Origin: Cryptosporangium phraense | GTDB taxonomy: Bacteria > Actinomycetota > Actinomycetes > Mycobacteriales > Cryptosporangiaceae | Direction of reading: 5' to 3' | DNA length: 64,000 nucleotides | NCBI RefSeq assembly: GCF_006912135.1 | Contig: NZ_VIRS01000001.1 | Coordinates: 310,001 to 374,000 of the forward strand | In this document: positions 1 to 64,000 of the stretch, one piece after another | How the letters are laid out: each line of letters begins with the position of its first letter | Position numbering within the stretch: the stretch's first letter is position 1 | Translations under genes and position numbers: made by a program | Notes under the pieces: model-generated | The model's input: only the letters and a program-made list of their open reading frames with translations | Databases searched by the model: none | Told to the model about the DNA's origin: nothing

Positions 1-315
1 CTGGCGCTGACCTGGCTGGCCGTCGCGACCGGGCTCACCGCGCCGACCGCCGAGGGCACCGCCGGGTTCACGCTGCTGGTCCAGCTGCTGCCGTTCGTGT
101 CGAGCGCGTTCGTGCCGACCGACACGATGTCGGGCGGGGTCCGCTGGTTCGCCGCGAACCAGCCGTTCTCGCCGATCATCGAGGCGATCCGCGGCTTCCT
201 GCTCGGGACGCCGGTCGGCTCCGACGGCTGGATCGCGGTCGGCTGGTGCGTCGGGCTCACGCTGGTCGGCTACCTGTGGGCGCGGTCGGCCTTCCGGAAA
301 GTTCCCGTGCGCTGA
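1..315 (+). CDS. ABC-2 type transporter permease, C-terminal part
   Basis: Partial gene entering from the left edge in frame 1 and ending at a TGA at 313-315. The visible 104 residues contain a hydrophobic stretch, a segment reading SSAFVPTDTM, and a final membrane helix before a short basic tail. This layout, with a conserved loop before the last helix and a positively charged end, is typical of DrrB-like ABC-2 exporter permeases. The ATPase partner would lie outside the window. The 3' end overlaps the convergent regulator gene by 59 nt. The family is likely; the substrate cannot be told. Confidence 0.75.
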   Translation: MALTWLAVATGLTAPTAEGTAGFTLLVQLLPFVSSAFVPTDTMSGGVRWFAANQPFSPIIEAIRGFLLGTPVGSDGWIAVGWCVGLTLVGYLWARSAFRKVPVR

Positions 316-3300
316 CCAGCGCGGACGCTTCCGCCATCAGCGCGTCCTGATCGAGGCCGGCGTACGACTCCTCCGCGGAGTCGTACGCCGGCCCGACGAG
401 TTCCCGGATCCGCGCCAGGGTGGCCGGCGTGGTGAACCCACTGGTGACGCGGAACCGGTCGGCGATCACGACCATCCGGGCGGCCGGCTCCACGGCCGCG
501 TCGCCGTGCCGTTTCAGATCGGCCAGCGCGAGGGCGAGCAGGAGCGCGCCGGCGATGTTCAGCCCGGCGATCGCGTCGATCCGGGCGAGCATCGGCAGCA
601 ACCGGCGGGGCAGGTCGGCGACCAGGCCCGGGACCAGGTCGAGCCGGTCGTCGAGCACGTGCGCGATCACGGCGCCGGCCTGTACTTCCTCGATCCACGG
701 CCGCTGGCGCGGCAACTGCTGGGCCTCGGTGCGACGCAGCCGCTCGGCCGCTTCGCGCCAGAGCCGCAGCCCGTCCTCGATCCGTCCCCGTCCGCGCAGG
801 ATCTCGGCCCGGATGATGACGTCGAACGCCTGCAGTTCGTCGTCGGACCGGGCCTCGGACCGGGTGAGCTCCTCCAGCCACTGCTCGGCGTCGTCGAGCG
901 CGCCGGTGCGTACCGCGATGAACACCATCGACCAGCGGACCCGGGCCGCGGTCCCCCAGGCCCCGAGGTCCTCCAGCACCGGCAGCACCGCGGCCATGTG
1001 CCGCTGGGCCTCCTCGACGCTCCCGTCGGCGAGCGCCAGCTCCCCGACCCGCGAGTGGACGGCCATCCGGAGCCAGCGGTTCCCGCGGTTCCCCAGCACG
1101 TCGAGGGCGCGCCGGGCGGCGTCCAGCGACGCGTCGAGGTCGCCGGTCGCCTCGGCCGCGTAGCTGACCGTGCTCAGCGCGACCGCCGCGACCATCGGCA
1201 CGTCGGACTCGCCGAGCGCCCGGATCGCGTCGAAGTCCGGGGCCCGCAGCACCGCGTCGGCCGCGCCGACCAGCGTGTCCGACGTCGGGGACGGCGGCAG
1301 CCGGCGCAGCACCGCGAGCGAACGCGGGACCCGGGCCCCCTCCAGGATGAACGCGGCCAGCGTCGTGATCAGCGCGCCGGTGCGCACCGCCTCGACCAGC
1401 GGCGGCGCGGGCCGGAAGTGCGAGAGTACCCAGGCCGGCTCCCGGTTCAGCCAGGCCATCCGGGACAGGTTCGACTCGATCGTCCACAGGCCCCCGAGCG
1501 ACGCGACGCACAGCGCCACCGTCTCCCCGTCGTGGCGCTCGATGGCCAGCCGGAGCGCGGCGACGAGGTTGTCGGAGTCGGCCCGGACCCGCTCCACGAA
1601 CTCGACGAAGCCGGGCCCGAACACCTCCCCGTAGGTTTCCAGGCACACGGCTCGCGCCCAGGCCAGGAACCGATCGACGGCGGCGCCGGTCTCGCCGGCC
1701 TCCTCGCAGCGCAGCGCGGAGAACTCGCGGACGGTCTCGAGCATCCGGAACCGGACCCCGGCCGCCGCGTCCGACACCTTGAGCAGCGACTGGTCGACCA
1801 GGTGCTCGAGCACCGGCAGCGCGTCGTCGACGTCGAGGACGAGCGCGGCGGCGTCGGCGGTGAACCCGTCGGGGAAGACCGAGAGCATCCGCATCGCCGA
1901 CTGGCCGGCCGGTTCGAGCAGGTGCCAGCTCCAGTCGATGACCGCGGCCAGCGTCCGGTGGCGTTCCGGGGTGTCGCGGGAGCCACTGCGCAGGCCGAGG
2001 CGGGTGTCGAGGCGGCGGGCGATCTCGGCCACCGACAGCACCCGGATCCGGGCCGCGGCCAGCTCGACCGCGAGCGGGAGCCCGTCGAGATGGCGGCAGA
2101 CCTCGTCGACGGCCTCGTCCGGCAGGTCGGCACCGGGGCGGACGGCCAGGGCCCGGGCCCGGAACAGCGCGGCGCACGTCGTCGGCGTGAGCTCGGGCAG
2201 CAGGTAGACGCTCTCGGCCGAGAGGCCGAGCGGGGTGCGGCTGGTGGTGAGCACGCAGACGTCGGCGCTGCGGGCGAGCAGCGACGCGACCAGGTCGGCG
2301 GCGCCGGCGATCACGTGCTCGCAGTTGTCGAGGACGAGCAGCGCCGACGTGGACCCGAGGGCGGCGACGAGGTCGGCGGGCCCGGCCTCGCCCAGGCCCA
2401 GCGCCGACGCGACCTCGCCGACGACCTCGGCGTCGGTGGTGAGGCCGGCCAGCGGGACGAAGACCACCGAGCGCTGCGGGGCGGTGCGGGCGACGGTCTG
2501 GGCCAGCCGGGTCTTGCCGAGCCCGCCCGGCCCGATGATCGACGTGACCCGGGACGTCCCGATCAGCGCGGTGACCGCCTCGACGTCGTGCTCCCGGCCC
2601 AGGAGCGCGTTCGGGTCGTGCGGGACGCCCCGCCTGGTCGTCGCGGTCTCCGGGCCGAGCAGCTCGGCCTGGACTTCACGCAGTGCCGGGCCGGGGTCGG
2701 CGCCCAGCGAGTCACGCAGCCGGCGCCGGTAGGCCTCGTACCGGGCCAGGGCCGCGGCCGGCCCGCGCACGGCCGCCTCGCAGCGCAGCAGCTCGGCCAG
2801 CACCTCCTCGTCGCGCGGCTGCTCCCGGGCCAGCGCGGCCAGCACCGGCTCGGCCTCGGCGAAGCGTCCCAGGCGGGCGAGCGCGAGGGCCCGGGCCCGC
2901 ACGAGCGTCCGGTAGGCCGGCGCGACCGCCGCCCGCAGTGTCCCGAGCGCACCCTCCGCGTCCGCGCGCTCGGGTGGTACCCACCCGCCGGCGGCGCCCG
3001 CCGCAGCCGGGCCGGCCGAGCCGGCTGCACCGCCCGAGCCGGCCGCGGGGCCCGACCCGGCCGAGCCGCCCGCGCCAGCAGACCCGCCCGCGCCGGGCGC
3101 GCCGCCGCGCGGGGCGCTCCACAGCGCTAGACCCGCTTCCGCCTCCGCCAGGGCGGCGGCCGGGTTGCCCTCCCGTGCGGCGCGCGCGGCCGCAGAGCGC
3201 GCGGCGGTCACGTCCACCTGGTCGTCGTCCAGCGCCAACCGGTACCCGCGAGGGGTGCTGACCAGCACGTCGGCACCGACCTGGGCCCGGGCCCGGAAGA

Positions 3301-3490
3301 CCAGGGCCTGCAGGGCCTTGGCCGGGTGCTCGGGCGGGCCCTCGGGCCAGAGCTCCTCGATCAGCCGTCCGGCGCTGCACCCGGCCCGGAGCTCGCCGGC
3401 CAGCACGGCGAGCAGCTCGCGCACGCGCGGCCCGGAGACCTCCCGGTCCCGGAAGGCGACCCGCGTCAGCAGGGCCAGCTCCACGCTCAC
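257..3490 (-). CDS. SARP/AfsR-like BTAD and NB-ARC transcriptional regulator
   Basis: Large regulator of about 1077 residues. Order: winged-helix DNA-binding domain (about 1-90), bacterial transcriptional activator domain (about 95-280), NB-ARC ATPase with Walker A GPGGLGKT near residue 320 and LLVLDNCEH further on, then a long TPR-like alpha-helical C terminus. A Gly/Ala/Ser-rich stretch of about 45 residues interrupts the BTAD region. I chose the GTG at 3490 rather than 3520 because TAATCT sits 7 nt upstream of it, fitting leaderless transcription, and because the family core begins there. Such proteins usually activate a nearby pathway in response to nucleotide or ligand binding. The target here is unknown. 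Confidence 0.85.
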   Translation of the reverse strand: MSVELALLTRVAFRDREVSGPRVRELLAVLAGELRAGCSAGRLIEELWPEGPPEHPAKALQALVFRARAQVGADVLVSTPRGYRLALDDDQVDVTAARSAAARAAREGNPAAALAEAEAGLALWSAPRGGAPGAGGSAGAGGSAGSGPAAGSGGAAGSAGPAAAGAAGGWVPPERADAEGALGTLRAAVAPAYRTLVRARALALARLGRFAEAEPVLAALAREQPRDEEVLAELLRCEAAVRGPAAALARYEAYRRRLRDSLGADPGPALREVQAELLGPETATTRRGVPHDPNALLGREHDVEAVTALIGTSRVTSIIGPGGLGKTRLAQTVARTAPQRSVVFVPLAGLTTDAEVVGEVASALGLGEAGPADLVAALGSTSALLVLDNCEHVIAGAADLVASLLARSADVCVLTTSRTPLGLSAESVYLLPELTPTTCAALFRARALAVRPGADLPDEAVDEVCRHLDGLPLAVELAAARIRVLSVAEIARRLDTRLGLRSGSRDTPERHRTLAAVIDWSWHLLEPAGQSAMRMLSVFPDGFTADAAALVLDVDDALPVLEHLVDQSLLKVSDAAAGVRFRMLETVREFSALRCEEAGETGAAVDRFLAWARAVCLETYGEVFGPGFVEFVERVRADSDNLVAALRLAIERHDGETVALCVASLGGLWTIESNLSRMAWLNREPAWVLSHFRPAPPLVEAVRTGALITTLAAFILEGARVPRSLAVLRRLPPSPTSDTLVGAADAVLRAPDFDAIRALGESDVPMVAAVALSTVSYAAEATGDLDASLDAARRALDVLGNRGNRWLRMAVHSRVGELALADGSVEEAQRHMAAVLPVLEDLGAWGTAARVRWSMVFIAVRTGALDDAEQWLEELTRSEARSDDELQAFDVIIRAEILRGRGRIEDGLRLWREAAERLRRTEAQQLPRQRPWIEEVQAGAVIAHVLDDRLDLVPGLVADLPRRLLPMLARIDAIAGLNIAGALLLALALADLKRHGDAAVEPAARMVVIADRFRVTSGFTTPATLARIRELVGPAYDSAEESYAGLDQDALMAEASALVSARELSGRPTAPTGSRPA

Positions 3491-3537
3491 GTCGGCCAGA
3501 TTAGACCGTGCGCCCGGCACCCGGTCAGCGACCGGCT

Positions 3538-5319
3538 TCAGGACGGTACGTCGATGCGGTACTGCTGGATCTTCCGGTAGATCGTCGCCCTCGACATGCT
3601 CAGCGACGCGGCCGCCTTGCTGCGGTTGCCTCCGAACGCCCGGAGCGCGGCGACCACCGCGTCCCGCTCCATCGACTCCAGCGGGTTGAGCAGGCGGCCG
3701 GAGATCGTGTGACAGTTCGCCGGCAGGTCGGCCGCCTCGATCACCCCCGAGCGGCGGTGCTGGACGACCGTCCGCAACGTGTCGGTGAGCTCAGCGACGT
3801 TGCCCGGCCAGGGCGTCCGCATGAGCAGTTGCATGGCCTGACCGGAGACGGTCAGGTCGCGGCCCGTCGCCAGACGGGCCAGCAGCACCGGGACGATCTG
3901 CGCGATGTCGTCGGCGTGGTGGCGCAGCGGCGGCAGTTCGACCGACGCCGGGAAGCAGCTGAGCAGCGCGTCCCGGCCGAGAGAACCGGCGCCGGTCGCG
4001 ACCACCCAGCCGTCGCCGCGCCGGGCGCGGTACTGGTGCAGCAGGTTCGCCAGCGCGTCCCGCCGGGTGCCCCGGACCGCGTGCACGTGGCGCAGCACCA
4101 GCGTGCCGTCGAGCTGCTCCAGCTCGGCCCGCACCACCGAGAGCAGCTCGTCCTCGCCGTAGGGCTGGGCCAGGTCGACGACGCGGAACGGCCGGGTCGG
4201 GTGGTACAGCCGGTGCAGCGCGGAGGCCACCGCGAACTTGCCCACGCCGGCTTCGCCGCCGATCGTCACCCACTCCCGGTGCAGGTAGTGGTTCCGAATC
4301 TCCTCGCAGGCCAGGACCCACAGACCACCACTGCCGACGACGCCGGGCAGCGGATGGGCCAGCGCGTTCCGCCCGCCGAGCGGCTGTTCGACCCCGCGCT
4401 CCAGCCGGACCCGGGCGACGCCCCCGGCCGGCCCGCCCCCGCTGACGATCGGCGAGCAGAGCAGCCGGGCCCGGCCGCCGCTGGGTAACTCGACGATCAT
4501 CGACGTCTGCTTGCCGCGCTCGGCCGCCTCGCCGGTGACCGCGATCAGCATCGCCTGGTCTTCCGGCGTGAGCAGGTGCCGGGCGTTGTCGTTGAGCATG
4601 ACGACGTCGGCGTTGACCGCGAGCACGATCGCCGTGCTGCGCCGGCAGGCCCGCAGGTACTCGCCGAACAGGTCGAGCTCCCGCCGTCCGCTGTCGCGCA
4701 GCAGCTCCTGCTCGATCAGCGACGCGGTGCTCTTGGCCATCGCCAGCAGCAGCGGCCCGGCGTCGGAGCTCCAGCAGGTCATGTCCAGCAGCCCGACGGT
4801 CTGCCCGCTGACCGGGTGGCGCACCGGGACCCCGGCGCAGCCGAGCGTGTCGAGCACCCCGGTGTAGTGCTCCTGGCCCCAGACCTCGGTCGGCTGGCCG
4901 CTCTCCAGCGCGGTGCCGATGCCGTTGGTGCCGACGTCCTGCTCGGCGTAGCTGAAGCCGGGCGCGAGCTGCACCCGGTCGAGGTAGCGGACCAGACCGC
5001 TGTCGTCCGACCGACGGTCGAGGACGACGCCGTCGCGGTCGGTGAGGATCAGGCTGACCGGGCTGCCGTTCAGGCTCTCCTGCACCGACGGCAGGACGAC
5101 GCCGGCCGCGCGGGCCAGCGGGGTCTCGAGGTCGGGCTCGGCCGTGTACGTGGGCGCGACGCCGTCCGGCGGGATCTCCCACCGGCGGGAACGCGTCCAG
5201 GACGCGGCGATCGTGTCGCGGACTTCTCGCGCGGCTCCAGCGGCCGCCCAGAACCGCTCCCGGGCCGCCCCGAGTCCGGGGCTCGCGGGGGTCACTGGTC
5301 CGCTGAAGGCGTGCTTCAT
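3538..5319 (-). CDS. mimR: AcoR/MimR-like activator of the monooxygenase operon
   Basis: 593 residues, divergent from the diiron monooxygenase genes. The N-terminal half looks like a GAF sensor domain, the middle is a degenerate NtrC-type AAA domain (GGEAGVGKF as Walker A, near residue 350), and the C terminus is a Fis-type helix-turn-helix (GGNRSKAAASLSMSRATIYR). No GAFTGA loop for sigma-54 contact is visible, as expected for actinobacterial AcoR-like proteins, which work without RpoN. In mycobacteria MimR activates mimABCD; position and architecture make that the likely role here. A 15-bp palindrome in the shared promoter region is its best operator candidate. Confidence 0.85.
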   Translation of the reverse strand: MKHAFSGPVTPASPGLGAARERFWAAAGAAREVRDTIAASWTRSRRWEIPPDGVAPTYTAEPDLETPLARAAGVVLPSVQESLNGSPVSLILTDRDGVVLDRRSDDSGLVRYLDRVQLAPGFSYAEQDVGTNGIGTALESGQPTEVWGQEHYTGVLDTLGCAGVPVRHPVSGQTVGLLDMTCWSSDAGPLLLAMAKSTASLIEQELLRDSGRRELDLFGEYLRACRRSTAIVLAVNADVVMLNDNARHLLTPEDQAMLIAVTGEAAERGKQTSMIVELPSGGRARLLCSPIVSGGGPAGGVARVRLERGVEQPLGGRNALAHPLPGVVGSGGLWVLACEEIRNHYLHREWVTIGGEAGVGKFAVASALHRLYHPTRPFRVVDLAQPYGEDELLSVVRAELEQLDGTLVLRHVHAVRGTRRDALANLLHQYRARRGDGWVVATGAGSLGRDALLSCFPASVELPPLRHHADDIAQIVPVLLARLATGRDLTVSGQAMQLLMRTPWPGNVAELTDTLRTVVQHRRSGVIEAADLPANCHTISGRLLNPLESMERDAVVAALRAFGGNRSKAAASLSMSRATIYRKIQQYRIDVPS

Positions 5320-5395
5320 CGTTGAACTCGCCTCCCCGCCGTCACGAATGTGTCGCCGATGTGAACGAGCGTAGGCGAACCGGCCCGGGCGAGCC

Positions 5396-5410
5396 GTCTC
5401 AAGTTGAGAC
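5396..5410. promoter_or_regulatory. Palindromic operator candidate for the prm operon
   Basis: GTCTCAA-G-TTGAGAC is a perfect inverted repeat with 7-bp arms, 122 nt upstream of the prmA start and 77 nt from the start of the divergent MimR-like activator. It is the clearest dyad in the 213-nt intergenic region 5320-5532. Binding by the activator is inferred from position only. Confidence 0.5.
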
Positions 5411-5532
5411 CTGCGTCACCGCATTTCGGGGTTGGAATCTCTGGCATCCGGAACGGCGGCCTCCCCGGGCAAGACGGAGGGCCGACTGCGACGCCGCTCG
5501 GAGACCGTCATCCGTCCGAGGGAGCTCACCGC

Positions 5533-7170
5533 ATGAGCCGACAGAGCCTGAGCAAGGCCCACCGCAAGATCACCGAACTGTCGTGGGAACCCACGTTCGC
5601 CACCCCGGCGAAGCGGTTCGGGACCGACTACACGTTCGAGAAGGCCCCGAAGAAGGACCCGCTGAAGCAGATCCTGCGGTCCTACTTCCCGATGGAGGAG
5701 GAGAAGGACAACCGCGTCTTCGGCGCCATGGACGGCGCGATCCGCGGCAACATGTTCCGGCAGGTCCAGGAACGGTGGATGGAATGGCAGAAGCTGTTCC
5801 TCTCGATCATCCCGTTCCCGGAGATCTCCGCCGCCCGGGCGATGCCGATGGCGATCGACGCCGTCCCCAACCCCGAGGTCCACAACGGGCTCGCGGTGCA
5901 GATGATCGACGAGGTCCGGCACTCGACGATCCAGATGAACCTCAAGCGCCTGTACATGAACCACTACATCGACCCGGCCGGGTTCGACATCTCGGAGAAG
6001 GCGTTCTCGAACTCCTACTGCGGGACGATCGGCCGTCAGTTCGGCGAGGGGTTCATCACCGGTGACGCGATCACCGCGGCGAACATCTACCTGACCGTGG
6101 TCGCCGAGACCGCGTTCACGAACACGCTGTTCGTCGCCATGCCGTCGGAGGCCGCCGCCAACGGCGACTACCTGCTGCCGACGGTCTTCCACTCGGTCCA
6201 GTCGGACGAGTCCCGGCACATCAGCAACGGGTACTCGATCCTGCTGATGGCGCTGGCCGACGAGCGCAACCGGCCGCTGCTCGAGCGCGACCTGCGCTAC
6301 GCCTGGTGGAACAACCACTGCGTGGTGGACGCGGCGATCGGCACGTTCATCGAGTACGGCAGCAAGGACCGCCGGAAGGACCGGGACAGCTACGCCGAGA
6401 TGTGGCGCCGCTGGATCTACGACGACTACTACCGCAGCTACCTGCTGCCGCTGGAGAAGTACGGGCTGGTCATCCCGCACGACCTGGTCGAAGAGGCGTG
6501 GAGCCGGATCTACGACGACTTCTACGTCCACCGCGTGGCGCAGTTCTTCGCCACCGGGTGGCCGGTGAACTACTGGCGGATCGACCCGATGACCGACCAG
6601 GACTTCGAGTGGTTCGAGGAGAAGTACCCGGGTTGGTACAACCAGTTCGGCAAGTGGTGGGAGGCGTACAACCGGCTGCGTCACCCGGGGAAGAACAAGC
6701 CGATCGCGTTCGAGGACGTCGGCTACGAGTACCCGCACCGCTGCTGGTCGTGCATGGTGCCGTGCCTCATCCGCGAGGACATGGTGGTCGACAAGGTCGA
6801 CGGCCAGTGGCGGACGTACTGCTCGGAGACGTGCGCCTGGACCGACAAGGAAGCGTTCCGCCCCGAGTACCAGGGCCGCCCGACGCCGAACATGGGCCGG
6901 CTCACCGGTAAGCGCGAGTGGGAGACGCTGTACCACGGCTGGGACCTGGCCGACGTCATCAGCGACCTCGGGTACGTCCGCGACGACGGGAAGACGCTCG
7001 TCCCGCAGCCGCACCTCGACCTCGACGACCCGAAGAAGCTGTGGACGCTCGACGACGTCCGGGGCATCCAGTTCGGGAGCCCGAACATCGCGCTGAACGA
7101 GATGTCGGACGCCGAGCGCGAGGCCCACGTGGCCGCGTACCGCGCGAACCCGAACGTCACTCCGGCCTGA
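5533..7170 (+). CDS. prmA: Propane-type monooxygenase hydroxylase large subunit
   Basis: 545 residues, the usual length for PrmA/MimA of group 5 soluble diiron monooxygenases. The six diiron ligands are recognisable: Glu97 (PFPEISA), Glu127 and His130 (DEVRH), Glu192 (VAETAF), Glu226 and His229 (DESRH). The enzyme oxidises propane and related small substrates (acetone, phenols) at the subterminal carbon, using electrons from PrmB. The ATG at 5533 is chosen because AGGGAG precedes it at normal distance and the family N terminus begins here, although the frame is open upstream. It is the first gene of the operon and is followed by a strong hairpin before prmB. Confidence 0.96.
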
Positions 7171-7173
7171 GCC

Positions 7174-7210
7174 GATCGCGGCGCGGCCCGGGCCGGGCCG
7201 CGCCGCGATC
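7174..7210 (+). promoter_or_regulatory. 17-bp perfect hairpin between prmA and prmB
   Basis: Arms 7174-7190 and 7194-7210 are perfect reverse complements (gatcgcggcgcggcccg), separated by GGC. There is no T-run after it, and the prmB ribosome site (GAGGGG) follows directly. A role in mRNA processing, 3' protection of prmA message or partial attenuation is inferred. Confidence 0.7.
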
Positions 7211-7222
7211 CGAGGGGATCCC

Positions 7223-8257
7223 ATGGGAAAGAACCACAAGGTCCGCTTCGAACCCGTAGGCGTCGAGATCGACGTCGACGAGGACGAGACCGTGCTCAAC
7301 GCCGCGTTCCGCCAGGGCGTGATGCTGATGCACGGCTGCAAGGAAGGGCAGTGCTCGGCCTGCAAGTCCTTCCTCCTCGACGGCGACCTCCAGATGGAGC
7401 GCTACTCGACGTTCGCGCTGGCCGACTACGAGAGCGAGGAGGGTTACGTCCTGCTCTGCCGGGCCCGGGCGTACAGCGACCTCGAGGTCGAACTGCTCAA
7501 CTACGACGAGGACATGATCCGGTCGGGTCTCCCGCTGGTGACGTTCGAGACGACGGTCGAGGCGCTGGACGACGTTTCCCCCGACATCACCCGGCTGCGT
7601 CTGAAGCTGGGCGAAAGCTCAACCTTCCGGTTCCACCCCGGGCAGTACGTCGACCTCCGGATCCCCGGCAGCGAGGACCACCGCTCGTTCTCGATGGCGA
7701 ACACCAGCGCGGCCGACGGCTACCTGGAGTTCCTCATCAAGCGGTACCCGGGCGGCCGGTTCTCCGGGCTGCTGGAGAACGAGATCTCGGAAGGCGACCC
7801 GCTCACCGCGACCGGCCCGTACGGGACGTTCACGCTGCGGGTCAGCTCCGACCGGCGGCTGGTGTTCGTCGGCGGCGGGGCGGGGATGGCGCCGATCCTG
7901 GCGTTGCTGCGTCAGATGGTGGAGAGCCGCACCGAGCGCGAGGCGGTCTTCTACTACGGAGCCCGGACGGCGGCCGACCTGATCTGCGCGTCCGAGCTCG
8001 CGGAAATCGGCGAAAAGCTGCCCGGCTTCCGCTTCGTCCCCTGTCTCTCCGACTCCTGGCCCGACGGCTGGGACGGCGAGACCGGGCTGGTCACCGCGGT
8101 GCTCGACCAGCGCGAGCCCGACCTCGACGACTCGGACGTCTACCTGTGCGGTCCCCCACCCATGATCGACGCCGGCCTGGCCCTGCTGGAGAGCCGGTCG
8201 GTCCCCGCCGAGCAGGTCTTTTACGACAAGTTCACGCTCACTGCGGCAAGCGAATGA
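7223..8257 (+). CDS. prmB: Propane monooxygenase reductase
   Basis: 344 residues. The N-terminal plant-type [2Fe-2S] domain has Cys39, Cys44, Cys47 and Cys79. A ferredoxin-NADP reductase module follows, with FAD motif RSFSMAN and nucleotide-binding signatures GGGAGMAP and YLCGPPPM. It moves electrons from NAD(P)H through FAD and the iron-sulfur cluster to the diiron hydroxylase. The start follows a GAGGGG ribosome site right after the hairpin. Its stop overlaps an upstream in-frame ATG of prmC. Confidence 0.96.
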   Translation: MGKNHKVRFEPVGVEIDVDEDETVLNAAFRQGVMLMHGCKEGQCSACKSFLLDGDLQMERYSTFALADYESEEGYVLLCRARAYSDLEVELLNYDEDMIRSGLPLVTFETTVEALDDVSPDITRLRLKLGESSTFRFHPGQYVDLRIPGSEDHRSFSMANTSAADGYLEFLIKRYPGGRFSGLLENEISEGDPLTATGPYGTFTLRVSSDRRLVFVGGGAGMAPILALLRQMVESRTEREAVFYYGARTAADLICASELAEIGEKLPGFRFVPCLSDSWPDGWDGETGLVTAVLDQREPDLDDSDVYLCGPPPMIDAGLALLESRSVPAEQVFYDKFTLTAASE

Positions 8258-8265
8258 GGACACCG

Positions 8266-9354
8266 ATGACTCAACGCACGTTCCCGAAGCCGGAGTTCAC
8301 CGGCGCGGAGGCCGGCCTCCTGACGTTTCCCGGTTCGACGAGCCGGGCCTACAACTACTTCACCCCCCGCAAGCTGCGGGCCACGGTCTACGAGGACGTC
8401 ACGATGGACGTCCAGCCCGACCCGGAGCGGCACCTCACCCAGGGCTGGATCTACGGCTTCGCGGACGGCCCGGGCGGCTACCCGCAGGAGTGGACCGCGC
8501 TGAAGTCGTCCGACTGGCACCAGTTCCTCGACCCGAACGAGGAATGGGAACAGACGATCTACCGCAACAACAGCAACATCGTCCGGCAGATCTCGCTGAA
8601 TCTGGAGAACGCCAAGAAGGCCGGCGCCTACCAGGCCTGGTCACCGGGCTGGACGCACTTCATCGAGCGGCACCTCGGCGCCTGGATGCACGCCGAGCAC
8701 GGGCTCGGCATGCACGTGTTCCTGTCCGAGCAGCGCTCGGCGCCGACGAACATGATCAACAACGCGATCGCGGTGAACAGCGCGCACAAACTGCGGTTCG
8801 CCCAGGATCTGGCGCTCTACAACCTCGACCTGTCGGAGTCGAGCCTCCCGTTCGACGGCAAGGCCCACAAGGCGGTCTGGCAGAGCGAGCCGGTCTGGCA
8901 GCCGGTGCGCGAGAACGTCGAGCGGCTGACCGCGATCCGCGACTGGGCCGAGTCGCTGTTCGCCGCGAACATCGTCTACGAGCAGCTGGTCGGCGCGCTG
9001 TTCCGGAGCCACCTGGTGATGCAGGTCGCCGCCCGCAACGGCGACTACGTGACGCCGACGCTGGTCGGCGCGGGCGAGAACGACTACGACCGCGACCTGC
9101 GCTACACCCGGGCCCTGTTCAAGATGCTCACCGGCGACGAGACTCACGGCACCGACAACAAGGCCGTGCTGAACGGCTGGCTCTCGGCCTGGGTGCCGGT
9201 CAGCGTCCGGGCCGCGCACGACCTGCAGCCGATCTGGTCGCAGATCCCGGAGAAGCCGGTCACGTTCGCCGACTCCTGGCACGCGTCGACCGAGTCGTTC
9301 CGGAATGTGCTCGATGAACTCGGGCTGGACGAGCCGAAGGAGCTGACCCAGTGA
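8266..9354 (+). CDS. prmC: Propane monooxygenase hydroxylase small subunit
   Basis: 362 residues, PrmC/MimC beta subunit of the hydroxylase, structurally related to the large subunit but without diiron ligands. The ATG at 8266 is preferred because AGGA lies just upstream; an in-frame ATG at 8254 overlaps the prmB stop (ATGA) and would add four residues. Conserved family stretches include [20 protein letters not shown] and the NDYDRDL region near the C terminus. It forms the hydroxylase dimer core with PrmA. The stop overlaps the GTG of prmD, which suggests translational coupling. Confidence 0.95.
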
Positions 9355-9701
9355 CCGCCCCGTCGAAATTCGCCGTCAACCGGACGACGTCCAACATGGC
9401 CGGCGTCACGCTGATGAACAACCAGAACGGCTACGTGGTCGCCGACGTCATGCGCACCAAGGACGGCGTCACGGTCGAAGAGTTCCCGTCGATGATCCGC
9501 GTCGACGGCGAACGGGTGCTGACGTTCGACTACGACGAGATCAGCGACGCGATCGGCTTCGAGTTCGACCAGTCGGACTTCGAGGAGATCATGTCGACCC
9601 ACTACGGGCGCATGGTCCACCTCGACGACAAGACGATGCTGTTCGCCAACCCCGAGGACGCGGCCGAGTACATCGACTTCGACCTCGCGCCGGTGAACTG
9701 A
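9351..9701 (+). CDS. prmD: Propane monooxygenase coupling protein
   Basis: 116 residues, matching the MmoB/DmpM-type effector family in size and in the sequence around [12 protein letters not shown]. The cofactorless coupling protein binds the hydroxylase and tunes oxygen and substrate access to the diiron site. The GTG start overlaps the prmC stop (GTGA). Gene order A-B-C-D is the one known from Gordonia, Rhodococcus and Mycobacterium. Confidence 0.95.
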
Positions 9702-9709
9702 CTCGTTCC

Positions 9710-9734
9710 GGCCCGGCCGCCCGGCGGCCGGGCC
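9710..9734 (+). promoter_or_regulatory. 12-bp hairpin between prmD and the alcohol dehydrogenase
   Basis: GGCCCGGCCGCC at 9710-9721 pairs with GGCGGCCGGGCC at 9723-9734. No U-tract follows, so a full terminator is unlikely; partial termination or protection of the prmABCD message is inferred. It occupies much of the 67-nt gap. Confidence 0.55.
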
Positions 9735-9768
9735 GCCCCTTACCGCGACCACCGAGGGGAGCACGCCA

Positions 9769-10794
9769 ATGAGAGCCGTGCAACTGTCCCGGTACGACAC
9801 CTCACCCGTCCTGACCGAGGTACCCGAACCCACGATCACCGGCCCCCTGGACGTCGTCGTCCGGATCGGTGGCGCCGGGGTCTGCCGCACCGACCTGCAC
9901 GTCATCGAGGGCCAGTGGCAGCAGAAGTCCGGGGTGACCCTCCCCTACACGCTCGGCCACGAGAACGCCGGCTGGGTCCACGCGGTCGGTCCCGCGGTCA
10001 CGAACGTGTCCGTCGGCGACCCGGTGATCCTGCACCCGCTCGCGACCTGCGGCCTCTGCCCGGCCTGCCGCCTCGGTGACGACGTCCACTGCGAGAACTC
10101 CCGGTTCCCGGGCATCGACAGCGACGGCGGCTACGCCGACCTGCTCAAGACCAACGCCCGCGCCGTCGTGAAACTCGACCACTCCTTGCAGCCCGCGGAC
10201 GTCGCCGCGCTGGCCGACGCGGGCCTGACCGCGTACCACGCCGCTCGCAAGGCCGCGGCCGCGCTCCGCCCGGGGCACAAGGCCGTGATCATCGGCGCCG
10301 GCGGGCTCGGGCACATCGGCATCCAGGTGCTGCGCGCGCTCACGCCGGCCGAGCTGATCGTCGTCGACCGGTCCTGGGAGGCGCTCGGCCTGGCCGAACA
10401 GCTCGGCGCCCAGCACATCGTCGCGTCCGACGGCAGCGAGGTGGACGCCGTCCGCGACCTGACCGACGGGCACGGCGCCGAGGCGGTGCTGGACTTCGTC
10501 GGCGAGGGCGGTGCGGTCGAGGCCGGCCTCGGCATGCTGCGCCGGGCCGGCAACTACTACGTGATCGGGTACGGCGGCGAGCTGCGCGTCCCGATGATCG
10601 ACGTGATCTCGACCGAGGTGAACTTCGTCGGCAACCTGGTCGGCTCGTACACCGACCTGGCCGAGCTGATGGTGCTGGCCGCCGCCGGGGCGGTCACGCT
10701 GCACACCCGCCGGTACCCGCTGTCCTCGTACTCCGACGCCCTCGACGACCTGGATAAAGGCGAGGTCCGCGGCCGCGCCATTCTCGTCCCCTGA
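9769..10794 (+). CDS. Zinc-dependent NAD alcohol dehydrogenase of the prm operon
   Basis: 341 residues, medium-chain dehydrogenase family. Catalytic zinc ligands are Cys39 and the His64-Glu65 pair (LGHENAG). The structural zinc site is Cys94, Cys97, Cys100 and Cys108. The NAD site reads GAGGLGHIG. Alcohol dehydrogenases in this position oxidise the secondary alcohol formed from propane (2-propanol to acetone). That substrate is inferred from location. The start follows GAGGGGAG. Confidence 0.92.
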   Translation: MRAVQLSRYDTSPVLTEVPEPTITGPLDVVVRIGGAGVCRTDLHVIEGQWQQKSGVTLPYTLGHENAGWVHAVGPAVTNVSVGDPVILHPLATCGLCPACRLGDDVHCENSRFPGIDSDGGYADLLKTNARAVVKLDHSLQPADVAALADAGLTAYHAARKAAAALRPGHKAVIIGAGGLGHIGIQVLRALTPAELIVVDRSWEALGLAEQLGAQHIVASDGSEVDAVRDLTDGHGAEAVLDFVGEGGAVEAGLGMLRRAGNYYVIGYGGELRVPMIDVISTEVNFVGNLVGSYTDLAELMVLAAAGAVTLHTRRYPLSSYSDALDDLDKGEVRGRAILVP

Positions 10795-12458
<1,664 letters not shown>

Positions 12459-12459
<1 letters not shown>

Positions 12460-13703
12460 TGTTCATGCGCCGGGAGCCGGGGCCTCTGGTCCTGGCGGTG
12501 CGGGGCCCCGGGCCGGTGCGGGTCGCGAACGGGCCTTCGCGGACGGTGGTGCGTTACCTCGGCCCCGCGTTCGTCGCGGCGGTGGCGTACGTCGACCCGG
12601 GCAACCTGGCCACGAACGTCACCGCCGGGGCCTCGTACGGGTTCACGCTGCTCTGGGTGATCGTCGTCGCGAACCTGGCCGCGATGCTCGTCCAGTACCT
12701 CTCCGGCAAGCTGGGCATCGCGACCGGGCTCAGCCTGGCCGAGGCGTGCCGGGAGCGGTACCCGAAGCCGGTGTCGGTGGCGCTCTGGCTGCAGGCCGAG
12801 TTCGTCGTGATCATGACCGACCTGGCCGAGGTGGTCGGCGGAGCGGTCGCCCTGAACCTGCTGTTCGGGGTGCCGCCGACCGTCGGTGCGGTGCTCACCG
12901 TGGCCGGGATGCTGGTGATCCTGGCCGCCCAGCAGCGGGGACGGCGTCCGTTCGAGGCGGTCATCGCGTCGCTGCTCGGGGTGCTGGTGGCCGCGTTCGC
13001 CTACCAGACGCTGCGGGCCGGGGTCTCGCCGGCCGAGGCGGTCGGCGGGCTGGTGCCCCGGTTCGCCGGGACCGACAGCGTGCTGCTGTCGGTCGGGATC
13101 GTCGGCGCGACCGTGATGCCGCACGCGATCTACCTGCACTCGGCGCTGACCCAGTCCCTGCGGGCCCGCGGGTCCCGGGCGCGGAAGGTCGCGGTGCGGG
13201 CGACGCTGGTCGACGTGGTGCTCGCGCTGGCGATCGCCGGGTCGGTGAACGTGGCCATCCTGCTCGGTGCGACGTCGCTGTCGTCGGCGTCTTCGCTGGA
13301 GGAGGCGTACGCGGGCTACGGGGGCGCGACCGCGGCGGTGTTCGCGACCGCGCTGCTGGTGTCGTCGCTGGCCGCCTCGGCGGTGGGCGTCTACAGCGGG
13401 CAGGTCGTCATGCAGGGGTTCATCCGGCGGTCGATCCCGCTCTGGCTGCGCCGGTCCGTGTCGGTGCTGCCCGCGCTGGTGATCCTGCTGCTCGGCGTGG
13501 ATCCGACGAGCGCGCTGGTGCTGAGCCAGGTGGCGCTGTCGTTCGGGGTTCCGTTCGCGATCTTCCCGCTGCTGGGGTTCACCGGGGACCGGCGGTTGAT
13601 GGGTGACCTGGTGAACCGCCGGGCGACGCGGTACGCCGGCTACGCGGTCGGCGGCCTGATCGTCGGGCTGAACGCCTATCTCGTGTCGGCTGTACTGCTC
13701 TGA
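12459..13703 (+). CDS. mntH: Nramp-family divalent metal transporter
   Basis: 414 residues, strongly hydrophobic with about eleven membrane helices. Helix 1 carries the metal-binding DPGN motif (VDPGNLATN) and helix 6 the MPH motif (GATVMPHAIYLHSA), both hallmarks of proton-coupled Mn/Fe importers. The ATG overlaps the groEL stop (TGATG), so it is the last gene of the monooxygenase operon. Iron supply for the diiron centre is a plausible reason for its location, but this is inference. A dyad-symmetric terminator follows. Confidence 0.9.
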
Positions 13704-13710
13704 GACGGGG

Positions 13711-13746
13711 TGTGGGCCTGATCGAGTCGCGGCGATCGGGCTCACA
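13711..13746 (+). terminator. Terminator after the monooxygenase operon
   Basis: TGTGGGCCTGATCG at 13711-13724 pairs imperfectly with CGATCGGGCTCACA at 13733-13746 around an 8-nt loop, 8 nt after the Nramp stop. CCTT follows rather than a clear T-run, so efficiency is uncertain. Confidence 0.55.
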
Positions 13747-13761
13747 TCCTTGGAGGTTCGG

Positions 13762-13962
13762 ATGGCTCCCTGGATCACTGCCGCCGTGTTCATGGCCGCG
13801 ATCGCGGTCTGGCTGGGCGTCGCGTTGCCGGGCGTGGCCGACGCGCTGCCGGCCCGGCTGGCCGGGCGGGCCCGGTGGTGGCGGCGCTGGGCCTGGACGG
13901 TCGCGGCCGGGTGCGGTGCGGCCGGGTGCGGCGCGTCGGCCGCCGCGCTGCTGCTGTGTTGA
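13762..13962 (+). CDS. Small membrane protein, unknown function
   Basis: 66 residues. The ATG follows a strong TTGGAGG ribosome site 5 nt upstream. It is composed of two hydrophobic stretches (about 3-27 and 45-66) separated by a basic loop (RARWWRR). It does not match a family I recognise. It lies between the monooxygenase terminator and a lipoprotein gene, in the same direction. The ribosome site and amphipathic composition support coding; no homologue is claimed. Confidence 0.5.
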   Translation: MAPWITAAVFMAAIAVWLGVALPGVADALPARLAGRARWWRRWAWTVAAGCGAAGCGASAAALLLC

Positions 13963-14003
13963 AATTCGTGGAACCGATCGGTTCGCGCTAGCGTCCTATC
14001 ACC

Positions 14004-14849
14004 ATGGGCACAATGCGGATTATTCGGACAGCACTTCTCGGCCTGGCGCTCCTCGCGGCCGGCTGCGGCGCCCCGGCGACCGCCGAGGTCGAGGCCTCGG
14101 CCGGCCCGGAGGTCCCGTCGGACGACCTGGTGCTCCGGGCCGAGTACACCGGTGGGTTCGTCCCGCCGCAGTTCACGTACAGCCGGCTCCCCACCGTCAG
14201 CGTCTACGCGGACGGCCGGGTGATCACCGAGGGCCCCCAGATCACGATCTATCCCGGCCCGGCGCTGCCGAACGTGCTGGTCCGCACGATCAGCCGGGCG
14301 TCGATCGACCGTCTCGTCGCCAGTGCCCGCCAGGCCGGCGTCGGCAAGCCGTTCGACTACGGGACCCCGGGCGTCGCGGACGTCCCGACCACGCGGTTCA
14401 CGCTGGTCGACGGCGGGAAGCGGTCCACGTCGGAGGTGTACGCGCTGGGGACGAACGACGAGTGGGACCGGCAGCTGGCCGCGGCCCAGCGCGCCGCGCG
14501 CGCCCGGATGCGGACGCTCTTCAGCACGCTCACCGACGTCCGCGGCACCGGCGAGGACCGGCCGTACCGGCCGGACGCGGTCGCGACGATCGTCCGCGCC
14601 TACACCCCCGGCGGCGAGGGCCGTCCGCAGCCGGCTCGCGCCTGGCGCGGCGCGCCGCTCCCCGGCCCGGTGGTCGGCCCGGCCGACCTGCACTGCCTCA
14701 CCGCGACCGGCGCGGTGGCCGACCGCGTTCTGGCCGACGCCGCCGAGGCCAACACCGAGACCCCGTGGACGTCCGGCGGCCGCCAGTGGTCGCTCACGTT
14801 CCGCCCGCTCCTGCCGGACGAGTCCGGGTGCGGCTCACTGGGCAGGTAG
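14004..14849 (+). CDS. Putative lipoprotein
   Basis: 281 residues with a short basic N terminus, a hydrophobic core and a lipobox (LAAGC, Cys21), so it should be exported and lipid-anchored. The remainder has no domain I recognise. TAGCGT lies nine nt before the ATG and there is no ribosome site, suggesting a near-leaderless start; an alternative ATG is at 14013. It stands alone, upstream of a TetR gene. Confidence 0.75.
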   Translation: MGTMRIIRTALLGLALLAAGCGAPATAEVEASAGPEVPSDDLVLRAEYTGGFVPPQFTYSRLPTVSVYADGRVITEGPQITIYPGPALPNVLVRTISRASIDRLVASARQAGVGKPFDYGTPGVADVPTTRFTLVDGGKRSTSEVYALGTNDEWDRQLAAAQRAARARMRTLFSTLTDVRGTGEDRPYRPDAVATIVRAYTPGGEGRPQPARAWRGAPLPGPVVGPADLHCLTATGAVADRVLADAAEANTETPWTSGGRQWSLTFRPLLPDESGCGSLGR

Positions 14850-14900
14850 GGCGTCCTGGCCGTGGCCGGCGGGTGAGCGTGCTCGCGTAGCATCGGCGCC

Positions 14901-15545
14901 GTGGCGTCCAGCGATCCCCGAGCCCGCCGGTCACGGTCGGCGCTGGAGAGTGCGCTGCTGGAGCTCATCGCCGGCAGCGACCTCGCCCAGATCTCCGTCT
15001 CCGACCTCACCCGCCGGGCCGAGGTCAACCGCTCCACGTTCTACGAGCACTACACCGACGTCCACGACCTGGCCGCGTCGGCCTGCACCGGCCTGTTCGA
15101 CGAACTGGTGACGAGCCTGCCGTTCGCCGACCGGCGCCTGGCCGACGAGCCCGTCCCGGCCGACAACCCGCTGGTCCCGCTGTTCAGCCACGTCGCCAGG
15201 CACGCGGCTCTCTACCGCTCGCTGCTCGGGCCGGACGGCAGCGCCCGGGTGATCAACCACCTGCTGCACCGCCTGCGGGCCTCGACCAGGGCGAACCTGC
15301 AGCTCGCCGACGAGCGCCTCGCCGACGACCACACCGACGGCCTGATCGCCGGCGCGATCCTCGCGGTGATCGTCGACTGGCTGCACGACGACGACCGGAC
15401 GACGTCGGACGAGCTGGCCGCGGCCGTGTGGCCGCACCTGGTCGCGACCGCGCTGCTGCACGGCCCGCCGTCCTACGCGGATTCGCGCTCGATCTCGCCG
15501 CGCGCCTCGGCCAGCAACACCAGTTCAGCCCAGCTGCGCCGGTAG
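14901..15545 (+). CDS. TetR/AcrR family regulator
   Basis: 214 residues. The N-terminal helix-turn-helix is clear (ISVSDLTRRAEVNRSTFYEHY, about 34-54) and the C-terminal ligand domain is less conserved. The GTG at 14901 has TAGCAT 7 nt upstream and no ribosome site, which fits leaderless transcription. Its 3' end overlaps the convergent small gene by 73 nt. Ligand and targets are unknown. Confidence 0.85.
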   Translation: MASSDPRARRSRSALESALLELIAGSDLAQISVSDLTRRAEVNRSTFYEHYTDVHDLAASACTGLFDELVTSLPFADRRLADEPVPADNPLVPLFSHVARHAALYRSLLGPDGSARVINHLLHRLRASTRANLQLADERLADDHTDGLIAGAILAVIVDWLHDDDRTTSDELAAAVWPHLVATALLHGPPSYADSRSISPRASASNTSSAQLRR

Positions 15546-15736
15546 CACGCCCACTCCACCGGATAGACGTGGGTGGCCGAGCCGCAGTACGCCGGGTTCT
15601 CCGGGTCCACGACGTGCTCGGCGACCAGTAGCCGGGCCGTTTCGACGTCGTCGCTCACGTAGCTCCGGTGCCATCCACCGGTCGTCTCGCTGATCCACGA
15701 CGCGCGCTCGGCCGGTTCGCCCCGTCGTCCCGCCAT
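15473..15736 (-). CDS. Small hypothetical protein upstream of the XRE-DUF397 pair
   Basis: 87 residues, tryptophan- and tyrosine-rich, starting at the ATG at 15736. The frame stays open further upstream, but that part covers the promoter of the divergent XRE gene and looks non-coding. Genes of this type often neighbour XRE/DUF397 pairs in actinobacteria, so a role in the same locus is possible. No catalytic or metal motif is visible. Confidence 0.6.
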   Translation of the reverse strand: MAGRRGEPAERASWISETTGGWHRSYVSDDVETARLLVAEHVVDPENPAYCGSATHVYPVEWACYRRSWAELVLLAEARGEIERESA

Positions 15737-15799
15737 GCTGATCGCTCCCGTCCGTCCGGACCTCCACTTGTGACACACCGTTCGGGTGATCGCGCGGCA

Positions 15800-15958
15800 G
15801 GCCCGTTTCCTGAGAATGAACTGCAATCGCAGAATGGGCAAGCTACAAACTGCCCCAACGCAATACCAGTTCTCGCACTCAATAAACAGACCCAAAATGC
15901 AAGACTGCACCAGGACGCCGAATTGCTGTGTGGGTCGCCGGACGAAGGGACTTCCGTC
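15800..15958. promoter_or_regulatory. AT-rich divergent promoter region of the XRE locus
   Basis: A markedly AT-richer stretch (about 15830-15915) in otherwise very GC-rich DNA, between the small minus-strand gene and the XRE gene. It includes the short dyad CTGC-AATC-GCAG at 15821-15832. It likely holds both promoters and possibly an XRE binding site; no clear -35/-10 pair was assigned. Confidence 0.4.
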
Positions 15959-16867
15959 GTGGACGAGGTCAGCCCCACGCTTGCTCGGCGCATGCTCCTC
16001 TCGACGCTGCAGCGCCTCCACAAGGCCGACGGGCGCTCCACCGACCTGATCGGCGCCGAGGTGGGCGTCGACGGTTCGACGGTGGCGCGCTGGCTGGCCG
16101 GCGGGAAGCGCAAGCTGCGGGCGCACGAGATCCGCGGGCTGTGCGAGGTCTACGGCGTCGACGAGGACACGAAGAACCAGCTGGTGCGGCTGGCCCAGGA
16201 CGCCGGCAGCCGGAACGTCACCCAGCGGCTGTCGTGGTTCGCGACCTACCAGTTCGGCATGTTCCTCGACCTCGAACGGGACGCCCACCGCGTCGTGACG
16301 TTCGAGTCCACAGTGGTACCCGGTCTGCTGCAGACCGAGGGGTACGCCCGCGAAGTCATCCTCGCCGGGGCGCCGGCCGCCGAACTGAACGAGGCGGACG
16401 TCCAGGAGCGGGTGCAGTTACGCATGGAGCGTCAGAAGGTGCTGCGCCGGGACCGCCCGGCGGAGCTGCTGGCCATTCTCGACGAGGCGGTCATCCGTCG
16501 CCCGATCGCCGACGCGGACGCGATGCGCGCACAGCTGGCGCACCTGCTCGAGATGGCCGAAAGGCCGAACGTCACGATCCAGGTCATCCCATTCTCGGCC
16601 GGACCGCACGCAGCCGCGGCGACCGGCCCCTTCGTCCTTTTGTCGTTCGACCATCTCGGGGAGGTGCCCGGGGAGATCGCCTATGGCGAGAACCCGGCGA
16701 ACGCCCTGTACATGGAGACAAAAGAGGAGACGGACCGGTATCGATCTGTTGCCGACCATTTGCTCAGTCAGGCACTGAGCCCGGAGGCGTCAGCGGAGAT
16801 GATCGCCGGTGCGATGAAGGAACCCGTAACACCCGAGGAGGAGAGGGATGACCCATCTAAGCCCTGA
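15959..16867 (+). CDS. XRE-family regulator with DUF5753 domain
   Basis: 302 residues. The N-terminal Cro/C1-type helix-turn-helix (about 20-75; VGVDGSTVARWLAGGKRKL) is followed by a DUF5753 domain, recognisable from VVPGLLQTEGYAREV and the VIPFSAGPH region. The GTG at 15959 follows GAAGGGA at 8 nt. It overlaps the downstream DUF397 gene by 20 nt. Such pairs are abundant in filamentous actinobacteria (for example the Streptomyces WhiJ/BldB-related sets), where they act in developmental or stress control, with the DUF397 protein thought to antagonise the regulator. Confidence 0.9.
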   Translation: MDEVSPTLARRMLLSTLQRLHKADGRSTDLIGAEVGVDGSTVARWLAGGKRKLRAHEIRGLCEVYGVDEDTKNQLVRLAQDAGSRNVTQRLSWFATYQFGMFLDLERDAHRVVTFESTVVPGLLQTEGYAREVILAGAPAAELNEADVQERVQLRMERQKVLRRDRPAELLAILDEAVIRRPIADADAMRAQLAHLLEMAERPNVTIQVIPFSAGPHAAAATGPFVLLSFDHLGEVPGEIAYGENPANALYMETKEETDRYRSVADHLLSQALSPEASAEMIAGAMKEPVTPEEERDDPSKP

Positions 16868-17066
16868 TCTGGACGTGCGCCGGGCTCGCTGGCGGAAATC
16901 CGTGCGCAGCGGCACGAACGGCAATTGCGTGGAGGTCGGCACCGCGAGAGCGGCGATCGGCGTCAGAGACACCAAGGACGACGGACGCGGCCACGTGCTC
17001 GCGTTCACCCGCCCGGCCTGGTCCGCGTTCCTCGACGGGTGCAAGGCCGGCGAGTTCGACCGCTAG
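16848..17066 (+). CDS. DUF397 protein
   Basis: 72 residues with the family signature WRKSVRSG..GNCVEVG..IGVRDTKD and a C-terminal aromatic-rich segment (RPAWSAFLDGCKAGEF). GAGGAGGAGAGGG provides a strong ribosome site inside the XRE gene. It partners the overlapping XRE regulator. Three 18-bp tandem repeats begin 7 nt after its stop. Confidence 0.9.
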   Translation: MTHLSPDLDVRRARWRKSVRSGTNGNCVEVGTARAAIGVRDTKDDGRGHVLAFTRPAWSAFLDGCKAGEFDR

Positions 17067-17073
17067 GACCGGC

Positions 17074-17127
17074 GGGGACGCCCGACGAGACGGGGACGCC
17101 CGACGAGAAAGGGACGCCCGGTGAGAC
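17074..17127. repeat. Three 18-bp tandem repeats
   Basis: Units at 17074-17091, 17092-17109 and 17110-17127 follow the consensus GGGGACGCCCGACGAGAC, with one to a few changes in the later units. They lie between the DUF397 stop and a terminator hairpin. The 18-nt period preserves a reading frame. Confidence 0.75.
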
Positions 17128-17168
17128 GAGGGCGGCCGGCCCATCCGGAGTATCGGCCGGCCGCCCTC
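17128..17168. terminator. Bidirectional terminator between DUF397 and thiolase genes
   Basis: Perfect 14-bp arms (gagggcggccggcc at 17128-17141 and its complement at 17155-17168) around a 13-nt loop, between convergent genes. Confidence 0.75.
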
Positions 17169-17188
17169 GGCGTGTCCACCTTAGACCT

Positions 17189-18355
17189 TCAGACCTCGAG
17201 GACCAGCGCGCCACCCTGTCCGCCGCCCGCGCACATCGCGGCGACGCCGATGCCACCGCCGGTGCGCCGCAGCTCGTAGATCAGCGTGTTGACCATCCGG
17301 GCGCCGGAGGCCGCGATCGGGTGGCCCAGACTGCAGCCGCTGCCGAAGAAGTTCACTCGCTCCTCGTCCAACCGGAAGTGTTTGCAGGCCGCGACCGGAA
17401 CCGAGGCGAAGGCCTCGTTGATCTCCCAGAGCTTCACGTCGTCGGTCGACAGACCGGCGCGGTCGAGGACCTTCTCGATCGCCCGGACCGCGCCGACGCC
17501 GGTGCGGGCCGGCTCGACGCCGACCGACACCCAGGCCCGGATCGTGGCGAGCGCCTCGAGACCCTGGTCGGAGCCGGCCACCGTGACCGCGGCGGCCGCG
17601 TCGTTGACCCCGCTGGCGTTGCCCGCGGTGATCGAGAAGCCCTCGATCTCGGGGTGCAGCACCTTCAGGCTGGCCAGCTTCTCGGCGCTGGTGTCCCGGC
17701 GCGGGTGCTCGTCGACCGCGAACTCGACGACCGATCCGTCGAGCGTCGAGACCTTGATCGGCACGATCTCCTCGGCGAACTTGCCGGCGTCGATCGCCGC
17801 GATCGCGCGCTGGTGGGAGCGGAGCGCCCAGGCGTCCATCTCCTCGCGGGTGATGCCGAACTCCTGCGCGCTGTTCCAGCCGACGGTGATCGACATGTCG
17901 GTGTTCGGCGCGTCCGGCGTGTTCGGGTGCGTGCCCGGGTACCAGGGCTCGACCTGGTCGACGGTGCCGGGGACGCGCCGGCTGAGCCGGGGCGAGAGCG
18001 ACGACGAGTTCACCCCGCCGGCGACGACGACCTTCTCCATCCCGCTGGCCACCCCGGCCGCGGCCAGGCCGATCGACGAGAGGCTGCCGGTGCAGTGGCG
18101 GTTGACCGCGATGCCGGGCACGTCGGTCATCCCGGCGACGACGGCGGCGTAGCGGGCGAGGTCGCCCCCGCCGTAGAGGGACTCGGCGAAGATGACGTCG
18201 TCGACCCGGGCCGGATCGATGCCCGACCGGCGGACGGTCTCGGTGAGGATCGCGGTCGCGAGGTCTTCGGCGGGCGTCTGCGCGAGCGTTCCCTTGCGCG
18301 CGGTGCCGATCGCGGTGCGGGCCGCGCTGACGATGACGGGCTGCGCCATGGTCAC
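17189..18355 (-). CDS. Acetyl-CoA acetyltransferase (thiolase)
   Basis: 388 residues, thiolase superfamily. Nucleophile Cys88 lies in VNRHCTGS, the catalytic His in GHPIAASG near residue 345, and the second Cys in CAGGGQGGA near the C terminus. It would cleave 3-ketoacyl-CoA in the last step of beta-oxidation or condense acetyl-CoA. GAAGGGAAGG precedes the ATG. It is divergent from an SDR gene, a pairing that suggests joint use on one acyl-CoA substrate. Chain-length preference cannot be read. Confidence 0.92.
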   Translation of the reverse strand: MTMAQPVIVSAARTAIGTARKGTLAQTPAEDLATAILTETVRRSGIDPARVDDVIFAESLYGGGDLARYAAVVAGMTDVPGIAVNRHCTGSLSSIGLAAAGVASGMEKVVVAGGVNSSSLSPRLSRRVPGTVDQVEPWYPGTHPNTPDAPNTDMSITVGWNSAQEFGITREEMDAWALRSHQRAIAAIDAGKFAEEIVPIKVSTLDGSVVEFAVDEHPRRDTSAEKLASLKVLHPEIEGFSITAGNASGVNDAAAAVTVAGSDQGLEALATIRAWVSVGVEPARTGVGAVRAIEKVLDRAGLSTDDVKLWEINEAFASVPVAACKHFRLDEERVNFFGSGCSLGHPIAASGARMVNTLIYELRRTGGGIGVAAMCAGGGQGGALVLEV

Positions 18356-18470
18356 CTTCCCTTCGAATCCCTGTGGGCGGTGTAACTGTAGCGTTTACCG
18401 GTGAGCCAACAGTAGGCTGCGGGGAACGCGTCGAGAAGGTGTGCTGCACCACAGGTTCAAGGGAGACAGC

Positions 18471-19241
18471 GTGGAGCTGAGCGGATCATCTGCCCTGGTC
18501 GTCGGCGGAGCGGGAGGGTTCGGCGCGGCTACCGTGCGACGGCTGCACGCGGCCGGGGCCCGCGTCGTGATCGCGGATCTCCAGGAGGAGAACGGCAAGG
18601 CGCTGGCCGCCGAGCTCGGCGAGAACGCGCTGTTCGTGCACACCGACGTCACCAGCGAGGAGTCGGTGGACGCGGCGATCGCGTCGGCGGTGGAGATGGG
18701 TCCGCTGCGGGCGAACGTGATCGTGCACGGCGGGCCGGCCGCCGGGAAGCGGATCGTGAACCGGGCCGGTGAGCCGTACCCGGTGGCGACGTTCCGGCGG
18801 ACGGTCGAGATCTTCCTGGTCGGCACGTATCACGTGCTGAGCAAGGCGGCGGCGGCGATGTCGAGGAACGAGCCGCTCGACTCGGGCCAGCGCGGGGTCG
18901 TGATCACGACCGCGAGCATCGCCGGGTTCGAGGGGCAGGTCGGGCAGTCCGACTATTCGGCCGCGAAGGCCGGGGTCATCGGCATGACGCTCACCGCCGC
19001 GCGCGACCTGGCGCCGGCCGGGGTGCGGGTCATGTGCATCGCGCCCGGCGTGTTCTTCACGCCCGCGTACGGGTCGATGACGCGCGAGGAGGCGGAGGCG
19101 AGGTTCGGGAACAACATTCCGAACCCGAAGCGCCTGGGTGAGCCGGACGAGTACGCGCGGTTGGCGCTGTCGATCGTGGACAACGACTACCTGAACGGAA
19201 CGACGATCCGAATCGACGGAGCCCAGCGGTTCAACATTTAG
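18471..19241 (+). CDS. SDR oxidoreductase, 3-hydroxyacyl-CoA dehydrogenase type 2-like
   Basis: 256 residues, classical short-chain dehydrogenase. The NAD site reads GGAGGFGAAT and the following Asp (IADLQ) favours NAD. The active site holds Ser (TTASIAG) and YSAAK. Overall shape resembles HADH2 / 17-beta-HSD10-type enzymes. The GTG at 18471 follows GGGAG. Divergent from the thiolase; together they could perform the last two beta-oxidation steps. Substrate assignment is tentative. Confidence 0.85.
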   Translation: MELSGSSALVVGGAGGFGAATVRRLHAAGARVVIADLQEENGKALAAELGENALFVHTDVTSEESVDAAIASAVEMGPLRANVIVHGGPAAGKRIVNRAGEPYPVATFRRTVEIFLVGTYHVLSKAAAAMSRNEPLDSGQRGVVITTASIAGFEGQVGQSDYSAAKAGVIGMTLTAARDLAPAGVRVMCIAPGVFFTPAYGSMTREEAEARFGNNIPNPKRLGEPDEYARLALSIVDNDYLNGTTIRIDGAQRFNI

Positions 19242-19541
19242 GGGTACTGAAGGAGAGCCGGGTCGGGGTCTCGCCCCCCGACCGCTCGCCGATCCCTTCT
19301 CGAGGGGCGGAAACGCGGCCGGACCGCCGACGGCGGCGGCCACCGCCTCGCCGGACGCGCCCACCGAGTCCCAGGGGATCGAGACCTCGTCGAGCGGCGG
19401 TACGAACCGTCCATCCGCGTTCGGCGACGGGGAGACGGATCGTTCGGCCCGGGCCGCCGTGCGGTTCGCTCGCTTCCTCCGCGACCGGATGTCACGGCAC
19501 GGCACGCCCTTGCCCGGCGCTCGCGCACAGCGTCGGGGGCG
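19242..19541. other. 300-nt region without a recognised gene, left of the IS element
   Basis: Contains the terminator hairpin at 19261-19283 and otherwise no frame that I can support on either strand. It is the natural space between the SDR gene and the TetR gene now separated by the insertion element. Confidence 0.5.
19261..19283 (+). terminator. Hairpin after the SDR gene
   Basis: GGTCGGGG at 19261-19268 and CCCCGACC at 19276-19283 form a perfect 8-bp stem with a 7-nt loop, 20 nt after the SDR stop. Confidence 0.5.
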
Positions 19542-19545
19542 CTAG

Positions 19546-20473
19546 AGCGTGTTTGAGAAGCCGGTCGCTCGTTGGGTGATGTGTGGCTCGTGGTGATCTG
19601 ACTAACGCCGAGTGGGACGTCTTGTCGGCGGTGTTGCCGCCGGCGAAGCCGGGCGGCCGCCCGCCGCGTCCGCGGCGGCAGGTCATTGACGGGATCCGGT
19701 GGCGGGTGAGGACCGGTGCTCCGTGGCGTGACCTGCCCGAACGCTACGGACCCTGGGAGACTGCGTATGGGCTCTTCCGGGACTGGCAGCGTGACGGGAC
19801 CTGGACACGGATCGTGTCCGATCTGCAGTCTCGGGCCCAGGCGCGGGGTCTGATCACCTGGGACGTGTCGGTTGACTCGACCGTGGTCCGGGCCCACCAG
19901 CACACCGCTGGCGCTCGTCAAGGGGCAGCGAACAGAAACAACCGCCGGGAGGGTGCACCGCAGAGCCCAACGACCATGGTCTGGGACGGTCACGCGGCGG
20001 GCTGAGCACCAAGATCCACCTCGCCGCCGAGGCCGGGCAACGGCCGCTGGCGCTGCTGATCACCGCCGGACAGGCCGGTGACGCCCCGCAATTCCAGCCG
20101 GTCCTGGACGCCATCCGGGTGCGCGGCCGGGCCGGACGGCCGCGCACCCGGCCGGCGCGGGTACTGGCCGACAAGGCCTACGGATCCCGCGCCAACCGCA
20201 GCTACCTGCGCCGACGCGGGATCCGCGCCACCCTTCCCGAACCGGCCGACCGGATCAGCCACCGCAAACGCCGCGGCCGCAATGGCGGCCGACCACCGGC
20301 CTTCGACCTTGAGACCTACAAGCAGCGTCATGCTGTCGAGTGCGGGATCAACCGCCTGAAGCGCTACCGCGGCGTGGCCACCCGATACGACAAACTCGCC
20401 GTCCGCTACCTGGCCACCCTCCTGATCGCCGCGATCAACCAATGGCTGCGCTGACCAGCAACCCAAACAGGCC
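19546..20473 (+). mobile_element. IS5-family (IS427-like) insertion sequence
   Basis: About 928 bp. Imperfect 16-bp terminal inverted repeats lie at 19546-19561 (agcgtgtttgagaagc) and 20458-20473 (complement ggcctgtttgggttgc). CTAG flanks both ends (19542-19545 and 20474-20477), consistent with the 3-4 bp target duplication at YTAR sites used by this group. It contains one transposase split over two frames. The right-hand CTAG includes the stop codon of the neighbouring TetR gene. Confidence 0.85.
19583..20454 (+). pseudogene. IS5-type DDE transposase, read through a -1 frameshift
   Basis: First frame (19583-20005): DUF4096-type N-terminal domain (LTNAEWDVLSAVLPPAKPGG, DGIRWRVRTGAPWRDLPERY) and the first catalytic Asp in [11 protein letters not shown]. 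Second frame, -1 relative to the first and ending at 20454: [15 protein letters not shown], the second catalytic Asp in VLADKAYGS and the Glu in [13 protein letters not shown]. The switch must occur between about 19915 and 19985, near CAAGGGGCAG. IS427-group elements often use programmed frameshifting, so this copy may be active; no canonical slippery heptamer is seen, so decay is also possible. Confidence 0.8.
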
Positions 20474-21127
20474 CTAGGCGGCTCCGACGTCCTCTTGGTC
20501 TTCGGCGGGGGTGAGCAGCGGGCGGAGGCCTCGGATGATGTTCGTGATACCGAACTCGAGCTCGGCCGACGGGTCGGCGGTGGCACCCAGCGGCGCCTGG
20601 CGACCCTTGCGCTGCACGAGCAGGAACCCCTGCGTGTAGACCGACAGTGTGAAGAACGCGTGCTGCGCGAGCGCGTCGGGCACGCCGGCGGCGGCGAGCG
20701 CGTCCAGCAGCTCCTGCTTCCGCGCCCACGACCGCGAGCCGGCGCCGTCGTCGTCGGCCGCGTCGATCTGGCGGACGATCAGGTCGCAGGCCAGGTCGTC
20801 GCCGGCCAGCAGGCGGTGGAAGTCGAGGAAGAAGTTCGCCAGCTGCGCTTCCCAGTCGTCGCCGCGCAGCGGCGGCATCCGCTCGTAGAACGAGCTCAGC
20901 GCGGCCTCGGTCATGGCCGCGACCAGCTCGCGCTTCGTGCGGAAGTACCAGTAGATGCTCGTGACCCCGACGTCGAGGTGCGCGGCGAGCTGCGGGATGC
21001 TCCACTGCTCGACCGGTACGTCGCGGTAGAACGCGAACGCTCCGGCGATGATGTCGGACGGGTTGATCGAGCCGCGGGGCCGGCGTGGGCGCGCCGGCTT
21101 CTCCGCTTTACCCGCTGGGGACGGCAT
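20474..21127 (-). CDS. TetR/AcrR family regulator ending at the IS element
   Basis: 217 residues. Helix-turn-helix WSIPQLAAHLDVGVTSIYWYFRTK lies at about 43-66 and a TetR C-terminal domain follows. The ATG at 21127 has a strong AGGAGG site. The stop codon TAG (20474-20476) lies within the CTAG duplicated by the IS insertion, so the protein appears intact. It is located 56 nt downstream of the thioesterase gene on the same strand and could regulate local acyl-CoA genes. Confidence 0.85.
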   Translation of the reverse strand: MPSPAGKAEKPARPRRPRGSINPSDIIAGAFAFYRDVPVEQWSIPQLAAHLDVGVTSIYWYFRTKRELVAAMTEAALSSFYERMPPLRGDDWEAQLANFFLDFHRLLAGDDLACDLIVRQIDAADDDGAGSRSWARKQELLDALAAAGVPDALAQHAFFTLSVYTQGFLLVQRKGRQAPLGATADPSAELEFGITNIIRGLRPLLTPAEDQEDVGAA

Positions 21128-21183
21128 CTGGGGACCTCCTCGCATCCGACCGGTAAAGACTACCGGAAGGTTCGCGGGGAGGG

Positions 21184-22113
21184 TCAGTGGCGCACCGCCT
21201 GGGACGTCTGCAGGATCGGGCGGCCGCTCGGCGTCCGGATCTCGGTGACGGCGTGGCCATGCGTGGGGCCGGCCGGCCCTCGCGGTCCGACGCGCCCGAT
21301 TGCGCCGCCTCCCTCGCCGACGAAGGCGATCGTGGACGCCAGGACGCCGACGGATCGGGCCTGGACGGATTCGGCCGGGTACGCGGTGCAGCCGGGGGGC
21401 ATCGTGGTGGCTGCGCCGAGGTAGGCGAGCAGCGCTCGGCGAGTGGTCGGGTCCAGCGGCGTTTCCGGCTGCTCGTCGGCCAGCAGTGCGGGTAACCCGC
21501 CCGGCACGATCCCGGCCGCCCGGATCTCCTCGACCGCCAGAAGCGCCAACCCACACCCCGCCGCCCGCGACGCCCGCACCCCGCCCGCGGCGCTGGGGGC
21601 ATCCGCCTCGGATTTCGCGTTCCGGGGAACGAGCATCACTACGGCTGAGCCGTGGAGGCGGCGGGGGCCCCGGGCCGAGTCACGCTGGGCCACGGTGAGC
21701 CGCAAGGTCAGATCCCCGGACGGCCCGGCCGCCAGCTCCTCCACCGCGATCCGCACCGACCGTCGCGCCGACGCGGCCACCCCCGCCGTCCACGACAGCA
21801 TCCGCACCGCTCGTCCCGGTGCACTCCGCTCGGCCGCGGTCACCAGCGCCGCGACGAGCTGTGCGCTCGGGAACTCGGGCCACTCCGGGTCGGCCGCCAT
21901 CGCCAGGAAGTCACCGGACCCGACCCGCCAGAGGTTCAGCGCGCGCACCAGCTGATCGACGCTCGGCGCCCGCCACCCCGCCCCCGCCCACACGGCCGCC
22001 CCCGCGGACGCCCCCGTCCGAACGCCTGCCCCCGCCCGAACGCCTGCCCCCGTCCGTATGCCTGCCCCCGCCCACGCAGCCTCAGGGCCGTCCACGAGAT
22101 GCAGAACGGTCAC
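21184..22113 (-). CDS. TesB-like double-hotdog acyl-CoA thioesterase
   Basis: 309 residues. Two hotdog halves are suggested by LVAALVTAAERSAPGRAVRMLSW in the first and by TEIRTPSGRPILQTSQAVRH at the C terminus, similar to TesB. It would hydrolyse acyl-CoA esters in the cytosol. Near the N terminus (about residues 13-40) a Gly/Ala/Arg repeat encoded by 18-bp DNA repeats precedes the conserved part. The GTG at 22113 follows AAGGAGGT. Assignment to the family is moderate; no catalytic residue is assigned. Confidence 0.65.
   Translation of the reverse strand: MTVLHLVDGPEAAWAGAGIRTGAGVRAGAGVRTGASAGAAVWAGAGWRAPSVDQLVRALNLWRVGSGDFLAMAADPEWPEFPSAQLVAALVTAAERSAPGRAVRMLSWTAGVAASARRSVRIAVEELAAGPSGDLTLRLTVAQRDSARGPRRLHGSAVVMLVPRNAKSEADAPSAAGGVRASRAAGCGLALLAVEEIRAAGIVPGGLPALLADEQPETPLDPTTRRALLAYLGAATTMPPGCTAYPAESVQARSVGVLASTIAFVGEGGGAIGRVGPRGPAGPTHGHAVTEIRTPSGRPILQTSQAVRH
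22010..22079. repeat. 18-bp tandem repeats inside the thioesterase gene
   Basis: Units gcccccgtccgaacgcct at 22010-22027, 22028-22045 and 22046-22063, then a partial unit to 22079; a further degenerate part precedes 22010. Translated on the minus strand they give six-residue repeats rich in Gly, Ala and Arg. Confidence 0.75.
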
Positions 22114-22221
22114 CGCGACCTCCTTGCCGATCGGCTTGTGGACGGCGTAATTTCCGCCGGAGTCCAGTCACTCATATGATTAGATGATCGTCAACATTTC
22201 AACGCATTAGATCGGGGCACC

Positions 22222-22734
22222 ATGGAGTGGGTCGATGTCGGTTTGCTGCTGATCCGGCTGAGCCTCGGCGTCACGCTCCTGATGCACGGCTGGAACCACT
22301 GGCACGGCGGCGGCAAGATCGCCGGCACCGCGGGCTGGTTCGAGGGCCTGGGCCTGCGGCCCGGCGTGATGCAGGCCTGGGCCAGCGTGGTGACCGAGCT
22401 GGCCGCGGGCGCGGGGCTGATCGTCGGCCTGCTGACGCCGCTGGCCTGCGCGGCGACGATCGGCGTGATGGCGGTGGCAGCGATCGTCGCCCACCGGCCG
22501 AACGGGTTCTTCGTCTTCCGCGACGGCTACGAGTACGTCGTGATGATCGCGGTCTTCTGCGCCGCGCTGGGAATCCTCGGCCCGGGCCGGATCTCGCTCG
22601 ACCACGCGCTCGACATCCAGATCACCGGTCTCGCCGGTCTTCTCGTCGCGGTCCTGGTCGGCCTGGGCGGCACCGCGCTACTCCTCGCCACCACCTGGCG
22701 CCCGAACAAGAAGAAGACCGAAGTCCCGTCGTGA
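22222..22734 (+). CDS. DoxX-family membrane protein
   Basis: 170 residues with four predicted membrane helices. The DoxX pattern is visible: LLLIRLSLGVTLLMHG in helix 1, the FEGLGLRPG loop, and NGFFVFRDGYEYV before helix 4. Members of the family are linked to redox and quinone functions in membranes, but roles vary. It precedes the acyl-CoA ligase gene by 81 nt with its own start. Confidence 0.85.
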   Translation: MEWVDVGLLLIRLSLGVTLLMHGWNHWHGGGKIAGTAGWFEGLGLRPGVMQAWASVVTELAAGAGLIVGLLTPLACAATIGVMAVAAIVAHRPNGFFVFRDGYEYVVMIAVFCAALGILGPGRISLDHALDIQITGLAGLLVAVLVGLGGTALLLATTWRPNKKKTEVPS

Positions 22735-22750
22735 CCCCCGCCGCAACACA

Positions 22751-22780
22751 TTGACATTTGTCTAACAAAGTACTTAGCGT
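22751..22780 (+). promoter_or_regulatory. Promoter candidate for the acyl-CoA ligase gene
   Basis: TTGACA at 22751-22756 and TAGCGT at 22775-22780 with an 18-nt spacer, 36 nt before the ligase start. CTAA and TTAG half-sites (22762-22765, 22774-22777) overlap the spacer and could be a repressor site. Confidence 0.5.
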
Positions 22781-22815
22781 CCAGTCGATCCGACGGACGT
22801 ATTGGCAGGAGCTCG

Positions 22816-24282
22816 ATGAACCTCCTCACCCTGCTCGACATGTCGCTCGCCGGGCACGGCGACCGCGTGCTTCTCGGCCCCAGCGAATCCGGCCTCACCC
22901 CGGTCGACCTGCAGCAACGCGCCCGGTCCGGCGCCCAGCACCTGGTGGCCGCGAACGCGGAGACCGTCGTCTACCTCGGCGAGAACGGCCTCGGGTTCCC
23001 GATCGCTCTGTTCGCCGCGGCCATCGCGAACGTGCCGTTCCTCCCGCTGAACTACCGGCTGGCCCGCGAGCAGCTCGTGGACGTCGTCGAGGCGCAGAAC
23101 CGCCCCTACGTGATCAGCGAGGACCCGTCGATCGCCGAGGGCGCGCACACCGTCGACGAGTGGCTGGCGCTGACGAAGGAGCCCGGCCCGGACGTCGCCC
23201 TGCCCGGCGAGCCCGACACCGACGCCGAAGCCGTGCTGTTGCTGACCAGCGGCACCACCGCGGCGCCGAAGAGCGCCGTGCTGCGCCACCGCCACCTGGC
23301 CGCGTACGTGCTCGACACGGTCGAGTTCAGCGGCGCGGCCCCGACCGACGCGGTCGTGGTCAGCGTGCCGCCGTACCACATCGCTGCGGTCGCGAACCTG
23401 CTGTCGAATCTCTACAGCGGACGACGGATCGTCTACCTCGACAAGTTCACCCCCGAGGGCTGGATCGACACGGTCGCCGAGCAGGGCGTCACGCACGCGA
23501 TGGTCGTGCCGACGATGCTCTCCCGGATCGTCGACGCGCTCGAGGCAGGCACCGACGCCCCCACGACGCTCCGTTCACTGAGTTACGGCGGGGCTCCGCT
23601 CGCGCCGTCGATCCTGCAGCGTGCGCTGGCCCTCCTCCCCGACGTCGGGTTTGTGAACGCGTACGGGCTCACCGAGACGTCGTCGTCGATCGCGGTGCTC
23701 GGCCCCGACGACCACCGGACCGCGGCGGCCAGCGACGACCCGGCCGTCCGGGCGCGGCTCGGGTCGGTCGGGCGGCCGCTGCCGAGCGTCGAAATTCAGA
23801 TCCGGAACGCCAGGGACGAGCCGGCCGCACCGGGCGAAGTCGGCGCGATCTTCGTCCGCGGGCCGCAGGTCGCGGGTGAGTACCGCCAGGGCGGCAGCCG
23901 GATGGACGCCGGGGGCTGGTTCCCGACCCGGGACGAGGGCTACCTGGACGCGGACGGCTTCCTGTTCGTCAAGGGGCGGTCCGACGACACGATCATCCGG
24001 GGCGGCGAGAACATCGCGCCGGCCGAGATCGAGGACGTGATCCAGCAGCTCCCGGGGGTGGCCGAGGCGGTCGTGGTCGGGATTCCGGACGAGGAGTGGG
24101 GCCAGCGGATCGGCGCGTTCATCATCCGGCGGCCGGGCGCCGATCTGAGCGAGGACGGGATCCGCGAGTACGTGCGCAGCGTCCTCCGCTCGTCGAAGAC
24201 GCCGGACGTGGTGACGTTCGTCGACGAACTCCCCCGCACGCCCACCGGCAAGATCCTCCGCCGACAACTGATCGCGAAGTAG
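22816..24282 (+). CDS. Acyl-CoA synthetase (AMP-forming, FadD-like)
   Basis: 488 residues, adenylate-forming superfamily. The P-loop-like motif is LLLTSGTTAAPKSA, the A5 region reads NAYGLTETSSS, the hinge region GYLDADGFLFVKGRSDD, and the catalytic Lys is in PTGKILRRQL. It activates a carboxylic acid to its CoA thioester using ATP. AGGAG precedes the ATG. It is convergent with the acyl-CoA dehydrogenase pair across a terminator; together they imply uptake and beta-oxidation of an unidentified acid. Confidence 0.92.
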   Translation: MNLLTLLDMSLAGHGDRVLLGPSESGLTPVDLQQRARSGAQHLVAANAETVVYLGENGLGFPIALFAAAIANVPFLPLNYRLAREQLVDVVEAQNRPYVISEDPSIAEGAHTVDEWLALTKEPGPDVALPGEPDTDAEAVLLLTSGTTAAPKSAVLRHRHLAAYVLDTVEFSGAAPTDAVVVSVPPYHIAAVANLLSNLYSGRRIVYLDKFTPEGWIDTVAEQGVTHAMVVPTMLSRIVDALEAGTDAPTTLRSLSYGGAPLAPSILQRALALLPDVGFVNAYGLTETSSSIAVLGPDDHRTAAASDDPAVRARLGSVGRPLPSVEIQIRNARDEPAAPGEVGAIFVRGPQVAGEYRQGGSRMDAGGWFPTRDEGYLDADGFLFVKGRSDDTIIRGGENIAPAEIEDVIQQLPGVAEAVVVGIPDEEWGQRIGAFIIRRPGADLSEDGIREYVRSVLRSSKTPDVVTFVDELPRTPTGKILRRQLIAK

Positions 24283-24287
24283 GCGCC

Positions 24288-24323
24288 GAGCGAACACGGA
24301 CCGGGCCCGGTCCGTGTTCGCTC
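24288..24323. terminator. Bidirectional terminator, perfect 36-bp palindrome
   Basis: 18-bp arms 24288-24305 and 24306-24323 are exact reverse complements, between the convergent ligase and acyl-CoA dehydrogenase genes. Confidence 0.85.
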
Positions 24324-24326
24324 CCT

Positions 24327-25547
24327 TTACGCCCGGCCCTGCTTGACGTCCTTGAACGGCACGTCCCGGTCGGCGGCGAACTCGCGGGGCATCCCGAGTA
24401 CCCGCTCGCTGATCACGTTGCGGGCCATCTCCGTGCTGCCGCCGCCCAAACTCCCGGCCTGCCGGTTCAGCGACAGCTCCCCGACCTCACCGGTCGCCCC
24501 GGTCACCGCCGCGCTCCCGGCGATGTCGACGCGGATGTCCGAGTCGCGCCAGTCCGTCTCCGCGTGCATCAACCGGGTCATCGACGCCGACGGGCCCGGC
24601 AGCGCGCCGGTCGTCAGCCCGATCGTGACCCGCCGGACCAGCGCCGACTGCACCAGATGGTTGGCCCGCGACTCCCCGATCAGCTCGCGCACGGCGACGT
24701 CGTCCAGCCGCCCGACCGACCGCGCCAGCCCGGCCAGCGACCGCGCGGCCGCGGCCGGGATGCCCCGCCCCCACCCGCTGACGTACGGCGAGCCGCCGCC
24801 CATCGACGTGCGCTCCCAGTACAGCTGCCGGGACGCCACCGCCCAGCCGCCGTTGACCTCGCCGACCACCGAGTCGGCGGGCAGCATCACGTCGTCGAAG
24901 AACTCCTCGCAGAACTCCGTCGAGCCGTTCACCTGCCGGATCCGCCGGATCGTGATGCCCGGGGTGTGCACCGGCACCAGGAACATCGTCAGGCCGGCGT
25001 GCTTCGGCACCGACCAGTCGGTGCGCACCAGGCAGAGCCCGTAGTCGGCCGCGTACGCGCCCGAGCTCCAGATCTTCGCGCCGTTCAGGATCCACACGTC
25101 GCCGTCCCGCTCGGCGCGGGTCGTCACCCCGGCCAGGTCGGAGCCGCCCCGGGGCTCGGACAGGAACTGCACCATCAGCTCGTCGCCCCGCAGGGCCCCG
25201 CCGATCCGGTCGCGCTTCTGCTGCTCGCTGCCCATGTCGAGCACGGTGGCGGCACAGATCGCCAGCGTCGGGACGTTGATCCGCAGCGGCATCTCGTAGC
25301 CCTGCGACTCGCGGTTGAACGCGTGCTGGTGCTCCGGCGTCAGGCCCAGGCCCCCGTACGCGGACGGGAACGCGATCCCCGCGAACCCGCCGTTCCACAG
25401 GATCTTCTGCAGTTCCTTCGTCCGGCTCCACGACGCGACGTCGTTCTCCGGGTCGTCCAGCGACGGATCCCGATCCTCGAGCCGGGGCATGTTCGCCGCG
25501 AGCCACTCCTTGGCCCGGATCCGGAACTCCTCCACCGAGCTGGTCAC
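24327..25547 (-). CDS. Acyl-CoA dehydrogenase, second subunit of a pair
   Basis: 406 residues with the full ACAD fold: N-terminal helical domain, FAD-contact loop (FLSEPRGGSDLAGVTTRAE), and C-terminal GSLGGGSTEMARNVISERVLGMPRE. The GTG at 25547 overlaps the stop of the upstream ACAD gene (GTGA), and GGGAGG precedes it; the frame is open further upstream but that is the neighbouring gene read out of frame. Adjacent unequal ACAD genes in actinobacteria often encode alpha2-beta2 enzymes for steroid or branched acyl-CoAs, as with ChsE1-ChsE2. Confidence 0.9.
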   Translation of the reverse strand: MTSSVEEFRIRAKEWLAANMPRLEDRDPSLDDPENDVASWSRTKELQKILWNGGFAGIAFPSAYGGLGLTPEHQHAFNRESQGYEMPLRINVPTLAICAATVLDMGSEQQKRDRIGGALRGDELMVQFLSEPRGGSDLAGVTTRAERDGDVWILNGAKIWSSGAYAADYGLCLVRTDWSVPKHAGLTMFLVPVHTPGITIRRIRQVNGSTEFCEEFFDDVMLPADSVVGEVNGGWAVASRQLYWERTSMGGGSPYVSGWGRGIPAAAARSLAGLARSVGRLDDVAVRELIGESRANHLVQSALVRRVTIGLTTGALPGPSASMTRLMHAETDWRDSDIRVDIAGSAAVTGATGEVGELSLNRQAGSLGGGSTEMARNVISERVLGMPREFAADRDVPFKDVKQGRA

Positions 25548-26668
25548 GCTGCCTCCCGCGAGATCACGATGTCGGCCAGAGCCCGCCGATGGTCCGACGG
25601 CGTCCCGTACAGGGCCCGGTTCACGGTCGCCCGGCGCAGGTAGAGATGGAGGTCGTGCTCCCAGGTGACGCCGATCCCGCCGTGCAGCTGGACGCAGTCC
25701 TGGATGATCGCCGTCGACTTCTCCCCGACGTACGCCCCGGCCGCCGCGACCAGCTCGGCCGCGTCGTCGGCACGGTTCTGCACCGCGGAACCGGCGTCCG
25801 AGACGATGCCGTGGATCGCCTCCGTCCACGTCTTCATGTCCGCGAAGCGGTGCTTGAGCGCCTGGTAGGACGCCAGCGGCCGGCCGAACGAGTACCGGTC
25901 GAACGCCCACGCGATCGTGAACTCCAGCACCCGGTCGACGGCGCCCGCCGTTTCGGCGGCCTGCAGCACCCCGGCGACCTGCTGCTGCCGCGCGACCGAC
26001 TCCCCCGCCTGCCCTACCGTCCCCACCACTGCGGACGCCGGGACAGTCACGTCGTCGAGCCGCACCGCACCGAACCGGCGGACGAGATCCAGTGACGTCG
26101 TCGGCTCCACGGTCACCGCGTCCCGGGGCACCAGGAACTGCGTGAGCCCCTCGGGCGCCGCCGCGGTCACCAGGAACAGGTCGGCCTGGTCGGCCGATTC
26201 CACCCGGTCCTTGACGCCCGAGAGCACCCAGCCGTCGCCGTCCGGGGTCGCGGTCACGCCGGGTGCCGACGGCGCCCACCCGCCCCCGGGCTCGTACACC
26301 GCCCAGGTCGCGACGGCCTCACCGGCCAGCAGGCTCCCGACGGAATCGTCGTGCCCACCGGCGTCCACCAAGGCCGACAGCACGACGTTCACCGGGAGCA
26401 GGGGGCCGGGCGAGACGAGCCGGCCCATCTCCTCGGCGACGATCAGCAGGTCGAGGAGGCCGGCGTCGGAGACGCTGCCGCCGCCCTGGTCCTCCGGGAC
26501 CAGCAGCGCGGTCCAGCCGAGCTCGGCGCCGCGGGCCCACCAGGCCCGGTCGAAGCTCTCCGGGCCGGTCGAGAGCTCGCGCACCTTCTCGAGGGACACC
26601 TCGGATTCGAGGAACTTCCTGGTCGTCTCCCGGAAGAGTTTCTGGTCCGGGGTGAGGTCAAAATCCAT
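25544..26668 (-). CDS. Acyl-CoA dehydrogenase, first subunit of a pair
   Basis: 374 residues, shorter than its partner. N terminus MDFDLTPDQKLFRETTRKFL, middle domain weakly conserved, C-terminal VQLHGGIGVTWEHDLHLYLRR as in the FadE subunits of heteromeric ACADs. Stop and next start overlap by 4 nt, which favours equimolar synthesis. It would form a flavoprotein with its partner and pass electrons to ETF. A promoter with TTGACG and TAATTT lies upstream. Confidence 0.9.
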   Translation of the reverse strand: MDFDLTPDQKLFRETTRKFLESEVSLEKVRELSTGPESFDRAWWARGAELGWTALLVPEDQGGGSVSDAGLLDLLIVAEEMGRLVSPGPLLPVNVVLSALVDAGGHDDSVGSLLAGEAVATWAVYEPGGGWAPSAPGVTATPDGDGWVLSGVKDRVESADQADLFLVTAAAPEGLTQFLVPRDAVTVEPTTSLDLVRRFGAVRLDDVTVPASAVVGTVGQAGESVARQQQVAGVLQAAETAGAVDRVLEFTIAWAFDRYSFGRPLASYQALKHRFADMKTWTEAIHGIVSDAGSAVQNRADDAAELVAAAGAYVGEKSTAIIQDCVQLHGGIGVTWEHDLHLYLRRATVNRALYGTPSDHRRALADIVISREAA

Positions 26669-26720
26669 GAAACTCCTCCGGGGAAGGCCCGTCGGCTCCC
26701 TCTATGCTTTGACAGTTCTG

Positions 26721-26749
26721 AAATTATGCAGCAGTCCGGCCCGCGTCAA
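26721..26749 (-). promoter_or_regulatory. Promoter candidate for the acyl-CoA dehydrogenase pair
   Basis: On the minus strand TTGACG (26749-26744) and TAATTT (26726-26721) are spaced by 17 nt, about 53 nt upstream of the ACAD start and in the divergent region with the MoxR gene. Confidence 0.5.
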
Positions 26750-26764
26750 GCGTCGAGGAGCACC

Positions 26765-27634
26765 GTGGAACCGTCGTCACCCTTCACCTCCGCGCAGGAC
26801 GTCGCCACCCGCTTACGGGCGGTCGACTACCTCCCCGACGACCGCATCGCCGGCACCGTCCACCTGGCCGCCCGGATGGCGAAGCCGGTGCTGGTCGAGG
26901 GTCCGGCCGGCACCGGCAAGACCGAGCTCGCGAAGTCGGTGGCGCGCACGCTCGGCGCCCGGCTGATCCGGCTGCAGTGCTACGAGGGCCTGGACGAGGC
27001 CAAGGCGCTCTACGAGTGGGACTTCCGCAAGCAGCTGCTGCGCATCCAGGCCGCCGGCGGCAGCTGGGACGACCTGCAGAGCGACCTGTTCGCCGAGGAG
27101 TTCCTGCTGGCCCGCCCACTGCTGGCCGCGATCAGGGCGCCGGAGCAGGTCGTGCTGCTGGTCGACGAGGTGGACCGGCTCGAGGTCGAGACCGAGGCGC
27201 TGCTGCTGGAGGTGCTGTCGGACTACCAGGTCTCGGTTCCCGAACTCGGCACGATCACCGCGTCGACCGCGCCGCTGGTGTTCCTGACCTCGAACGCGAG
27301 CCGCGAGCTGTCCGAGGCGCTCAAGCGCCGCTGCCTGTTCCTCCACCTCGACTACCCGGCCCCGGAGCGCGAGCGGGAGATCGTGCTGGCCCGGGTGCCC
27401 GGCATCTCCGAGCGGCTGGCCGGGCAGGTCGCCGACGTCGTCCGGTCGCTGCGGGCGATGGACCTGAAGAAGCGGCCGTCGGTGTCCGAGACCCTCGACT
27501 GGGCCCGCGCGCTGGTCCTCCTCCTGGAGGACGACGTCACCGATACGACCGTGCGGAACTACTTGCACGTGCTACTGAAGAACCAGAGCGACATCGTCAA
27601 GGCCACCGAAGCGTTCTCAGGGGTGTCCGCGTGA
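26765..27634 (+). CDS. MoxR-family AAA+ ATPase
   Basis: 289 residues. Walker A EGPAGTGKTELAK near residues 45-58, Walker B VVLLVDEVDR near 128-137, sensor 1 in FLTSNASRELSEALKRRC. The GTG at 26765 follows GAGGAG. MoxR ATPases act with VWA-domain proteins as chaperones that insert cofactors or remodel enzyme complexes. Here the VWA gene is two genes downstream, with all starts and stops touching. Its client is unknown. Confidence 0.92.
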   Translation: MEPSSPFTSAQDVATRLRAVDYLPDDRIAGTVHLAARMAKPVLVEGPAGTGKTELAKSVARTLGARLIRLQCYEGLDEAKALYEWDFRKQLLRIQAAGGSWDDLQSDLFAEEFLLARPLLAAIRAPEQVVLLVDEVDRLEVETEALLLEVLSDYQVSVPELGTITASTAPLVFLTSNASRELSEALKRRCLFLHLDYPAPEREREIVLARVPGISERLAGQVADVVRSLRAMDLKKRPSVSETLDWARALVLLLEDDVTDTTVRNYLHVLLKNQSDIVKATEAFSGVSA

Positions 27635-28296
27635 CTGTTCTGCTGGTGCACGGGGCCGGGTCCACCGTCGATCACAACTTCCGCCGGCCGGGCTGGATCG
27701 ACCTGCTCGAGGCCTCCGGCCGCGCCGTCGTCGGCTACGACCTGCCGGGCCACGGCGACGGGATCCCGCCGGCGTTGCCCGACGGCGGGGCGATCGTCGA
27801 CGACCTGCTCGCCCGGCTCTCCGGGCCGGTGGACGCGGTGGGGTTCTCGGCCGGTGCGCAGTTGCTGGCCGGGGCGGCGTCGCGGGACCCGGCGCGGTTC
27901 TCGACGCTGGTGCTGCTCGGCGTCGGGAACGGGGTCCTGCACCCGAATCCGGCCGGGCCGTTGCAGCTGGCCGCGGCGATCGCCGACGAGGACGACACGA
28001 ACACCACCGGGCGGCTGTTCCGCCGGATGGCCCGCTCGGCCGGGAACGACATCGACGGCGTCCGCCGGTATCTGCAGATCCCCAAGCCTCCGGTCGACCC
28101 GGAGCGGTTGGCCAAGGTCGACGCTCCGGTGCTGGTCGTGGTCGGTGACCGCGACTTCAACGCCCCGGCCGACGAGTTGGCCGCGGCCTTTCCGCGCGGT
28201 GAGCTGACCGTGGTTCCCGGGGCCGACCACTTCGGGCTGGCGTCGGACGTGCGGTGCCTGGACGCGGTGCTGAGCTTCCTCGATCGGCGGGGCTGA
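27631..28296 (+). CDS. Alpha/beta hydrolase within the MoxR-VWA operon
   Basis: 221 residues. Typical features: LLVHGAGST oxyanion loop, nucleophile elbow GFSAGAQ, an acid in VVGDRDF and catalytic His in PGADHFG. The GTG overlaps the MoxR stop (GTGA). The VWA gene begins at the base after its stop. Substrate unknown; an ester or thioester is likely from the family. Confidence 0.88.
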   Translation: MTVLLVHGAGSTVDHNFRRPGWIDLLEASGRAVVGYDLPGHGDGIPPALPDGGAIVDDLLARLSGPVDAVGFSAGAQLLAGAASRDPARFSTLVLLGVGNGVLHPNPAGPLQLAAAIADEDDTNTTGRLFRRMARSAGNDIDGVRRYLQIPKPPVDPERLAKVDAPVLVVVGDRDFNAPADELAAAFPRGELTVVPGADHFGLASDVRCLDAVLSFLDRRG

Positions 28297-29733
28297 GTGC
28301 TCGGCACGGTGGAGTCGCTGGTGGCCGAGTTGCGCGCGGTCGGGCTGCCGATCGCGGTCAGCGAGCAGATCGACGCGGTGCGGGCGCTGGAGTACGTCGA
28401 TCTCGGGCGGCGGGGGGACGTGCGGGTCGCGTTGCGTACGGCGCTGGTGAAGACGGCGGCGCACGAGCACGCGTTCGACACGGTCTTCGACCTGTTCTTC
28501 CGCCCGGTCCCGCCCGCCGCTCTCGCCGAGCCCGGCGCGTTCGTCGAGGCCGTCGACAGCGAGGGCGACGGAGACGGCGGGGGCGGGCGCGGCCGGGGCG
28601 GGCGCGGCGGGGCGCTGGCCGGGCTGGACGACGACGCGCTGCGCACGCTCGTCGTGGACGCGCTCCGCACGCAGGACACCGCGCTGCAGCGGGCGCTCGC
28701 GGCCGTGCTCGTCGACCGGCACGCGGACGTCCAGCCGGGCCGCCCGGTCGCCGGCACGTACTACCTGTACCGCACGATGCGCGCGATCGACGCCGACCGC
28801 CTGGTCACCGAACTCGCCGCCGCCGACGAGATCGCCGACCACGGCGCCGGCCGCGCCGCGCTCGGCGGGCGGTTGAGCCGGGAGCACGCCGAAGCGGCCG
28901 TGCAAGGGTTCCGGGTCGAGGTCGAGTCCGAGATCCGGCGGCGCCTGGTCGAGGATCGCGGCGCCGAGGCCGTCGCCAAGACGCTCCGCACCCCGCTCCC
29001 CGAGGACGTCGCGTTCCTCACCGCCTCGGCCGCCCAGATCGACCTGCTCCGGGAGAGCGTCGACCCGCTCGCCCGCGTCCTCGCCGCCCGCCTGGCCCGC
29101 AAACGCCGGCACCACCGCAGCAGCCGCCCGGACGTCCGGCGCACGATGCGGACCGCGCTCTCGACCGGCGGCGTCCCGGCGACGGTCGCCTACCGCCCGC
29201 CGCGTCCGCCGAAACCCCGCCTGGTCGTGCTGGCCGACGTCTCCGGCTCGGTCTCGACGTTCGCCGCGTTCACGCTGTACCTGGTCTCGGCCCTGCGGGG
29301 CGCGTTCGCGAGCGTCCGCACGTTCGTCTTCGTGGACGGCGTCGACGAGGTCACCGACCTGCTCGCGTCCGAACCCGACCTGGCCGCCGCCACCGCGCGG
29401 ATCAACCGCGAGGGTCTCGGCGTCTGGCTCGACGGGCACTCCGACTACGGCCACGCGCTGGAGACGTTCGAGGACCGCTGGGGCGCCGAGATCACCGGCC
29501 GCACGACGGTCCTCGTGCTCGGCGACGCCCGCTCGAACTACCACGCCCCGCGGGCCGAGGTGGTCGGTCGCCTCCGGGCGTCCGCCGACCAGCTGTACTG
29601 GCTCAACCCGGAGCCGGCCGGGGCCTGGAACAGCGGCGATTCGGTGATCGGCGGCTACGCCCCACACTGCGACGAGGTGGTCGAGTGCCGCACGGTGCGC
29701 CAGCTGAAGGCCTTCGTCGACGCTCTGGGTTGA
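28297..29733 (+). CDS. VWA-domain protein, CoxE-like
   Basis: 478 residues. The N-terminal half is helical with a Gly/Arg-rich linker (about 92-108). The C-terminal von Willebrand A domain has the MIDAS motif DVSGSVS near residue 313, and further conserved positions in GDARSNY. Such proteins pair with MoxR ATPases (CoxD/CoxE in CO dehydrogenase maturation). The GTG directly follows the hydrolase stop, so one operon of three genes is clear. No CO dehydrogenase genes are in the window. Confidence 0.9.
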   Translation: MLGTVESLVAELRAVGLPIAVSEQIDAVRALEYVDLGRRGDVRVALRTALVKTAAHEHAFDTVFDLFFRPVPPAALAEPGAFVEAVDSEGDGDGGGGRGRGGRGGALAGLDDDALRTLVVDALRTQDTALQRALAAVLVDRHADVQPGRPVAGTYYLYRTMRAIDADRLVTELAAADEIADHGAGRAALGGRLSREHAEAAVQGFRVEVESEIRRRLVEDRGAEAVAKTLRTPLPEDVAFLTASAAQIDLLRESVDPLARVLAARLARKRRHHRSSRPDVRRTMRTALSTGGVPATVAYRPPRPPKPRLVVLADVSGSVSTFAAFTLYLVSALRGAFASVRTFVFVDGVDEVTDLLASEPDLAAATARINREGLGVWLDGHSDYGHALETFEDRWGAEITGRTTVLVLGDARSNYHAPRAEVVGRLRASADQLYWLNPEPAGAWNSGDSVIGGYAPHCDEVVECRTVRQLKAFVDALG

Positions 29734-29792
29734 CCGGCACCCGATCCAACCACTAGAAAGTTAGGCAAGTATCTAAGGAAACGGGAGGCTCG

Positions 29793-30281
29793 ATGCGCAC
29801 GAACGTGTCCGACGCCATGCGCGGCGCGCTCGGCAACCTGCTGTCGCGCCGGATCAGCTACCCGGTGTCCGAGTCCGACATCCGGCGCTGGGCCCTCGCC
29901 GTCTACTGGCCGCAGAAGCCGCCGCAGGCGTTCCTCGACGCAGCGGCCGCCCCCGAGGACTTCAACCCGTTCGCCTGGGCGTCGGCCGCGGCCGAGACGC
30001 CCGGCCGCACCGAGGGCGACGCCAACTCGGCCGACCGCACCGAGGTCATGGCCGGCGTCCCCGGACCGGGCCTGCAGTTCCAGCTCAACGGCGGGCTGGA
30101 GACCGAGTACGGGGCCCCGATCCGCCCCGGCGACGTGATCACCAGCGAGAACCGCCTCGACTCGTACTCCGAGCGCGAGGGCAAGCTCGGCCTGATGCTG
30201 TTCACGGTCACCGAAGACACCTGGACCAACCAGGACCGGGCCGTCGTGAAGCGCAGCCGCATGACGTTGATCCGGTACTGA
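29793..30281 (+). CDS. MaoC-like hotdog subunit (FAS1-like dehydratase domain)
   Basis: 162 residues with the N-terminal MaoC-dehydratase pattern: an early ISYPVSESDIRRWALAVYW segment, a long loop, LNGGLETEYGAPIRPGDVI and a terminal VVKRSRMTLIRY strand. It lacks the hydratase-2 Asp/His motif and would be the partner of the next gene in a heteromeric enoyl-CoA hydratase. GGGAGG precedes the ATG. A dyad TTAG-N8-CTAA at 29761-29776 lies just upstream. Confidence 0.85.
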   Translation: MRTNVSDAMRGALGNLLSRRISYPVSESDIRRWALAVYWPQKPPQAFLDAAAAPEDFNPFAWASAAAETPGRTEGDANSADRTEVMAGVPGPGLQFQLNGGLETEYGAPIRPGDVITSENRLDSYSEREGKLGLMLFTVTEDTWTNQDRAVVKRSRMTLIRY

Positions 30282-30292
30282 GGAGAGCCCCG

Positions 30293-30703
30293 ATGACTCA
30301 GACGAGCAAGGCCCCGGTCACCGTGGGCGAGGAGCTGCCGCCGTTCGTCCGGGAGACCGGCCTGGAGAACTGGAACCGCTACGCGGCGGTCAACGACGAG
30401 TTCGTGCCGATCCACATGGACGACGAGGCCGGTCAGGCCGCCGGGTATCCGTCCGCGTTCGGAATGGGCAACCTGCAGTGGTCGTACCTGCACAACCTGG
30501 TGCGCGACTGGCTCGACGGCCGCGGCCGGATCGTCCGGATCTCGTGCCAGTTCCGGGGGCCGAACCTGAAGGGCCAGACCGTCACCGCCCGGGGCGTCGT
30601 CGACGCGGTGAACGACGACGGCACCGTCGACCTGACGATCTGGACCGAGGACCAGAACGGCGGCAAGCTCGCGCCGGGCCGGGCCACCGTCGTCTTCGGC
30701 TAG
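30293..30703 (+). CDS. MaoC-family enoyl-CoA hydratase, catalytic subunit
   Basis: 136 residues, single hotdog. The hydratase-2 motif appears as VNDEFVPIHMDDEA with Asp35 and His41 in the catalytic positions. It pairs with the preceding gene 11 nt upstream, as in HadAB or ChsH1-ChsH2 type heteromers, and would hydrate an enoyl-CoA produced by an acyl-CoA dehydrogenase such as the pair at 24-27 kb. AGGAGAG precedes the ATG. Confidence 0.88.
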   Translation: MTQTSKAPVTVGEELPPFVRETGLENWNRYAAVNDEFVPIHMDDEAGQAAGYPSAFGMGNLQWSYLHNLVRDWLDGRGRIVRISCQFRGPNLKGQTVTARGVVDAVNDDGTVDLTIWTEDQNGGKLAPGRATVVFG

Positions 30704-30708
30704 CGAAA

Positions 30709-30732
30709 AGGGCCCCCGGTTCCGGGGGCCCT
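30709..30732. terminator. Bidirectional terminator after the MaoC pair
   Basis: AGGGCCCCCGG at 30709-30719 and CCGGGGGCCCT at 30722-30732 form an 11-bp perfect stem; AAAA precedes it, giving U's for the convergent ArsR transcript. Confidence 0.8.
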
Positions 30733-30745
30733 CCGCAGCGTGGAA

Positions 30746-31183
30746 TCACCAGGTGAGCAGCGTGACCTCGGACTCGCGGCCCTCGTCACCGGCCGCCTGG
30801 CGCAGGCGCGCCGGAGCGGTGGTGGTGCTGCTGCGGCGGCGACGGATCGGCGTCGGCTTGTGCTCGAGACGACCGCTGTCGGCGACCGGACGCGGCTCGG
30901 GCGCCAGGGCCCAGACGTCGTCGATCAGGCCTCGCAGCACGTCGCGCCGCAGCGTGTAGAAGAAGTTCCGCCCCTGCTTGCGCGTCGAGATCAGACCGGC
31001 CTGGCTCAGAATCTTCGTGTGGTACGAGATGCTGGGCTTCGAGATCGGAAGCGTCTCTTCGAGCGTGCTGCAGGCCAGCTCGTCGACGGCCGCCATCTGC
31101 TGAACGATGCTCCAGCGGATGGGATCGCCCAGGGCCTTGAAAACCTCGGTCGCGCTCACCGCGCCGGCGGGAGGTGGAGTCAC
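30746..31183 (-). CDS. ArsR-family winged-helix regulator
   Basis: 145 residues. The wHTH is clear: FKALGDPIRWSIVQQMA, CSTLEETLPISKPSISYHTKILSQAGLI, RKQGRNFFYTL. No cysteine cluster for metal sensing is present beyond a lone Cys in ELACSTLEE, so a metal role is doubtful. The C-terminal tail is basic (RRRRSS). The GTG at 31183 follows AGGAGA. Inverted GAACTATC / GATAGTTC sites in its promoter suggest autoregulation. Confidence 0.88.
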   Translation of the reverse strand: MTPPPAGAVSATEVFKALGDPIRWSIVQQMAAVDELACSTLEETLPISKPSISYHTKILSQAGLISTRKQGRNFFYTLRRDVLRGLIDDVWALAPEPRPVADSGRLEHKPTPIRRRRSSTTTAPARLRQAAGDEGRESEVTLLTW

Positions 31184-31238
31184 CAGAGTCTCCTCTTCTG
31201 TCTGGCTAGACTCCCTCGGCTAGCGCTCGACATTCATG

Positions 31239-31300
31239 GAACTATCAATATACTCCGTGGCGCTCGACCCCCGTCGAGCGGCGTGAGAGTTCGATAGTTC
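31239..31300. promoter_or_regulatory. ArsR promoter region with inverted GAACTATC sites
   Basis: GAACTATC at 31239-31246 and its complement GATAGTTC at 31293-31300 flank the hairpin at 31261-31280. The minus-strand string ATTGATAGTT of the first site recurs at 50.5 kb upstream of the CoA-transferase operon. Confidence 0.5.
31261..31280 (-). terminator. Hairpin after the crotonase gene
   Basis: CGCTCGAC-CCCC-GTCGAGCG, perfect 8-bp stem, 19 nt after the crotonase stop on the minus strand. Confidence 0.5.
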
Positions 31301-32093
31301 ACAGGCCGCGGAAGTTCGGCGAGCGCCGGTGCCGCCGGGCCTCGATGCCCTCGTGCAGGTCTTCCGTCGTCATCGTCACCGGCTGGGCCAGCGCCTCCCA
31401 CTGCAGCGAGGCCTCCAGGCCGTGGGCGGCCTGCTCGAGACCGGCCTTGGTCAGCCGGGTCGCGATCGGGGCGGCGCCGGCGATCTGCTCGGCGATCTTC
31501 AGCGAGTGGGCCAGCACGTCGTCGGCGACGCCGCCGATCAGCCCCCACTCGAGGGCCTCCTCGGTGAACACCTCGCGGCCCGTGTAGAGCATCTCGCGCG
31601 CCCGGGAGACCCCGACCGCCTCTTGGAGAAGCCAGGTCGCACCCATGCCGGCGTGCGTGCCGAGGTAGATGAACGGCGTGCTGAACATCGCGCCCGGGCC
31701 GGCGTACCGGAGGTCGCAGGAGAGCGCGAGGCAGACCGCGGCCCCGACGACCGGGCCGTTGATCGCCGCGATCACCGGGAACGGGAGCGACCGCGGGCGC
31801 AGCCAGGTGCGGTAGAACGGCAGCATCCGGTCGCGGAGCCGGTCGGTGGTGACGTCGTGCCCGGCCGCCTGGTCGAGCCAGGAGAGGTCGGCGCCGGAGC
31901 AGAACGAGCTTCCCGCGCCGGTGACGACCGCGACCCGGACGTCCCGGTCTTCCGCGACGTCCTCGATCGCGTCGGTCCAGGCCGCGGTCATCTCGCCGGT
32001 CATCGCGTTGCGCACGTCGGGCCGGTTGAGCGTCAGCAGCCGCACGCCCGGCGTCGGCTCGCTGATCACCACCGCGTCCATCTCTGCTCCCAT
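31299..32093 (-). CDS. Crotonase-superfamily protein lacking both hydratase glutamates
   Basis: 264 residues (260 if the ATG at 32081 is used; both have acceptable ribosome sites). The fold signatures are present (VTGAGSSFCSGADLSWL; INGPVVGAAVCLALSCDLRYAG; FIYLGTHAGMGATWLL). Aligned without gaps to classical enoyl-CoA hydratase, the positions of Glu144 and Glu164 hold Cys and Phe. Simple hydration is therefore unlikely; isomerase, hydrolase or another CoA-ester reaction is possible. It follows the aldehyde dehydrogenase by 10 nt in one operon. Confidence 0.85.
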   Translation of the reverse strand: MGAEMDAVVISEPTPGVRLLTLNRPDVRNAMTGEMTAAWTDAIEDVAEDRDVRVAVVTGAGSSFCSGADLSWLDQAAGHDVTTDRLRDRMLPFYRTWLRPRSLPFPVIAAINGPVVGAAVCLALSCDLRYAGPGAMFSTPFIYLGTHAGMGATWLLQEAVGVSRAREMLYTGREVFTEEALEWGLIGGVADDVLAHSLKIAEQIAGAAPIATRLTKAGLEQAAHGLEASLQWEALAQPVTMTTEDLHEGIEARRHRRSPNFRGL

Positions 32094-32103
32094 TCCCGGG
32101 ACC

Positions 32104-33567
32104 TTATAACGCTTGAACCGCCAGACCGACGAGCTTCTCCTCCAGGTATTCGCCGATCCCCTGTGGTCCGCCCTCGCGGCCGAGCCCGCTCTCGCGGACC
32201 CCGCCGAACGGGGCCGCGGCCGCCGTCGGGTTGATGTCGTTGATGCCGACGATCCCGAAGCGCAGCCCCTCCGACACCCGCGTGGCCCGGCCGATGTCGT
32301 TCGTGTAGACGTAGGACGCCAGCCCGTACGTGGTGTCGTTGGCCGCCTCCAGCACCTCACGCTCGTCGTCGAACGGCAGCACGGCGGCGATCGGGCCGAA
32401 CGTCTCCTCGCGGTAGATCGCCATCTCGGGCGTGACGTCGGCGAGCACGGTCGGCGCGTAGAAGTATCCGCCGTCCCTGGCCAGCCGGGTACCTCCGACC
32501 AGCACGCGGGCGCCCTTCGCCAGGGCGTCCGCCACGTGCCGTTCCATCTTGCCCAGCGCGTCGGCGTCGATGAGCGGGCCGATCCCGACGGCGGGGTCCA
32601 GGCCGGAGCCCGCGCGCAGCGCGCCGACGCGCTCGCAGAGCGCCTCGACGAACCGGTCGTAGATCGGACGCTGCACGTAGATGCGGTTGGGGCAGATGCA
32701 GGCCTGGCCGGTGTTGAGGAACTTGACCAGCGCCGCGCCCTTCGCGGCGTGGACCGGGTCGGCGTCGTCGAAGACCAGGAACGGAGCGTGGCCGCCGAGT
32801 TCGAGCGACACCCGCTTCATCGTGGCCGCGGCTCGCGCCGCGAGGTGCTTCCCGACCTCGGTCGACCCGGTGAACGTCAGCTTGCGGACGACGGGCGAGT
32901 CCAGGAGGACGGTCCCGATCGACGCCGGGTCGGAGGTCGTGACGAGGTTGACGACGCCGGCGGGCAGGCCCGCGTCGGAGAAGATCTGGAACATCGCGAC
33001 CGCGCAGAGCGGGGTCTGCTCGGCCGGCTTGAGGACGACCGTGCAGCCGGCCGCCAGCGCGGGCGCGACCTTCCTGGTGATCATCGAGATCGGGTAGTTC
33101 CACGGCGTGATCGCGGCGACGACGCCGACCGGCTGGCGCAACACGGTGAACCGCTGGTCGGCACGCGCGGACGGGATCGTGCTGCCGTAGACCCGCTTGG
33201 CCTCCTCGGCGTACCAGCGCAGGAAGTCGGCGCCGTAGCGCACCTCGTTGCGCGCCATCTTCAGCGGCTTGCCCTGCTCGCGGGTCATCAGCAGCGCGAG
33301 GTCGTCGGCCCGCTCGAGCATCAGGCGGTGGGCGGCGTCCAGGAAGTCGGCGCGTTCGTACGCGGTGCGGGCCGCCCAGGGGCCGAACGCGGTGCCTGCG
33401 GCGGTCACCGCTGACGTCGCGTCGCACGGGTCGGCGTCGGCGACGTGCCCGATGACCTCGCCGGTCGCCGGGTCGGTGACCGCGAACGTGCCGCCGCCGG
33501 TCGCGTCCTTCCAGGCTCCGTCCAGGTACAGCTTCCCGATCAGCCCGGAGTCGTTGGTGTCGTCCAT
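32104..33567 (-). CDS. Aldehyde dehydrogenase, succinate-semialdehyde-dehydrogenase-like
   Basis: 487 residues, ALDH superfamily. Catalytic Glu in LELGGHAPF, nucleophile Cys in NTGQACICPNRI, NAD-binding FTGSTEVGK. The sequence resembles GabD-type enzymes but the aldehyde is not known. The ATG at 33567 opens the conserved part; the frame extends upstream without a better start. It is the first gene of a two-gene unit with the crotonase, divergent from the 3-hydroxyacyl-CoA dehydrogenase operon. Confidence 0.9.
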   Translation of the reverse strand: MDDTNDSGLIGKLYLDGAWKDATGGGTFAVTDPATGEVIGHVADADPCDATSAVTAAGTAFGPWAARTAYERADFLDAAHRLMLERADDLALLMTREQGKPLKMARNEVRYGADFLRWYAEEAKRVYGSTIPSARADQRFTVLRQPVGVVAAITPWNYPISMITRKVAPALAAGCTVVLKPAEQTPLCAVAMFQIFSDAGLPAGVVNLVTTSDPASIGTVLLDSPVVRKLTFTGSTEVGKHLAARAAATMKRVSLELGGHAPFLVFDDADPVHAAKGAALVKFLNTGQACICPNRIYVQRPIYDRFVEALCERVGALRAGSGLDPAVGIGPLIDADALGKMERHVADALAKGARVLVGGTRLARDGGYFYAPTVLADVTPEMAIYREETFGPIAAVLPFDDEREVLEAANDTTYGLASYVYTNDIGRATRVSEGLRFGIVGINDINPTAAAAPFGGVRESGLGREGGPQGIGEYLEEKLVGLAVQAL

Positions 33568-33665
33568 CAGCTGCGACCCGCAATCAAAGCGTAGATACTT
33601 TTGCAATCACCTAACGATAACGGACGTTGCCCGTCGCCAGACCTCGTCCGGAAGTTCTGGCCGTC

Positions 33666-33695
33666 TTGTCCGCGGCCGAGACGCTCCTGTATAGA
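33666..33695 (+). promoter_or_regulatory. Promoter candidate for the 3-hydroxyacyl-CoA dehydrogenase operon
   Basis: TTGTCC at 33666-33671 and TATAGA at 33690-33695 with an 18-nt spacer, about 48 nt before the GTG start. Confidence 0.4.
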
Positions 33696-33742
33696 TAGAT
33701 TGACAAGCTTCAAAATGAGGTGCCGGCCGTCGAGGAGTACGC

Positions 33743-34597
33743 GTGCAGATAAAGCGGGTGGCCGTGATCGGCTGCGGGACGATGGGCGGTGGCGTCGCCC
33801 AGGTTGCGGCCCAGCGCGGCTACGAGGTCGTCGTCGTCGAGAAGGACGCGGCGGCGGCCGAGGCCGGGCAGCAGCGCGTGACCGCCGGTCTCGACCGGCA
33901 GGTCGGGCGCGGCCGCATCTCCGCGGACGACAAGCAGACGGCGCTCGACAAGCTGCGGTTCGGCACCGACCTGGAGTCGATCTCCGAGGCCGACCTCATC
34001 GTCGAAGCGGTCTACGAGGACGTCGAGCTGAAAAAGGCCCTGCTGGCCCGGATCGACGCGATCGTCGGGCCGGAGACGCTGATCGGCTCGAACACCTCGA
34101 CGATCCCGCTGGTGATCCTGGCCGGCGCGACCACCCGGCCGGAAGCGATCATCGGCGTCCACTTCTTCAACCCGGTGCCGGTGATGAAGCTGGTCGAGGT
34201 CATCAGGACCCCGATCTCGCGGCCGGAGAACATCGACGCGTTCGTCACGTTCGCCAGGGATCTGGGCAAGACCCCGGTCGTGATCAACGACGTGCCCGGG
34301 TTCGTCGGGAACCTACTCGTCGTGCCGTTCCTGCTCGACGCGATCCGGGCGTTCGAGCGGGGCGTCGCGCCGATGGAGTCGATCGACGAGGTGCTGCAGC
34401 TCGGGTTCAACCACCGGATGGGCCCGTTCCGGCTCTCCGACCTGATCGGGCTGGACATCGTGCACGACATGGCCGCGTCGATGTACGAGGAGTACAAGGA
34501 CCCGAGGTACTTCCCACCGCCGCTGCTCAAGCAGTACGTCCGGCTGGGCTGGCTGGGACAGAAGACCGGTCGCGGTTTCTACACCTACGACAGCTGA
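33743..34597 (+). CDS. 3-hydroxyacyl-CoA dehydrogenase
   Basis: 284 residues, FadB2/PaaH type. Rossmann motif VIGCGTMGGGVAQ, catalytic His in GVHFFNPVPVM (near 138), C-terminal dimerisation domain ending GLGWLGQKTGRGFY-like. It oxidises 3-hydroxyacyl-CoA with NAD. The GTG follows GAGGAG. It leads a run of four genes with gaps of about 10-20 nt. Confidence 0.92.
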   Translation: MQIKRVAVIGCGTMGGGVAQVAAQRGYEVVVVEKDAAAAEAGQQRVTAGLDRQVGRGRISADDKQTALDKLRFGTDLESISEADLIVEAVYEDVELKKALLARIDAIVGPETLIGSNTSTIPLVILAGATTRPEAIIGVHFFNPVPVMKLVEVIRTPISRPENIDAFVTFARDLGKTPVVINDVPGFVGNLLVVPFLLDAIRAFERGVAPMESIDEVLQLGFNHRMGPFRLSDLIGLDIVHDMAASMYEEYKDPRYFPPPLLKQYVRLGWLGQKTGRGFYTYDS

Positions 34598-34607
34598 GAG
34601 GCACGAG

Positions 34608-34931
34608 ATGGCAAAGACGCTGCTCCTGGTCTCGACCACGCCCGCGTCGGCGGACGTGGAAGCGGAGTACCACCGCTGGTACGAGGAGGTCCACGTCCCC
34701 GAGCTCAAGGCGGCGATCCCCTCGATCACGGTCGTGAACCGCTACCGGCTGCACCCGGCCCCGGGCGACGAGGCCGCGCCGCCGCGGTACCTCGCGGTCT
34801 ACGAACTCGACGAGGACGACGCGGGCGCCGCCACCGCCGCGCTCTTCGCGGCCCTGCCCGGCACGACGCCCAGCGACACGATCGACCTGACCGGCCGGCC
34901 GCCGACGATGGAGTTCTACTCCCACCTGTAG
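34608..34931 (+). CDS. Small EthD/DUF4286-like dimeric alpha-beta barrel protein
   Basis: 107 residues with the pattern LLLVSTTPAS, a conserved YHRWYEEVHVPEL and RYLAVYELDE, typical of ferredoxin-like dimeric barrels. Members occur in degradation clusters, sometimes as accessory proteins for oxygenases or as lyases. GAGAGG precedes the ATG. Function here is unknown. Confidence 0.75.
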   Translation: MAKTLLLVSTTPASADVEAEYHRWYEEVHVPELKAAIPSITVVNRYRLHPAPGDEAAPPRYLAVYELDEDDAGAATAALFAALPGTTPSDTIDLTGRPPTMEFYSHL

Positions 34932-34952
34932 TCACCGATCCGAGGACGAACC

Positions 34953-35894
34953 ATGGAACGAGTTCCGAAGAAGACCGGTGACTACGGCATCGGCATCATG
35001 ATCCACTGCATCCACATGACCGACGACGTCAAGCAGCTCAACGACTTCTACCGGGACGTGTTCGGGGCGCACCTGTACATGGGCGCCGACGAGCCGAACT
35101 ACCTCCCGCCGGAGGACCGCTGGGCCAGCCTGATGATGGTCAGCGACCTGTGCGTCGAGACGATGGCGCCGAACACGCCGGTCGATCCGGCCAAGCCGGT
35201 CGGCAAGTTCTACACGAAGTTCGGCCGGCACTGGCACTCGGTCGGCTACAAGGTCGACGACCTGTCCGGCCTGGGCAACAACATGATCGCGACCGGCATC
35301 TACGTCGGGAAGCCGGGCGGCGGCAAGGTCGAGGAGATGGCGCCCGAGGTGCCGTACTTCTACCCGAGCCCGCGGGACATGTTCGGTCTGATGGCCGAGA
35401 TGTGCGTGATGGACATGCCCGGCGACCCGCGGCTGCTGCCGGACTGGTCGGAGCGGCAGCAGACCTGGGAGACCGCGCACCCGCTGACGATCCGCCGGCT
35501 GGCCCACGTCATGCTCGGCGTCAAGGACCTGGACGCGGCGGTCGACTCGTACGTCAACCGAGTGCAGGCGGTGCCGCTGCAGAGCGGTATCGACGACGTC
35601 ACCCAGGCCCGGTTCCAGATCGTGCAGCTGGGCGACTCGCTGTTGAAGCTGGTCCAGCCGCTGGAAGAGACGTCGGATCTCGGGCGTCACGTGGCCAAAT
35701 ACGGCAACATGATCTATGCGGTCACGTTTCGGGTCGCCGACCTCGATTCGGCCGAGCGCTGGCTGGCCAGGAAGAACATCCGGACGAGCCGGCCCACCCC
35801 GACGACGCTCGCCGCCGACCCGGCCGACACCTGGGGCGCGCCGTACTTCTTCACGACGGACTCGGTGCCCGACGATCCGTTCGAGAACCACTAG
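34953..35894 (+). CDS. Two-domain VOC-family protein
   Basis: 313 residues with two vicinal-oxygen-chelate modules. The first begins MIHCIHMTDDVKQLNDFYRDVFG (about 10-32) and the second LAHVMLGVKDLDAAVDSYV (about 183-202). Possible metal ligands include His14 and His185-like positions and conserved acids. Two-module VOC proteins include extradiol dioxygenases and lyases or epimerases; none of these can be chosen. It sits between the EthD-like gene and a small hypothetical gene, same operon. Confidence 0.8.
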   Translation: MERVPKKTGDYGIGIMIHCIHMTDDVKQLNDFYRDVFGAHLYMGADEPNYLPPEDRWASLMMVSDLCVETMAPNTPVDPAKPVGKFYTKFGRHWHSVGYKVDDLSGLGNNMIATGIYVGKPGGGKVEEMAPEVPYFYPSPRDMFGLMAEMCVMDMPGDPRLLPDWSERQQTWETAHPLTIRRLAHVMLGVKDLDAAVDSYVNRVQAVPLQSGIDDVTQARFQIVQLGDSLLKLVQPLEETSDLGRHVAKYGNMIYAVTFRVADLDSAERWLARKNIRTSRPTPTTLAADPADTWGAPYFFTTDSVPDDPFENH

Positions 35895-35905
35895 GAGAAT
35901 CCGCC

Positions 35906-36217
35906 ATGCCTACCTACTCCGTCGGTCAGCGCCTCCGGAGCGCGGTCTCCGGCGTCGAGGCGATCGTCGTCCGCGTCCCCTCCGGGGACGTGACCATCAC
36001 CTGTGCCGGTGCGCCGATGCTGAGTCCGGACGACGAGCCCGACGGGAGCCTGCCCCCCGCCGACCCGGCCCAGCGTCACACGCTGCTCGGGAAGCGGTAC
36101 CTGGACGCGGACAGCGACCTGGAGATGCTGTGCGTGGCCGCCGGGCCGGGCGAGATCGCGGTGGACGGGCGGACGCTCACGATCAAGACCGCCCAGCCGC
36201 TGCCGGCCTCGGACTGA
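35906..36217 (+). CDS. Small hypothetical protein of the VOC operon
   Basis: 103 residues, beta-rich by composition (AIVVRVPSGDVTITCAGAPML, GEIAVDGRTLTIKTAQ). Starts 11 nt after the VOC gene with TAGGAGAAT as ribosome site. I do not recognise the family. A cysteine lies in ITCAG and another in LCVAAG. A strong terminator follows. Confidence 0.75.
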   Translation: MPTYSVGQRLRSAVSGVEAIVVRVPSGDVTITCAGAPMLSPDDEPDGSLPPADPAQRHTLLGKRYLDADSDLEMLCVAAGPGEIAVDGRTLTIKTAQPLPASD

Positions 36218-36229
36218 GCTCCCCCACGA

Positions 36230-36260
36230 CGAAGGGCCGCCCGATCCGGGCGGCCCTTCG
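36230..36260. terminator. Bidirectional terminator
   Basis: Perfect 14-bp arms (cgaagggccgcccg at 36230-36243; complement at 36247-36260) with a 3-nt loop between convergent genes. Confidence 0.85.
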
Positions 36261-36266
36261 CCCGTC

Positions 36267-37781
36267 TCAGCCCCGGCGCTCCCGAGACGGCCCGGGCTCC
36301 CGAGACGTCCTGGGCTCCCGGCCCTGGCCGATCGCCGCGTAGACCTCCGGCTTCGTCTCGCGCAGCACCAGCGCGTACCCGGCCCCGGCCAGCAGCACGA
36401 CGACGATGAGCCCGGGCACCAGCCACGACGCATACCCCGGCGCGTTCGGCACGACCGAGTCCAGCCGGAGCACGCCGTACAGAAACAGGCCGCCGGTGGT
36501 GAAGACCGCGCTCACGCCCGCGACCACCTGCCCCTCCCAGCCGAAGAACCCGCCCTCGTCGGCCTCGCCCCGCATGAACCAGAGCGCGGTCGCCGCGGAC
36601 GCCAGCGTCAGCGACCCGATGATCGACAGACCGGCCCCGACGATCAGCCACTGGGGGATCACGCCGGTGGTGGAGAACGACGCCGACAGCGCGATCAGCC
36701 CGCCGACGACCGGCAGCGCCAGCCGTGCGGGCCCGGCCGGCTGATCACCGGGTCGCGGGATCGCGAACGCCTTCGGCAGCACGCCGTCGCGGGCCAGCCC
36801 GGCCAGCTGACGCGCCCCGGCGTTGCCGATCACGACCCCGGTGACGAACAGGCCGAGCGTCAGGTTCGTCAGCACCAGGTCCATGACCAGTGACTGCGAC
36901 CCGATCCCGGCGAACTTCACGACCAGCCCCGGCACCAGGAGCTGCCCGTCCGCGGTCGCCGAGGCCGCGGTCTCCGGCCCGACCGCGATGCTCACGGCCC
37001 AGGCGCTGAGCACGAGCACCACGGTGGTCAGCCCGTACGAGAACGCGGTCGCCCTCGGCACCGAGCGCGCCGGATCGGCCAGCTCCGTGCTGTAGGACGT
37101 GCCGACCTCGGACCCGATGAACGCGGTCACCGCGAACACGAGCGCGACCCCGAACGAGCCGGAGAGCAGCCAGGCCGGGTCGAGCCCGGCGAACGACACC
37201 GGGTGGCCGTCGGCCGGGTTGGATATCGCGACCAGGTCGAACCAGACGACGCCGATCGTCTGCTCGACCGCGACGACGATCGCGATCCAGACGATCGTGC
37301 GCAGCGCGAGCCGGGTCGCACCGGCGATGACCGCGAGCCCGATCAGCAGGGCCGCGGTCGGCGACAGGTCGACGTCGAACACGCCGGCGACCAGCGCCTC
37401 GAGGATCCGGGCCAGCAGGCCGTAGAACCCGGCCGCGATGCCGAGGTAGGCCACGAGCACGAGCGCGGCCGTACCCAGGCCGATCACCCGGCCGAGGCCG
37501 TAGGTGACCTGGACGTAGAGGCCGCCGGAATGACGGATCCGGCGGCCGAGCCCGCGATAGCCGACCACGTACCCGAGCAGGATCAGGCCGGCAAGCAGGA
37601 AGACGAGGGGTGTCGCGACGACCTTGCCGTAGGCCCAGGCGGCCGGCATGACCGACCACAGCAGCATCAGGGGCGCGTGGGCAATGACCAGCAGTGCGAC
37701 GAGATGGCCGGTCCGGAGACCGACGACCGGCTTCCGGGGAGAGGGATGGGTGGGTCTGGACGCTTCATCGAGTCTGGACAA
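36267..37781 (-). CDS. APC-family amino acid/organocation permease
   Basis: 504 residues, about twelve membrane helices, N-terminal KPVVGLRTGHLVALLVIAHAPL and a conserved FIGSEVGTSYSTELADPARSVPRA stretch typical of APC transporters. It starts at TTG (37781) with no clear ribosome site, 27 nt after the ferredoxin reductase stop, so it may be the last gene of the long minus-strand operon. Substrate unknown; uptake of an amine or amino acid is the family norm. Confidence 0.85.
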   Translation of the reverse strand: MSRLDEASRPTHPSPRKPVVGLRTGHLVALLVIAHAPLMLLWSVMPAAWAYGKVVATPLVFLLAGLILLGYVVGYRGLGRRIRHSGGLYVQVTYGLGRVIGLGTAALVLVAYLGIAAGFYGLLARILEALVAGVFDVDLSPTAALLIGLAVIAGATRLALRTIVWIAIVVAVEQTIGVVWFDLVAISNPADGHPVSFAGLDPAWLLSGSFGVALVFAVTAFIGSEVGTSYSTELADPARSVPRATAFSYGLTTVVLVLSAWAVSIAVGPETAASATADGQLLVPGLVVKFAGIGSQSLVMDLVLTNLTLGLFVTGVVIGNAGARQLAGLARDGVLPKAFAIPRPGDQPAGPARLALPVVGGLIALSASFSTTGVIPQWLIVGAGLSIIGSLTLASAATALWFMRGEADEGGFFGWEGQVVAGVSAVFTTGGLFLYGVLRLDSVVPNAPGYASWLVPGLIVVVLLAGAGYALVLRETKPEVYAAIGQGREPRTSREPGPSRERRG

Positions 37782-37808
37782 GGAAGGGGTTTGTCTTTCT
37801 CGGTCAGA

Positions 37809-39014
37809 TCAGCGGACCACGCCGCCGATCAGCTCTTGGGCCAGGGACAGGACGGTTCCGCGGTGGGCGCCGGTGGCCACCAGGCCGCGTAGGCGGGGCA
37901 GGTGGCGCGGGGCGCCGAAGCCGGCCACCGCCACCAGGCGGTCGCCGGCGAAGTACCCGATCACGGTTCCCCGCACCGGGCCCCCGTCGAGGCCGTCCCC
38001 GATCACCTGGAGCACGTTGTCGGCCAGGTCGGGACGTCCGACGAGCTGGATCTTCAGTCCGAACTGGTCGGACCACACGTACGGGACGCTCGGCGCGGGC
38101 AGCTCCAGCCCGAGGATGTCCCGGGCCACGATCGCCGCCTGATCGACGGTCGTGGTCCAGTGCTCGGTCCGGCACCGGCCGCCGCGCACGTCGTCCCACC
38201 AGGCCGCGACGTCCCCGAGCGCCCACACGCCCGCCGCCCCGACGGCCCGGCCGGTGCGGTCGCAGGCCACGCCGTCTCCGACGTCCAGGCCCGACCCGGC
38301 CAGCCAGCTGAGCTCCGGGGTGGCCCCGATGCCGACCAGCACGATGTCCGCGCTCAGCGTGGACCCGTCGGCCAGTTCGACGGTGTGCGCGTCGACGAAC
38401 CGGCTGATCCGGCTGCCGCAGCGCAGGTCCGCACCGGACTCGGTGAACAGCCGCCCGGCCAGCGCCCCGCCCTCGCGCCCGAGCGCCCGCTCGCACGGTC
38501 CGGGCATCGCCTCGAGCACCGTGACGTCGAGCCCGCGGGCCCGGGCCGCGTGCGCGACCTCGGCCCCGATGAAGCCGCCGCCGACGACGAGCAGCGAGCG
38601 CGAGTTGTCGAGCGCGTCCCGCAGCGCCAGCGCGTCGTCCAGCGTGCGCAGCGACCACACCGCGCCGGGCTGACCGGGGATCGCCCGGGCGGTGACGCCG
38701 GTCGCGATCACCACCGCGTCACCGGCGACCGAGGTCCCGTCGTCGAGACCCACCGTGGTCCCGTTCAGCGACACCGCGGCCGAGCCGAGCCGGTACGTTA
38801 TGTCCAGCTCGTCCAGGGCCGGCTTGTCGCGCAGGATCACCCGCTCGGCGTCCCAGGCGCCGGAGAGGATCTGCTTGGACAGTGGCGGGCGGTCGTAGGG
38901 CGGGTGCTCCTCGGCTCCGATCAGCGTGATCGGTCCCCGGTGCCCGCCGCTGCGCAGCTGCTCCGCAGTCCGGACGCCACCGAGCCCGGCGCCGACGATG
39001 ACGACGTGTTCCAT
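37809..39014 (-). CDS. FAD-dependent ferredoxin reductase
   Basis: 401 residues. N-terminal FAD motif IVGAGLGGVRTAE, NAD motif VVGGGFIGAEVA, and the ALGDVAAW motif contacting FAD, as in rubredoxin/putidaredoxin reductases. It starts 1 nt after the stop of the DUF35-thiolase gene. It is the natural NADH-linked electron donor for the [3Fe-4S] or 7Fe ferredoxin and the two P450s upstream in the same operon. Confidence 0.92.
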   Translation of the reverse strand: MEHVVIVGAGLGGVRTAEQLRSGGHRGPITLIGAEEHPPYDRPPLSKQILSGAWDAERVILRDKPALDELDITYRLGSAAVSLNGTTVGLDDGTSVAGDAVVIATGVTARAIPGQPGAVWSLRTLDDALALRDALDNSRSLLVVGGGFIGAEVAHAARARGLDVTVLEAMPGPCERALGREGGALAGRLFTESGADLRCGSRISRFVDAHTVELADGSTLSADIVLVGIGATPELSWLAGSGLDVGDGVACDRTGRAVGAAGVWALGDVAAWWDDVRGGRCRTEHWTTTVDQAAIVARDILGLELPAPSVPYVWSDQFGLKIQLVGRPDLADNVLQVIGDGLDGGPVRGTVIGYFAGDRLVAVAGFGAPRHLPRLRGLVATGAHRGTVLSLAQELIGGVVR

Positions 39015-39015
39015 C

Positions 39016-40653
39016 TCAGTCCCTCCGCAGCAGCAGGACCCCGCTGGGTGTCAGCCCACCGCTGCTCACCACGGCCACCCGGGCGTCGGGCACCTGACGT
39101 TCGCCGCCGTCGCCGCGGAGCTGCACGATCGCCTCCTGGAGCAGCCCCATGCCGTGCGTCCGGCCGTGCGAGAGCTGCCCCCCGTGCGTGTTCAGGGGCA
39201 GGACGCCGTCCCGGGCGATGTTCTTGCCCCCGTCCAGGAAGTCCTTGGCCTCGCCGATCCCGCAGAAGCCCAGGGCCTCGATCCACGACAGGCAGTTGAA
39301 CGTGAACCCGTCGTAGAGCTGGGCGACGTCGACGTCGTCCGGGCGCAGCGACGTCCTGGTCCACAGGTGCGCGGCCGGGCCGAGGACCTGGGGCTCGTGG
39401 GTGGACGTGCTCTGGTCCCACTCGACCCGCTCGATCAGCTGGGTGCCGACGGCCTCCACCCGGATCGGGGGCCTCCGCAGGTCACCGGCCGAGTCCGCCG
39501 CCGACACGACGACCGCGATCGCCGCGTCGACCGGCACGTCGCAGTCGTAGAGGCCGAACGGCGTCGTGATCAGCCGGGCGCCCAGGTAGTCGTCCATCGT
39601 CATCGGGTCGCGGTAGGTCGCGGCCGGGTTGAGGCCGGCGTTCGCCCGCTGGTTGAGCGCGATCCAGCCGAGCGTCTCGCGGGTCGTGCCGTACTTCTGG
39701 AAGTGCCGCTGGGCGTTCATCGCCAGGCCGTGGGCGGCCGAGGTCGCGCCGAACGGCACCGACCAGCCGCTGTCGCCGGGCACCCGGTTCCCGGCGAACG
39801 GCAGCTCGCCGCGCTTCTGCATCTCGTCGTGCGTCGACTGCCAGATCGTCCGGAAACACAGGACGTGGCGGGCCAGCCCGGCGGAGACCGCGAGCATCGC
39901 GGCGATGACCGACCCACCGGGACCGAAGGTCTCGGCGCCGCCGTTGTACCAGGACGGCCGGATACGCAGCGCGGCCTCCAGCGCGGTGACGCCACCCTCG
40001 CCGAACCCGCCGGCCGGACCACCACCGGGGTAGGTGGAGAGCCCGTCGATGTCGTCCATCGTCAGGCCGGCGTCGGCCACCGCGGCCTCGCAGGCCTGCA
40101 CGGTCAGGACCAGCGGGTCGACGCGCAGCCGCCGCCCCATGTCCGACGCCCCCACCCCGGAGAGCACGACGTCGTCCTCGAACTTGCGGGTCGTGAGCAT
40201 CGGACGGACCCGGGACCGGATCTCGTCCGGACCCTCCTCGTCCTCGGCCACCGGCCCGGGGTCGCCGGCGATCGGCCGGAAGAGCGGCAGCCAGACGTCC
40301 TCGACCTGCTCGAACTCCACCCGCACCCGCTGACCGACGGCCACCTCGCCGGGTTCCACCAGACGGGTCGTCAGGCGCACCCGCGGGTCCTCGTCCGGCG
40401 CGACCCGGGCGATCACGTACGGCGGCGGCAGGCCGGGCAGGCCGAACCGGTGGTTGACGGTGAAGCCGACGACGGTGCCCAGCCCGGACAGGTCCCGGAT
40501 CTCCAGCGCCGTCGACCGGCAGCGCGGGCAGGCGGGTTTCGGCGGGTGGACGTACCCGGCACACGACGTGCACTGCTGCATGCGCAGCACGCCGTCGGCG
40601 CCCGCCTTCCAGTAGAACTCGTTCAGAATCGAGACGTACGGCAGCGGCCTCAC
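39016..40653 (-). CDS. DUF35-thiolase/aldolase fusion protein
   Basis: 545 residues in two parts. Residues 1-150: zinc ribbon (Cys28, Cys31, Cys42, Cys45) plus OB-fold DUF35. Residues 155-545: SCP2-type thiolase fold (DPLVLTVQACEAAVADAGL; LYDGFTFNCL; NTHGGQLSHGRTHGMGLL). In steroid side-chain degradation, Ltp2 aldolase works in complex with the separate DUF35 domain of ChsH2; here both are one chain, zinc domain first. Retro-aldol or thiolytic cleavage of a CoA ester is likely. The GTG start lies 10 nt after the ferredoxin stop. Confidence 0.88.
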   Translation of the reverse strand: MRPLPYVSILNEFYWKAGADGVLRMQQCTSCAGYVHPPKPACPRCRSTALEIRDLSGLGTVVGFTVNHRFGLPGLPPPYVIARVAPDEDPRVRLTTRLVEPGEVAVGQRVRVEFEQVEDVWLPLFRPIAGDPGPVAEDEEGPDEIRSRVRPMLTTRKFEDDVVLSGVGASDMGRRLRVDPLVLTVQACEAAVADAGLTMDDIDGLSTYPGGGPAGGFGEGGVTALEAALRIRPSWYNGGAETFGPGGSVIAAMLAVSAGLARHVLCFRTIWQSTHDEMQKRGELPFAGNRVPGDSGWSVPFGATSAAHGLAMNAQRHFQKYGTTRETLGWIALNQRANAGLNPAATYRDPMTMDDYLGARLITTPFGLYDCDVPVDAAIAVVVSAADSAGDLRRPPIRVEAVGTQLIERVEWDQSTSTHEPQVLGPAAHLWTRTSLRPDDVDVAQLYDGFTFNCLSWIEALGFCGIGEAKDFLDGGKNIARDGVLPLNTHGGQLSHGRTHGMGLLQEAIVQLRGDGGERQVPDARVAVVSSGGLTPSGVLLLRRD

Positions 40654-40663
40654 TCGGCCCCCT

Positions 40664-40987
40664 TCATTCGGACTCCTTCACCGGCAGCGCGGCGACGAAC
40701 GGGACGTCCGGCAGCGGGCCGGACACCTTGGACGTGCCACCGGGCGAGCCGATCGTGGCGAAGAAGACCACGTTCGCCTCGGCGTACGGCCCGAGCTCGG
40801 CCGGCAGGTCGTCCTCGTAGAAGATCGCCTCGACCGGGCAGACCGGCTCGCAGGCGCCGCAGTCGACGCACTCGTCGGGCTGGATGTACGCCATCCGGCC
40901 GCCCTCGTAGATGCACTCGACCGGGCACTCCTCGACGCAGGCCCGGTCGAGGACGTCGACACAGGGTTCGGCGACCACGTACGTCAT
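40664..40987 (-). CDS. fdxA: 7Fe ferredoxin (FdxA-like)
   Basis: 107 residues. Two cluster motifs: an N-terminal C-x7-C-x3-CP set (Cys9, Cys17, Cys21) and CVDCGACEPVCP for the [4Fe-4S] cluster. A C-terminal extension of about 50 residues is typical of actinobacterial FdxA. GAAGGAG precedes the ATG. It lies between the P450s and the thiolase fusion and could donate electrons to the P450s. Confidence 0.92.
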   Translation of the reverse strand: MTYVVAEPCVDVLDRACVEECPVECIYEGGRMAYIQPDECVDCGACEPVCPVEAIFYEDDLPAELGPYAEANVVFFATIGSPGGTSKVSGPLPDVPFVAALPVKESE

Positions 40988-41015
40988 ATCTGCGTGCTCC
41001 TTCGCTGGGTAGCCG

Positions 41016-42392
41016 TCACTCGCCGAGCTTCGCCGCCGCCTTGCGGACCGTGACCGGCTCGGCCAGCCGCTGCTCGTCGCAGATCGCCTGCATCCGGGCG
41101 ATCGTCTCGTCGAGGCCCGCGCCGATCCGCGGACCCGGCGTGAACGTGGCCGGCAGGTTCTTCATCCCGTTGATGACGCCGGTGGTGTCGTAGTGCACGG
41201 CCCCGTCGGGTTGGCAGACGAAGTCCGGCATCCGGTCGAGCACCTGCCGGATCATCGTCTTGAACGTCGCCCGGGCCACGTTCGAGCCGATGCAGCGGTG
41301 GATGCCCAGCCCGAAGCTGGAGTGCCGGTTGCCCTTCCGGTCGAGGTGCACGGTGTGCGGGTCTTCGAACACGGTCTCGTCGCGGTTGGCCATCGCCCAG
41401 GAGAGCCAGAGCCGCTCGCCCTCCCGGAAGCGCACGCCGTCGATCTCGGCGTCGACCGCGATCGTGCGCCCGTCGCCCTGGGCCGGCGTGTAGAAGCGGA
41501 GGAACTCCTCGGTGGCCGAGTCACGCAGGTTCTCCCAGTCGGCGGAGAGCCGGGACCGCTCGGCGGGGTTCTCGGACAGCCACTCGAGTGCGTGCGCGGT
41601 CAGCGCGGTCGTCGTGTCGAAGCCCCCGCCGATCAGCAACTGCACCGCGCCGAGGATGTCCCGGTCGGACGCCGGCGCCCCGTTGATCTCGGCCTTGATC
41701 AGCGCGTCGATCAGGCCCGGACGCGGGTTCTTCCGGATCTCGGTGATCCAGTACGACGTCCGTCCGCGGGCCTCGAGGTACTTGGTGAAGACGTCCATGA
41801 TCTCCGGCGAGTCGGGCCGGGTGTAGATCGTCGCGTGGGCCGGCTCGCAGTGCACGATCCAGTCCTCGAGCGGCATCCCGAGCATCGCCATCGTCACGAC
41901 CGCCGGGACGACGTTGGCCAGGTCGTCGACGAAGTCGATCCGCCCCGACTCGATCTTCTCGTCCAGGCAGGCCCGGGTGATCTCGTCCATCACCGGCTGC
42001 CAGCGGACGACCGCGGCCGGCGAGAGGTAGGGATTCAGCGCCTGGCGGTAGTGCCGCTGCTCCGGCGGGTCCATCTCCAGGAACCCGCCGATCGGCTCGC
42101 CGGGCATCCGGGGCGGCGGCGGGATCGAGATGCCCCAGTACCGGCGCTTCACCTCGTCCGGGTCGTTCTCGTTGGAGAGCACGTCGGCCCGGCGGGCGAT
42201 GTCGAAGACTTCCTTGTTCCCGCTGGTGAACCAGTAGCCGCCGTGCGTCTCGTTCCACGCGACCGGGCAGCGGCCGTGGAACTCGTTCGACAGCTCCTCG
42301 AACTCGGTGCGGTAGCGCGACGAGTGCCGGTCGAGGTTGATGCGATGGGGCTTGCTCTCGGGGTCGGTCTCGCGAGCGTCGTCGATCGTCAT
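41016..42392 (-). CDS. Cytochrome P450, downstream copy
   Basis: 458 residues. Heme-thiolate loop FGLGIHRCIGS, I-helix IGGGFDTTTAL, ExxR in EEFLRF. Soluble bacterial class I type needing ferredoxin and reductase, both encoded in the operon. It closely resembles the next gene upstream over its full length, with the same C terminus (PVTVRKAAAKL), so the two arose by tandem duplication. Substrate unknown; regioselective hydroxylation of a hydrophobic acid or terpenoid is plausible. Confidence 0.93.
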   Translation of the reverse strand: MTIDDARETDPESKPHRINLDRHSSRYRTEFEELSNEFHGRCPVAWNETHGGYWFTSGNKEVFDIARRADVLSNENDPDEVKRRYWGISIPPPPRMPGEPIGGFLEMDPPEQRHYRQALNPYLSPAAVVRWQPVMDEITRACLDEKIESGRIDFVDDLANVVPAVVTMAMLGMPLEDWIVHCEPAHATIYTRPDSPEIMDVFTKYLEARGRTSYWITEIRKNPRPGLIDALIKAEINGAPASDRDILGAVQLLIGGGFDTTTALTAHALEWLSENPAERSRLSADWENLRDSATEEFLRFYTPAQGDGRTIAVDAEIDGVRFREGERLWLSWAMANRDETVFEDPHTVHLDRKGNRHSSFGLGIHRCIGSNVARATFKTMIRQVLDRMPDFVCQPDGAVHYDTTGVINGMKNLPATFTPGPRIGAGLDETIARMQAICDEQRLAEPVTVRKAAAKLGE

Positions 42393-42448
42393 CGGTTGTC
42401 ACTCCAGCTGAGGGAGTGCGGCGGCGCCGTCCGGCGCCGCCGCATCGG

Positions 42449-43807
42449 TCAGTCGGCGAGCTTGGCCGCCGCTTTGCGCACGGTGACCGGCTCGGCCAGA
42501 CGCTGCTCGTCGCAGATGACCTGCATCCGGGCGATCGTCTCGTCGAGGCCGGCGCCGAGACGCGGGCCCGGAGTGAACGTGGCGGGCAGGTTCTTCATCC
42601 CGTTGATCACACCGGTCGAGGGGTAGTGCACCGCGCCTGCGGGGTCGCACACGAAGTCCGGCATCCGGTCGAGGACGTGCCGGAGCATCGTCTTGAACGT
42701 CGCCCGGGCCACGTTCGAGCCGATGCACCGGTGGATGCCCAGGCCGAAGCTCGAGTGCCGGTTGCCCTTGCGGTCCAGGTGGATCGTGTGCGGGTCCTCG
42801 AACACGGTCTCGTCGCGGTTGGCCATCGCCCAGGAGAGCCAGAGGCGCTGGCCCTCCTCGAACTTGACCCCGTCGATCTCGGCGTCCAGCTGGATCGTCC
42901 GGCCGTCGCCGACCGCCGGCGTGTAGAACCGCAGGAACTCCTCGGTCGCGGAGTCACGCAGGTCGTCCCACTCCCGGCTGAGCCGCTCGCGCTCCGCCGG
43001 GTGCTCGCCGAGCCACTCGAGCGAGTGCGCGGTGAGCGCGGTGGTGGTGTCGAACCCACCGCCGATGAGCAGCCCGGCGACGCCTACGACGTCCCGGTCG
43101 TCGGGTTTGGTGCCGTTGACGTCGGCCTTGATGATCCCGTCGATCAGGCCGGGGCGCGGGTTCTCGCGGATCCTGCGCACCCATTCCTCGGTGTGCGCCC
43201 GGGCCTCGAGCATCTGCTGGAACACCCGCAGGAAGTCCGGCGAGTCCGGCGGCGTGTAGACGCTGGCGTGCGACGGTTCGCAGTGGACGATCCACTCCGA
43301 CAGCGGCATGCCCAGCATCGCCATCGTCAGCACGGCCGGGACGATGTTCGCCAGGTCGTCGACGAAGTCGATCCGCCCGGACTCGATCTTCTCGTCCAGG
43401 CATGCCCGAGTGATCTCGTCGATCACCGGCTGCCAGCGGGCGACCGCGGCCGGCGAGAGGTACGGGTTGAGGGCCTGCCGGTAGTGCCGCTGCTCGGGCG
43501 GGTCCATCTCCAGGAACCCGCCGATCGGCGAGCCCTTCTCGCGTTGCGGGTGCGGGATCGAGATGCCCTGGTAACCCCGCTTCACTCCGTCCGGATCGGC
43601 CTCGTTCGACAGCACGTCGGCCCGGCGGGCGATGTCGAACAACTCTTTGTTCCCGGACACGAACCAGTAGCCGCCGTGCGTCTCGTTCCAGGCGACCGGG
43701 CAGCGGCCGTGGAACTCGGTCGACAACTCTTCGAACTCTTCCCTGTACCGGGTCGAGTGTCTGTTGAGCTGGATCTTCTCGATCATCCGGGCGTCGTCGA
43801 TCGTCAT
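42449..43807 (-). CDS. Cytochrome P450, upstream copy
   Basis: 452 residues with the same motifs as its neighbour: FGLGIHRCIGS, IGGGFDTTTAL, EEFLRF. It lacks a few residues near the N terminus relative to the other copy. The ATG at 43807 follows GGAGAGC; the frame runs upstream into the ferredoxin gene but that is not coding. It follows the [3Fe-4S] ferredoxin by 14 nt. Differences between the copies cluster in the N terminus and in the 180-230 region, which could alter substrate range. Confidence 0.93.
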   Translation of the reverse strand: MTIDDARMIEKIQLNRHSTRYREEFEELSTEFHGRCPVAWNETHGGYWFVSGNKELFDIARRADVLSNEADPDGVKRGYQGISIPHPQREKGSPIGGFLEMDPPEQRHYRQALNPYLSPAAVARWQPVIDEITRACLDEKIESGRIDFVDDLANIVPAVLTMAMLGMPLSEWIVHCEPSHASVYTPPDSPDFLRVFQQMLEARAHTEEWVRRIRENPRPGLIDGIIKADVNGTKPDDRDVVGVAGLLIGGGFDTTTALTAHSLEWLGEHPAERERLSREWDDLRDSATEEFLRFYTPAVGDGRTIQLDAEIDGVKFEEGQRLWLSWAMANRDETVFEDPHTIHLDRKGNRHSSFGLGIHRCIGSNVARATFKTMLRHVLDRMPDFVCDPAGAVHYPSTGVINGMKNLPATFTPGPRLGAGLDETIARMQVICDEQRLAEPVTVRKAAAKLAD

Positions 43808-43821
43808 GTGCTGCTCTCCGC

Positions 43822-44013
43822 TCAGAACAGGATGATGGCCTGCTCGGGGCAGGTGCGCGCGGCTTCCTTCGCGAGGGTCTCCTGGTCCACGGGGACGTCC
43901 TCGCTGACGGCGTGCGCGTGGCCGTCGATGTCGCTGAGTTCGAACAGGTCGGGGGCGGTCATCGCGCACAGGGTGTGCCCCTGGCAGATGTCCGGGTCGA
44001 CACGAACCTTCAT
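43822..44013 (-). CDS. [3Fe-4S] ferredoxin for P450
   Basis: 63 residues. Cluster ligands Cys10, Cys16 and Cys54 (TCPEQA), with His13 in the position that differs among P450-linked ferredoxins (C-x2-H-x2-C). This type commonly lies beside actinobacterial P450 genes and transfers single electrons to them. GAGAGGG precedes the ATG. Confidence 0.93.
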   Translation of the reverse strand: MKVRVDPDICQGHTLCAMTAPDLFELSDIDGHAHAVSEDVPVDQETLAKEAARTCPEQAIILF

Positions 44014-44026
44014 GGGAGCAGCCCTC

Positions 44027-44899
44027 TCAGACGTGGAAGTCCTGGAACTTCAGGTAGGAACCGGCATCGACCCGCAGCTGCATGCCGGTCACGTAGCGGG
44101 CCTCGTCGGAGGCCAGGAACAGCACGCCGTTGCTGATGTCACGCGGCTCGACCCACGGCACCGGCATCAGCTGCTGGAAGTAGAACGCCGGCGTGGCGTC
44201 CTCCTTGGTCGGGTTCTCCAGGTCGGGCCGGAACGCCTTGTACATCGGCGGGCTCTGCAGCATCGGCGTGTTGCAGTTCGTCGGGTGGATCGCGTTGGCC
44301 CGGATCCCCCGCGGGCCGAGGTTGCGGGCCAGCTCGTGGACGAACTCGCAGACCGCCTTCTTCGCGTACTGGTAGGAGGCGCCACCCGGGTCCTGACCGA
44401 CCTGGCCGGCCGCCCCGAGGCCGGCCCCGGTCATCGCGACCGCGGCCGACGCGGTCGCGATGATCGACGCGCCCTCCTTCAGGTGCGGCAGCGACGCGTG
44501 GATCGCGTTGATGACGCCGAGCAGCAGCGTGTCGACGCCGTCCATCCAGGCCTGGACGGCCGGCTCGCCCTTCATCGGGGCGATGCCCGCCTGGGCCACG
44601 ACGATGTCCAGGTGCCCGAGCTGGGCGATGCCCTGCTCGACCGCGGCGATCAGCTGCGAGCGCTCCCGGACGTCGGCCTCGACCGCGACGATCCGCCGGT
44701 CGAGCGCCTCGACCTCCTTGACGGTCTGCGCGAGGTCGTCCGAGGACGACATCGGGTAGTTGACCGTCTCGAAGTCCTTGCAGATGTCGACCGCGATGAT
44801 GTCGGCGCCCTCTTCGGCCAGCCGGACCGCGTGGCTACGCCCCTGGCCGCGCCCCGCGCCGGTGACGAACGCGACCTTGCCCTCAACCCGTCCTGCCAT
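44027..44899 (-). CDS. Mycofactocin-coupled-type SDR oxidoreductase
   Basis: 290 residues. NAD site VTGAGRGQGRSHAVRLA with Asp (AVDIC), then a long insertion of about 30 residues before AVEADVRE, and YQYAKK as active site. The RGQGRSHAV motif and the insertion mark the mycofactocin-associated SDR family, which holds a non-exchanging NAD and passes electrons to mycofactocin. It would oxidise an alcohol, probably the P450 product. No mycofactocin genes are in this window. Confidence 0.9.
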   Translation of the reverse strand: MAGRVEGKVAFVTGAGRGQGRSHAVRLAEEGADIIAVDICKDFETVNYPMSSSDDLAQTVKEVEALDRRIVAVEADVRERSQLIAAVEQGIAQLGHLDIVVAQAGIAPMKGEPAVQAWMDGVDTLLLGVINAIHASLPHLKEGASIIATASAAVAMTGAGLGAAGQVGQDPGGASYQYAKKAVCEFVHELARNLGPRGIRANAIHPTNCNTPMLQSPPMYKAFRPDLENPTKEDATPAFYFQQLMPVPWVEPRDISNGVLFLASDEARYVTGMQLRVDAGSYLKFQDFHV

Positions 44900-44925
44900 G
44901 TCGAACCCCTCTGTTCGTCGATATC

Positions 44926-46383
44926 TCAGCGAGTCGGCCACGCGATGGTCTTGACCTCGAGGAAGTCCTCGAGGCCCTCGGTGCCCCACTCGCGGCCGAG
45001 GCCGCTCTGCTTGTAGCCACCGAACGGCGATTGGACGTCGAACCAGTTGCCGCCGTTGACGCCGACCGTGCCGCTGCGCATCCGCCGGGCCAGCCCCATC
45101 GCGCGCTCGAAGTCGGCGCTGTGCACCGCGCCCGACAACCCGAAGATCGTGCTGTCGGCGATGCGCAGCGCGTCCTCGTCGTCGTCGAACGGGAGGACGA
45201 CCATGGCCGGGCCGAAGATCTCCTCCTGCGCCACCGCGGACTTCGGGTCGACGCCGGTGATCAGCGTCGGCTCGACGTAGTAGCCCTTCTCGAACCGGTC
45301 CTGGGGCCGGCCACCGAGCGCGATCCGGCCGCCGTCCTGGCGGGCCGACTCGTAGTAGCCGAGCACCTTGTCGCGCTGGGAGCGGTTGATGACCGGGCCC
45401 ATCAGGTTGTTCGGGTCGGTCGGGTCGCCCCAGGGCAGCTGGGCCATGATCGCGGCGAGCCCGTCGACGGCCTCGTCGAGCCGGTTCCGCGGGACGAGCA
45501 GGCGGCTCTGCACCGCACAGCCCTGGCCCGCGTGCACGCAGATGCCCATCCCCAGGCCGGGCAGGACCTGCGCGAAGTCGACGTCGTCGAGCAGGATCGC
45601 GGCCGACTTGCCGCCGAGCTCGAGCGTGACGCGCTTGATCGTCCCGGACGCGGCGGCCATGACCTTGCGCCCGGTGCCGGTGGAGCCGGTCAGCGTCACG
45701 TGGTCGACGTCGGGATGGCTGGCGAGGATCTGCGCGACGCTGTTGTCGCTGGTCGTGACCACGTTGAGCACGCCGGCCGGAAGGTCGGTGTGCTCGGCCG
45801 CGATCTGCCCGAGCGCGAGCGCGCTGAACGGGGTGTCGGGCGCGGGCTTGAGCACGACCGTGCAGCCGGCCGCGAGCGCCGCCGCGGTCTTCGCGATGTT
45901 CAGATAGAACGGGTAGTTCCAGGGCGTGATCGCGGCGACCACCCCGGCGGCCTCCCGCCGGACGACCCGGGACGTGGCCGTGCCGTAGAACTCCTTCTCC
46001 GGCAGCGGGGTCTCGAACTCGTACGTGCCGAGCAGGTCGATGTAGTGGTCGATGAAGCTGATCGGGCCCTCGAGCTGGATGGCTCCGGTCAGCGCGACCG
46101 GGCTGCCCGACTCGGCGACGACGAGGCTCCGCAGCGCCTCGACGTTCTCGCGCAGGGCGTCCCGCAGCTGGGTGAGGCAGTGCCGGCGGAACTCGACGTC
46201 GGTCGACCAGGTCGTCGTGTCGAACGCCCGCCGGGCCGCCCCGATCGCGGTCTCGACGTCGGTCGCGTCGGCGTCCGGGGCCACGCCGATGACCTCTTCG
46301 GTCGCCGGGTTGACGTTGTCGAACGTGCGCCCGCGCCCGGCCGGGACGAGTTTGCCGTCGATGAGCAGGCGGTGGTCGGTCAT
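44926..46383 (-). CDS. Aldehyde dehydrogenase
   Basis: 485 residues. Glu in LELGGKSAAI, Cys in HAGQGCAVQSR, FTGSTGTGR-like NAD loop (LTGSTGTGRKVM). The ATG overlaps the stop of the upstream gene (ATGA), with AGGAG before it. Located after the SDR in pathway logic: alcohol to aldehyde to acid. It differs clearly from the other ALDH at 32 kb. Confidence 0.93.
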   Translation of the reverse strand: MTDHRLLIDGKLVPAGRGRTFDNVNPATEEVIGVAPDADATDVETAIGAARRAFDTTTWSTDVEFRRHCLTQLRDALRENVEALRSLVVAESGSPVALTGAIQLEGPISFIDHYIDLLGTYEFETPLPEKEFYGTATSRVVRREAAGVVAAITPWNYPFYLNIAKTAAALAAGCTVVLKPAPDTPFSALALGQIAAEHTDLPAGVLNVVTTSDNSVAQILASHPDVDHVTLTGSTGTGRKVMAAASGTIKRVTLELGGKSAAILLDDVDFAQVLPGLGMGICVHAGQGCAVQSRLLVPRNRLDEAVDGLAAIMAQLPWGDPTDPNNLMGPVINRSQRDKVLGYYESARQDGGRIALGGRPQDRFEKGYYVEPTLITGVDPKSAVAQEEIFGPAMVVLPFDDDEDALRIADSTIFGLSGAVHSADFERAMGLARRMRSGTVGVNGGNWFDVQSPFGGYKQSGLGREWGTEGLEDFLEVKTIAWPTR

Positions 46384-47195
46384 CTGGAGCTCCTAGCGAG
46401 GGCACGGGCGTGTTCGGGTAAGAGGTCGGCGAGCGCCTGGTGGGCGGCGGCGAGCGCGCCGAGGTCACCGCCGAGCTCGGCGACGACCTGCCGGACGACC
46501 GCGACGTCCTTGCCGACGAACTCGCCGGCGGCTCGAGCGAACGTGCCGACCGACCCGGCGCGGGCGACTCCGCCGAGCGCGTAGCTGTTCGCGCTGCCCT
46601 GCGGTAGGGCGGTGAGCAGCGCTTCCTCGGTGACGCCGAGCTGGGCGCCGAGGTCGACGGCGGCGGCGAGCAGGCCGATGTTCGCGGCGAACAGCGCGTT
46701 GTTGATCAGCTTGACGCGCTGCCCGTTGCCTCGGCCGCCGACGTGCAAGATCGGGTCGCCGTAGCTCCGGAAAATCGGGCGGGCCCGCTCCACCGCCTCG
46801 GAAGCGCCGCCGACCAGCAGCGTGATGTGCCCGGCGAGGATGTCGTGCGGGCCGCCGCTGACCGGCGCGTCGATGACCTCGATACGGTCGCCGAGCGCGT
46901 CCGCGGTGGCCGGGCTGCCGGTCGTGTGCAGGATGAGCAGCGCGCCCGGCCTCATCGCGTCGATGAGGCCCGGAGCGACCTCCTTCACCTGCTCGTCGGT
47001 GTGGACGCAGATCAGCACCGCCTCGGCGCCGTCGGCGACGTCGGCCAGGGTGGGAACCGCGGTCGCACCGTCCGACTCCAGCGCCGCCTTGGCGGCGCCC
47101 GAACGGACCAGGACTTTTACCCGGTGGTCCGCGCCGACCAGACGTTGCACCATCGGGCGCCCCATCCGGCCGGCGCCGACGAAACCGAGTCTCAT
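46380..47195 (-). CDS. 3-hydroxyisobutyrate-dehydrogenase-like NAD(P) enzyme, copy 1
   Basis: 271 residues of the beta-hydroxyacid dehydrogenase family: GFVGAGRMGRPMV, substrate loop DAPVSGGPHDILAGH, and catalytic Lys in RVKLINNALF. Start overlaps the amidohydrolase stop. A second, related copy lies on the other side of the amidohydrolase. Likely acts on a short beta-hydroxy acid or is a reductase; substrate unknown. Confidence 0.9.
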   Translation of the reverse strand: MRLGFVGAGRMGRPMVQRLVGADHRVKVLVRSGAAKAALESDGATAVPTLADVADGAEAVLICVHTDEQVKEVAPGLIDAMRPGALLILHTTGSPATADALGDRIEVIDAPVSGGPHDILAGHITLLVGGASEAVERARPIFRSYGDPILHVGGRGNGQRVKLINNALFAANIGLLAAAVDLGAQLGVTEEALLTALPQGSANSYALGGVARAGSVGTFARAAGEFVGKDVAVVRQVVAELGGDLGALAAAHQALADLLPEHARALARSSR

Positions 47196-48325
47196 GCGGC
47201 GGGGAAGTTGAAGATGCGGCGGGCGTTGCCCTCGACGATCAGCCGGGCCTCGTCATCGGGGACGTTCGCGAGCTGCTCGCCGAGGACCTTGCGGGTGTGC
47301 GGCCAGTTGCAGTCCGAGTGCGGGTAGTCCGACTCGAACAGGATCTGCTCCACGCCGATCGAGTGGCGCAGGTCGATGCCGTTCTGGTCGGAGATGAAAG
47401 CCCCGTAGATGTGGTCCTTGAACAGCTCCGACGGCTTGCGCTCCTGGTCGATGTTGCACCAGTACCGGTGCCGGCCCCACGAGTAGTCGGCCCGCTCGAG
47501 GATGTACGGGATCCACCCGATCCCGCCCTCGGACAGCACGAACTTCAAATTCGGGAACTTGTAGAACACCGGCGAGATCAGCAGATCGACGCAGGCCTGC
47601 ATCGAGTTGAGGCCGAACAGCGCGATCGTCACGAACATGTCGGCGTCCTCGGCGACGCCGCCCGGCGCACCGCCCGACCCGAAGTGCACCGACAGCGGCA
47701 GGTTGCGCTCCTCGGCGGCCCGCAGGATCGGGTCCCAGTGATCGGTGTGGTAGCTCGGCAGCCCCACCCGGTGCGGAGCCTCCAGGAACGACACCGACCG
47801 GGCGCCCTTGTCGGCCGTCCGCTCGATCTCCTTCACCGAGGCCTGCACGTCCCAGAACGGGATCATCACCAGCGGGATCTGCCGGCCCGGCGCGTACGCG
47901 CACCACTCGTCGAGAATGAAGTCGTTGTAGGCGCGGATGCACTCCGCGGCCAGGTCCTTGTCGTCGGAGGCGTAGAACGTCGAGCCGGCGAAGCCGCCCA
48001 TGTTCGGGAAGCAGAGCTGGGCCCAGACGCCCTCGACGTCCATGTCCTTGATGCGCTGCTCGATGTCGTGGCAGCCCGGGCGCATGTCGTCGTAGCTGCG
48101 CGGGTCCATCCCGAACTCGCGCGGGTGCTTTCCGGCCACCGCGTTCAGCGCGAAGTTGCCGGACGGCTTGCCGTTGAAGATCCAGGTGTCGTTGCCGTCG
48201 GGCAGCCGCTCGATGCGCGGAGCGACGTCCTGGTACTTCGCCGGCATTCGGTCGAGCCAGACCCGGGGGTGCTCGATGACGTGGTCGTCGACCGAGATGA
48301 TCCTGGCGTCGTCGGGGAGCGGCAT
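47192..48325 (-). CDS. Amidohydrolase-2 family TIM-barrel protein
   Basis: 377 residues. N-terminal metal-site motif SVDDHVIE, His in SVHFGSGG, and the C-terminal FESDYPHSD with the catalytic Asp. The family includes decarboxylases such as ACMSD and C-C hydrolases rather than true amidases. Start at the ATG 48325; an upstream open frame is the neighbouring gene in another frame. Two relatives lie at 57.9-60.0 kb. Confidence 0.88.
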   Translation of the reverse strand: MPLPDDARIISVDDHVIEHPRVWLDRMPAKYQDVAPRIERLPDGNDTWIFNGKPSGNFALNAVAGKHPREFGMDPRSYDDMRPGCHDIEQRIKDMDVEGVWAQLCFPNMGGFAGSTFYASDDKDLAAECIRAYNDFILDEWCAYAPGRQIPLVMIPFWDVQASVKEIERTADKGARSVSFLEAPHRVGLPSYHTDHWDPILRAAEERNLPLSVHFGSGGAPGGVAEDADMFVTIALFGLNSMQACVDLLISPVFYKFPNLKFVLSEGGIGWIPYILERADYSWGRHRYWCNIDQERKPSELFKDHIYGAFISDQNGIDLRHSIGVEQILFESDYPHSDCNWPHTRKVLGEQLANVPDDEARLIVEGNARRIFNFPAA

Positions 48326-48336
48326 GTGCGTGCCTC

Positions 48337-49149
48337 CTAACGGGGGTTGTGCATCGATTGGAGAGCCGAGTCGGCGGCGGGGAGCACCACTCCGGGATCC
48401 ACGCCGGCCGCCGCGGCCAGGTCGACCGCGAGCCGCGCGTCCTTGGCCAGCAGCGGCCCGGCGACCTCGGCCATCCGCGAGGCCGAGAACGGCTCGCTCG
48501 ACAGCAGCAGCGAGGCCGCGAAGCTGTTGCCGCTGCCCGCGGCGAACACCCGGTTGAGCGAGGCCAGGTCGACGCCGAGCTCGCGGCCCAACGCGTAGGC
48601 GGCCTCGGCGACCCCGAGGTTCGCGGTCAGCAGCAGGTTGTTGAGGATCTTCGCGGCCTGCCCGGCCCCGACCGGCCCGAGGTGCAGGAGCGGGTTCGCG
48701 AACGTCTCGAAGATCGGCCTCACGGTCTTCAGGGCGTCCGCGTCGCCACCGGCCATCACGAGCAACCGGCGTTCGGCGGCGGCCTGGCCTCCCCCGCTGA
48801 CCGGCGCGTCGATCACCGCGACGCCCCGGGCGGCGGCCTGCTCGGCCAGCGTCCGGCAGGTGTCCGGGTGCACGGTGCTGTGCACCACGATCACCCCGCC
48901 CTCGGCGAGGCCGTCGATCATGTGCGCGCCGACCTCCCGCACCCCTTCGTCGTCGAGGACGCACAGGCAGACGACGTCCGACGCCTTGGCCAGCGCTTCC
49001 GGCGAGTCGGCGTAGGCGGCTGACGTGTCCCGATACGGCTCCAGCGTCTCGGGGCGGCGAGCCCACAGCGTCGTCGGGAAACCGTCCTCGACGACCCGGC
49101 GGGCCATCGGGCCGCCCTGGGAGCCGACGCCGATCCACCCCACCCTCAC
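48337..49149 (-). CDS. 3-hydroxyisobutyrate-dehydrogenase-like NAD(P) enzyme, copy 2
   Basis: 270 residues: GWIGVGSQGGPMA, DAPVSGGGQAAAERR, Lys in AAKILNNLLL. The GTG at 49149 overlaps the stop of the CoA-transferase gene (GTGA). It is homologous to copy 1 but well diverged; the residue before the first substrate loop differs. They flank the amidohydrolase. Confidence 0.9.
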   Translation of the reverse strand: MRVGWIGVGSQGGPMARRVVEDGFPTTLWARRPETLEPYRDTSAAYADSPEALAKASDVVCLCVLDDEGVREVGAHMIDGLAEGGVIVVHSTVHPDTCRTLAEQAAARGVAVIDAPVSGGGQAAAERRLLVMAGGDADALKTVRPIFETFANPLLHLGPVGAGQAAKILNNLLLTANLGVAEAAYALGRELGVDLASLNRVFAAGSGNSFAASLLLSSEPFSASRMAEVAGPLLAKDARLAVDLAAAAGVDPGVVLPAADSALQSMHNPR

Positions 49150-50378
49150 GTGACCGCTCCGGCGATCTTGAAGTCGAGCGACTGCTCGTCGGTGAAGCCG
49201 AGCTCGGTCAGGATCTCGTCGGTGTGCTCGGCGAACTGCGGAGCGCGCTTGAGCACGGCGGGCTTCCGGTCGAACTGCACCGGGTTCGCGACCAGCTTTT
49301 GGGTGTTGCCCTCGAAGTCGACGACGTCGGTGACCTGGCCGGTGGCCCGGAGTTGCGGGTCGGAGCCGACCTCGAACGTGTCCTGGACCAGCGCCCACTG
49401 GCCTTCCATGTTCTCGGCCGCGGCGAACCAGGTCTCCTTGGTGAACCCGGCCATGATCTCGGTGACGACCTCGACCGCGGCCAGACCGTTGGCCATCAGC
49501 TTCTCGGTCGTGTCGAAGCGCTCGTCGACGATCAGGTCGGGACGCCCGACGGCCTGGCAGAAGTCCGGCCAGTAGCGGCCCGGCTGGAGCATGCAGAGGT
49601 TGATCCAGCGGCCGTCGGACGTCTGGTAGTTGCCGGTGAGCGGGTTGTTCGGCTGGCCACCGGCCCGGGGCGTGAACTTCGGTAACGGCCCGCCGGACTG
49701 GAGCGCGAGGTTGACGTTGAGCTGGATCGCCCAGGCCCCGACGCCGAGCAGCGACACGTCGACGACCGAGGTTTCGCCGGTGTTCGCGCGGGCGAACAGC
49801 GCGGCCGCGATTCCACCGGCGATCGTCATCCCGCCGATGTTGTCGCCGTAGGCGCCGGACGGCGGCGGGGTCGGGGCCACCGCGCCGGGCGGCGTGAGCG
49901 CGTCGGCCGTGCCGGCCCGGGCCCAGTACGCGGTGCCGTCGTAGCCGCCGCTCTCCGCCTCCGGGCCGGCGTGCCCGAACGCCGAGCCGACCACGAAGAT
50001 GATGTCCGGGTTGATCGCCCGGATGTCGTCGAGGTCGATGCCCAGCTTGCGGCGCGCGGCCGGCAGGAAGTTCGTCAGGAAGACGTCGCTGCGCCGGACC
50101 AGCTCGTGCAGGATCTCCTTCGCCTCGGGCTTCTCCAGCGAGAGGCCGAGGCTGCGCTTGCCCCGGTTCGGGCCCTCCATGATCGGCGCGAACGTCGACC
50201 CCTTGGAGATCACGTCGTGGCCGAGTGCCTTGACCAGCCCTCGCTGCGCGTCACCGCGTTCGGCGTGCTCGATCTTCACGACGTCGGCGCCCCAGTCGGC
50301 CAGCACCGCACCGGCGGACGGCACGTACGTGAACTGGGCGACCTCGACGACCCGGACGCCTTCCATCGGCCTTAACAC
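49146..50378 (-). CDS. Class III CoA-transferase (CaiB/BaiF)
   Basis: 410 residues. Family features: EGVRVVEVAQFTYVPSAGAVLADWGADVVKIE, GPNRGKRSLGLSL, and the catalytic Asp expected in the GSAFGHAGPEA/GGYDGTAYWARAG region. The GTG at 50378 is preferred because GAGGG lies 8 nt upstream; starts at 50393 and 50366 are alternatives. As first gene of the long operon it probably loads CoA onto the substrate acid. Confidence 0.88.
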   Translation of the reverse strand: MLRPMEGVRVVEVAQFTYVPSAGAVLADWGADVVKIEHAERGDAQRGLVKALGHDVISKGSTFAPIMEGPNRGKRSLGLSLEKPEAKEILHELVRRSDVFLTNFLPAARRKLGIDLDDIRAINPDIIFVVGSAFGHAGPEAESGGYDGTAYWARAGTADALTPPGAVAPTPPPSGAYGDNIGGMTIAGGIAAALFARANTGETSVVDVSLLGVGAWAIQLNVNLALQSGGPLPKFTPRAGGQPNNPLTGNYQTSDGRWINLCMLQPGRYWPDFCQAVGRPDLIVDERFDTTEKLMANGLAAVEVVTEIMAGFTKETWFAAAENMEGQWALVQDTFEVGSDPQLRATGQVTDVVDFEGNTQKLVANPVQFDRKPAVLKRAPQFAEHTDEILTELGFTDEQSLDFKIAGAVT

Positions 50379-50501
50379 GTGACGCACCCTCATCTCTGTC
50401 ACGGGACGGGAGGAGTGCCGAGATGCGGCCACGAGTTCGAACAGGCCCGCGCTCCGGGCGGCCTGCCGAGCTCCTCCACGTCGAGAAACCGGAGACATCG
50501 T

Positions 50502-50517
50502 ATAGTTCGAAAACTAT
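50502..50517. promoter_or_regulatory. ATAGTT-cgaa-AACTAT palindrome upstream of the CoA-transferase operon
   Basis: Perfect 6-bp arms with a 4-nt centre. Its right half continues as AACTATCAAT, identical over 10 nt to a half-site in the arsR promoter at 31.2 kb, suggesting a shared regulator. Confidence 0.5.
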
Positions 50518-50643
50518 CAATCTCAAGAGCTTCGAAAATCTTCTCGGAAGCCTCTTGTAGCAGCTCATACGCACCATGCGACCCGATGCGCGGCTTTTCA
50601 GACTTGCAAATCCGTTGAACGTTGCACCAGGTGGCGGCGTTCG

Positions 50644-50657
50644 CTAGCACGTGCTAG
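50644..50657. promoter_or_regulatory. LacI-type operator candidate
   Basis: CTAGCACGTGCTAG is a perfect 14-bp palindrome with a central CG step, as usual for LacI-family sites, 73 nt before the LacI gene start. Confidence 0.6.
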
Positions 50658-50730
50658 GACTGCACCATACGCGTGTCCCCCGTCACACGGAAGGGACTTG
50701 TTACGGTGGGATGTCGACGGAGGGAGGGCC

Positions 50731-51726
50731 GTGGCCGAAGCGCGCCGCACGCGAGTCACGAGTACCGACGTGGCGCGAGCCTCGGGCTTCTCCCGGCAAT
50801 TGGTCGGCTTCGTCCTGAACAACACCCCGGGTCAGACGATCCCGGAGACCACCCGGGCCAAGGTGCTGCGCGCGGCCGCCGAGCTCGGTTACGTCCCGCA
50901 CGGCCCGGCGCAGGCGCTGCGCCGGGGCCGGGGCCGCACCGTGCTGCTGGCGCTCCCCGACCTGCCCCAGGGCCCGACGATCGCCGACCTGATCGAGAGC
51001 CTGGCCGACGCGCTGGTCGCCGAGGGCCTCACGCTCGTCACGTATCTGCTCGGCGCCGAGCAGCGGTCCCCGCGCGAGGTCGCGGCCGTGCTCGCGCCGG
51101 TGGCGGTCGCCGGGATGCTGCCGTTCAGCGAGTCGGACATCGCGACGTTCCGGGCGAGCGGGGCCGCGGTCGTGCTGCCCCAGCCGGGCACCGCGTTCGG
51201 CTCCAATCTCGACGAGTCGATGCGTCTGCTGGGCGAGATGCAGGTCGACTACCTGGTCGGCCGGGGCCACCGCCGGATCGCGTTCGCCGCCCCGGACGAC
51301 GCCCGCACGGCCACGCTGGCGTCCGGGCGCTACGACGGGGCCCGGATGGCCGGTGAGCGGCACGGCTTACCGCCGGTCCGGCGCTACCTGGTGTCGTCGG
51401 ACGGCGCCGACGAGGCCGTCGCGGCCCTGCGGTCCGGCCGTCACCCGGTCACCGCGGTCGCCTGCCACGGCGACGAGGTCGCGTTCGCGGTGCTCGCGGC
51501 CGCGCGCTCGGCCGGCCTGCGGGTGCCCGACGATCTCGCGGTGATGGGCGCCGACGAGCTGCCGATCGCCCGGTACGCGTCGCCGCCGCTCACCTCGATC
51601 GCGGTCGACGGCCGCGCCGCCGGCCTCGTGCTCGCGCGGACGCTGGTCGACCTGCTGGCCGACCGCACTCCCCCGCCGTTCGACTACCACGACGGAATCC
51701 GAGTCGTCCCCCGCGAGTCCGCCTAA
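50731..51726 (+). CDS. LacI-family regulator
   Basis: 331 residues. N-terminal helix-turn-helix and hinge (TSTDVARASGFSRQLVGFVLNN; TRAKVLRAAAELGYVPHGPAQALRRG) and a periplasmic-binding-protein-like ligand domain. The GTG at 50731 follows GGAGGG. Divergent from the 12-gene catabolic operon, which it may repress in the absence of substrate. Its 3' end overlaps the convergent VOC gene by 4 nt. Confidence 0.92.
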   Translation: MAEARRTRVTSTDVARASGFSRQLVGFVLNNTPGQTIPETTRAKVLRAAAELGYVPHGPAQALRRGRGRTVLLALPDLPQGPTIADLIESLADALVAEGLTLVTYLLGAEQRSPREVAAVLAPVAVAGMLPFSESDIATFRASGAAVVLPQPGTAFGSNLDESMRLLGEMQVDYLVGRGHRRIAFAAPDDARTATLASGRYDGARMAGERHGLPPVRRYLVSSDGADEAVAALRSGRHPVTAVACHGDEVAFAVLAAARSAGLRVPDDLAVMGADELPIARYASPPLTSIAVDGRAAGLVLARTLVDLLADRTPPPFDYHDGIRVVPRESA

Positions 51727-52166
51727 GACCAGAGCCGTTCCATTGAAGGTTGGAGCGCGCGGCTCACCAGCTCGATCCGGGGGCCGCCGGACGCCGGGCG
51801 GTGGTAGGCCCAGTACGGCGTCCCGTCGGGCAGCGTCCCGGCCACCTCCCGCTGGTAGCCCTGGGCGACCAGCGCGTCCGAGTCGGCCCGGACGTCGTCC
51901 GACCAGTACCCGACGTGGTGCACTCCGGAGTCGGCGGGCTGCCAGATCGCCCGGCCGGGCACGCTCCGGACGAGCTCGACCCGGGGCACCGAGCGCGAGT
52001 ACTGGCACAGGAGGTCGACGGTCGCCGGACCGTCGGCCAGGAGCACCGGCTGGACGCCACCCGCCTCCGGGGCCCACTCGTACCCGAACAGCGCGGTCAG
52101 CCGTTCCCGGGCCTCGGCCAGGTCGTGGACGACGATCCCGACGTGGAACTGGTCCGCGGCCTTCAC
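51723..52166 (-). CDS. Single-domain VOC protein
   Basis: 147 residues. FHVGIVVHDLAEARERLTALFGYEW at the N terminus and HHVGYWSDDVRADSDAL in the second half match two beta-alpha-beta-beta-beta modules. Metal ligands could be His8, the GVHHVGY His and a Glu in RIELVSR near the C terminus. Its start overlaps the stop of the kinase-like gene. Function unknown. Confidence 0.8.
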   Translation of the reverse strand: MKAADQFHVGIVVHDLAEARERLTALFGYEWAPEAGGVQPVLLADGPATVDLLCQYSRSVPRVELVRSVPGRAIWQPADSGVHHVGYWSDDVRADSDALVAQGYQREVAGTLPDGTPYWAYHRPASGGPRIELVSRALQPSMERLWS

Positions 52167-53179
52167 GACGCGTACCTCGTGGACGCGGCCAGCGACGCGG
52201 CCCGGTCCATCAGGTCGAGCGCGATCCCGCCGAACGCCTGCAGCGTGGTGTTGTCCCCGGCCCGCTGGAAGCCCTGCTCGAGAACGATGCTCATCTTGAA
52301 CCGGGACAGGATCAGGTAGTAGTCGAGGTCGTCGACCTGCCGTCCGGACACCTCGGCGTACCGGGCGATCAGCTCGTCCCGCCCCGGCATGCCGTGCAGA
52401 TCGACGTAGCTGGGCCCGCCCGCGTCGGTCGACGGGTCGGCCGGCCAGCGGTCGACGAGCCAGGCCAGGTCGAGCTTCGGGTCGCCGATCGTGCCCATCT
52501 CCCAGTCGACGATCGCGGCCAGCCGGGCCGGCGCCCCGTGCCGGAACATCACGTTCGCGAACTGGTAGTCGCCGTGCAGCAGCCCGGGAACGTAGTCCAG
52601 CGGGTGGTGCGCGCGCAGCCAGGCCGCGGCGGCGTCGAATCCCGGCAGGTCCCGGCCCCGGATCTTCTCGAACAGCGCGGTCCAGCGGGCGACCTGCCGC
52701 TCATGGAACCCGTCCGGCTTGCCCAGACCCTCCAGGCCGCGGGCCCGCCAATCGACCTTCGACAGCAGCGCGATCCCGTCGACCAGCTCGATCGCCAGCC
52801 CCCGCCGGGCGTCCGGATCGGTGTCGAACGGGGCCGGCCACTTCCCCCGGGTCGCCATCGGCGACCAGCCGTCGACGAACCCCATCAGGTAGAACGCCCG
52901 CCCGAGCACGTCCTGGTCGGCGCAGACCGCGTAGGCGGCGGTCGAGGGAACCTCGGTGCCGTCCAGCGCCCGGATGATCCGCCACTCGCGCAGGATCCCC
53001 TCGTCCCGGTTGGCCGGGGCCGACGCCGGCGGGATCCGCAGGGCGGCGTGCAGGTCACCGCGGCGGATCTCGTAGATCTCGTTCTGGGCGCCGCCGGTCA
53101 CGAACCGGGACTCGATCGGCGCTCCCTTGCCCGGCAGATCGGTGCCGTCCAGCCAGGTCGCCAGAGCGTCGAGGTTCAC
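52163..53179 (-). CDS. APH-like kinase of acyl-CoA dehydrogenase operon
   Basis: 338 residues, aminoglycoside-phosphotransferase fold. Catalytic loop LLHGDYQFANVMF near residue 200 (His-Gly-Asp and Asn) and metal-binding IVDWEMGTIGDP. The GTG overlaps the acyl-CoA dehydrogenase stop (GTGA). Relatives fused to ACAD domains (mammalian ACAD10/11) or beside them (LvaA) phosphorylate 4-hydroxyacyl-CoA so that the phosphate can be eliminated. The same role is inferred here. Confidence 0.88.
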   Translation of the reverse strand: MNLDALATWLDGTDLPGKGAPIESRFVTGGAQNEIYEIRRGDLHAALRIPPASAPANRDEGILREWRIIRALDGTEVPSTAAYAVCADQDVLGRAFYLMGFVDGWSPMATRGKWPAPFDTDPDARRGLAIELVDGIALLSKVDWRARGLEGLGKPDGFHERQVARWTALFEKIRGRDLPGFDAAAAWLRAHHPLDYVPGLLHGDYQFANVMFRHGAPARLAAIVDWEMGTIGDPKLDLAWLVDRWPADPSTDAGGPSYVDLHGMPGRDELIARYAEVSGRQVDDLDYYLILSRFKMSIVLEQGFQRAGDNTTLQAFGGIALDLMDRAASLAASTRYAS

Positions 53180-54471
53180 TGGTCGTCTCCCAGCAGGTGC
53201 GCGTACTTCTTCGCCGCGTCCTCGCGACGCTTCGGCAGCCAGCCCGACGGCCAGATCTCGTCGTCGCTGGGCCGGTGGCCGCGCAGCACCTGACGGGCGA
53301 CCGTCACCTTGTGCACCTCGGTCGGCCCGTCGGAGAGGCCCATGATGCTGGCGCCGAGCATCGACTGGAACAGCGGCATCTCGTTCGTGACGCCGAGCGC
53401 GCCGTGTACCTGCACCGCCCGCCAGGCGATGTCGTGCAGCACGCCCGGCATCACGGCCTTCACCGCCGAGATGTCCTTGCGCACCCTGCGGTAGTCGTTG
53501 TGCTTGTCGATCGACCAGGCGACGTAGAGCACCATCAGCCGGAACTGCAGCAGCTGGGCGTAGGAGTCGGCGATGTAGCCCTGGACGAACTGCTTCTCGG
53601 CCAGCGGAGTGCCCTGCGTCTTCCGGCTCAGCGCCCGCTCGCACAGCATGTCGAGCGCCTTCTGGGCCTGGCCGATCGTCCGCATGGCGTGGTGGATGCG
53701 GCCGCCGCCGAGGCGGGTCTGGGCGATCGCGAACGCCTGACCCTCCCCACCGAGGACCGCGTCCGCGGGAACGCGGACGTCCTCGAAGTGGATCAGCGCG
53801 TGGGTGCCCTCGCCCTCCGGGTCCATCGCCAGACCCTGGTTGCGGACGATGTCGATGCCCGGGGTGTCGGCCGGGACCAGGAACATCGACATGCCCTGGT
53901 AGGCGCTGACGTCGGGGTTCGTCACGGCCATGACGATGTAGAACGACGCGGTGCGGGCGTTGGAGGCGAAGTACTTCCAGCCGCTGATCACCCACTCCTC
54001 GCCGTCGCGGGTCGCCCGGGTGACGAACTGCGTCGGGTCGGCGCCGCCCAGCGGCTCGGTCATCGCGTAGCAGGAGAACAGCTCGCCGTTGAGCAGCGGC
54101 TCCAGGTAGCGCTTCTTCTGCTCGTCGGTGCCGTAGTGGGCGATGATCTCGGCGTTCCCGGTGTCCGGGGCCTGGCAGCCGAACACGACCGGCGCCCAGG
54201 ACGCCCGGCCGAGGATCTCGTTCAGCAGCGCCAGCTTGACCTGGCCGTGGCCCTGACCGCCCAGCTCGGGGGTGAGGTGGGTCGCGTAGAGGCCCTGCCG
54301 GCGGACCTGCTCCTTCAATGGCTCGATGGCCTTCTTGCGCGCCCCCTCCAGGGCCGTGAACTGCAGGCGCGGCCACTGCACGTCGAGCGGCTCGACCTCC
54401 TCGCGGACGAACGCGTCCGCCCAGTCGAGCTTCACCTGGTACTCGGGCTCGGTTTCGAAGTCCCACGCCAT
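53176..54471 (-). CDS. Acyl-CoA dehydrogenase, ACAD11-like
   Basis: 431 residues. Motifs: YAMTEPLGGADPTQFVTRA (FAD loop), QVHGALGVTNEMPLFQSML, and GLSDGPTEVHKVTVARQVLRG at the C terminus, the latter typical of ACAD10/11-type enzymes. The ATG at 54471 follows GGAGG; the frame extends further but into the operator region. Divergent from a TetR gene with two palindromes between them. Confidence 0.92.
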   Translation of the reverse strand: MAWDFETEPEYQVKLDWADAFVREEVEPLDVQWPRLQFTALEGARKKAIEPLKEQVRRQGLYATHLTPELGGQGHGQVKLALLNEILGRASWAPVVFGCQAPDTGNAEIIAHYGTDEQKKRYLEPLLNGELFSCYAMTEPLGGADPTQFVTRATRDGEEWVISGWKYFASNARTASFYIVMAVTNPDVSAYQGMSMFLVPADTPGIDIVRNQGLAMDPEGEGTHALIHFEDVRVPADAVLGGEGQAFAIAQTRLGGGRIHHAMRTIGQAQKALDMLCERALSRKTQGTPLAEKQFVQGYIADSYAQLLQFRLMVLYVAWSIDKHNDYRRVRKDISAVKAVMPGVLHDIAWRAVQVHGALGVTNEMPLFQSMLGASIMGLSDGPTEVHKVTVARQVLRGHRPSDDEIWPSGWLPKRREDAAKKYAHLLGDDQ

Positions 54472-54493
54472 GAACGCCTCCGTCGTCGTTGTC

Positions 54494-54506
54494 AGAACAA
54501 CGTTCT
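54494..54506. promoter_or_regulatory. AGAAC-aac-GTTCT palindrome
   Basis: Perfect 5-bp arms in the 85-nt divergent region between acyl-CoA dehydrogenase and TetR genes. Resembles TetR-type operators of lipid regulators. Confidence 0.5.
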
Positions 54507-54510
54507 TACC

Positions 54511-54529
54511 CTCAGAATGGCATTCTGAG
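54511..54529. promoter_or_regulatory. CTCAGAAT-ggc-ATTCTGAG palindrome
   Basis: Perfect 8-bp arms, 28 nt before the TetR start and 40 nt before the dehydrogenase start. Best operator candidate for the divergent TetR protein. Confidence 0.6.
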
Positions 54530-54556
54530 CAAGACCGATCTGTGTAGGGTGCGGCC

Positions 54557-55201
54557 ATGAGGAACGACGTTCTGCCTGGTGACGACGTCGCTGAGCGAAT
54601 CGCGCGGCAGACGCGCGAGCGCCGCGGCGGTCTCGACTACGCCGATGAAGTGCGGCGACTGCTCGCCGCGGCGCTCGAGGTGATGCGCGCCCGGGGTACC
54701 GCGTCGCGGCCCCGGGTCGCCGACATCGTGGCCGCCGCCGGGCTCTCGAACGACGCGTTCTACCGGCACTTCTCGTCGAAGGAAGCGCTGGTCACCGCCC
54801 TGCTCGAAGACGGGGCGGCGAAGCTCGGCAGCTACCTGGCCCACCAGTTGGGCAAGGAGTCCGAGCCGGCCGCGCAGGTGCGGCGCTGGGTCGAGGGCGT
54901 GATGTCGCAGACCGACGAGGACATCGCGGCGACGACGCTGGCCGTGCTGTACAACGGCGGCAGCGTCGGCCAGGGTGCGGCGACCGGACGCCACCCGGCC
55001 AGCGTCCCGCTCGGCACGCTGCTGCACGAGCCGTTCGCCGCCCTCGGCAGCACCTCCCCCGAGTTCGACGCGTCGCTGGCCGCGAACGCGATCTTCGGGA
55101 AGCTCTCCGACTACCTCTGGACGAACTCCCGGCCGACCCCGGCCGAGCTCGACCGGATGACCACGTTCTGCCTGGCCGCCATCACCGGAGGAACCACGTG
55201 A
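54557..55201 (+). CDS. TetR-family regulator
   Basis: 214 residues. Helix-turn-helix PRVADIVAAAGLSNDAFYRHFSSKEAL at about 54-80 and a TetR C-terminal domain. TAGGGT lies 6 nt before the ATG with no ribosome site, consistent with a leaderless mRNA. The stop overlaps the SDR start (GTGA). It probably controls the divergent acyl-CoA dehydrogenase operon and itself. Confidence 0.9.
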   Translation: MRNDVLPGDDVAERIARQTRERRGGLDYADEVRRLLAAALEVMRARGTASRPRVADIVAAAGLSNDAFYRHFSSKEALVTALLEDGAAKLGSYLAHQLGKESEPAAQVRRWVEGVMSQTDEDIAATTLAVLYNGGSVGQGAATGRHPASVPLGTLLHEPFAALGSTSPEFDASLAANAIFGKLSDYLWTNSRPTPAELDRMTTFCLAAITGGTT

Positions 55202-55965
55202 CCACACTCGCGGAACTCAACGACCTGACCGGCAAGGTCGCGATCGTCACCGGGGGCACCCGGGGCCTGGGGCGGGCGATCGTCCAGGGCCTGGCCGAGG
55301 CCGGGGCCGACGTCGTCGTCGCGTCCCGGAAACCCGAGGCCGTCGAGGCGGTGGCGGGCGAGTTACGGGCGTCGACCGGCACGAAGGCGGTCGGGATCCC
55401 CTGTCACGTGGCGCGCTGGGACGACTGCGACGCGCTGGTGGCTCGCACGCTGGAGCACTTCGGACGGCTCGACGTGCTGATCAACAACGCGGGCATGTCC
55501 CCGCTGTATTCGAGCCTGGACGAGATCACCGAGGAACTCTTCGACAAGACCGTCGGCGTCAACCTGAAGGGGCCGTTCCGGCTGGCCGTGCACGCCGGCA
55601 CCCACATGAAGGCGAACGGCGGCGGGTCGATCGTCAACGTCAGTACGGCGGGGTCGCTGGTCTCCGGGCCGGGGCACCTGCCGTACGTGTGCGCGAAGGC
55701 CGGGCTGAACGCGATGACGGTCTCGCTGGCCGAGGCGTTCGCACCGGAGGTGCGGGTCAACACCGTGCTCCCGGGTCCGTTCCGCACGGATTCCTCGAAG
55801 GGGTGGGCGCCGCCCGAGGGCACCGAAGTGCCGTTCGTTCCGCTGGGCCGCATCGGGCGTCCAGAAGAGATCACCCCGCTCATCGTGCACCTGGCGAGCG
55901 CCGCCTCCAGCTTCACCACCGGCGCCTCGATCCGCGTCGACGGTGGCGTGACCAAGGCCGTTTGA
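55198..55965 (+). CDS. SDR oxidoreductase
   Basis: 255 residues, classical SDR: VTGGTRGLGRAIVQG, NNAGMS, catalytic Ser in STAGSLV and a canonical region PYVCAKAGL with Tyr and Lys, then the C-terminal GASIRVDGG. Arg after the glycine motif (ASRK) suggests NADP preference. Translationally coupled to the TetR gene. Substrate unknown. Confidence 0.9.
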   Translation: MTTLAELNDLTGKVAIVTGGTRGLGRAIVQGLAEAGADVVVASRKPEAVEAVAGELRASTGTKAVGIPCHVARWDDCDALVARTLEHFGRLDVLINNAGMSPLYSSLDEITEELFDKTVGVNLKGPFRLAVHAGTHMKANGGGSIVNVSTAGSLVSGPGHLPYVCAKAGLNAMTVSLAEAFAPEVRVNTVLPGPFRTDSSKGWAPPEGTEVPFVPLGRIGRPEEITPLIVHLASAASSFTTGASIRVDGGVTKAV

Positions 55966-56058
55966 AGCAAGCAGAGCGCGCGCAGCGCACCGGTAGGGCG
56001 GCGGACGGGGGGTGCAGTGGCTGGGCTTGCGTGAGCCAGTTCACCCGCCTTACAGTCG

Positions 56059-56078
56059 CGGAACAGATGTTTGGTTCG
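56059..56078 (+). promoter_or_regulatory. 20-bp shared motif, copy 1
   Basis: CGGAACAGATGTTTGGTTCG, matching the motif at 57859-57878 in 17 of 20 positions. It contains GGAAC and GGTTC half-sites and lies 60 nt before the Rieske oxygenase start, consistent with an operator or promoter common to the cluster. Confidence 0.6.
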
Positions 56079-56137
56079 AGCCCGTAGCGCTCACCACCTC
56101 TCTTCGCGACCGACACCGACGTCGAAGGGGCTCCCCC

Positions 56138-57547
56138 GTGACTGTTGCTGATCTCAACCCCAAGTTCACCTGGGCCGAGGGGGACGAGGCGCCGCTCGGC
56201 ACCAACCCGCCGGAGGTCCAGGCCAAGGTCCCGCACCCGATGCGCGACTCCCGGTTCGTGCCGAAGGAGCGCTACTACTCGCGCGAGTTCTTCGAGCTCG
56301 AGAAGAAGTACCTCTGGCCGCACACCTGGCTGATGGCCGCCCGCGAGGAAGAGATCCCGAACCCCGGCGACTACGTCGAGTACGAGATCGCCGGCACGTC
56401 GATCCTGATCGTGCGTCAGCGCGACCGGACGGTCAAAGCCCTGCACAACGTCTGCCGGCACCGCGCGACCGAGCTCGCCAAGGGTCAGGGACGCCTGCCC
56501 GGCGGCCAGCTCGTCTGCCCGTTCCACGGCTGGCGCTGGAACCTCGACGGCTCGTCGTCGTTCGTGTTCGGCGAGAAGGCGTTCGAGCCGGCCTGCCTCA
56601 ACCAGGACGACCTGGCCCTACGCGAGTGCCTCGTCGAGCTGTGGGCGGGCATGGTCTGGATCAACATGGACCTGGGCGCGCGGCCGCTGAGCGACCACCT
56701 CGACCCGGTGCAGAAGCTGCTCGACGGCGTCGGCGTCGGCAACATGCGGGTCAAGTGGTGGAAGCAGGTCGTCCTCAACGCGAACTGGAAGATGGCCCAG
56801 GAGGCGTTCTTCGAGGGCTACCACGTCACCCAGACTCATCCGCAGCTGCTGATGGGCGGCGACGAGGAGTACGGCGAGCTGAAAGCGGCCCAGGTCGCCT
56901 ACACGACGTTCAAGAACGGCCACGCCCGGTTCCAGAGCGCGAGCAAGGGTGATGCCGAGTACGAGCCGGTCTTCGACTCCGAGGAGTTCATCGAGGCCGG
57001 TCGGCTGCTCGTCACCGGCCAGGACGCGATGACGCTGGAGAACGACCTGCGGATCTTCGAGGGCCTGCGCAACAAGATCCCGCAGGACGACCCGAAGTTC
57101 ACCCAGGCCGCGATCGCCGCGCTCTACGAGTACGCCGAGGGCGCGGGCATCCCGATGGCGCCGATGGGCCCGGCGATGCAGCTGTGGGGCGGAGACATCT
57201 ACATGTTCCCGAACTACCTGATGCTGCCGATGTACGGAAACTGCCTGGCCTACCGGTCGCGCCCGTACAAGGACGACCCGGAGTGGTGCATCTTCGACGT
57301 CTGGTCGCTGACCACCTACCCGGTGGGCCAGGAGCCGGAGCGGGCCGAGCTCACGGGCGTATTCGACAAGGACGACACCGAGAACTGGGGCTTGATCCCG
57401 CGCCAGGACTTCAGCAACATCGAGCGCCAGCAGCGGGGCCTGCACTCCCCCGGGTTCACCGAGCTGCGCCTGTCGTCGCAGTACGAGCTGTCGATCAGCA
57501 ACATGCACGAGGAACTCGACCGGCAGATCGCGAGCCGGGCCGAGTAG
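56138..57547 (+). CDS. Rieske non-heme iron oxygenase, large subunit
   Basis: 469 residues. Rieske ligands Cys106, His108, Cys127, His130; mononuclear iron ligands His229 and His234 in FFEGYHVTQTH, with a later acid as the third ligand. The GTG at 56138 is preceded by GAAGGGG. No small subunit is adjacent, suggesting an alpha-only enzyme. Electrons likely come from the adrenodoxin-type or Rieske ferredoxins encoded in the cluster. Ring or side-chain hydroxylation is the general role; substrate unknown. Confidence 0.92.
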   Translation: MTVADLNPKFTWAEGDEAPLGTNPPEVQAKVPHPMRDSRFVPKERYYSREFFELEKKYLWPHTWLMAAREEEIPNPGDYVEYEIAGTSILIVRQRDRTVKALHNVCRHRATELAKGQGRLPGGQLVCPFHGWRWNLDGSSSFVFGEKAFEPACLNQDDLALRECLVELWAGMVWINMDLGARPLSDHLDPVQKLLDGVGVGNMRVKWWKQVVLNANWKMAQEAFFEGYHVTQTHPQLLMGGDEEYGELKAAQVAYTTFKNGHARFQSASKGDAEYEPVFDSEEFIEAGRLLVTGQDAMTLENDLRIFEGLRNKIPQDDPKFTQAAIAALYEYAEGAGIPMAPMGPAMQLWGGDIYMFPNYLMLPMYGNCLAYRSRPYKDDPEWCIFDVWSLTTYPVGQEPERAELTGVFDKDDTENWGLIPRQDFSNIERQQRGLHSPGFTELRLSSQYELSISNMHEELDRQIASRAE

Positions 57548-57852
57548 TGGCCCGGGTGCGGGTCGAGCCGTCCGGAGTGGAGTTCGACGTCGGCCCGGCG
57601 GAGTCGGTCGCGGAGGCGGCCTGGCGGCAGGACGTCACCTGGCCGACGAAGTGTTACGGCCAGGCCGAATGCATGGTGTGTTTCGTCAAGGTGGTCGACG
57701 GTGAGCTGTCGACCGTGCCGCCGGACGACGACGAGCTCCACGCCATGCGCACCAAGATGCCCCGCCGCCTCCGGACGCCTCTGACCCGCCTCGCCTGCCG
57801 CCTGCGCGTCACGGGCGACGGCGTGGTCCTGGAGAAGAAGGGCGTCAACTGA
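57547..57852 (+). CDS. [2Fe-2S] ferredoxin, adrenodoxin-like spacing
   Basis: 101 residues. Ligand pattern Cys36-x5-Cys42-x2-Cys45 and Cys84, the spacing of adrenodoxin/Isc-type rather than plant-type ferredoxins. The GTG shares the G of the oxygenase stop. Likely electron donor of the Rieske oxygenase. Basic region PRRLRTPLTRLACRL contains the last ligand. Confidence 0.85.
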   Translation: MARVRVEPSGVEFDVGPAESVAEAAWRQDVTWPTKCYGQAECMVCFVKVVDGELSTVPPDDDELHAMRTKMPRRLRTPLTRLACRLRVTGDGVVLEKKGVN

Positions 57853-57858
57853 CCTGCT

Positions 57859-57878
57859 CGGAACAAACGTTAGGTTCG
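57859..57878 (+). promoter_or_regulatory. 20-bp shared motif, copy 2
   Basis: CGGAACAAACGTTAGGTTCG, ending 3 nt before the first amidohydrolase start. TAGGTT (57871-57876) inside it could be a -10 box of a leaderless transcript, which would make the motif part of the promoter. Confidence 0.6.
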
Positions 57879-57881
57879 CCC

Positions 57882-58922
57882 ATGCCGCTCATCGACGCGA
57901 GCGTCCACATCTTCTTCCGCGACAACCGTGACCTGCGGAGTTTCCTCCGCGAGCCGTACGCGAGCCGGGGCTTCCCCGACTACGAGATGGACTGGTACGG
58001 CGCGCCCGGCGGCGAGTACGTGCCCGGCTCCGACGACGCCGGGTACCCGGGCTCCGACCCCGAGACCGTCGCCGCGCACGTCTTCGGCTACGCGGACGTC
58101 GCCGTGCTCCACCCGATGACCCGCGGCACGCTCCCCGATCGGCACCTCACGTCGGCGGTGCTGGCTGCCCACAACGCGATGCTCGTGCAGCGCTGGCTGC
58201 CGCACGACGAGCGGTTCCGCGGCACGATCCGCGTCAACCCGGAAGACCTGCCGGGCGCCGTCCGCGAGATCGAGAAGTACGCCGACCACCCGCAGGTCGT
58301 GCAGGTGGGCGTCCCCCTGCAATCGCGGGAGCTGTACGGGAAGCCGCAGTTCTGGCCGCTCTGGGAGGCCGCGCAGGCGGCCGGCCTCCCGGTCGCGGTG
58401 CACGTGGAGACCGGGCAGGGGGTGGGGTACCCGCCCACGCCGTCGGGTCACCCGCGCACCTACGAGAACTACCTCGGCTTCGCGGCCCTCAACTACCTGT
58501 ACCACCTGATGAACATGATCGCCGAGGGCGTCTTCGAGCGCTTCGACGCGCTCCGGTTCGTCTGGTCCGAGGGCGCCGCCGACTTCCTCACGCCGTTCAG
58601 CTGGCGCATGGACGTCTTCGGCCGGCCCCACCTGGAACAGACCCCGTGGGCTCCGCGGATCCCCAGCGACTACCTGCCCGGCCACACGTACTTCGTGCAG
58701 GGCGCTCTCGACGGTCCCGGTGACGTCGGCTACGCCGACGAATGGCTGAGCTTCACCGGCAAGGACCGGATGGTCCTGTTCGGGTCCAGCTATCCGCACT
58801 GGCAGAACGCCCGGGCGGACGCTCTGCCGAGCGCGCTCTCGGCCGAACAGCGCGACCGCGTCCTCTGGCGCAACGCCGCCGAGCTGTACGGCATCTCCGT
58901 CCCGGAAGGAGTTACGCCATGA
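57882..58922 (+). CDS. Amidohydrolase-2 family protein, first of pair
   Basis: 346 residues. N terminus PLIDASVHIFFR with an atypical D-x3-H arrangement, His in AVHVETGQG, and FGSSYPHW at the C-terminal metal/acid site where the usual Asp is replaced by Ser. If that is the catalytic acid position, hydrolysis may be impaired and the protein could be a partner of the next gene. The stop overlaps the next start (ATGA). Confidence 0.85.
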   Translation: MPLIDASVHIFFRDNRDLRSFLREPYASRGFPDYEMDWYGAPGGEYVPGSDDAGYPGSDPETVAAHVFGYADVAVLHPMTRGTLPDRHLTSAVLAAHNAMLVQRWLPHDERFRGTIRVNPEDLPGAVREIEKYADHPQVVQVGVPLQSRELYGKPQFWPLWEAAQAAGLPVAVHVETGQGVGYPPTPSGHPRTYENYLGFAALNYLYHLMNMIAEGVFERFDALRFVWSEGAADFLTPFSWRMDVFGRPHLEQTPWAPRIPSDYLPGHTYFVQGALDGPGDVGYADEWLSFTGKDRMVLFGSSYPHWQNARADALPSALSAEQRDRVLWRNAAELYGISVPEGVTP

Positions 58923-60037
58923 TCCCCAGTACCGCGCAGGTACCGGTCCGGGTCGTCGACTCGGACGTGCACCCGGTCCCCCGGGCCGGAGCCATCGCCG
59001 AGTACATCCCGGACGAGTGGCGGAAGTTCGCGCTCTCGCACCGGGTCGGCGACACGATCAACTACGACGCCCCGGACTACGCCCACGCCTACGCGATGCG
59101 CGTCGACACGTTCCCGGCCGACGGCGGCTTCCCCGGCAGCGACCCGGACACGATGTTCAAGCAGTTGATCATCGAGGCCGGCTCGGACATCGCGATCCTC
59201 GAGCCGGCGTCGAAGTTCACCCGCATTCCCGAGGCCACCTCGGCGATGGCCACCGCGACGAACGAGTGGCTGGCCAACCACTGGCTGGACAGCCGCAACA
59301 ACTGGCACCAGCGCTGGCGCGGCTCGATCTGCGTCGCGATCGAGGACCCCTCCGGCGCGGCGCGGGAGATCGAGAAGTGGGTCGGGCACCCGTACATGGC
59401 CCAGGTGCTGATCAAGGCCGAGCCGCGGCCGTCCTGGGGCGACCCGAAGTACGACCCGGTGTGGGAGGCGGCGACCCGGCACGACATCACGGTCAGCTGC
59501 CATCTCTCCCGCGGCAACTACGAGACGATGCCGATGCCGCCGGTCGGGTTCCCCAGCTACAACCACGACTTCATGGTCACGTACTCGCTGCTGGCCGCGA
59601 ACCAGGTCATGAGCCTGATCTTCGACGGGGTGTTCGACCGGTTCCCGTCGCTGCGCATCGTGCTGGTCGAGCACGCGTTCACCTGGATCCTGCCGCTGAT
59701 GTGGCGGATGGACGCGATCTACGCGGCCCGTCGCTCGTTCACCGGGCTCAAGCGGAAGCCGTCGGAGTACGTCAAGGAGCACATCAAGTTCACCACCCAG
59801 CCGCTGGACTACCCGGAGGACAAGACCGAGCTGACCCGGGCGCTGGAGTGGATGGAGGCCGAGAAGATCCTGCTGTTCTCGTCGGACTACCCGCACTGGA
59901 CCTTCGACGACCCGAAGTGGCTGCTCAAGCACCTGCCGGAGCACGCCCGCGAGGCGGTCATGTTCAAGAACGGCCTGTCGACGTACAAGCTGCCGTCCAC
60001 CGTGCCGGCCGTCGAATCGCAGACCCGTGTCTGGTGA
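58919..60037 (+). CDS. Amidohydrolase-2 family protein, second of pair
   Basis: 372 residues. VVDSDVHPVP at the N terminus (D-x-H), SCHLSRGN with the next His, HAFTWILPLMWRMD, and FSSDYPHW with the intact catalytic Asp. Related to the preceding protein and to the one at 47.2 kb. The family contains decarboxylases and C-C bond hydrolases; in a Rieske oxygenase cluster, processing of an oxygenation product is likely. Confidence 0.88.
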   Translation: MIPSTAQVPVRVVDSDVHPVPRAGAIAEYIPDEWRKFALSHRVGDTINYDAPDYAHAYAMRVDTFPADGGFPGSDPDTMFKQLIIEAGSDIAILEPASKFTRIPEATSAMATATNEWLANHWLDSRNNWHQRWRGSICVAIEDPSGAAREIEKWVGHPYMAQVLIKAEPRPSWGDPKYDPVWEAATRHDITVSCHLSRGNYETMPMPPVGFPSYNHDFMVTYSLLAANQVMSLIFDGVFDRFPSLRIVLVEHAFTWILPLMWRMDAIYAARRSFTGLKRKPSEYVKEHIKFTTQPLDYPEDKTELTRALEWMEAEKILLFSSDYPHWTFDDPKWLLKHLPEHAREAVMFKNGLSTYKLPSTVPAVESQTRVW

Positions 60038-60416
60038 ACCCGCGCCCCGGCTCGCCCAGGGCCGGGAGCACGCGGTGGCGTCGGTCGACGAGATCCCGCC
60101 CGGGGCGTTCAAGATCGTGCCGATCGGGCGGCACGGCGTGGGGGTCTACAACGTCGGCGGGACGTTCTACGCGATCGCCAACTACTGCCCACACGAGGGC
60201 GGCCCGCTCTGCCGGGGCCGGGCCCGGGGGCGGACGGTCGTCGACGAGAGCGTGCCCGGCGACGCGGTGATGGTGCGCGACCTGGAGTTCATCTACTGCC
60301 CGTGGCACCAGTGGGGATTCGAGCTCGCGACCGGCACCACGGCGGTGAAACCGGAATGGAGCATTCGCACGTACCCGGTGCGCGTGGTCGGCACCGACGT
60401 TCTCGTGACGGCGTGA
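60027..60416 (+). CDS. Rieske-type ferredoxin
   Basis: 129 residues. Ligands Cys54/His56 (YCPHEGG) and Cys91/His94 (YCPWHQW). The two halves are 34 residues apart, roughly twice the usual spacing, with a Gly/Arg-rich insert (GRARGRTVVDE). The GTG lies within the preceding gene by 11 nt. Small stand-alone Rieske ferredoxins deliver electrons to Rieske oxygenases. Confidence 0.9.
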   Translation: MSGEPAPRLAQGREHAVASVDEIPPGAFKIVPIGRHGVGVYNVGGTFYAIANYCPHEGGPLCRGRARGRTVVDESVPGDAVMVRDLEFIYCPWHQWGFELATGTTAVKPEWSIRTYPVRVVGTDVLVTA

Positions 60417-60424
60417 GGAGCGCG

Positions 60425-61279
60425 ATGGAAATCAACGGTGGAAATGTCGTCCACGAGATTCTCGGGTCGTCCGGGGAATTGGTCGTGCTCACGCCGGGCG
60501 GACGATTCAGCAAGGACATCGAGGGACTCCGCCCGCTCGCCGAGGCATTGGTCGAGGGCGGCAAGCGGGTATTGCTGTGGGACCGGCCGAATTGCGGCGC
60601 GTCGGACGTGCAGTTCTACGGACGGACCGAGTCGCACATGCGGGCGGAAACTCTGAAAGGATTGTTGACCGCTCTGGGCGAGGGTCCGTGCGTGATCGCG
60701 GGCGGGTCCGGCGGGGCGCGGGACTCGATACTCACCGTGATGCTCTACCCGGAACTGGCCACCAGGCTCGTCGTCTGGAACATCGTCGGCGGGGTGTTCG
60801 GCTCGTTCAGCCTCGGCGCCTACTACGTCGTCCCGAGCATCCAGGCCGTGCTGGCCAAGGGCATCGACGGGCTGTTCGACCTGCCCGAGTGGCAGGCGCT
60901 GATCGCGGCGAACCCGGCCAACGAGGCCCGGCTGCGCGCGCTCGACAAGGACGAGTTCCTGCAGTTGATGCTGCGCTGGCTCGACGCGTACGTGTCGAAG
61001 CCGGGCCAGACGATCCCCGGCGTGGAGGACCTCGACTTCGCCGGGATCCGGGTGCCGACGCTGATCATCCGCGGCGGCCGGGACGACCGGCACCACCCGA
61101 AGCGGACGTCGCTCGAGGTCAGCTGCCTGATCGAGAACAGCGAGCTGGTCGACCCACCGTGGCCCGAGGACGCCTGGGAGCGCGCGACCGAGGACCGCGC
61201 GGCCGGCCGGGTCGATCACTACAACATGTTCGACACCTGGGTGCAGGCCGCGCCGCTGATCCTGAAGTTCCTCAGCTGA
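60425..61279 (+). CDS. Alpha/beta hydrolase, MhpC-like
   Basis: 284 residues. TPGGRFSKD oxyanion region, nucleophile Ser in AGGSGGARDS, an acid in IRGGRDDRHHP, and a likely catalytic His near VDHYNMF. Size and order recall meta-cleavage product hydrolases. The ATG at 60425 lies 8 nt after the Rieske ferredoxin stop. Convergent with the next gene by an 8-nt overlap. Confidence 0.85.
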   Translation: MEINGGNVVHEILGSSGELVVLTPGGRFSKDIEGLRPLAEALVEGGKRVLLWDRPNCGASDVQFYGRTESHMRAETLKGLLTALGEGPCVIAGGSGGARDSILTVMLYPELATRLVVWNIVGGVFGSFSLGAYYVVPSIQAVLAKGIDGLFDLPEWQALIAANPANEARLRALDKDEFLQLMLRWLDAYVSKPGQTIPGVEDLDFAGIRVPTLIIRGGRDDRHHPKRTSLEVSCLIENSELVDPPWPEDAWERATEDRAAGRVDHYNMFDTWVQAAPLILKFLS

Positions 61280-61724
61280 CGATGAGCCGCACCTCGGCGT
61301 TGAGCGCGGCCTCGAGCGCGGTCTGGACCCGGCTCTCCGGGATCCGGGCCAGGTCGGCGCTCGCCAGCCGGACCTCGACGACGTCCCACCCGTCGTCGTC
61401 GAGGCTCCGGGTCACCTCTCCGGACAACCCGAACCCGGCCAGGACGCCGAGCGCGTCGTCGTCGGTACCGCGGCTCAGATAGGTCACGACGCCTCTGGCC
61501 GGGGGCACCCCGAAGGCCCGCTCGCAGATCGCGCTGGTGGTGCCGTGCATCACGGCCGGGTCGTCGCCGGTGATCAGGAATTGCAATTCCGGGCGGCCGG
61601 GGTCGATTTCGGTGCGGACGAATTCGTGGCCCTCGGCCGCGAGCCTTTCCACTCCGGCGCGGAGAGCCGGGGCGGACAGTTCTCCGCGCGGATCGACGTT
61701 GATGCGCACCACCGCAGTTCTCAT
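61272..61724 (-). CDS. Hypothetical protein beside the NuoF-like gene
   Basis: 150 residues, alternating hydrophobic beta strands (VVRINVDPRGE; VRTEIDPGRPELQFLITGD). No recognised domain. It begins with the ATG at 61724, divergent from the NuoF-like gene by 31 nt. Only GGAGG one nt before the ATG is seen, so the start could also be the nearby GTG downstream. Confidence 0.65.
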   Translation of the reverse strand: MRTAVVRINVDPRGELSAPALRAGVERLAAEGHEFVRTEIDPGRPELQFLITGDDPAVMHGTTSAICERAFGVPPARGVVTYLSRGTDDDALGVLAGFGLSGEVTRSLDDDGWDVVEVRLASADLARIPESRVQTALEAALNAEVRLIVS

Positions 61725-61755
61725 GCCTCCAGAGTATGCACAGAACGGGTACCCG

Positions 61756-62952
61756 ATGGAATCGTTGACCACTCGAACCCGAATCGAGCCGGGACGGTTG
61801 CTCTCCGCCGACGCCGCCGTTCCGGAAGCATTGCCGGAACGGGAGGCGCTGCTCGATCTCGTCGACGAATCGGGGTTGCTCGGGCGGGGCGGGGCGGCGT
61901 TCCCGCTCGGGGTGAAGCTGCGGTCGGTGCGGGCCGGGAAGCGCACCCCGGTCGTGATCGCCAACGGCGAGGAGGGCGAGCCGATGTCCATCAAGGACCG
62001 CTGGCTCCTCCGCCACCGACCGCACCTGGTGCTGGAGGGGCTCCGCCTGGCCGCGCACGCGGTGGGCGCGGACGCGTCGTACGTCTACGTGTCGGACGCC
62101 GGCGCGGCCGTCGCCGTCCGGACCGCGGCCGACGCCGGGGTCGACGTGGTGGAGGTCGCGCCCACCTACGTGGCCGGAGAGGAGACCGCGGCCGTGCGGG
62201 CGGTGAACGGAGGGCCAGCGCGGCCGTCCGACAAGCCACCCCGCCCGTACGAGGAGGGCGTCGGCGGACGTCCGACGCTGGTCAGCAACGTCGAGACGCT
62301 GGCCCAGCTGGCCTACCTGGTCCGGCACGGCGCGCCGGCGTTCCGCTCGCTCGGCACGCCGGGATCGCCGGGCACGTTCCTGGCCACGGTCAGCGGCGCG
62401 GGCCGCGCGGCCCTGTACGAACTCCCGCACGGGCTGCCGTTCGGCGCGCTCCTGGAACGTCACGGGGTCGACCCCGACCTCGTGCGGGGCGCGCTGCTGG
62501 GCGGCTACTTCGCGGGCCTGATCAACCGGCGGGTCCTCGACCTCACCCTCGACCACGAGACCGCCCGCCGTTTCGACACCGGGCTCGGCTGCGGCGCGAT
62601 CGCCGTGCTGACCGGCGTCGACTGTCCGGTCGCCGTGGCCGCGTCGGTGATGGCCTACTTCGACCGGGAGAACGCCGGCCAGTGCGGCTCGTGCTTCAAC
62701 GGCACCGCGGCGATGAGCGCGGTCACCGCCGCCCTTCGCGACGGCGTCGCCGAGCAGACCGACGTCGACCGGCTGACCCGCTGGTCGGTGGTGCTGCGCG
62801 GCCGGGGTGCCTGCGGCACCCTCGACGGCGCCACGAACGTCGCCGCGTCGCTCCTGCGCGAATTCCCGTCCGAGGTCGCCGAGCACCTGCGCGGGGGCTG
62901 TACCGGCCCCGCCTACCACGCCGACCGGCCGTTCGAGGTGACGCTCCCGTGA
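61756..62952 (+). CDS. Stand-alone NuoF-like NADH-binding flavoprotein
   Basis: 398 residues. The FMN/NADH fold of complex I subunit F is clear: LLGRGGAAFPLGVKL, VIANGEEGEPMSIKDR, LVSNVETLAQLAYLV. The iron-sulfur region has Cys310, Cys313 (QCGSCFNG) and Cys353 (GACGTLD), with Gly at the third Cys position of NuoF; Cys382 could replace it. No other complex I genes are present. It probably passes electrons from NADH to the adjacent ferredoxin. Confidence 0.88.
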   Translation: MESLTTRTRIEPGRLLSADAAVPEALPEREALLDLVDESGLLGRGGAAFPLGVKLRSVRAGKRTPVVIANGEEGEPMSIKDRWLLRHRPHLVLEGLRLAAHAVGADASYVYVSDAGAAVAVRTAADAGVDVVEVAPTYVAGEETAAVRAVNGGPARPSDKPPRPYEEGVGGRPTLVSNVETLAQLAYLVRHGAPAFRSLGTPGSPGTFLATVSGAGRAALYELPHGLPFGALLERHGVDPDLVRGALLGGYFAGLINRRVLDLTLDHETARRFDTGLGCGAIAVLTGVDCPVAVAASVMAYFDRENAGQCGSCFNGTAAMSAVTAALRDGVAEQTDVDRLTRWSVVLRGRGACGTLDGATNVAASLLREFPSEVAEHLRGGCTGPAYHADRPFEVTLP

Positions 62953-63149
62953 GGATCAAGCTGGACCGGACGATCTGCGACGGGTTCGGCATCTGCGCCG
63001 AGCGCGCGCCCGACCACTTCTCGCTCGACGACTGGGGCTACGCCTCGCTGGTCGGCAACGGCGACGTCCAGGAGCACGACGAGAACGACGTCCGGCGCGC
63101 GCTGCTGGACTGCCCGGTGCACGCGATCGTCGAGCTCCCTCGCGAGTGA
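62949..63149 (+). CDS. [3Fe-4S] ferredoxin beside NuoF-like protein
   Basis: 66 residues. Ligands Cys10, Cys16 (C-x5-C) and Cys55 in DCPVHA; Gly13 occupies the position that is often Cys or His. Starts at GTG overlapping the NuoF-like stop. This coupling argues that it is the direct acceptor of the NuoF-like flavoprotein. Confidence 0.92.
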   Translation: MRIKLDRTICDGFGICAERAPDHFSLDDWGYASLVGNGDVQEHDENDVRRALLDCPVHAIVELPRE

Positions 63150-63221
63150 ACGCCGAACTCCGCCGCCGCCGCAGGTCGGGGGCCCGGCCCCGGCGGGCGA
63201 CCGGCTCGTCATACTGGTCGG

Positions 63222-64000
63222 GTGAACCGACCGCTGGTGTCCGAGCGAGCCACCGAGGGCGCCCGTCGGTCCGAGATCCTGGAGATCGCCTCGCGGCTGT
63301 TCGCGGCCTCCGGCTACTCGCGCACCTCGCTCAAGGACGTCGCCGAGGCCTGCGGGATCCTGCCCGGCAGCCTGTACCACCACTTCGACTCCAAGCAGGC
63401 GATCGCCACCGAGCTGCTCGAGCGCTACCACGCCGAGCTGGACGCGATCGGCCGCCGGTGGCTGGAGGCACCGCCGCTCGGGCCCGAGGTCCGGACCGCC
63501 GACCGGGTGATCGCGCTCGGCGTCGCGCTGGCCGAGTGCGGGGTGCGCCACGGCGCCGCCCTGCAGCTCTCCGCCTACGAGCCGCACGCCGGGGCGTCCG
63601 CCGATCTGGTCGAGCTGGCCCGGCGGCCGCACGGCGGCATCACCGCGGCCATGCACCGGGTGCTCACCGACGGCGCGGACCGCGGCGACCTCGTCGACCG
63701 CGTCGACCTCGACCTGCTCGCCGACCAGACCTGCCAGACGATGCTGCACGTCGGGCTGGCCCGCCTGCACCAGGGCGGCACGCCCGCGGCGATCGCGGCG
63801 CTGCTGTGCACGATGCTGCTCTACGGCGTCGCGGTGCGGGCCCCGGCCGACCGGGTACTCAACCGCTCGGCGGCGATGGGCGCGGCCTCGGCCACGATCG
63901 CCCAGTGGTCGTCGGACCCGGACGACGACGCCGACGAGCGGCGGGCCGCCCTGCGCGCGGTGGCCCGGGCCGAGTTCGCCCGGCGCGGCTACGAGGCGAC
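63222..64000 (+). CDS. TetR-family regulator, partial, probably with two TetR domains
   Basis: 259 codons visible before the window ends. First TetR helix-turn-helix: SLKDVAEACGILPGSLYHHFDSKQAI (about 39-64), then a full C-terminal ligand domain. Near the window edge a new sequence begins, RRAALRAVARAEFARRGYEAT, which has the look of helix 1 of a second TetR DNA-binding domain. Double-TetR regulators occur in actinobacteria. The GTG start has no ribosome site. Confidence 0.85.
   Translation, partial: MNRPLVSERATEGARRSEILEIASRLFAASGYSRTSLKDVAEACGILPGSLYHHFDSKQAIATELLERYHAELDAIGRRWLEAPPLGPEVRTADRVIALGVALAECGVRHGAALQLSAYEPHAGASADLVELARRPHGGITAAMHRVLTDGADRGDLVDRVDLDLLADQTCQTMLHVGLARLHQGGTPAAIAALLCTMLLYGVAVRAPADRVLNRSAAMGAASATIAQWSSDPDDDADERRAALRAVARAEFARRGYEA

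Follow-up and report, generated by a model that had tools for sequence, protein, structure and literature searches.

The window analysed is a 64,000-nt stretch of Cryptosporangium phraense (assembly GCF_006912135.1, contig NZ_VIRS01000001.1, positions 310,001-374,000 of the forward strand), and our focus is its segment 56,138-63,149. The segment opens with the plus-strand gene for a Rieske non-heme iron oxygenase alpha subunit (56138..57547; 469 aa; PF00355 and PF00848 by Pfam), followed on the same strand by a 101-aa [2Fe-2S] Fer2 ferredoxin of the adrenodoxin/putidaredoxin type (57547..57852; PF00111; C-X5-C-X2-C...C). Next come two plus-strand PF04909 genes: AH1 (57882..58922), AibH1-like and predicted to encode a non-catalytic oxygenase subunit, and AH2 (58919..60037), AibH2-like and predicted, with PDB matches, to encode a catalytic dinuclear-metal subunit. 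A Rieske ferredoxin (60027..60416, plus; PF00355), AibG-like in role and with its CxH and CxxH motifs 34 residues apart, and an alpha/beta hydrolase (60425..61279, plus) complete this run; the hydrolase match to PF12697 is weak (28.7 bits, cut-off 26.3), and the gene is syntenic in relatives. Further downstream, the plus-strand gene for a solitary NuoF-like FMN/NADH protein (61756..62952; PF01512 and PF10589) shares four bases with that for a [3Fe-4S]-type ferredoxin (62949..63149, plus; PF13459/PF13370; CxxFxxC...CP). All genes named in the preliminary description are thus present, the hydrolase by its weak match, as is the coupled NuoF-like/ferredoxin unit that it reported. Nine genes keep the same order in two same-genus genomes (L190, L191) at 72-93% identity; the arrangement is therefore not due to chance.

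Between the hydrolase and NuoF lies a minus-strand gene (61272..61724) that was overlooked earlier. Oriented divergently from NuoF, it encodes a conserved protein (77 sequences aligned) for which neither Pfam nor NCBIfam gave a match at E<=0.01. Its predicted model has a pLDDT of 91.9, and a Foldseek search with that model returned no confident match (best E 2.7e-3).

A separate operator-like site precedes each of the two oxygenase gene runs. Site 1 (56060..56078, plus; exact GGAACANAYGTTNGGTTCG) lies upstream of the Rieske oxygenase gene and recurs at the equivalent position, with one mismatch, in L190 and L191; site 2 (57860..57878, plus) lies upstream of AH1 and is exact in both. Weaker similar sites occur upstream of AH1 in L193, L195 and L223. 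The pattern was built from both window sites, so its count within the window is circular, and four-mismatch sites also occur where a role is unlikely (window position 38070; L150). Because each run has a separate site, a single operon from the Rieske oxygenase to the hydrolase became a less favored reading. A TetR-family gene (63222..63998, plus; PF00440), whose frame continues past the window end, is a candidate regulator of these sites; a relative lies close to the cluster in L190-L193, L195 and L223.

The amidohydrolase-related dinuclear oxygenases (AROs) form a young class of enzymes, and annotation commonly labels its members hydrolases. Judged from sequence, AH1 and AH2 are most likely an oxygen-activating enzyme related to the heteromeric TIM-barrel monooxygenase AibH1/AibH2. 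AH2 is a PF04909 protein that lies nearer to AROs than to decarboxylases: in sequence comparisons with the PDB it matches 8sm7 at 217 bits and AibH2 at 181 bits, and the best decarboxylase at 54 bits. AH1 matches AibH1 (6m1w_A) at 132 bits and AibH2 (6m1w_B) at 93 bits. All six dinuclear-site ligands of AibH2 (D25, H27, H211, E265, D337 and H340) have counterparts in AH2 (D16, H18, H195, E251, D323 and H326), conserved in that order in 95/95, 95/95, 96/97, 97/97, 97/97 and 97/97 of 97 AH2 sequences; the odd rows of this alignment are L070, which is cut by its contig end, and one AH2 row of L075. AH1 is without two of AibH2's metal ligands, both Asp-ligand positions lacking Asp in 88/88 AH1 sequences. 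The two proteins therefore resemble, at the level of sequence, the pairing of a catalytic H2-like with a non-catalytic H1-like subunit in AibH1H2GF, and a complex between them is predicted. A small Rieske ferredoxin belongs to the same gene run, its gene overlapping AH2 by 11 bases. An AlphaFold model of AH2 (8 sequences) had a pLDDT of 60.5 and was left unused, so that the AH2 assignment comes from its sequence. It had been suggested that two amidohydrolases process the oxygenase product; we dropped this reading on the strength of the homology to ARO subunits in the PDB together with the six metal ligands in AH2.

AibH1H2-AibG-AibF is the 2-aminoisobutyrate monooxygenase of Rhodococcus wratislaviensis (PMC7782822, PMC10401708), in which AibF acts as an FMN diaphorase with a preference for NADH (PMC7782822). 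The window cluster resembles this system in having two PF04909 subunits, one with six ligands, then a small Rieske ferredoxin and then an NADH reductase. It differs in that the reductase is a NuoF-like protein with a [3Fe-4S] ferredoxin rather than AibF, in that AH1 lacks two of AibH1's five ligands, and in its linkage to a Rieske oxygenase. SfbO and other AROs, 8SM6-8SM9 (PMC10811679), include the closest PDB match of AH2 (8sm7) and likewise have an adjacent Rieske ferredoxin gene, but are described as individual PF04909 proteins. The main text of that paper contains none of the terms "NuoF", "NADH" and "flavoprotein".

The NuoF-like protein is distinct from complex I NuoF. It keeps the glycine-rich GRGGA.FP and NGEEGEP motifs, which we take to be FMN/NADH motifs, and like complex I NuoF and related HydB/HoxF-type subunits it belongs to the 51-kDa family, sharing three of their four cluster cysteines. 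Unlike complex I NuoF, it has its own small ferredoxin gene and does not have the Cys-x2-Cys-x2-Cys plus fourth Cys of the N3 site: the first N3-type Cys is Ala307. This Ala is found in 80/80 aligned sequences, as are C310, C313 and C353; 79 of the 80 come from AH1/AH2-type oxygenase clusters and one (L086) is Rieske-linked. The two other NuoF proteins of the genome (L011, L012) retain the first Cys and all four Cys, for which reason we rejected a stray complex I subunit, and no NuoE- or NuoG-type partner was found among the ten neighboring proteins (56-64 kb) scanned with Pfam. The CxxFxxC...CP motif class of the accompanying ferredoxin is described in PMC6237146. For the Rieske ferredoxin, an alignment of 94 sequences shows C54, H56, C91 and H94 to be conserved to 98.5% or more.

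We find that NuoF is closely tied to AH1/AH2 within the order. It was detected at E<=1e-90 in 48/348 genomes, in 47 of them no more than 2.85 kb from an AH2 orthologue; the 48th (G631) has a divergent set, with two proteins that match AH2 at 30% and a Rieske ferredoxin match at 49%. All 48 have adjacent PF04909-type oxygenase genes, and a Rieske ferredoxin wherever the locus was read. AH2 was found at E<=1e-80 in 49/397 genomes of the order, and NuoF with its ferredoxin is present in 38/38 AH2-ascertained loci with AH1 and the Rieske ferredoxin, the AH2 loci being mostly mycobacterial and not independent. The 397-genome searches (AH2; Rieske oxygenase) and the 348-genome NuoF search are even draws from one order. 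Five duplicates were removed from 101 AH2 loci to leave 96, near-copies staying in, and of 59 AH2 places at >=58% identity, 52 were read and seven judged from coordinates. NuoF-fetched loci are biased for NuoF and were counted apart: two proteobacterial loci among 42 (L083, L085; 29-31%), in which AH1, AH2 and the Rieske ferredoxin had no match, were excluded, and 35 of the other 40 are complete, L070 being cut before AH1 and L053, L059, L069 and L079 reaching a contig end before AH2.

NuoF is not, however, a general ARO partner. It is found beside 0/8 solo AH2 copies and in 0/14 loci of a 43-46% paralogue group, and it is missing from 8/8 AH2-like loci that are more distant and have a Rieske ferredoxin at 30-41%. 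An annotated PDR/VanB reductase gene instead adjoins the AH-like and Rieske ferredoxin genes carried by plasmids of Rhodococcus jostii and Sinorhizobium fredii, an observation in favor of the electron path proposed below.

The Rieske oxygenase has a much narrower distribution. It was found at E<=1e-90 in 4/397 genomes, against 49/397 for AH2; thus, with its [2Fe-2S] ferredoxin, it is a rarer second oxygenase and an optional addition. Its best PDB match is the oxygenase subunit of carnitine monooxygenase (residues 41-237), and the PDB matches of the [2Fe-2S] ferredoxin are weak (E 0.0016-0.009; an ISC-type ferredoxin, putidaredoxin and others). The statement that no conventional ferredoxin reductase is present holds for 56-63 kb and fails for the window and the genome: a conventional FAD ferredoxin reductase (37809..39014, minus; PF07992 and PF14759, Pyr_redox_2 and Reductase_C) lies about 17 kb from the Rieske oxygenase gene and has five genome matches at E<=1e-30, itself included. 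Pfam found no dedicated conventional reductase beside the Rieske oxygenase among the 56-64 kb proteins. None of the ten proteins scanned there is an AibF-type reductase carrying a [2Fe-2S] domain of its own, and no such reductase lies near AH2 in L190 and L191.

We consider it probable that the segment encodes a catabolic ARO-type monooxygenase, AH1/AH2, fed along the path NADH to NuoF to ferredoxin to Rieske ferredoxin to AH2. This reading builds on the observed gene content and synteny, homology, conserved ligands, overlapping genes and common operator-like sites, and from it we infer every electron transfer step, the cluster types, the O2 chemistry, the substrate and the regulation. The hydroxylase would consist of AH1/AH2, and a dinuclear site (Mn/Fe or Fe/Fe) in AH2 would activate O2 and hydroxylate a substrate C-H bond. 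NADH would pass hydride to the FMN of the NuoF-like protein, and electrons would move via the three-cysteine cluster left in that protein to the [3Fe-4S] ferredoxin and on through the Rieske ferredoxin to AH2, NuoF and its ferredoxin thereby replacing AibF. The Rieske oxygenase and [2Fe-2S] ferredoxin would serve this pathway as a second oxygenase under common regulation, whose electrons may come from the NuoF supply or from the ordinary FAD reductase. L193 and L223 belong to two further families; in each, the Rieske ferredoxin gene shares four bases with the NuoF gene, given the ATG starts that we chose. Several observations count against the NuoF-AH1/AH2 link: in the window the opposite-strand gene cuts NuoF off from the AH1-AH2-Rieske ferredoxin-hydrolase run, a pattern search of the window and relatives found no operator-like site before NuoF, a relative of P450a/P450b (>=400 bits) lies within 8 kb in 19/96 AH2 loci, conventional FAD reductases are encoded in the genome, and NuoF is missing from the other kinds of AH2-like loci named above.

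The preliminary description had NuoF and the [3Fe-4S] ferredoxin reduce the Rieske oxygenase, with amidohydrolases processing the product. Synteny in 48 genomes upholds its order of carriers from NADH to an oxygenase, but the oxygenase so tied is mainly AH1/AH2. The nearest outside relatives of NuoF (L086, L087, L104, with L105 basal) adjoin Rieske oxygenases. These distant loci, on two Rhodococcus plasmids and in two same-class genomes, each have a ferredoxin (that of L087 detected by BLAST match alone and missed in the motif search), and the oxygenase-linked NuoF proteins, L105 excepted, group together in the tree (97/95). Rieske oxygenase orthologues, from the four genomes and G804, also adjoin the AH1/AH2-NuoF cluster in 5/5 cases. 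Against this, a Rieske oxygenase match at E<=1e-90 is lacking in 45/49 AH2 genomes and AH1/AH2 are closer by far to ARO subunits than to decarboxylases, which makes that model very unlikely. A cytochrome P450 of the pathway as the protein served by NuoF and its ferredoxin seemed likely for a time: a P450 adjoins AH1 in Nocardia loci and lies near many mycobacterial ones, a P450 motif is within 6 kb in 35/96 AH2 loci, and CxxFxxC-motif ferredoxins are known P450 partners (PMC6237146). We lowered this to an unlikely reading, as NuoF is kept with AH1/AH2 and the Rieske ferredoxin in L192-L195 and L223, where no P450 was detected in the stretches read, and is absent from 14 paralogue loci with a P450 motif within 6 kb.

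Two further arrangements concern the Rieske oxygenase. NuoF and its ferredoxin could feed both enzymes, the Rieske ferredoxin docking to AH1/AH2 and the [2Fe-2S] ferredoxin to the Rieske oxygenase. The operator-like site common to both runs, the tandem placement of both oxygenases on one strand in L193 and L223 (the latter retrieved via the Rieske ferredoxin rather than the Rieske oxygenase) and the occurrence of the NuoF clade beside both oxygenase kinds favor such a supply, to which we give slightly less than an even chance, FAD reductase relatives being present in 7/7 genomes tested. Alternatively, and at similar odds just short of even, the FAD reductase would serve the [2Fe-2S] ferredoxin and the Rieske oxygenase, and NuoF would serve AH1/AH2 only. 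This accords with the reductase in the window, with the weak putidaredoxin match, and with relatives near the hydrolase and AH1 genes in G804 (41%, about 2.5-3.5 kb away) and G372 (43%, about 9-12 kb), both of which have the Rieske oxygenase; yet the orthologous reductase gene of same-genus genomes is >80 kb off (G318) or on a separate contig (G327).

A NuoF-type electron supply for an ARO is undescribed in the literature searched and would be new; nothing there names the genes of this cluster jointly. Searched by the openings of abstracts, it held no NuoF with an oxygenase, Rieske protein, P450 or ferredoxin reductase, the sole related statement concerning MsrQ-like flavinylation clusters. 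According to PMC8238504, these carry NuoF-like proteins whose presumed electron acceptor is a membrane haem protein, where the window cluster would have an oxygenase; the plasmid examples that we read belong to the same Ala-x-Gln-Cys clade, each with a small ferredoxin gene. Tentatively, and with slightly less than even confidence, we propose that the three-Cys solitary NuoF clade, typically accompanied by a gene for a [3Fe-4S]-type ferredoxin, constitutes a separate class of NADH:ferredoxin reductases for oxygenases, in which a complex I input module would have been recruited for AROs and Rieske oxygenases, here with one supply and one operator. The ARO cluster is conserved across many mycobacteria, Nocardia and other actinobacteria, and its three-cysteine variant of the N3 site could be measured apart from complex I. 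If the proposal is true, the electron supply would be new for oxygenases, and gene order may serve as a guide to further AROs and NuoF-fed oxygenases.

By sequence comparison, the two PF04909 proteins of the cluster, AH1 (57882-58922, +) and AH2 (58919-60037, +), are most likely oxygenase subunits. The preliminary description had named a Rieske oxygenase, three ferredoxins, a NuoF-like protein, two amidohydrolases and a hydrolase, and all of these genes are found in the interval. Its reading of the amidohydrolases as enzymes that process the oxygenase product is probably wrong. AH2 matches dinuclear oxygenases far above decarboxylases among solved structures: 217 bits for the dinuclear oxygenase 8sm7 and 181 bits for AibH2 (6m1w_B), versus 54 bits for the best decarboxylase. 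AH1 scores higher with 8sm7 (156 bits) and AibH1 (132 bits) than with AibH2 (93 bits). AibH1H2 is described as a TIM-barrel monooxygenase that obtains electrons via the Rieske ferredoxin AibG and the FMN reductase AibF (PMC7782822, PMC10401708), and the class of amidohydrolase-related dinuclear oxygenases (AROs) is defined in PMC10811679.

The metal ligands of AibH2 are conserved in AH2. In the alignment, D25, H27, H211, E265, D337 and H340 of AibH2 correspond to AH2 D16, H18, H195, E251, D323 and H326, which are kept in 95/95, 95/95, 96/97, 97/97, 97/97 and 97/97 sequences, respectively (n = 97; two rows are gapped at the first two ligand positions, hence 95). AH1 looks non-catalytic, as AibH1 is, because Asp occurs at neither Asp-ligand position in any of 88 sequences; the commonest residue is Ser at both (S7 in 78, S303 in 80). 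AH1 has even fewer ligands than AibH1.

The neighboring genes, like the rest of the window, lie on contig 1 of the 8.46-Mb genome. The gene for the Rieske oxygenase alpha subunit (56138-57547, +) has its stop codon overlapped by that for a Fer2 ferredoxin (57547-57852, +). AH2 is followed by a Rieske ferredoxin (60027-60416, +), an alpha/beta hydrolase (60425-61279, +) and a divergent gene for a conserved small protein (61272-61724, -), which has no Pfam or NCBIfam match and yields a confident model (pLDDT 91.9) with no confident match among PDB folds. The solitary NuoF-like gene (61756-62952, +) overlaps that of a single-cluster ferredoxin (62949-63149, +) by 4 bases, and a TetR gene starts downstream at 63222 (+).

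NuoF is tied to the AH1/AH2 genes by conserved gene order. Mycobacteria and Nocardia share the order AH1, AH2, Rieske ferredoxin, hydrolase, divergent small gene, NuoF and ferredoxin; the Phytohabitans version starts with the hydrolase gene, and the divergent small gene was not detected there. The 60 loci fetched with AH2 comprise 38 with AH1 and Rieske ferredoxin (AH2 identity at least 58%), 8 solo AH2 copies and 14 of a 43-46% group. We found NuoF and ferredoxin in 38/38 of the first set, 0/8 of the second and 0/14 of the third. An independent NuoF search gave a match at E <= 1e-90 in 48/348 genomes of the order, with AH2 within 2.85 kb in 47 of them. In the 48th (G631), NuoF (51-53%) and ferredoxin adjoin two 30% AH2-like proteins and a 49% Rieske ferredoxin. 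The two AH2 genomes lacking a NuoF row in this search are G650 and G665, yet NuoF is present in their loci L151 and L186. In G372 (locus L193) and G804 (locus L223), which belong to two other families, AH2, Rieske ferredoxin, NuoF and ferredoxin are consecutive and share a strand; given the chosen ATG starts, there is a 4-base overlap between NuoF and the Rieske ferredoxin gene. None of 8 AH2-like loci that are more distant and have a Rieske ferredoxin at 30-41% identity showed NuoF; it is not the rule for AH2-like loci outside this clade.

The solo AH2 copies (L162, L164, L167, L168, L170, L173, L177, L178) are 74-77% identical, with no AH1, Rieske ferredoxin or NuoF nearby, and all 8 of their genomes also have an AH2 adjoining NuoF elsewhere (by locus or coordinates). 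The 43-46% group (L196-L209) is a paralogous set of Rieske ferredoxin, AH1 and AH2 near a P450, with no NuoF and none of the reductase types sought nearby.

A route from NADH through NuoF and a ferredoxin to an oxygenase had been proposed; the gene order supports the place of NuoF in it, while the oxygenase mainly served would be AH1/AH2. NADH would reduce the FMN of the NuoF-like protein, whose three-cysteine cluster would be the next carrier; via the [3Fe-4S] ferredoxin and then the Rieske ferredoxin, the electrons would reach the dinuclear site of AH2. The ferredoxin encoded with NuoF has the motif CxxFxxC...CP, and examined members of the group with this motif have [3Fe-4S] clusters and serve P450s (PMC6237146).

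The NuoF-like protein belongs to a distinct clade. The first cysteine of the N3-type cluster is Ala in 80/80 aligned proteins (79 come from gene clusters of this type and one, L086, is Rieske-linked), with the other three cysteines and the FMN and NADH motifs kept; the canonical NuoF proteins listed, including two of the same genome, retain it. The Ala-x-Gln-Cys form also occurs in NuoF proteins adjoining Rieske oxygenases or MsrQ-like/ApbE clusters, and in others. In a 49-row tree the Ala form makes up one side of a branch (support 100/99). Within the tree, 15 oxygenase-linked rows (12 linked to AROs, 3 to Rieske oxygenases) form a group with support 97/95, and the ARO-linked rows among them one with 100/98; a fourth Rieske-linked protein (L105) is basal, on a long branch. 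L031, L033 and L036 fall within the Ala clade and all have the Ala motif.

Other members and relatives occur in varied settings. On Rhodococcus plasmids (L104, L105), NuoF and ferredoxin adjoin Rieske oxygenases, accompanied by a permease, or by a beta subunit together with a hydrolase of the isochorismatase type. On Rhodococcus and Cnuibacter plasmids (L106-L109), an Ala-clade NuoF and ferredoxin lie by an FAD:protein FMN transferase and a membrane protein that resembles ferric reductases. Contig 17 of the C. phraense genome encodes a third NuoF-like protein (L099, the same gene as L012), which has a long frame and keeps all four cluster cysteines.

The Rieske oxygenase, a second oxygenase, is probably co-regulated with the AH1 run, because a 19-base operator-like site is common to the regions upstream of both genes. 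Both copies in the window have counterparts at the corresponding positions in two genomes of the same genus, with at most one mismatch. L192, L193, L195 and L223 have weaker versions in front of the AH1, hydrolase or Rieske oxygenase gene, although with up to 4 mismatches allowed the site also occurs where a role is unlikely. Orthologues of the Rieske oxygenase (E <= 1e-90) occur in 4/397 genomes of the order (its own, two of the same genus and G372), and a fifth, in G804, was met via its Rieske ferredoxin; in 5/5 the gene adjoins the cluster, with the [2Fe-2S] ferredoxin. The electrons of the Rieske oxygenase may be supplied either by NuoF or by a ferredoxin reductase of the FAD type. The preliminary description had seen no conventional ferredoxin reductase, but one of the FAD type lies in the window at 37809-39014; the genome has 5 matches, that gene included, and at least one was found in 7/7 genomes tested.

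The wider window contains further oxygenases. The stretch 5404-12459 encodes the alpha subunit of a soluble diiron monooxygenase (PF02332) and its Fer2/FAD reductase; after these come, judged by sequence, another hydroxylase-like subunit, a protein resembling zinc alcohol dehydrogenases and a GroEL-like protein. A third PF04909 protein (47192-48340, -) has DitZ (250 bits) and PtmU3 (152 bits) as its best solved relatives. Because His, Glu, Asp and His fill four ligand positions and Asp-Asp-His lies close to the remaining two, this protein could be another ARO of a different kind. Alongside the diiron monooxygenase the window encodes P450s, acyl-CoA dehydrogenases and a thiolase-like fusion, which makes a multi-step catabolic island likely.
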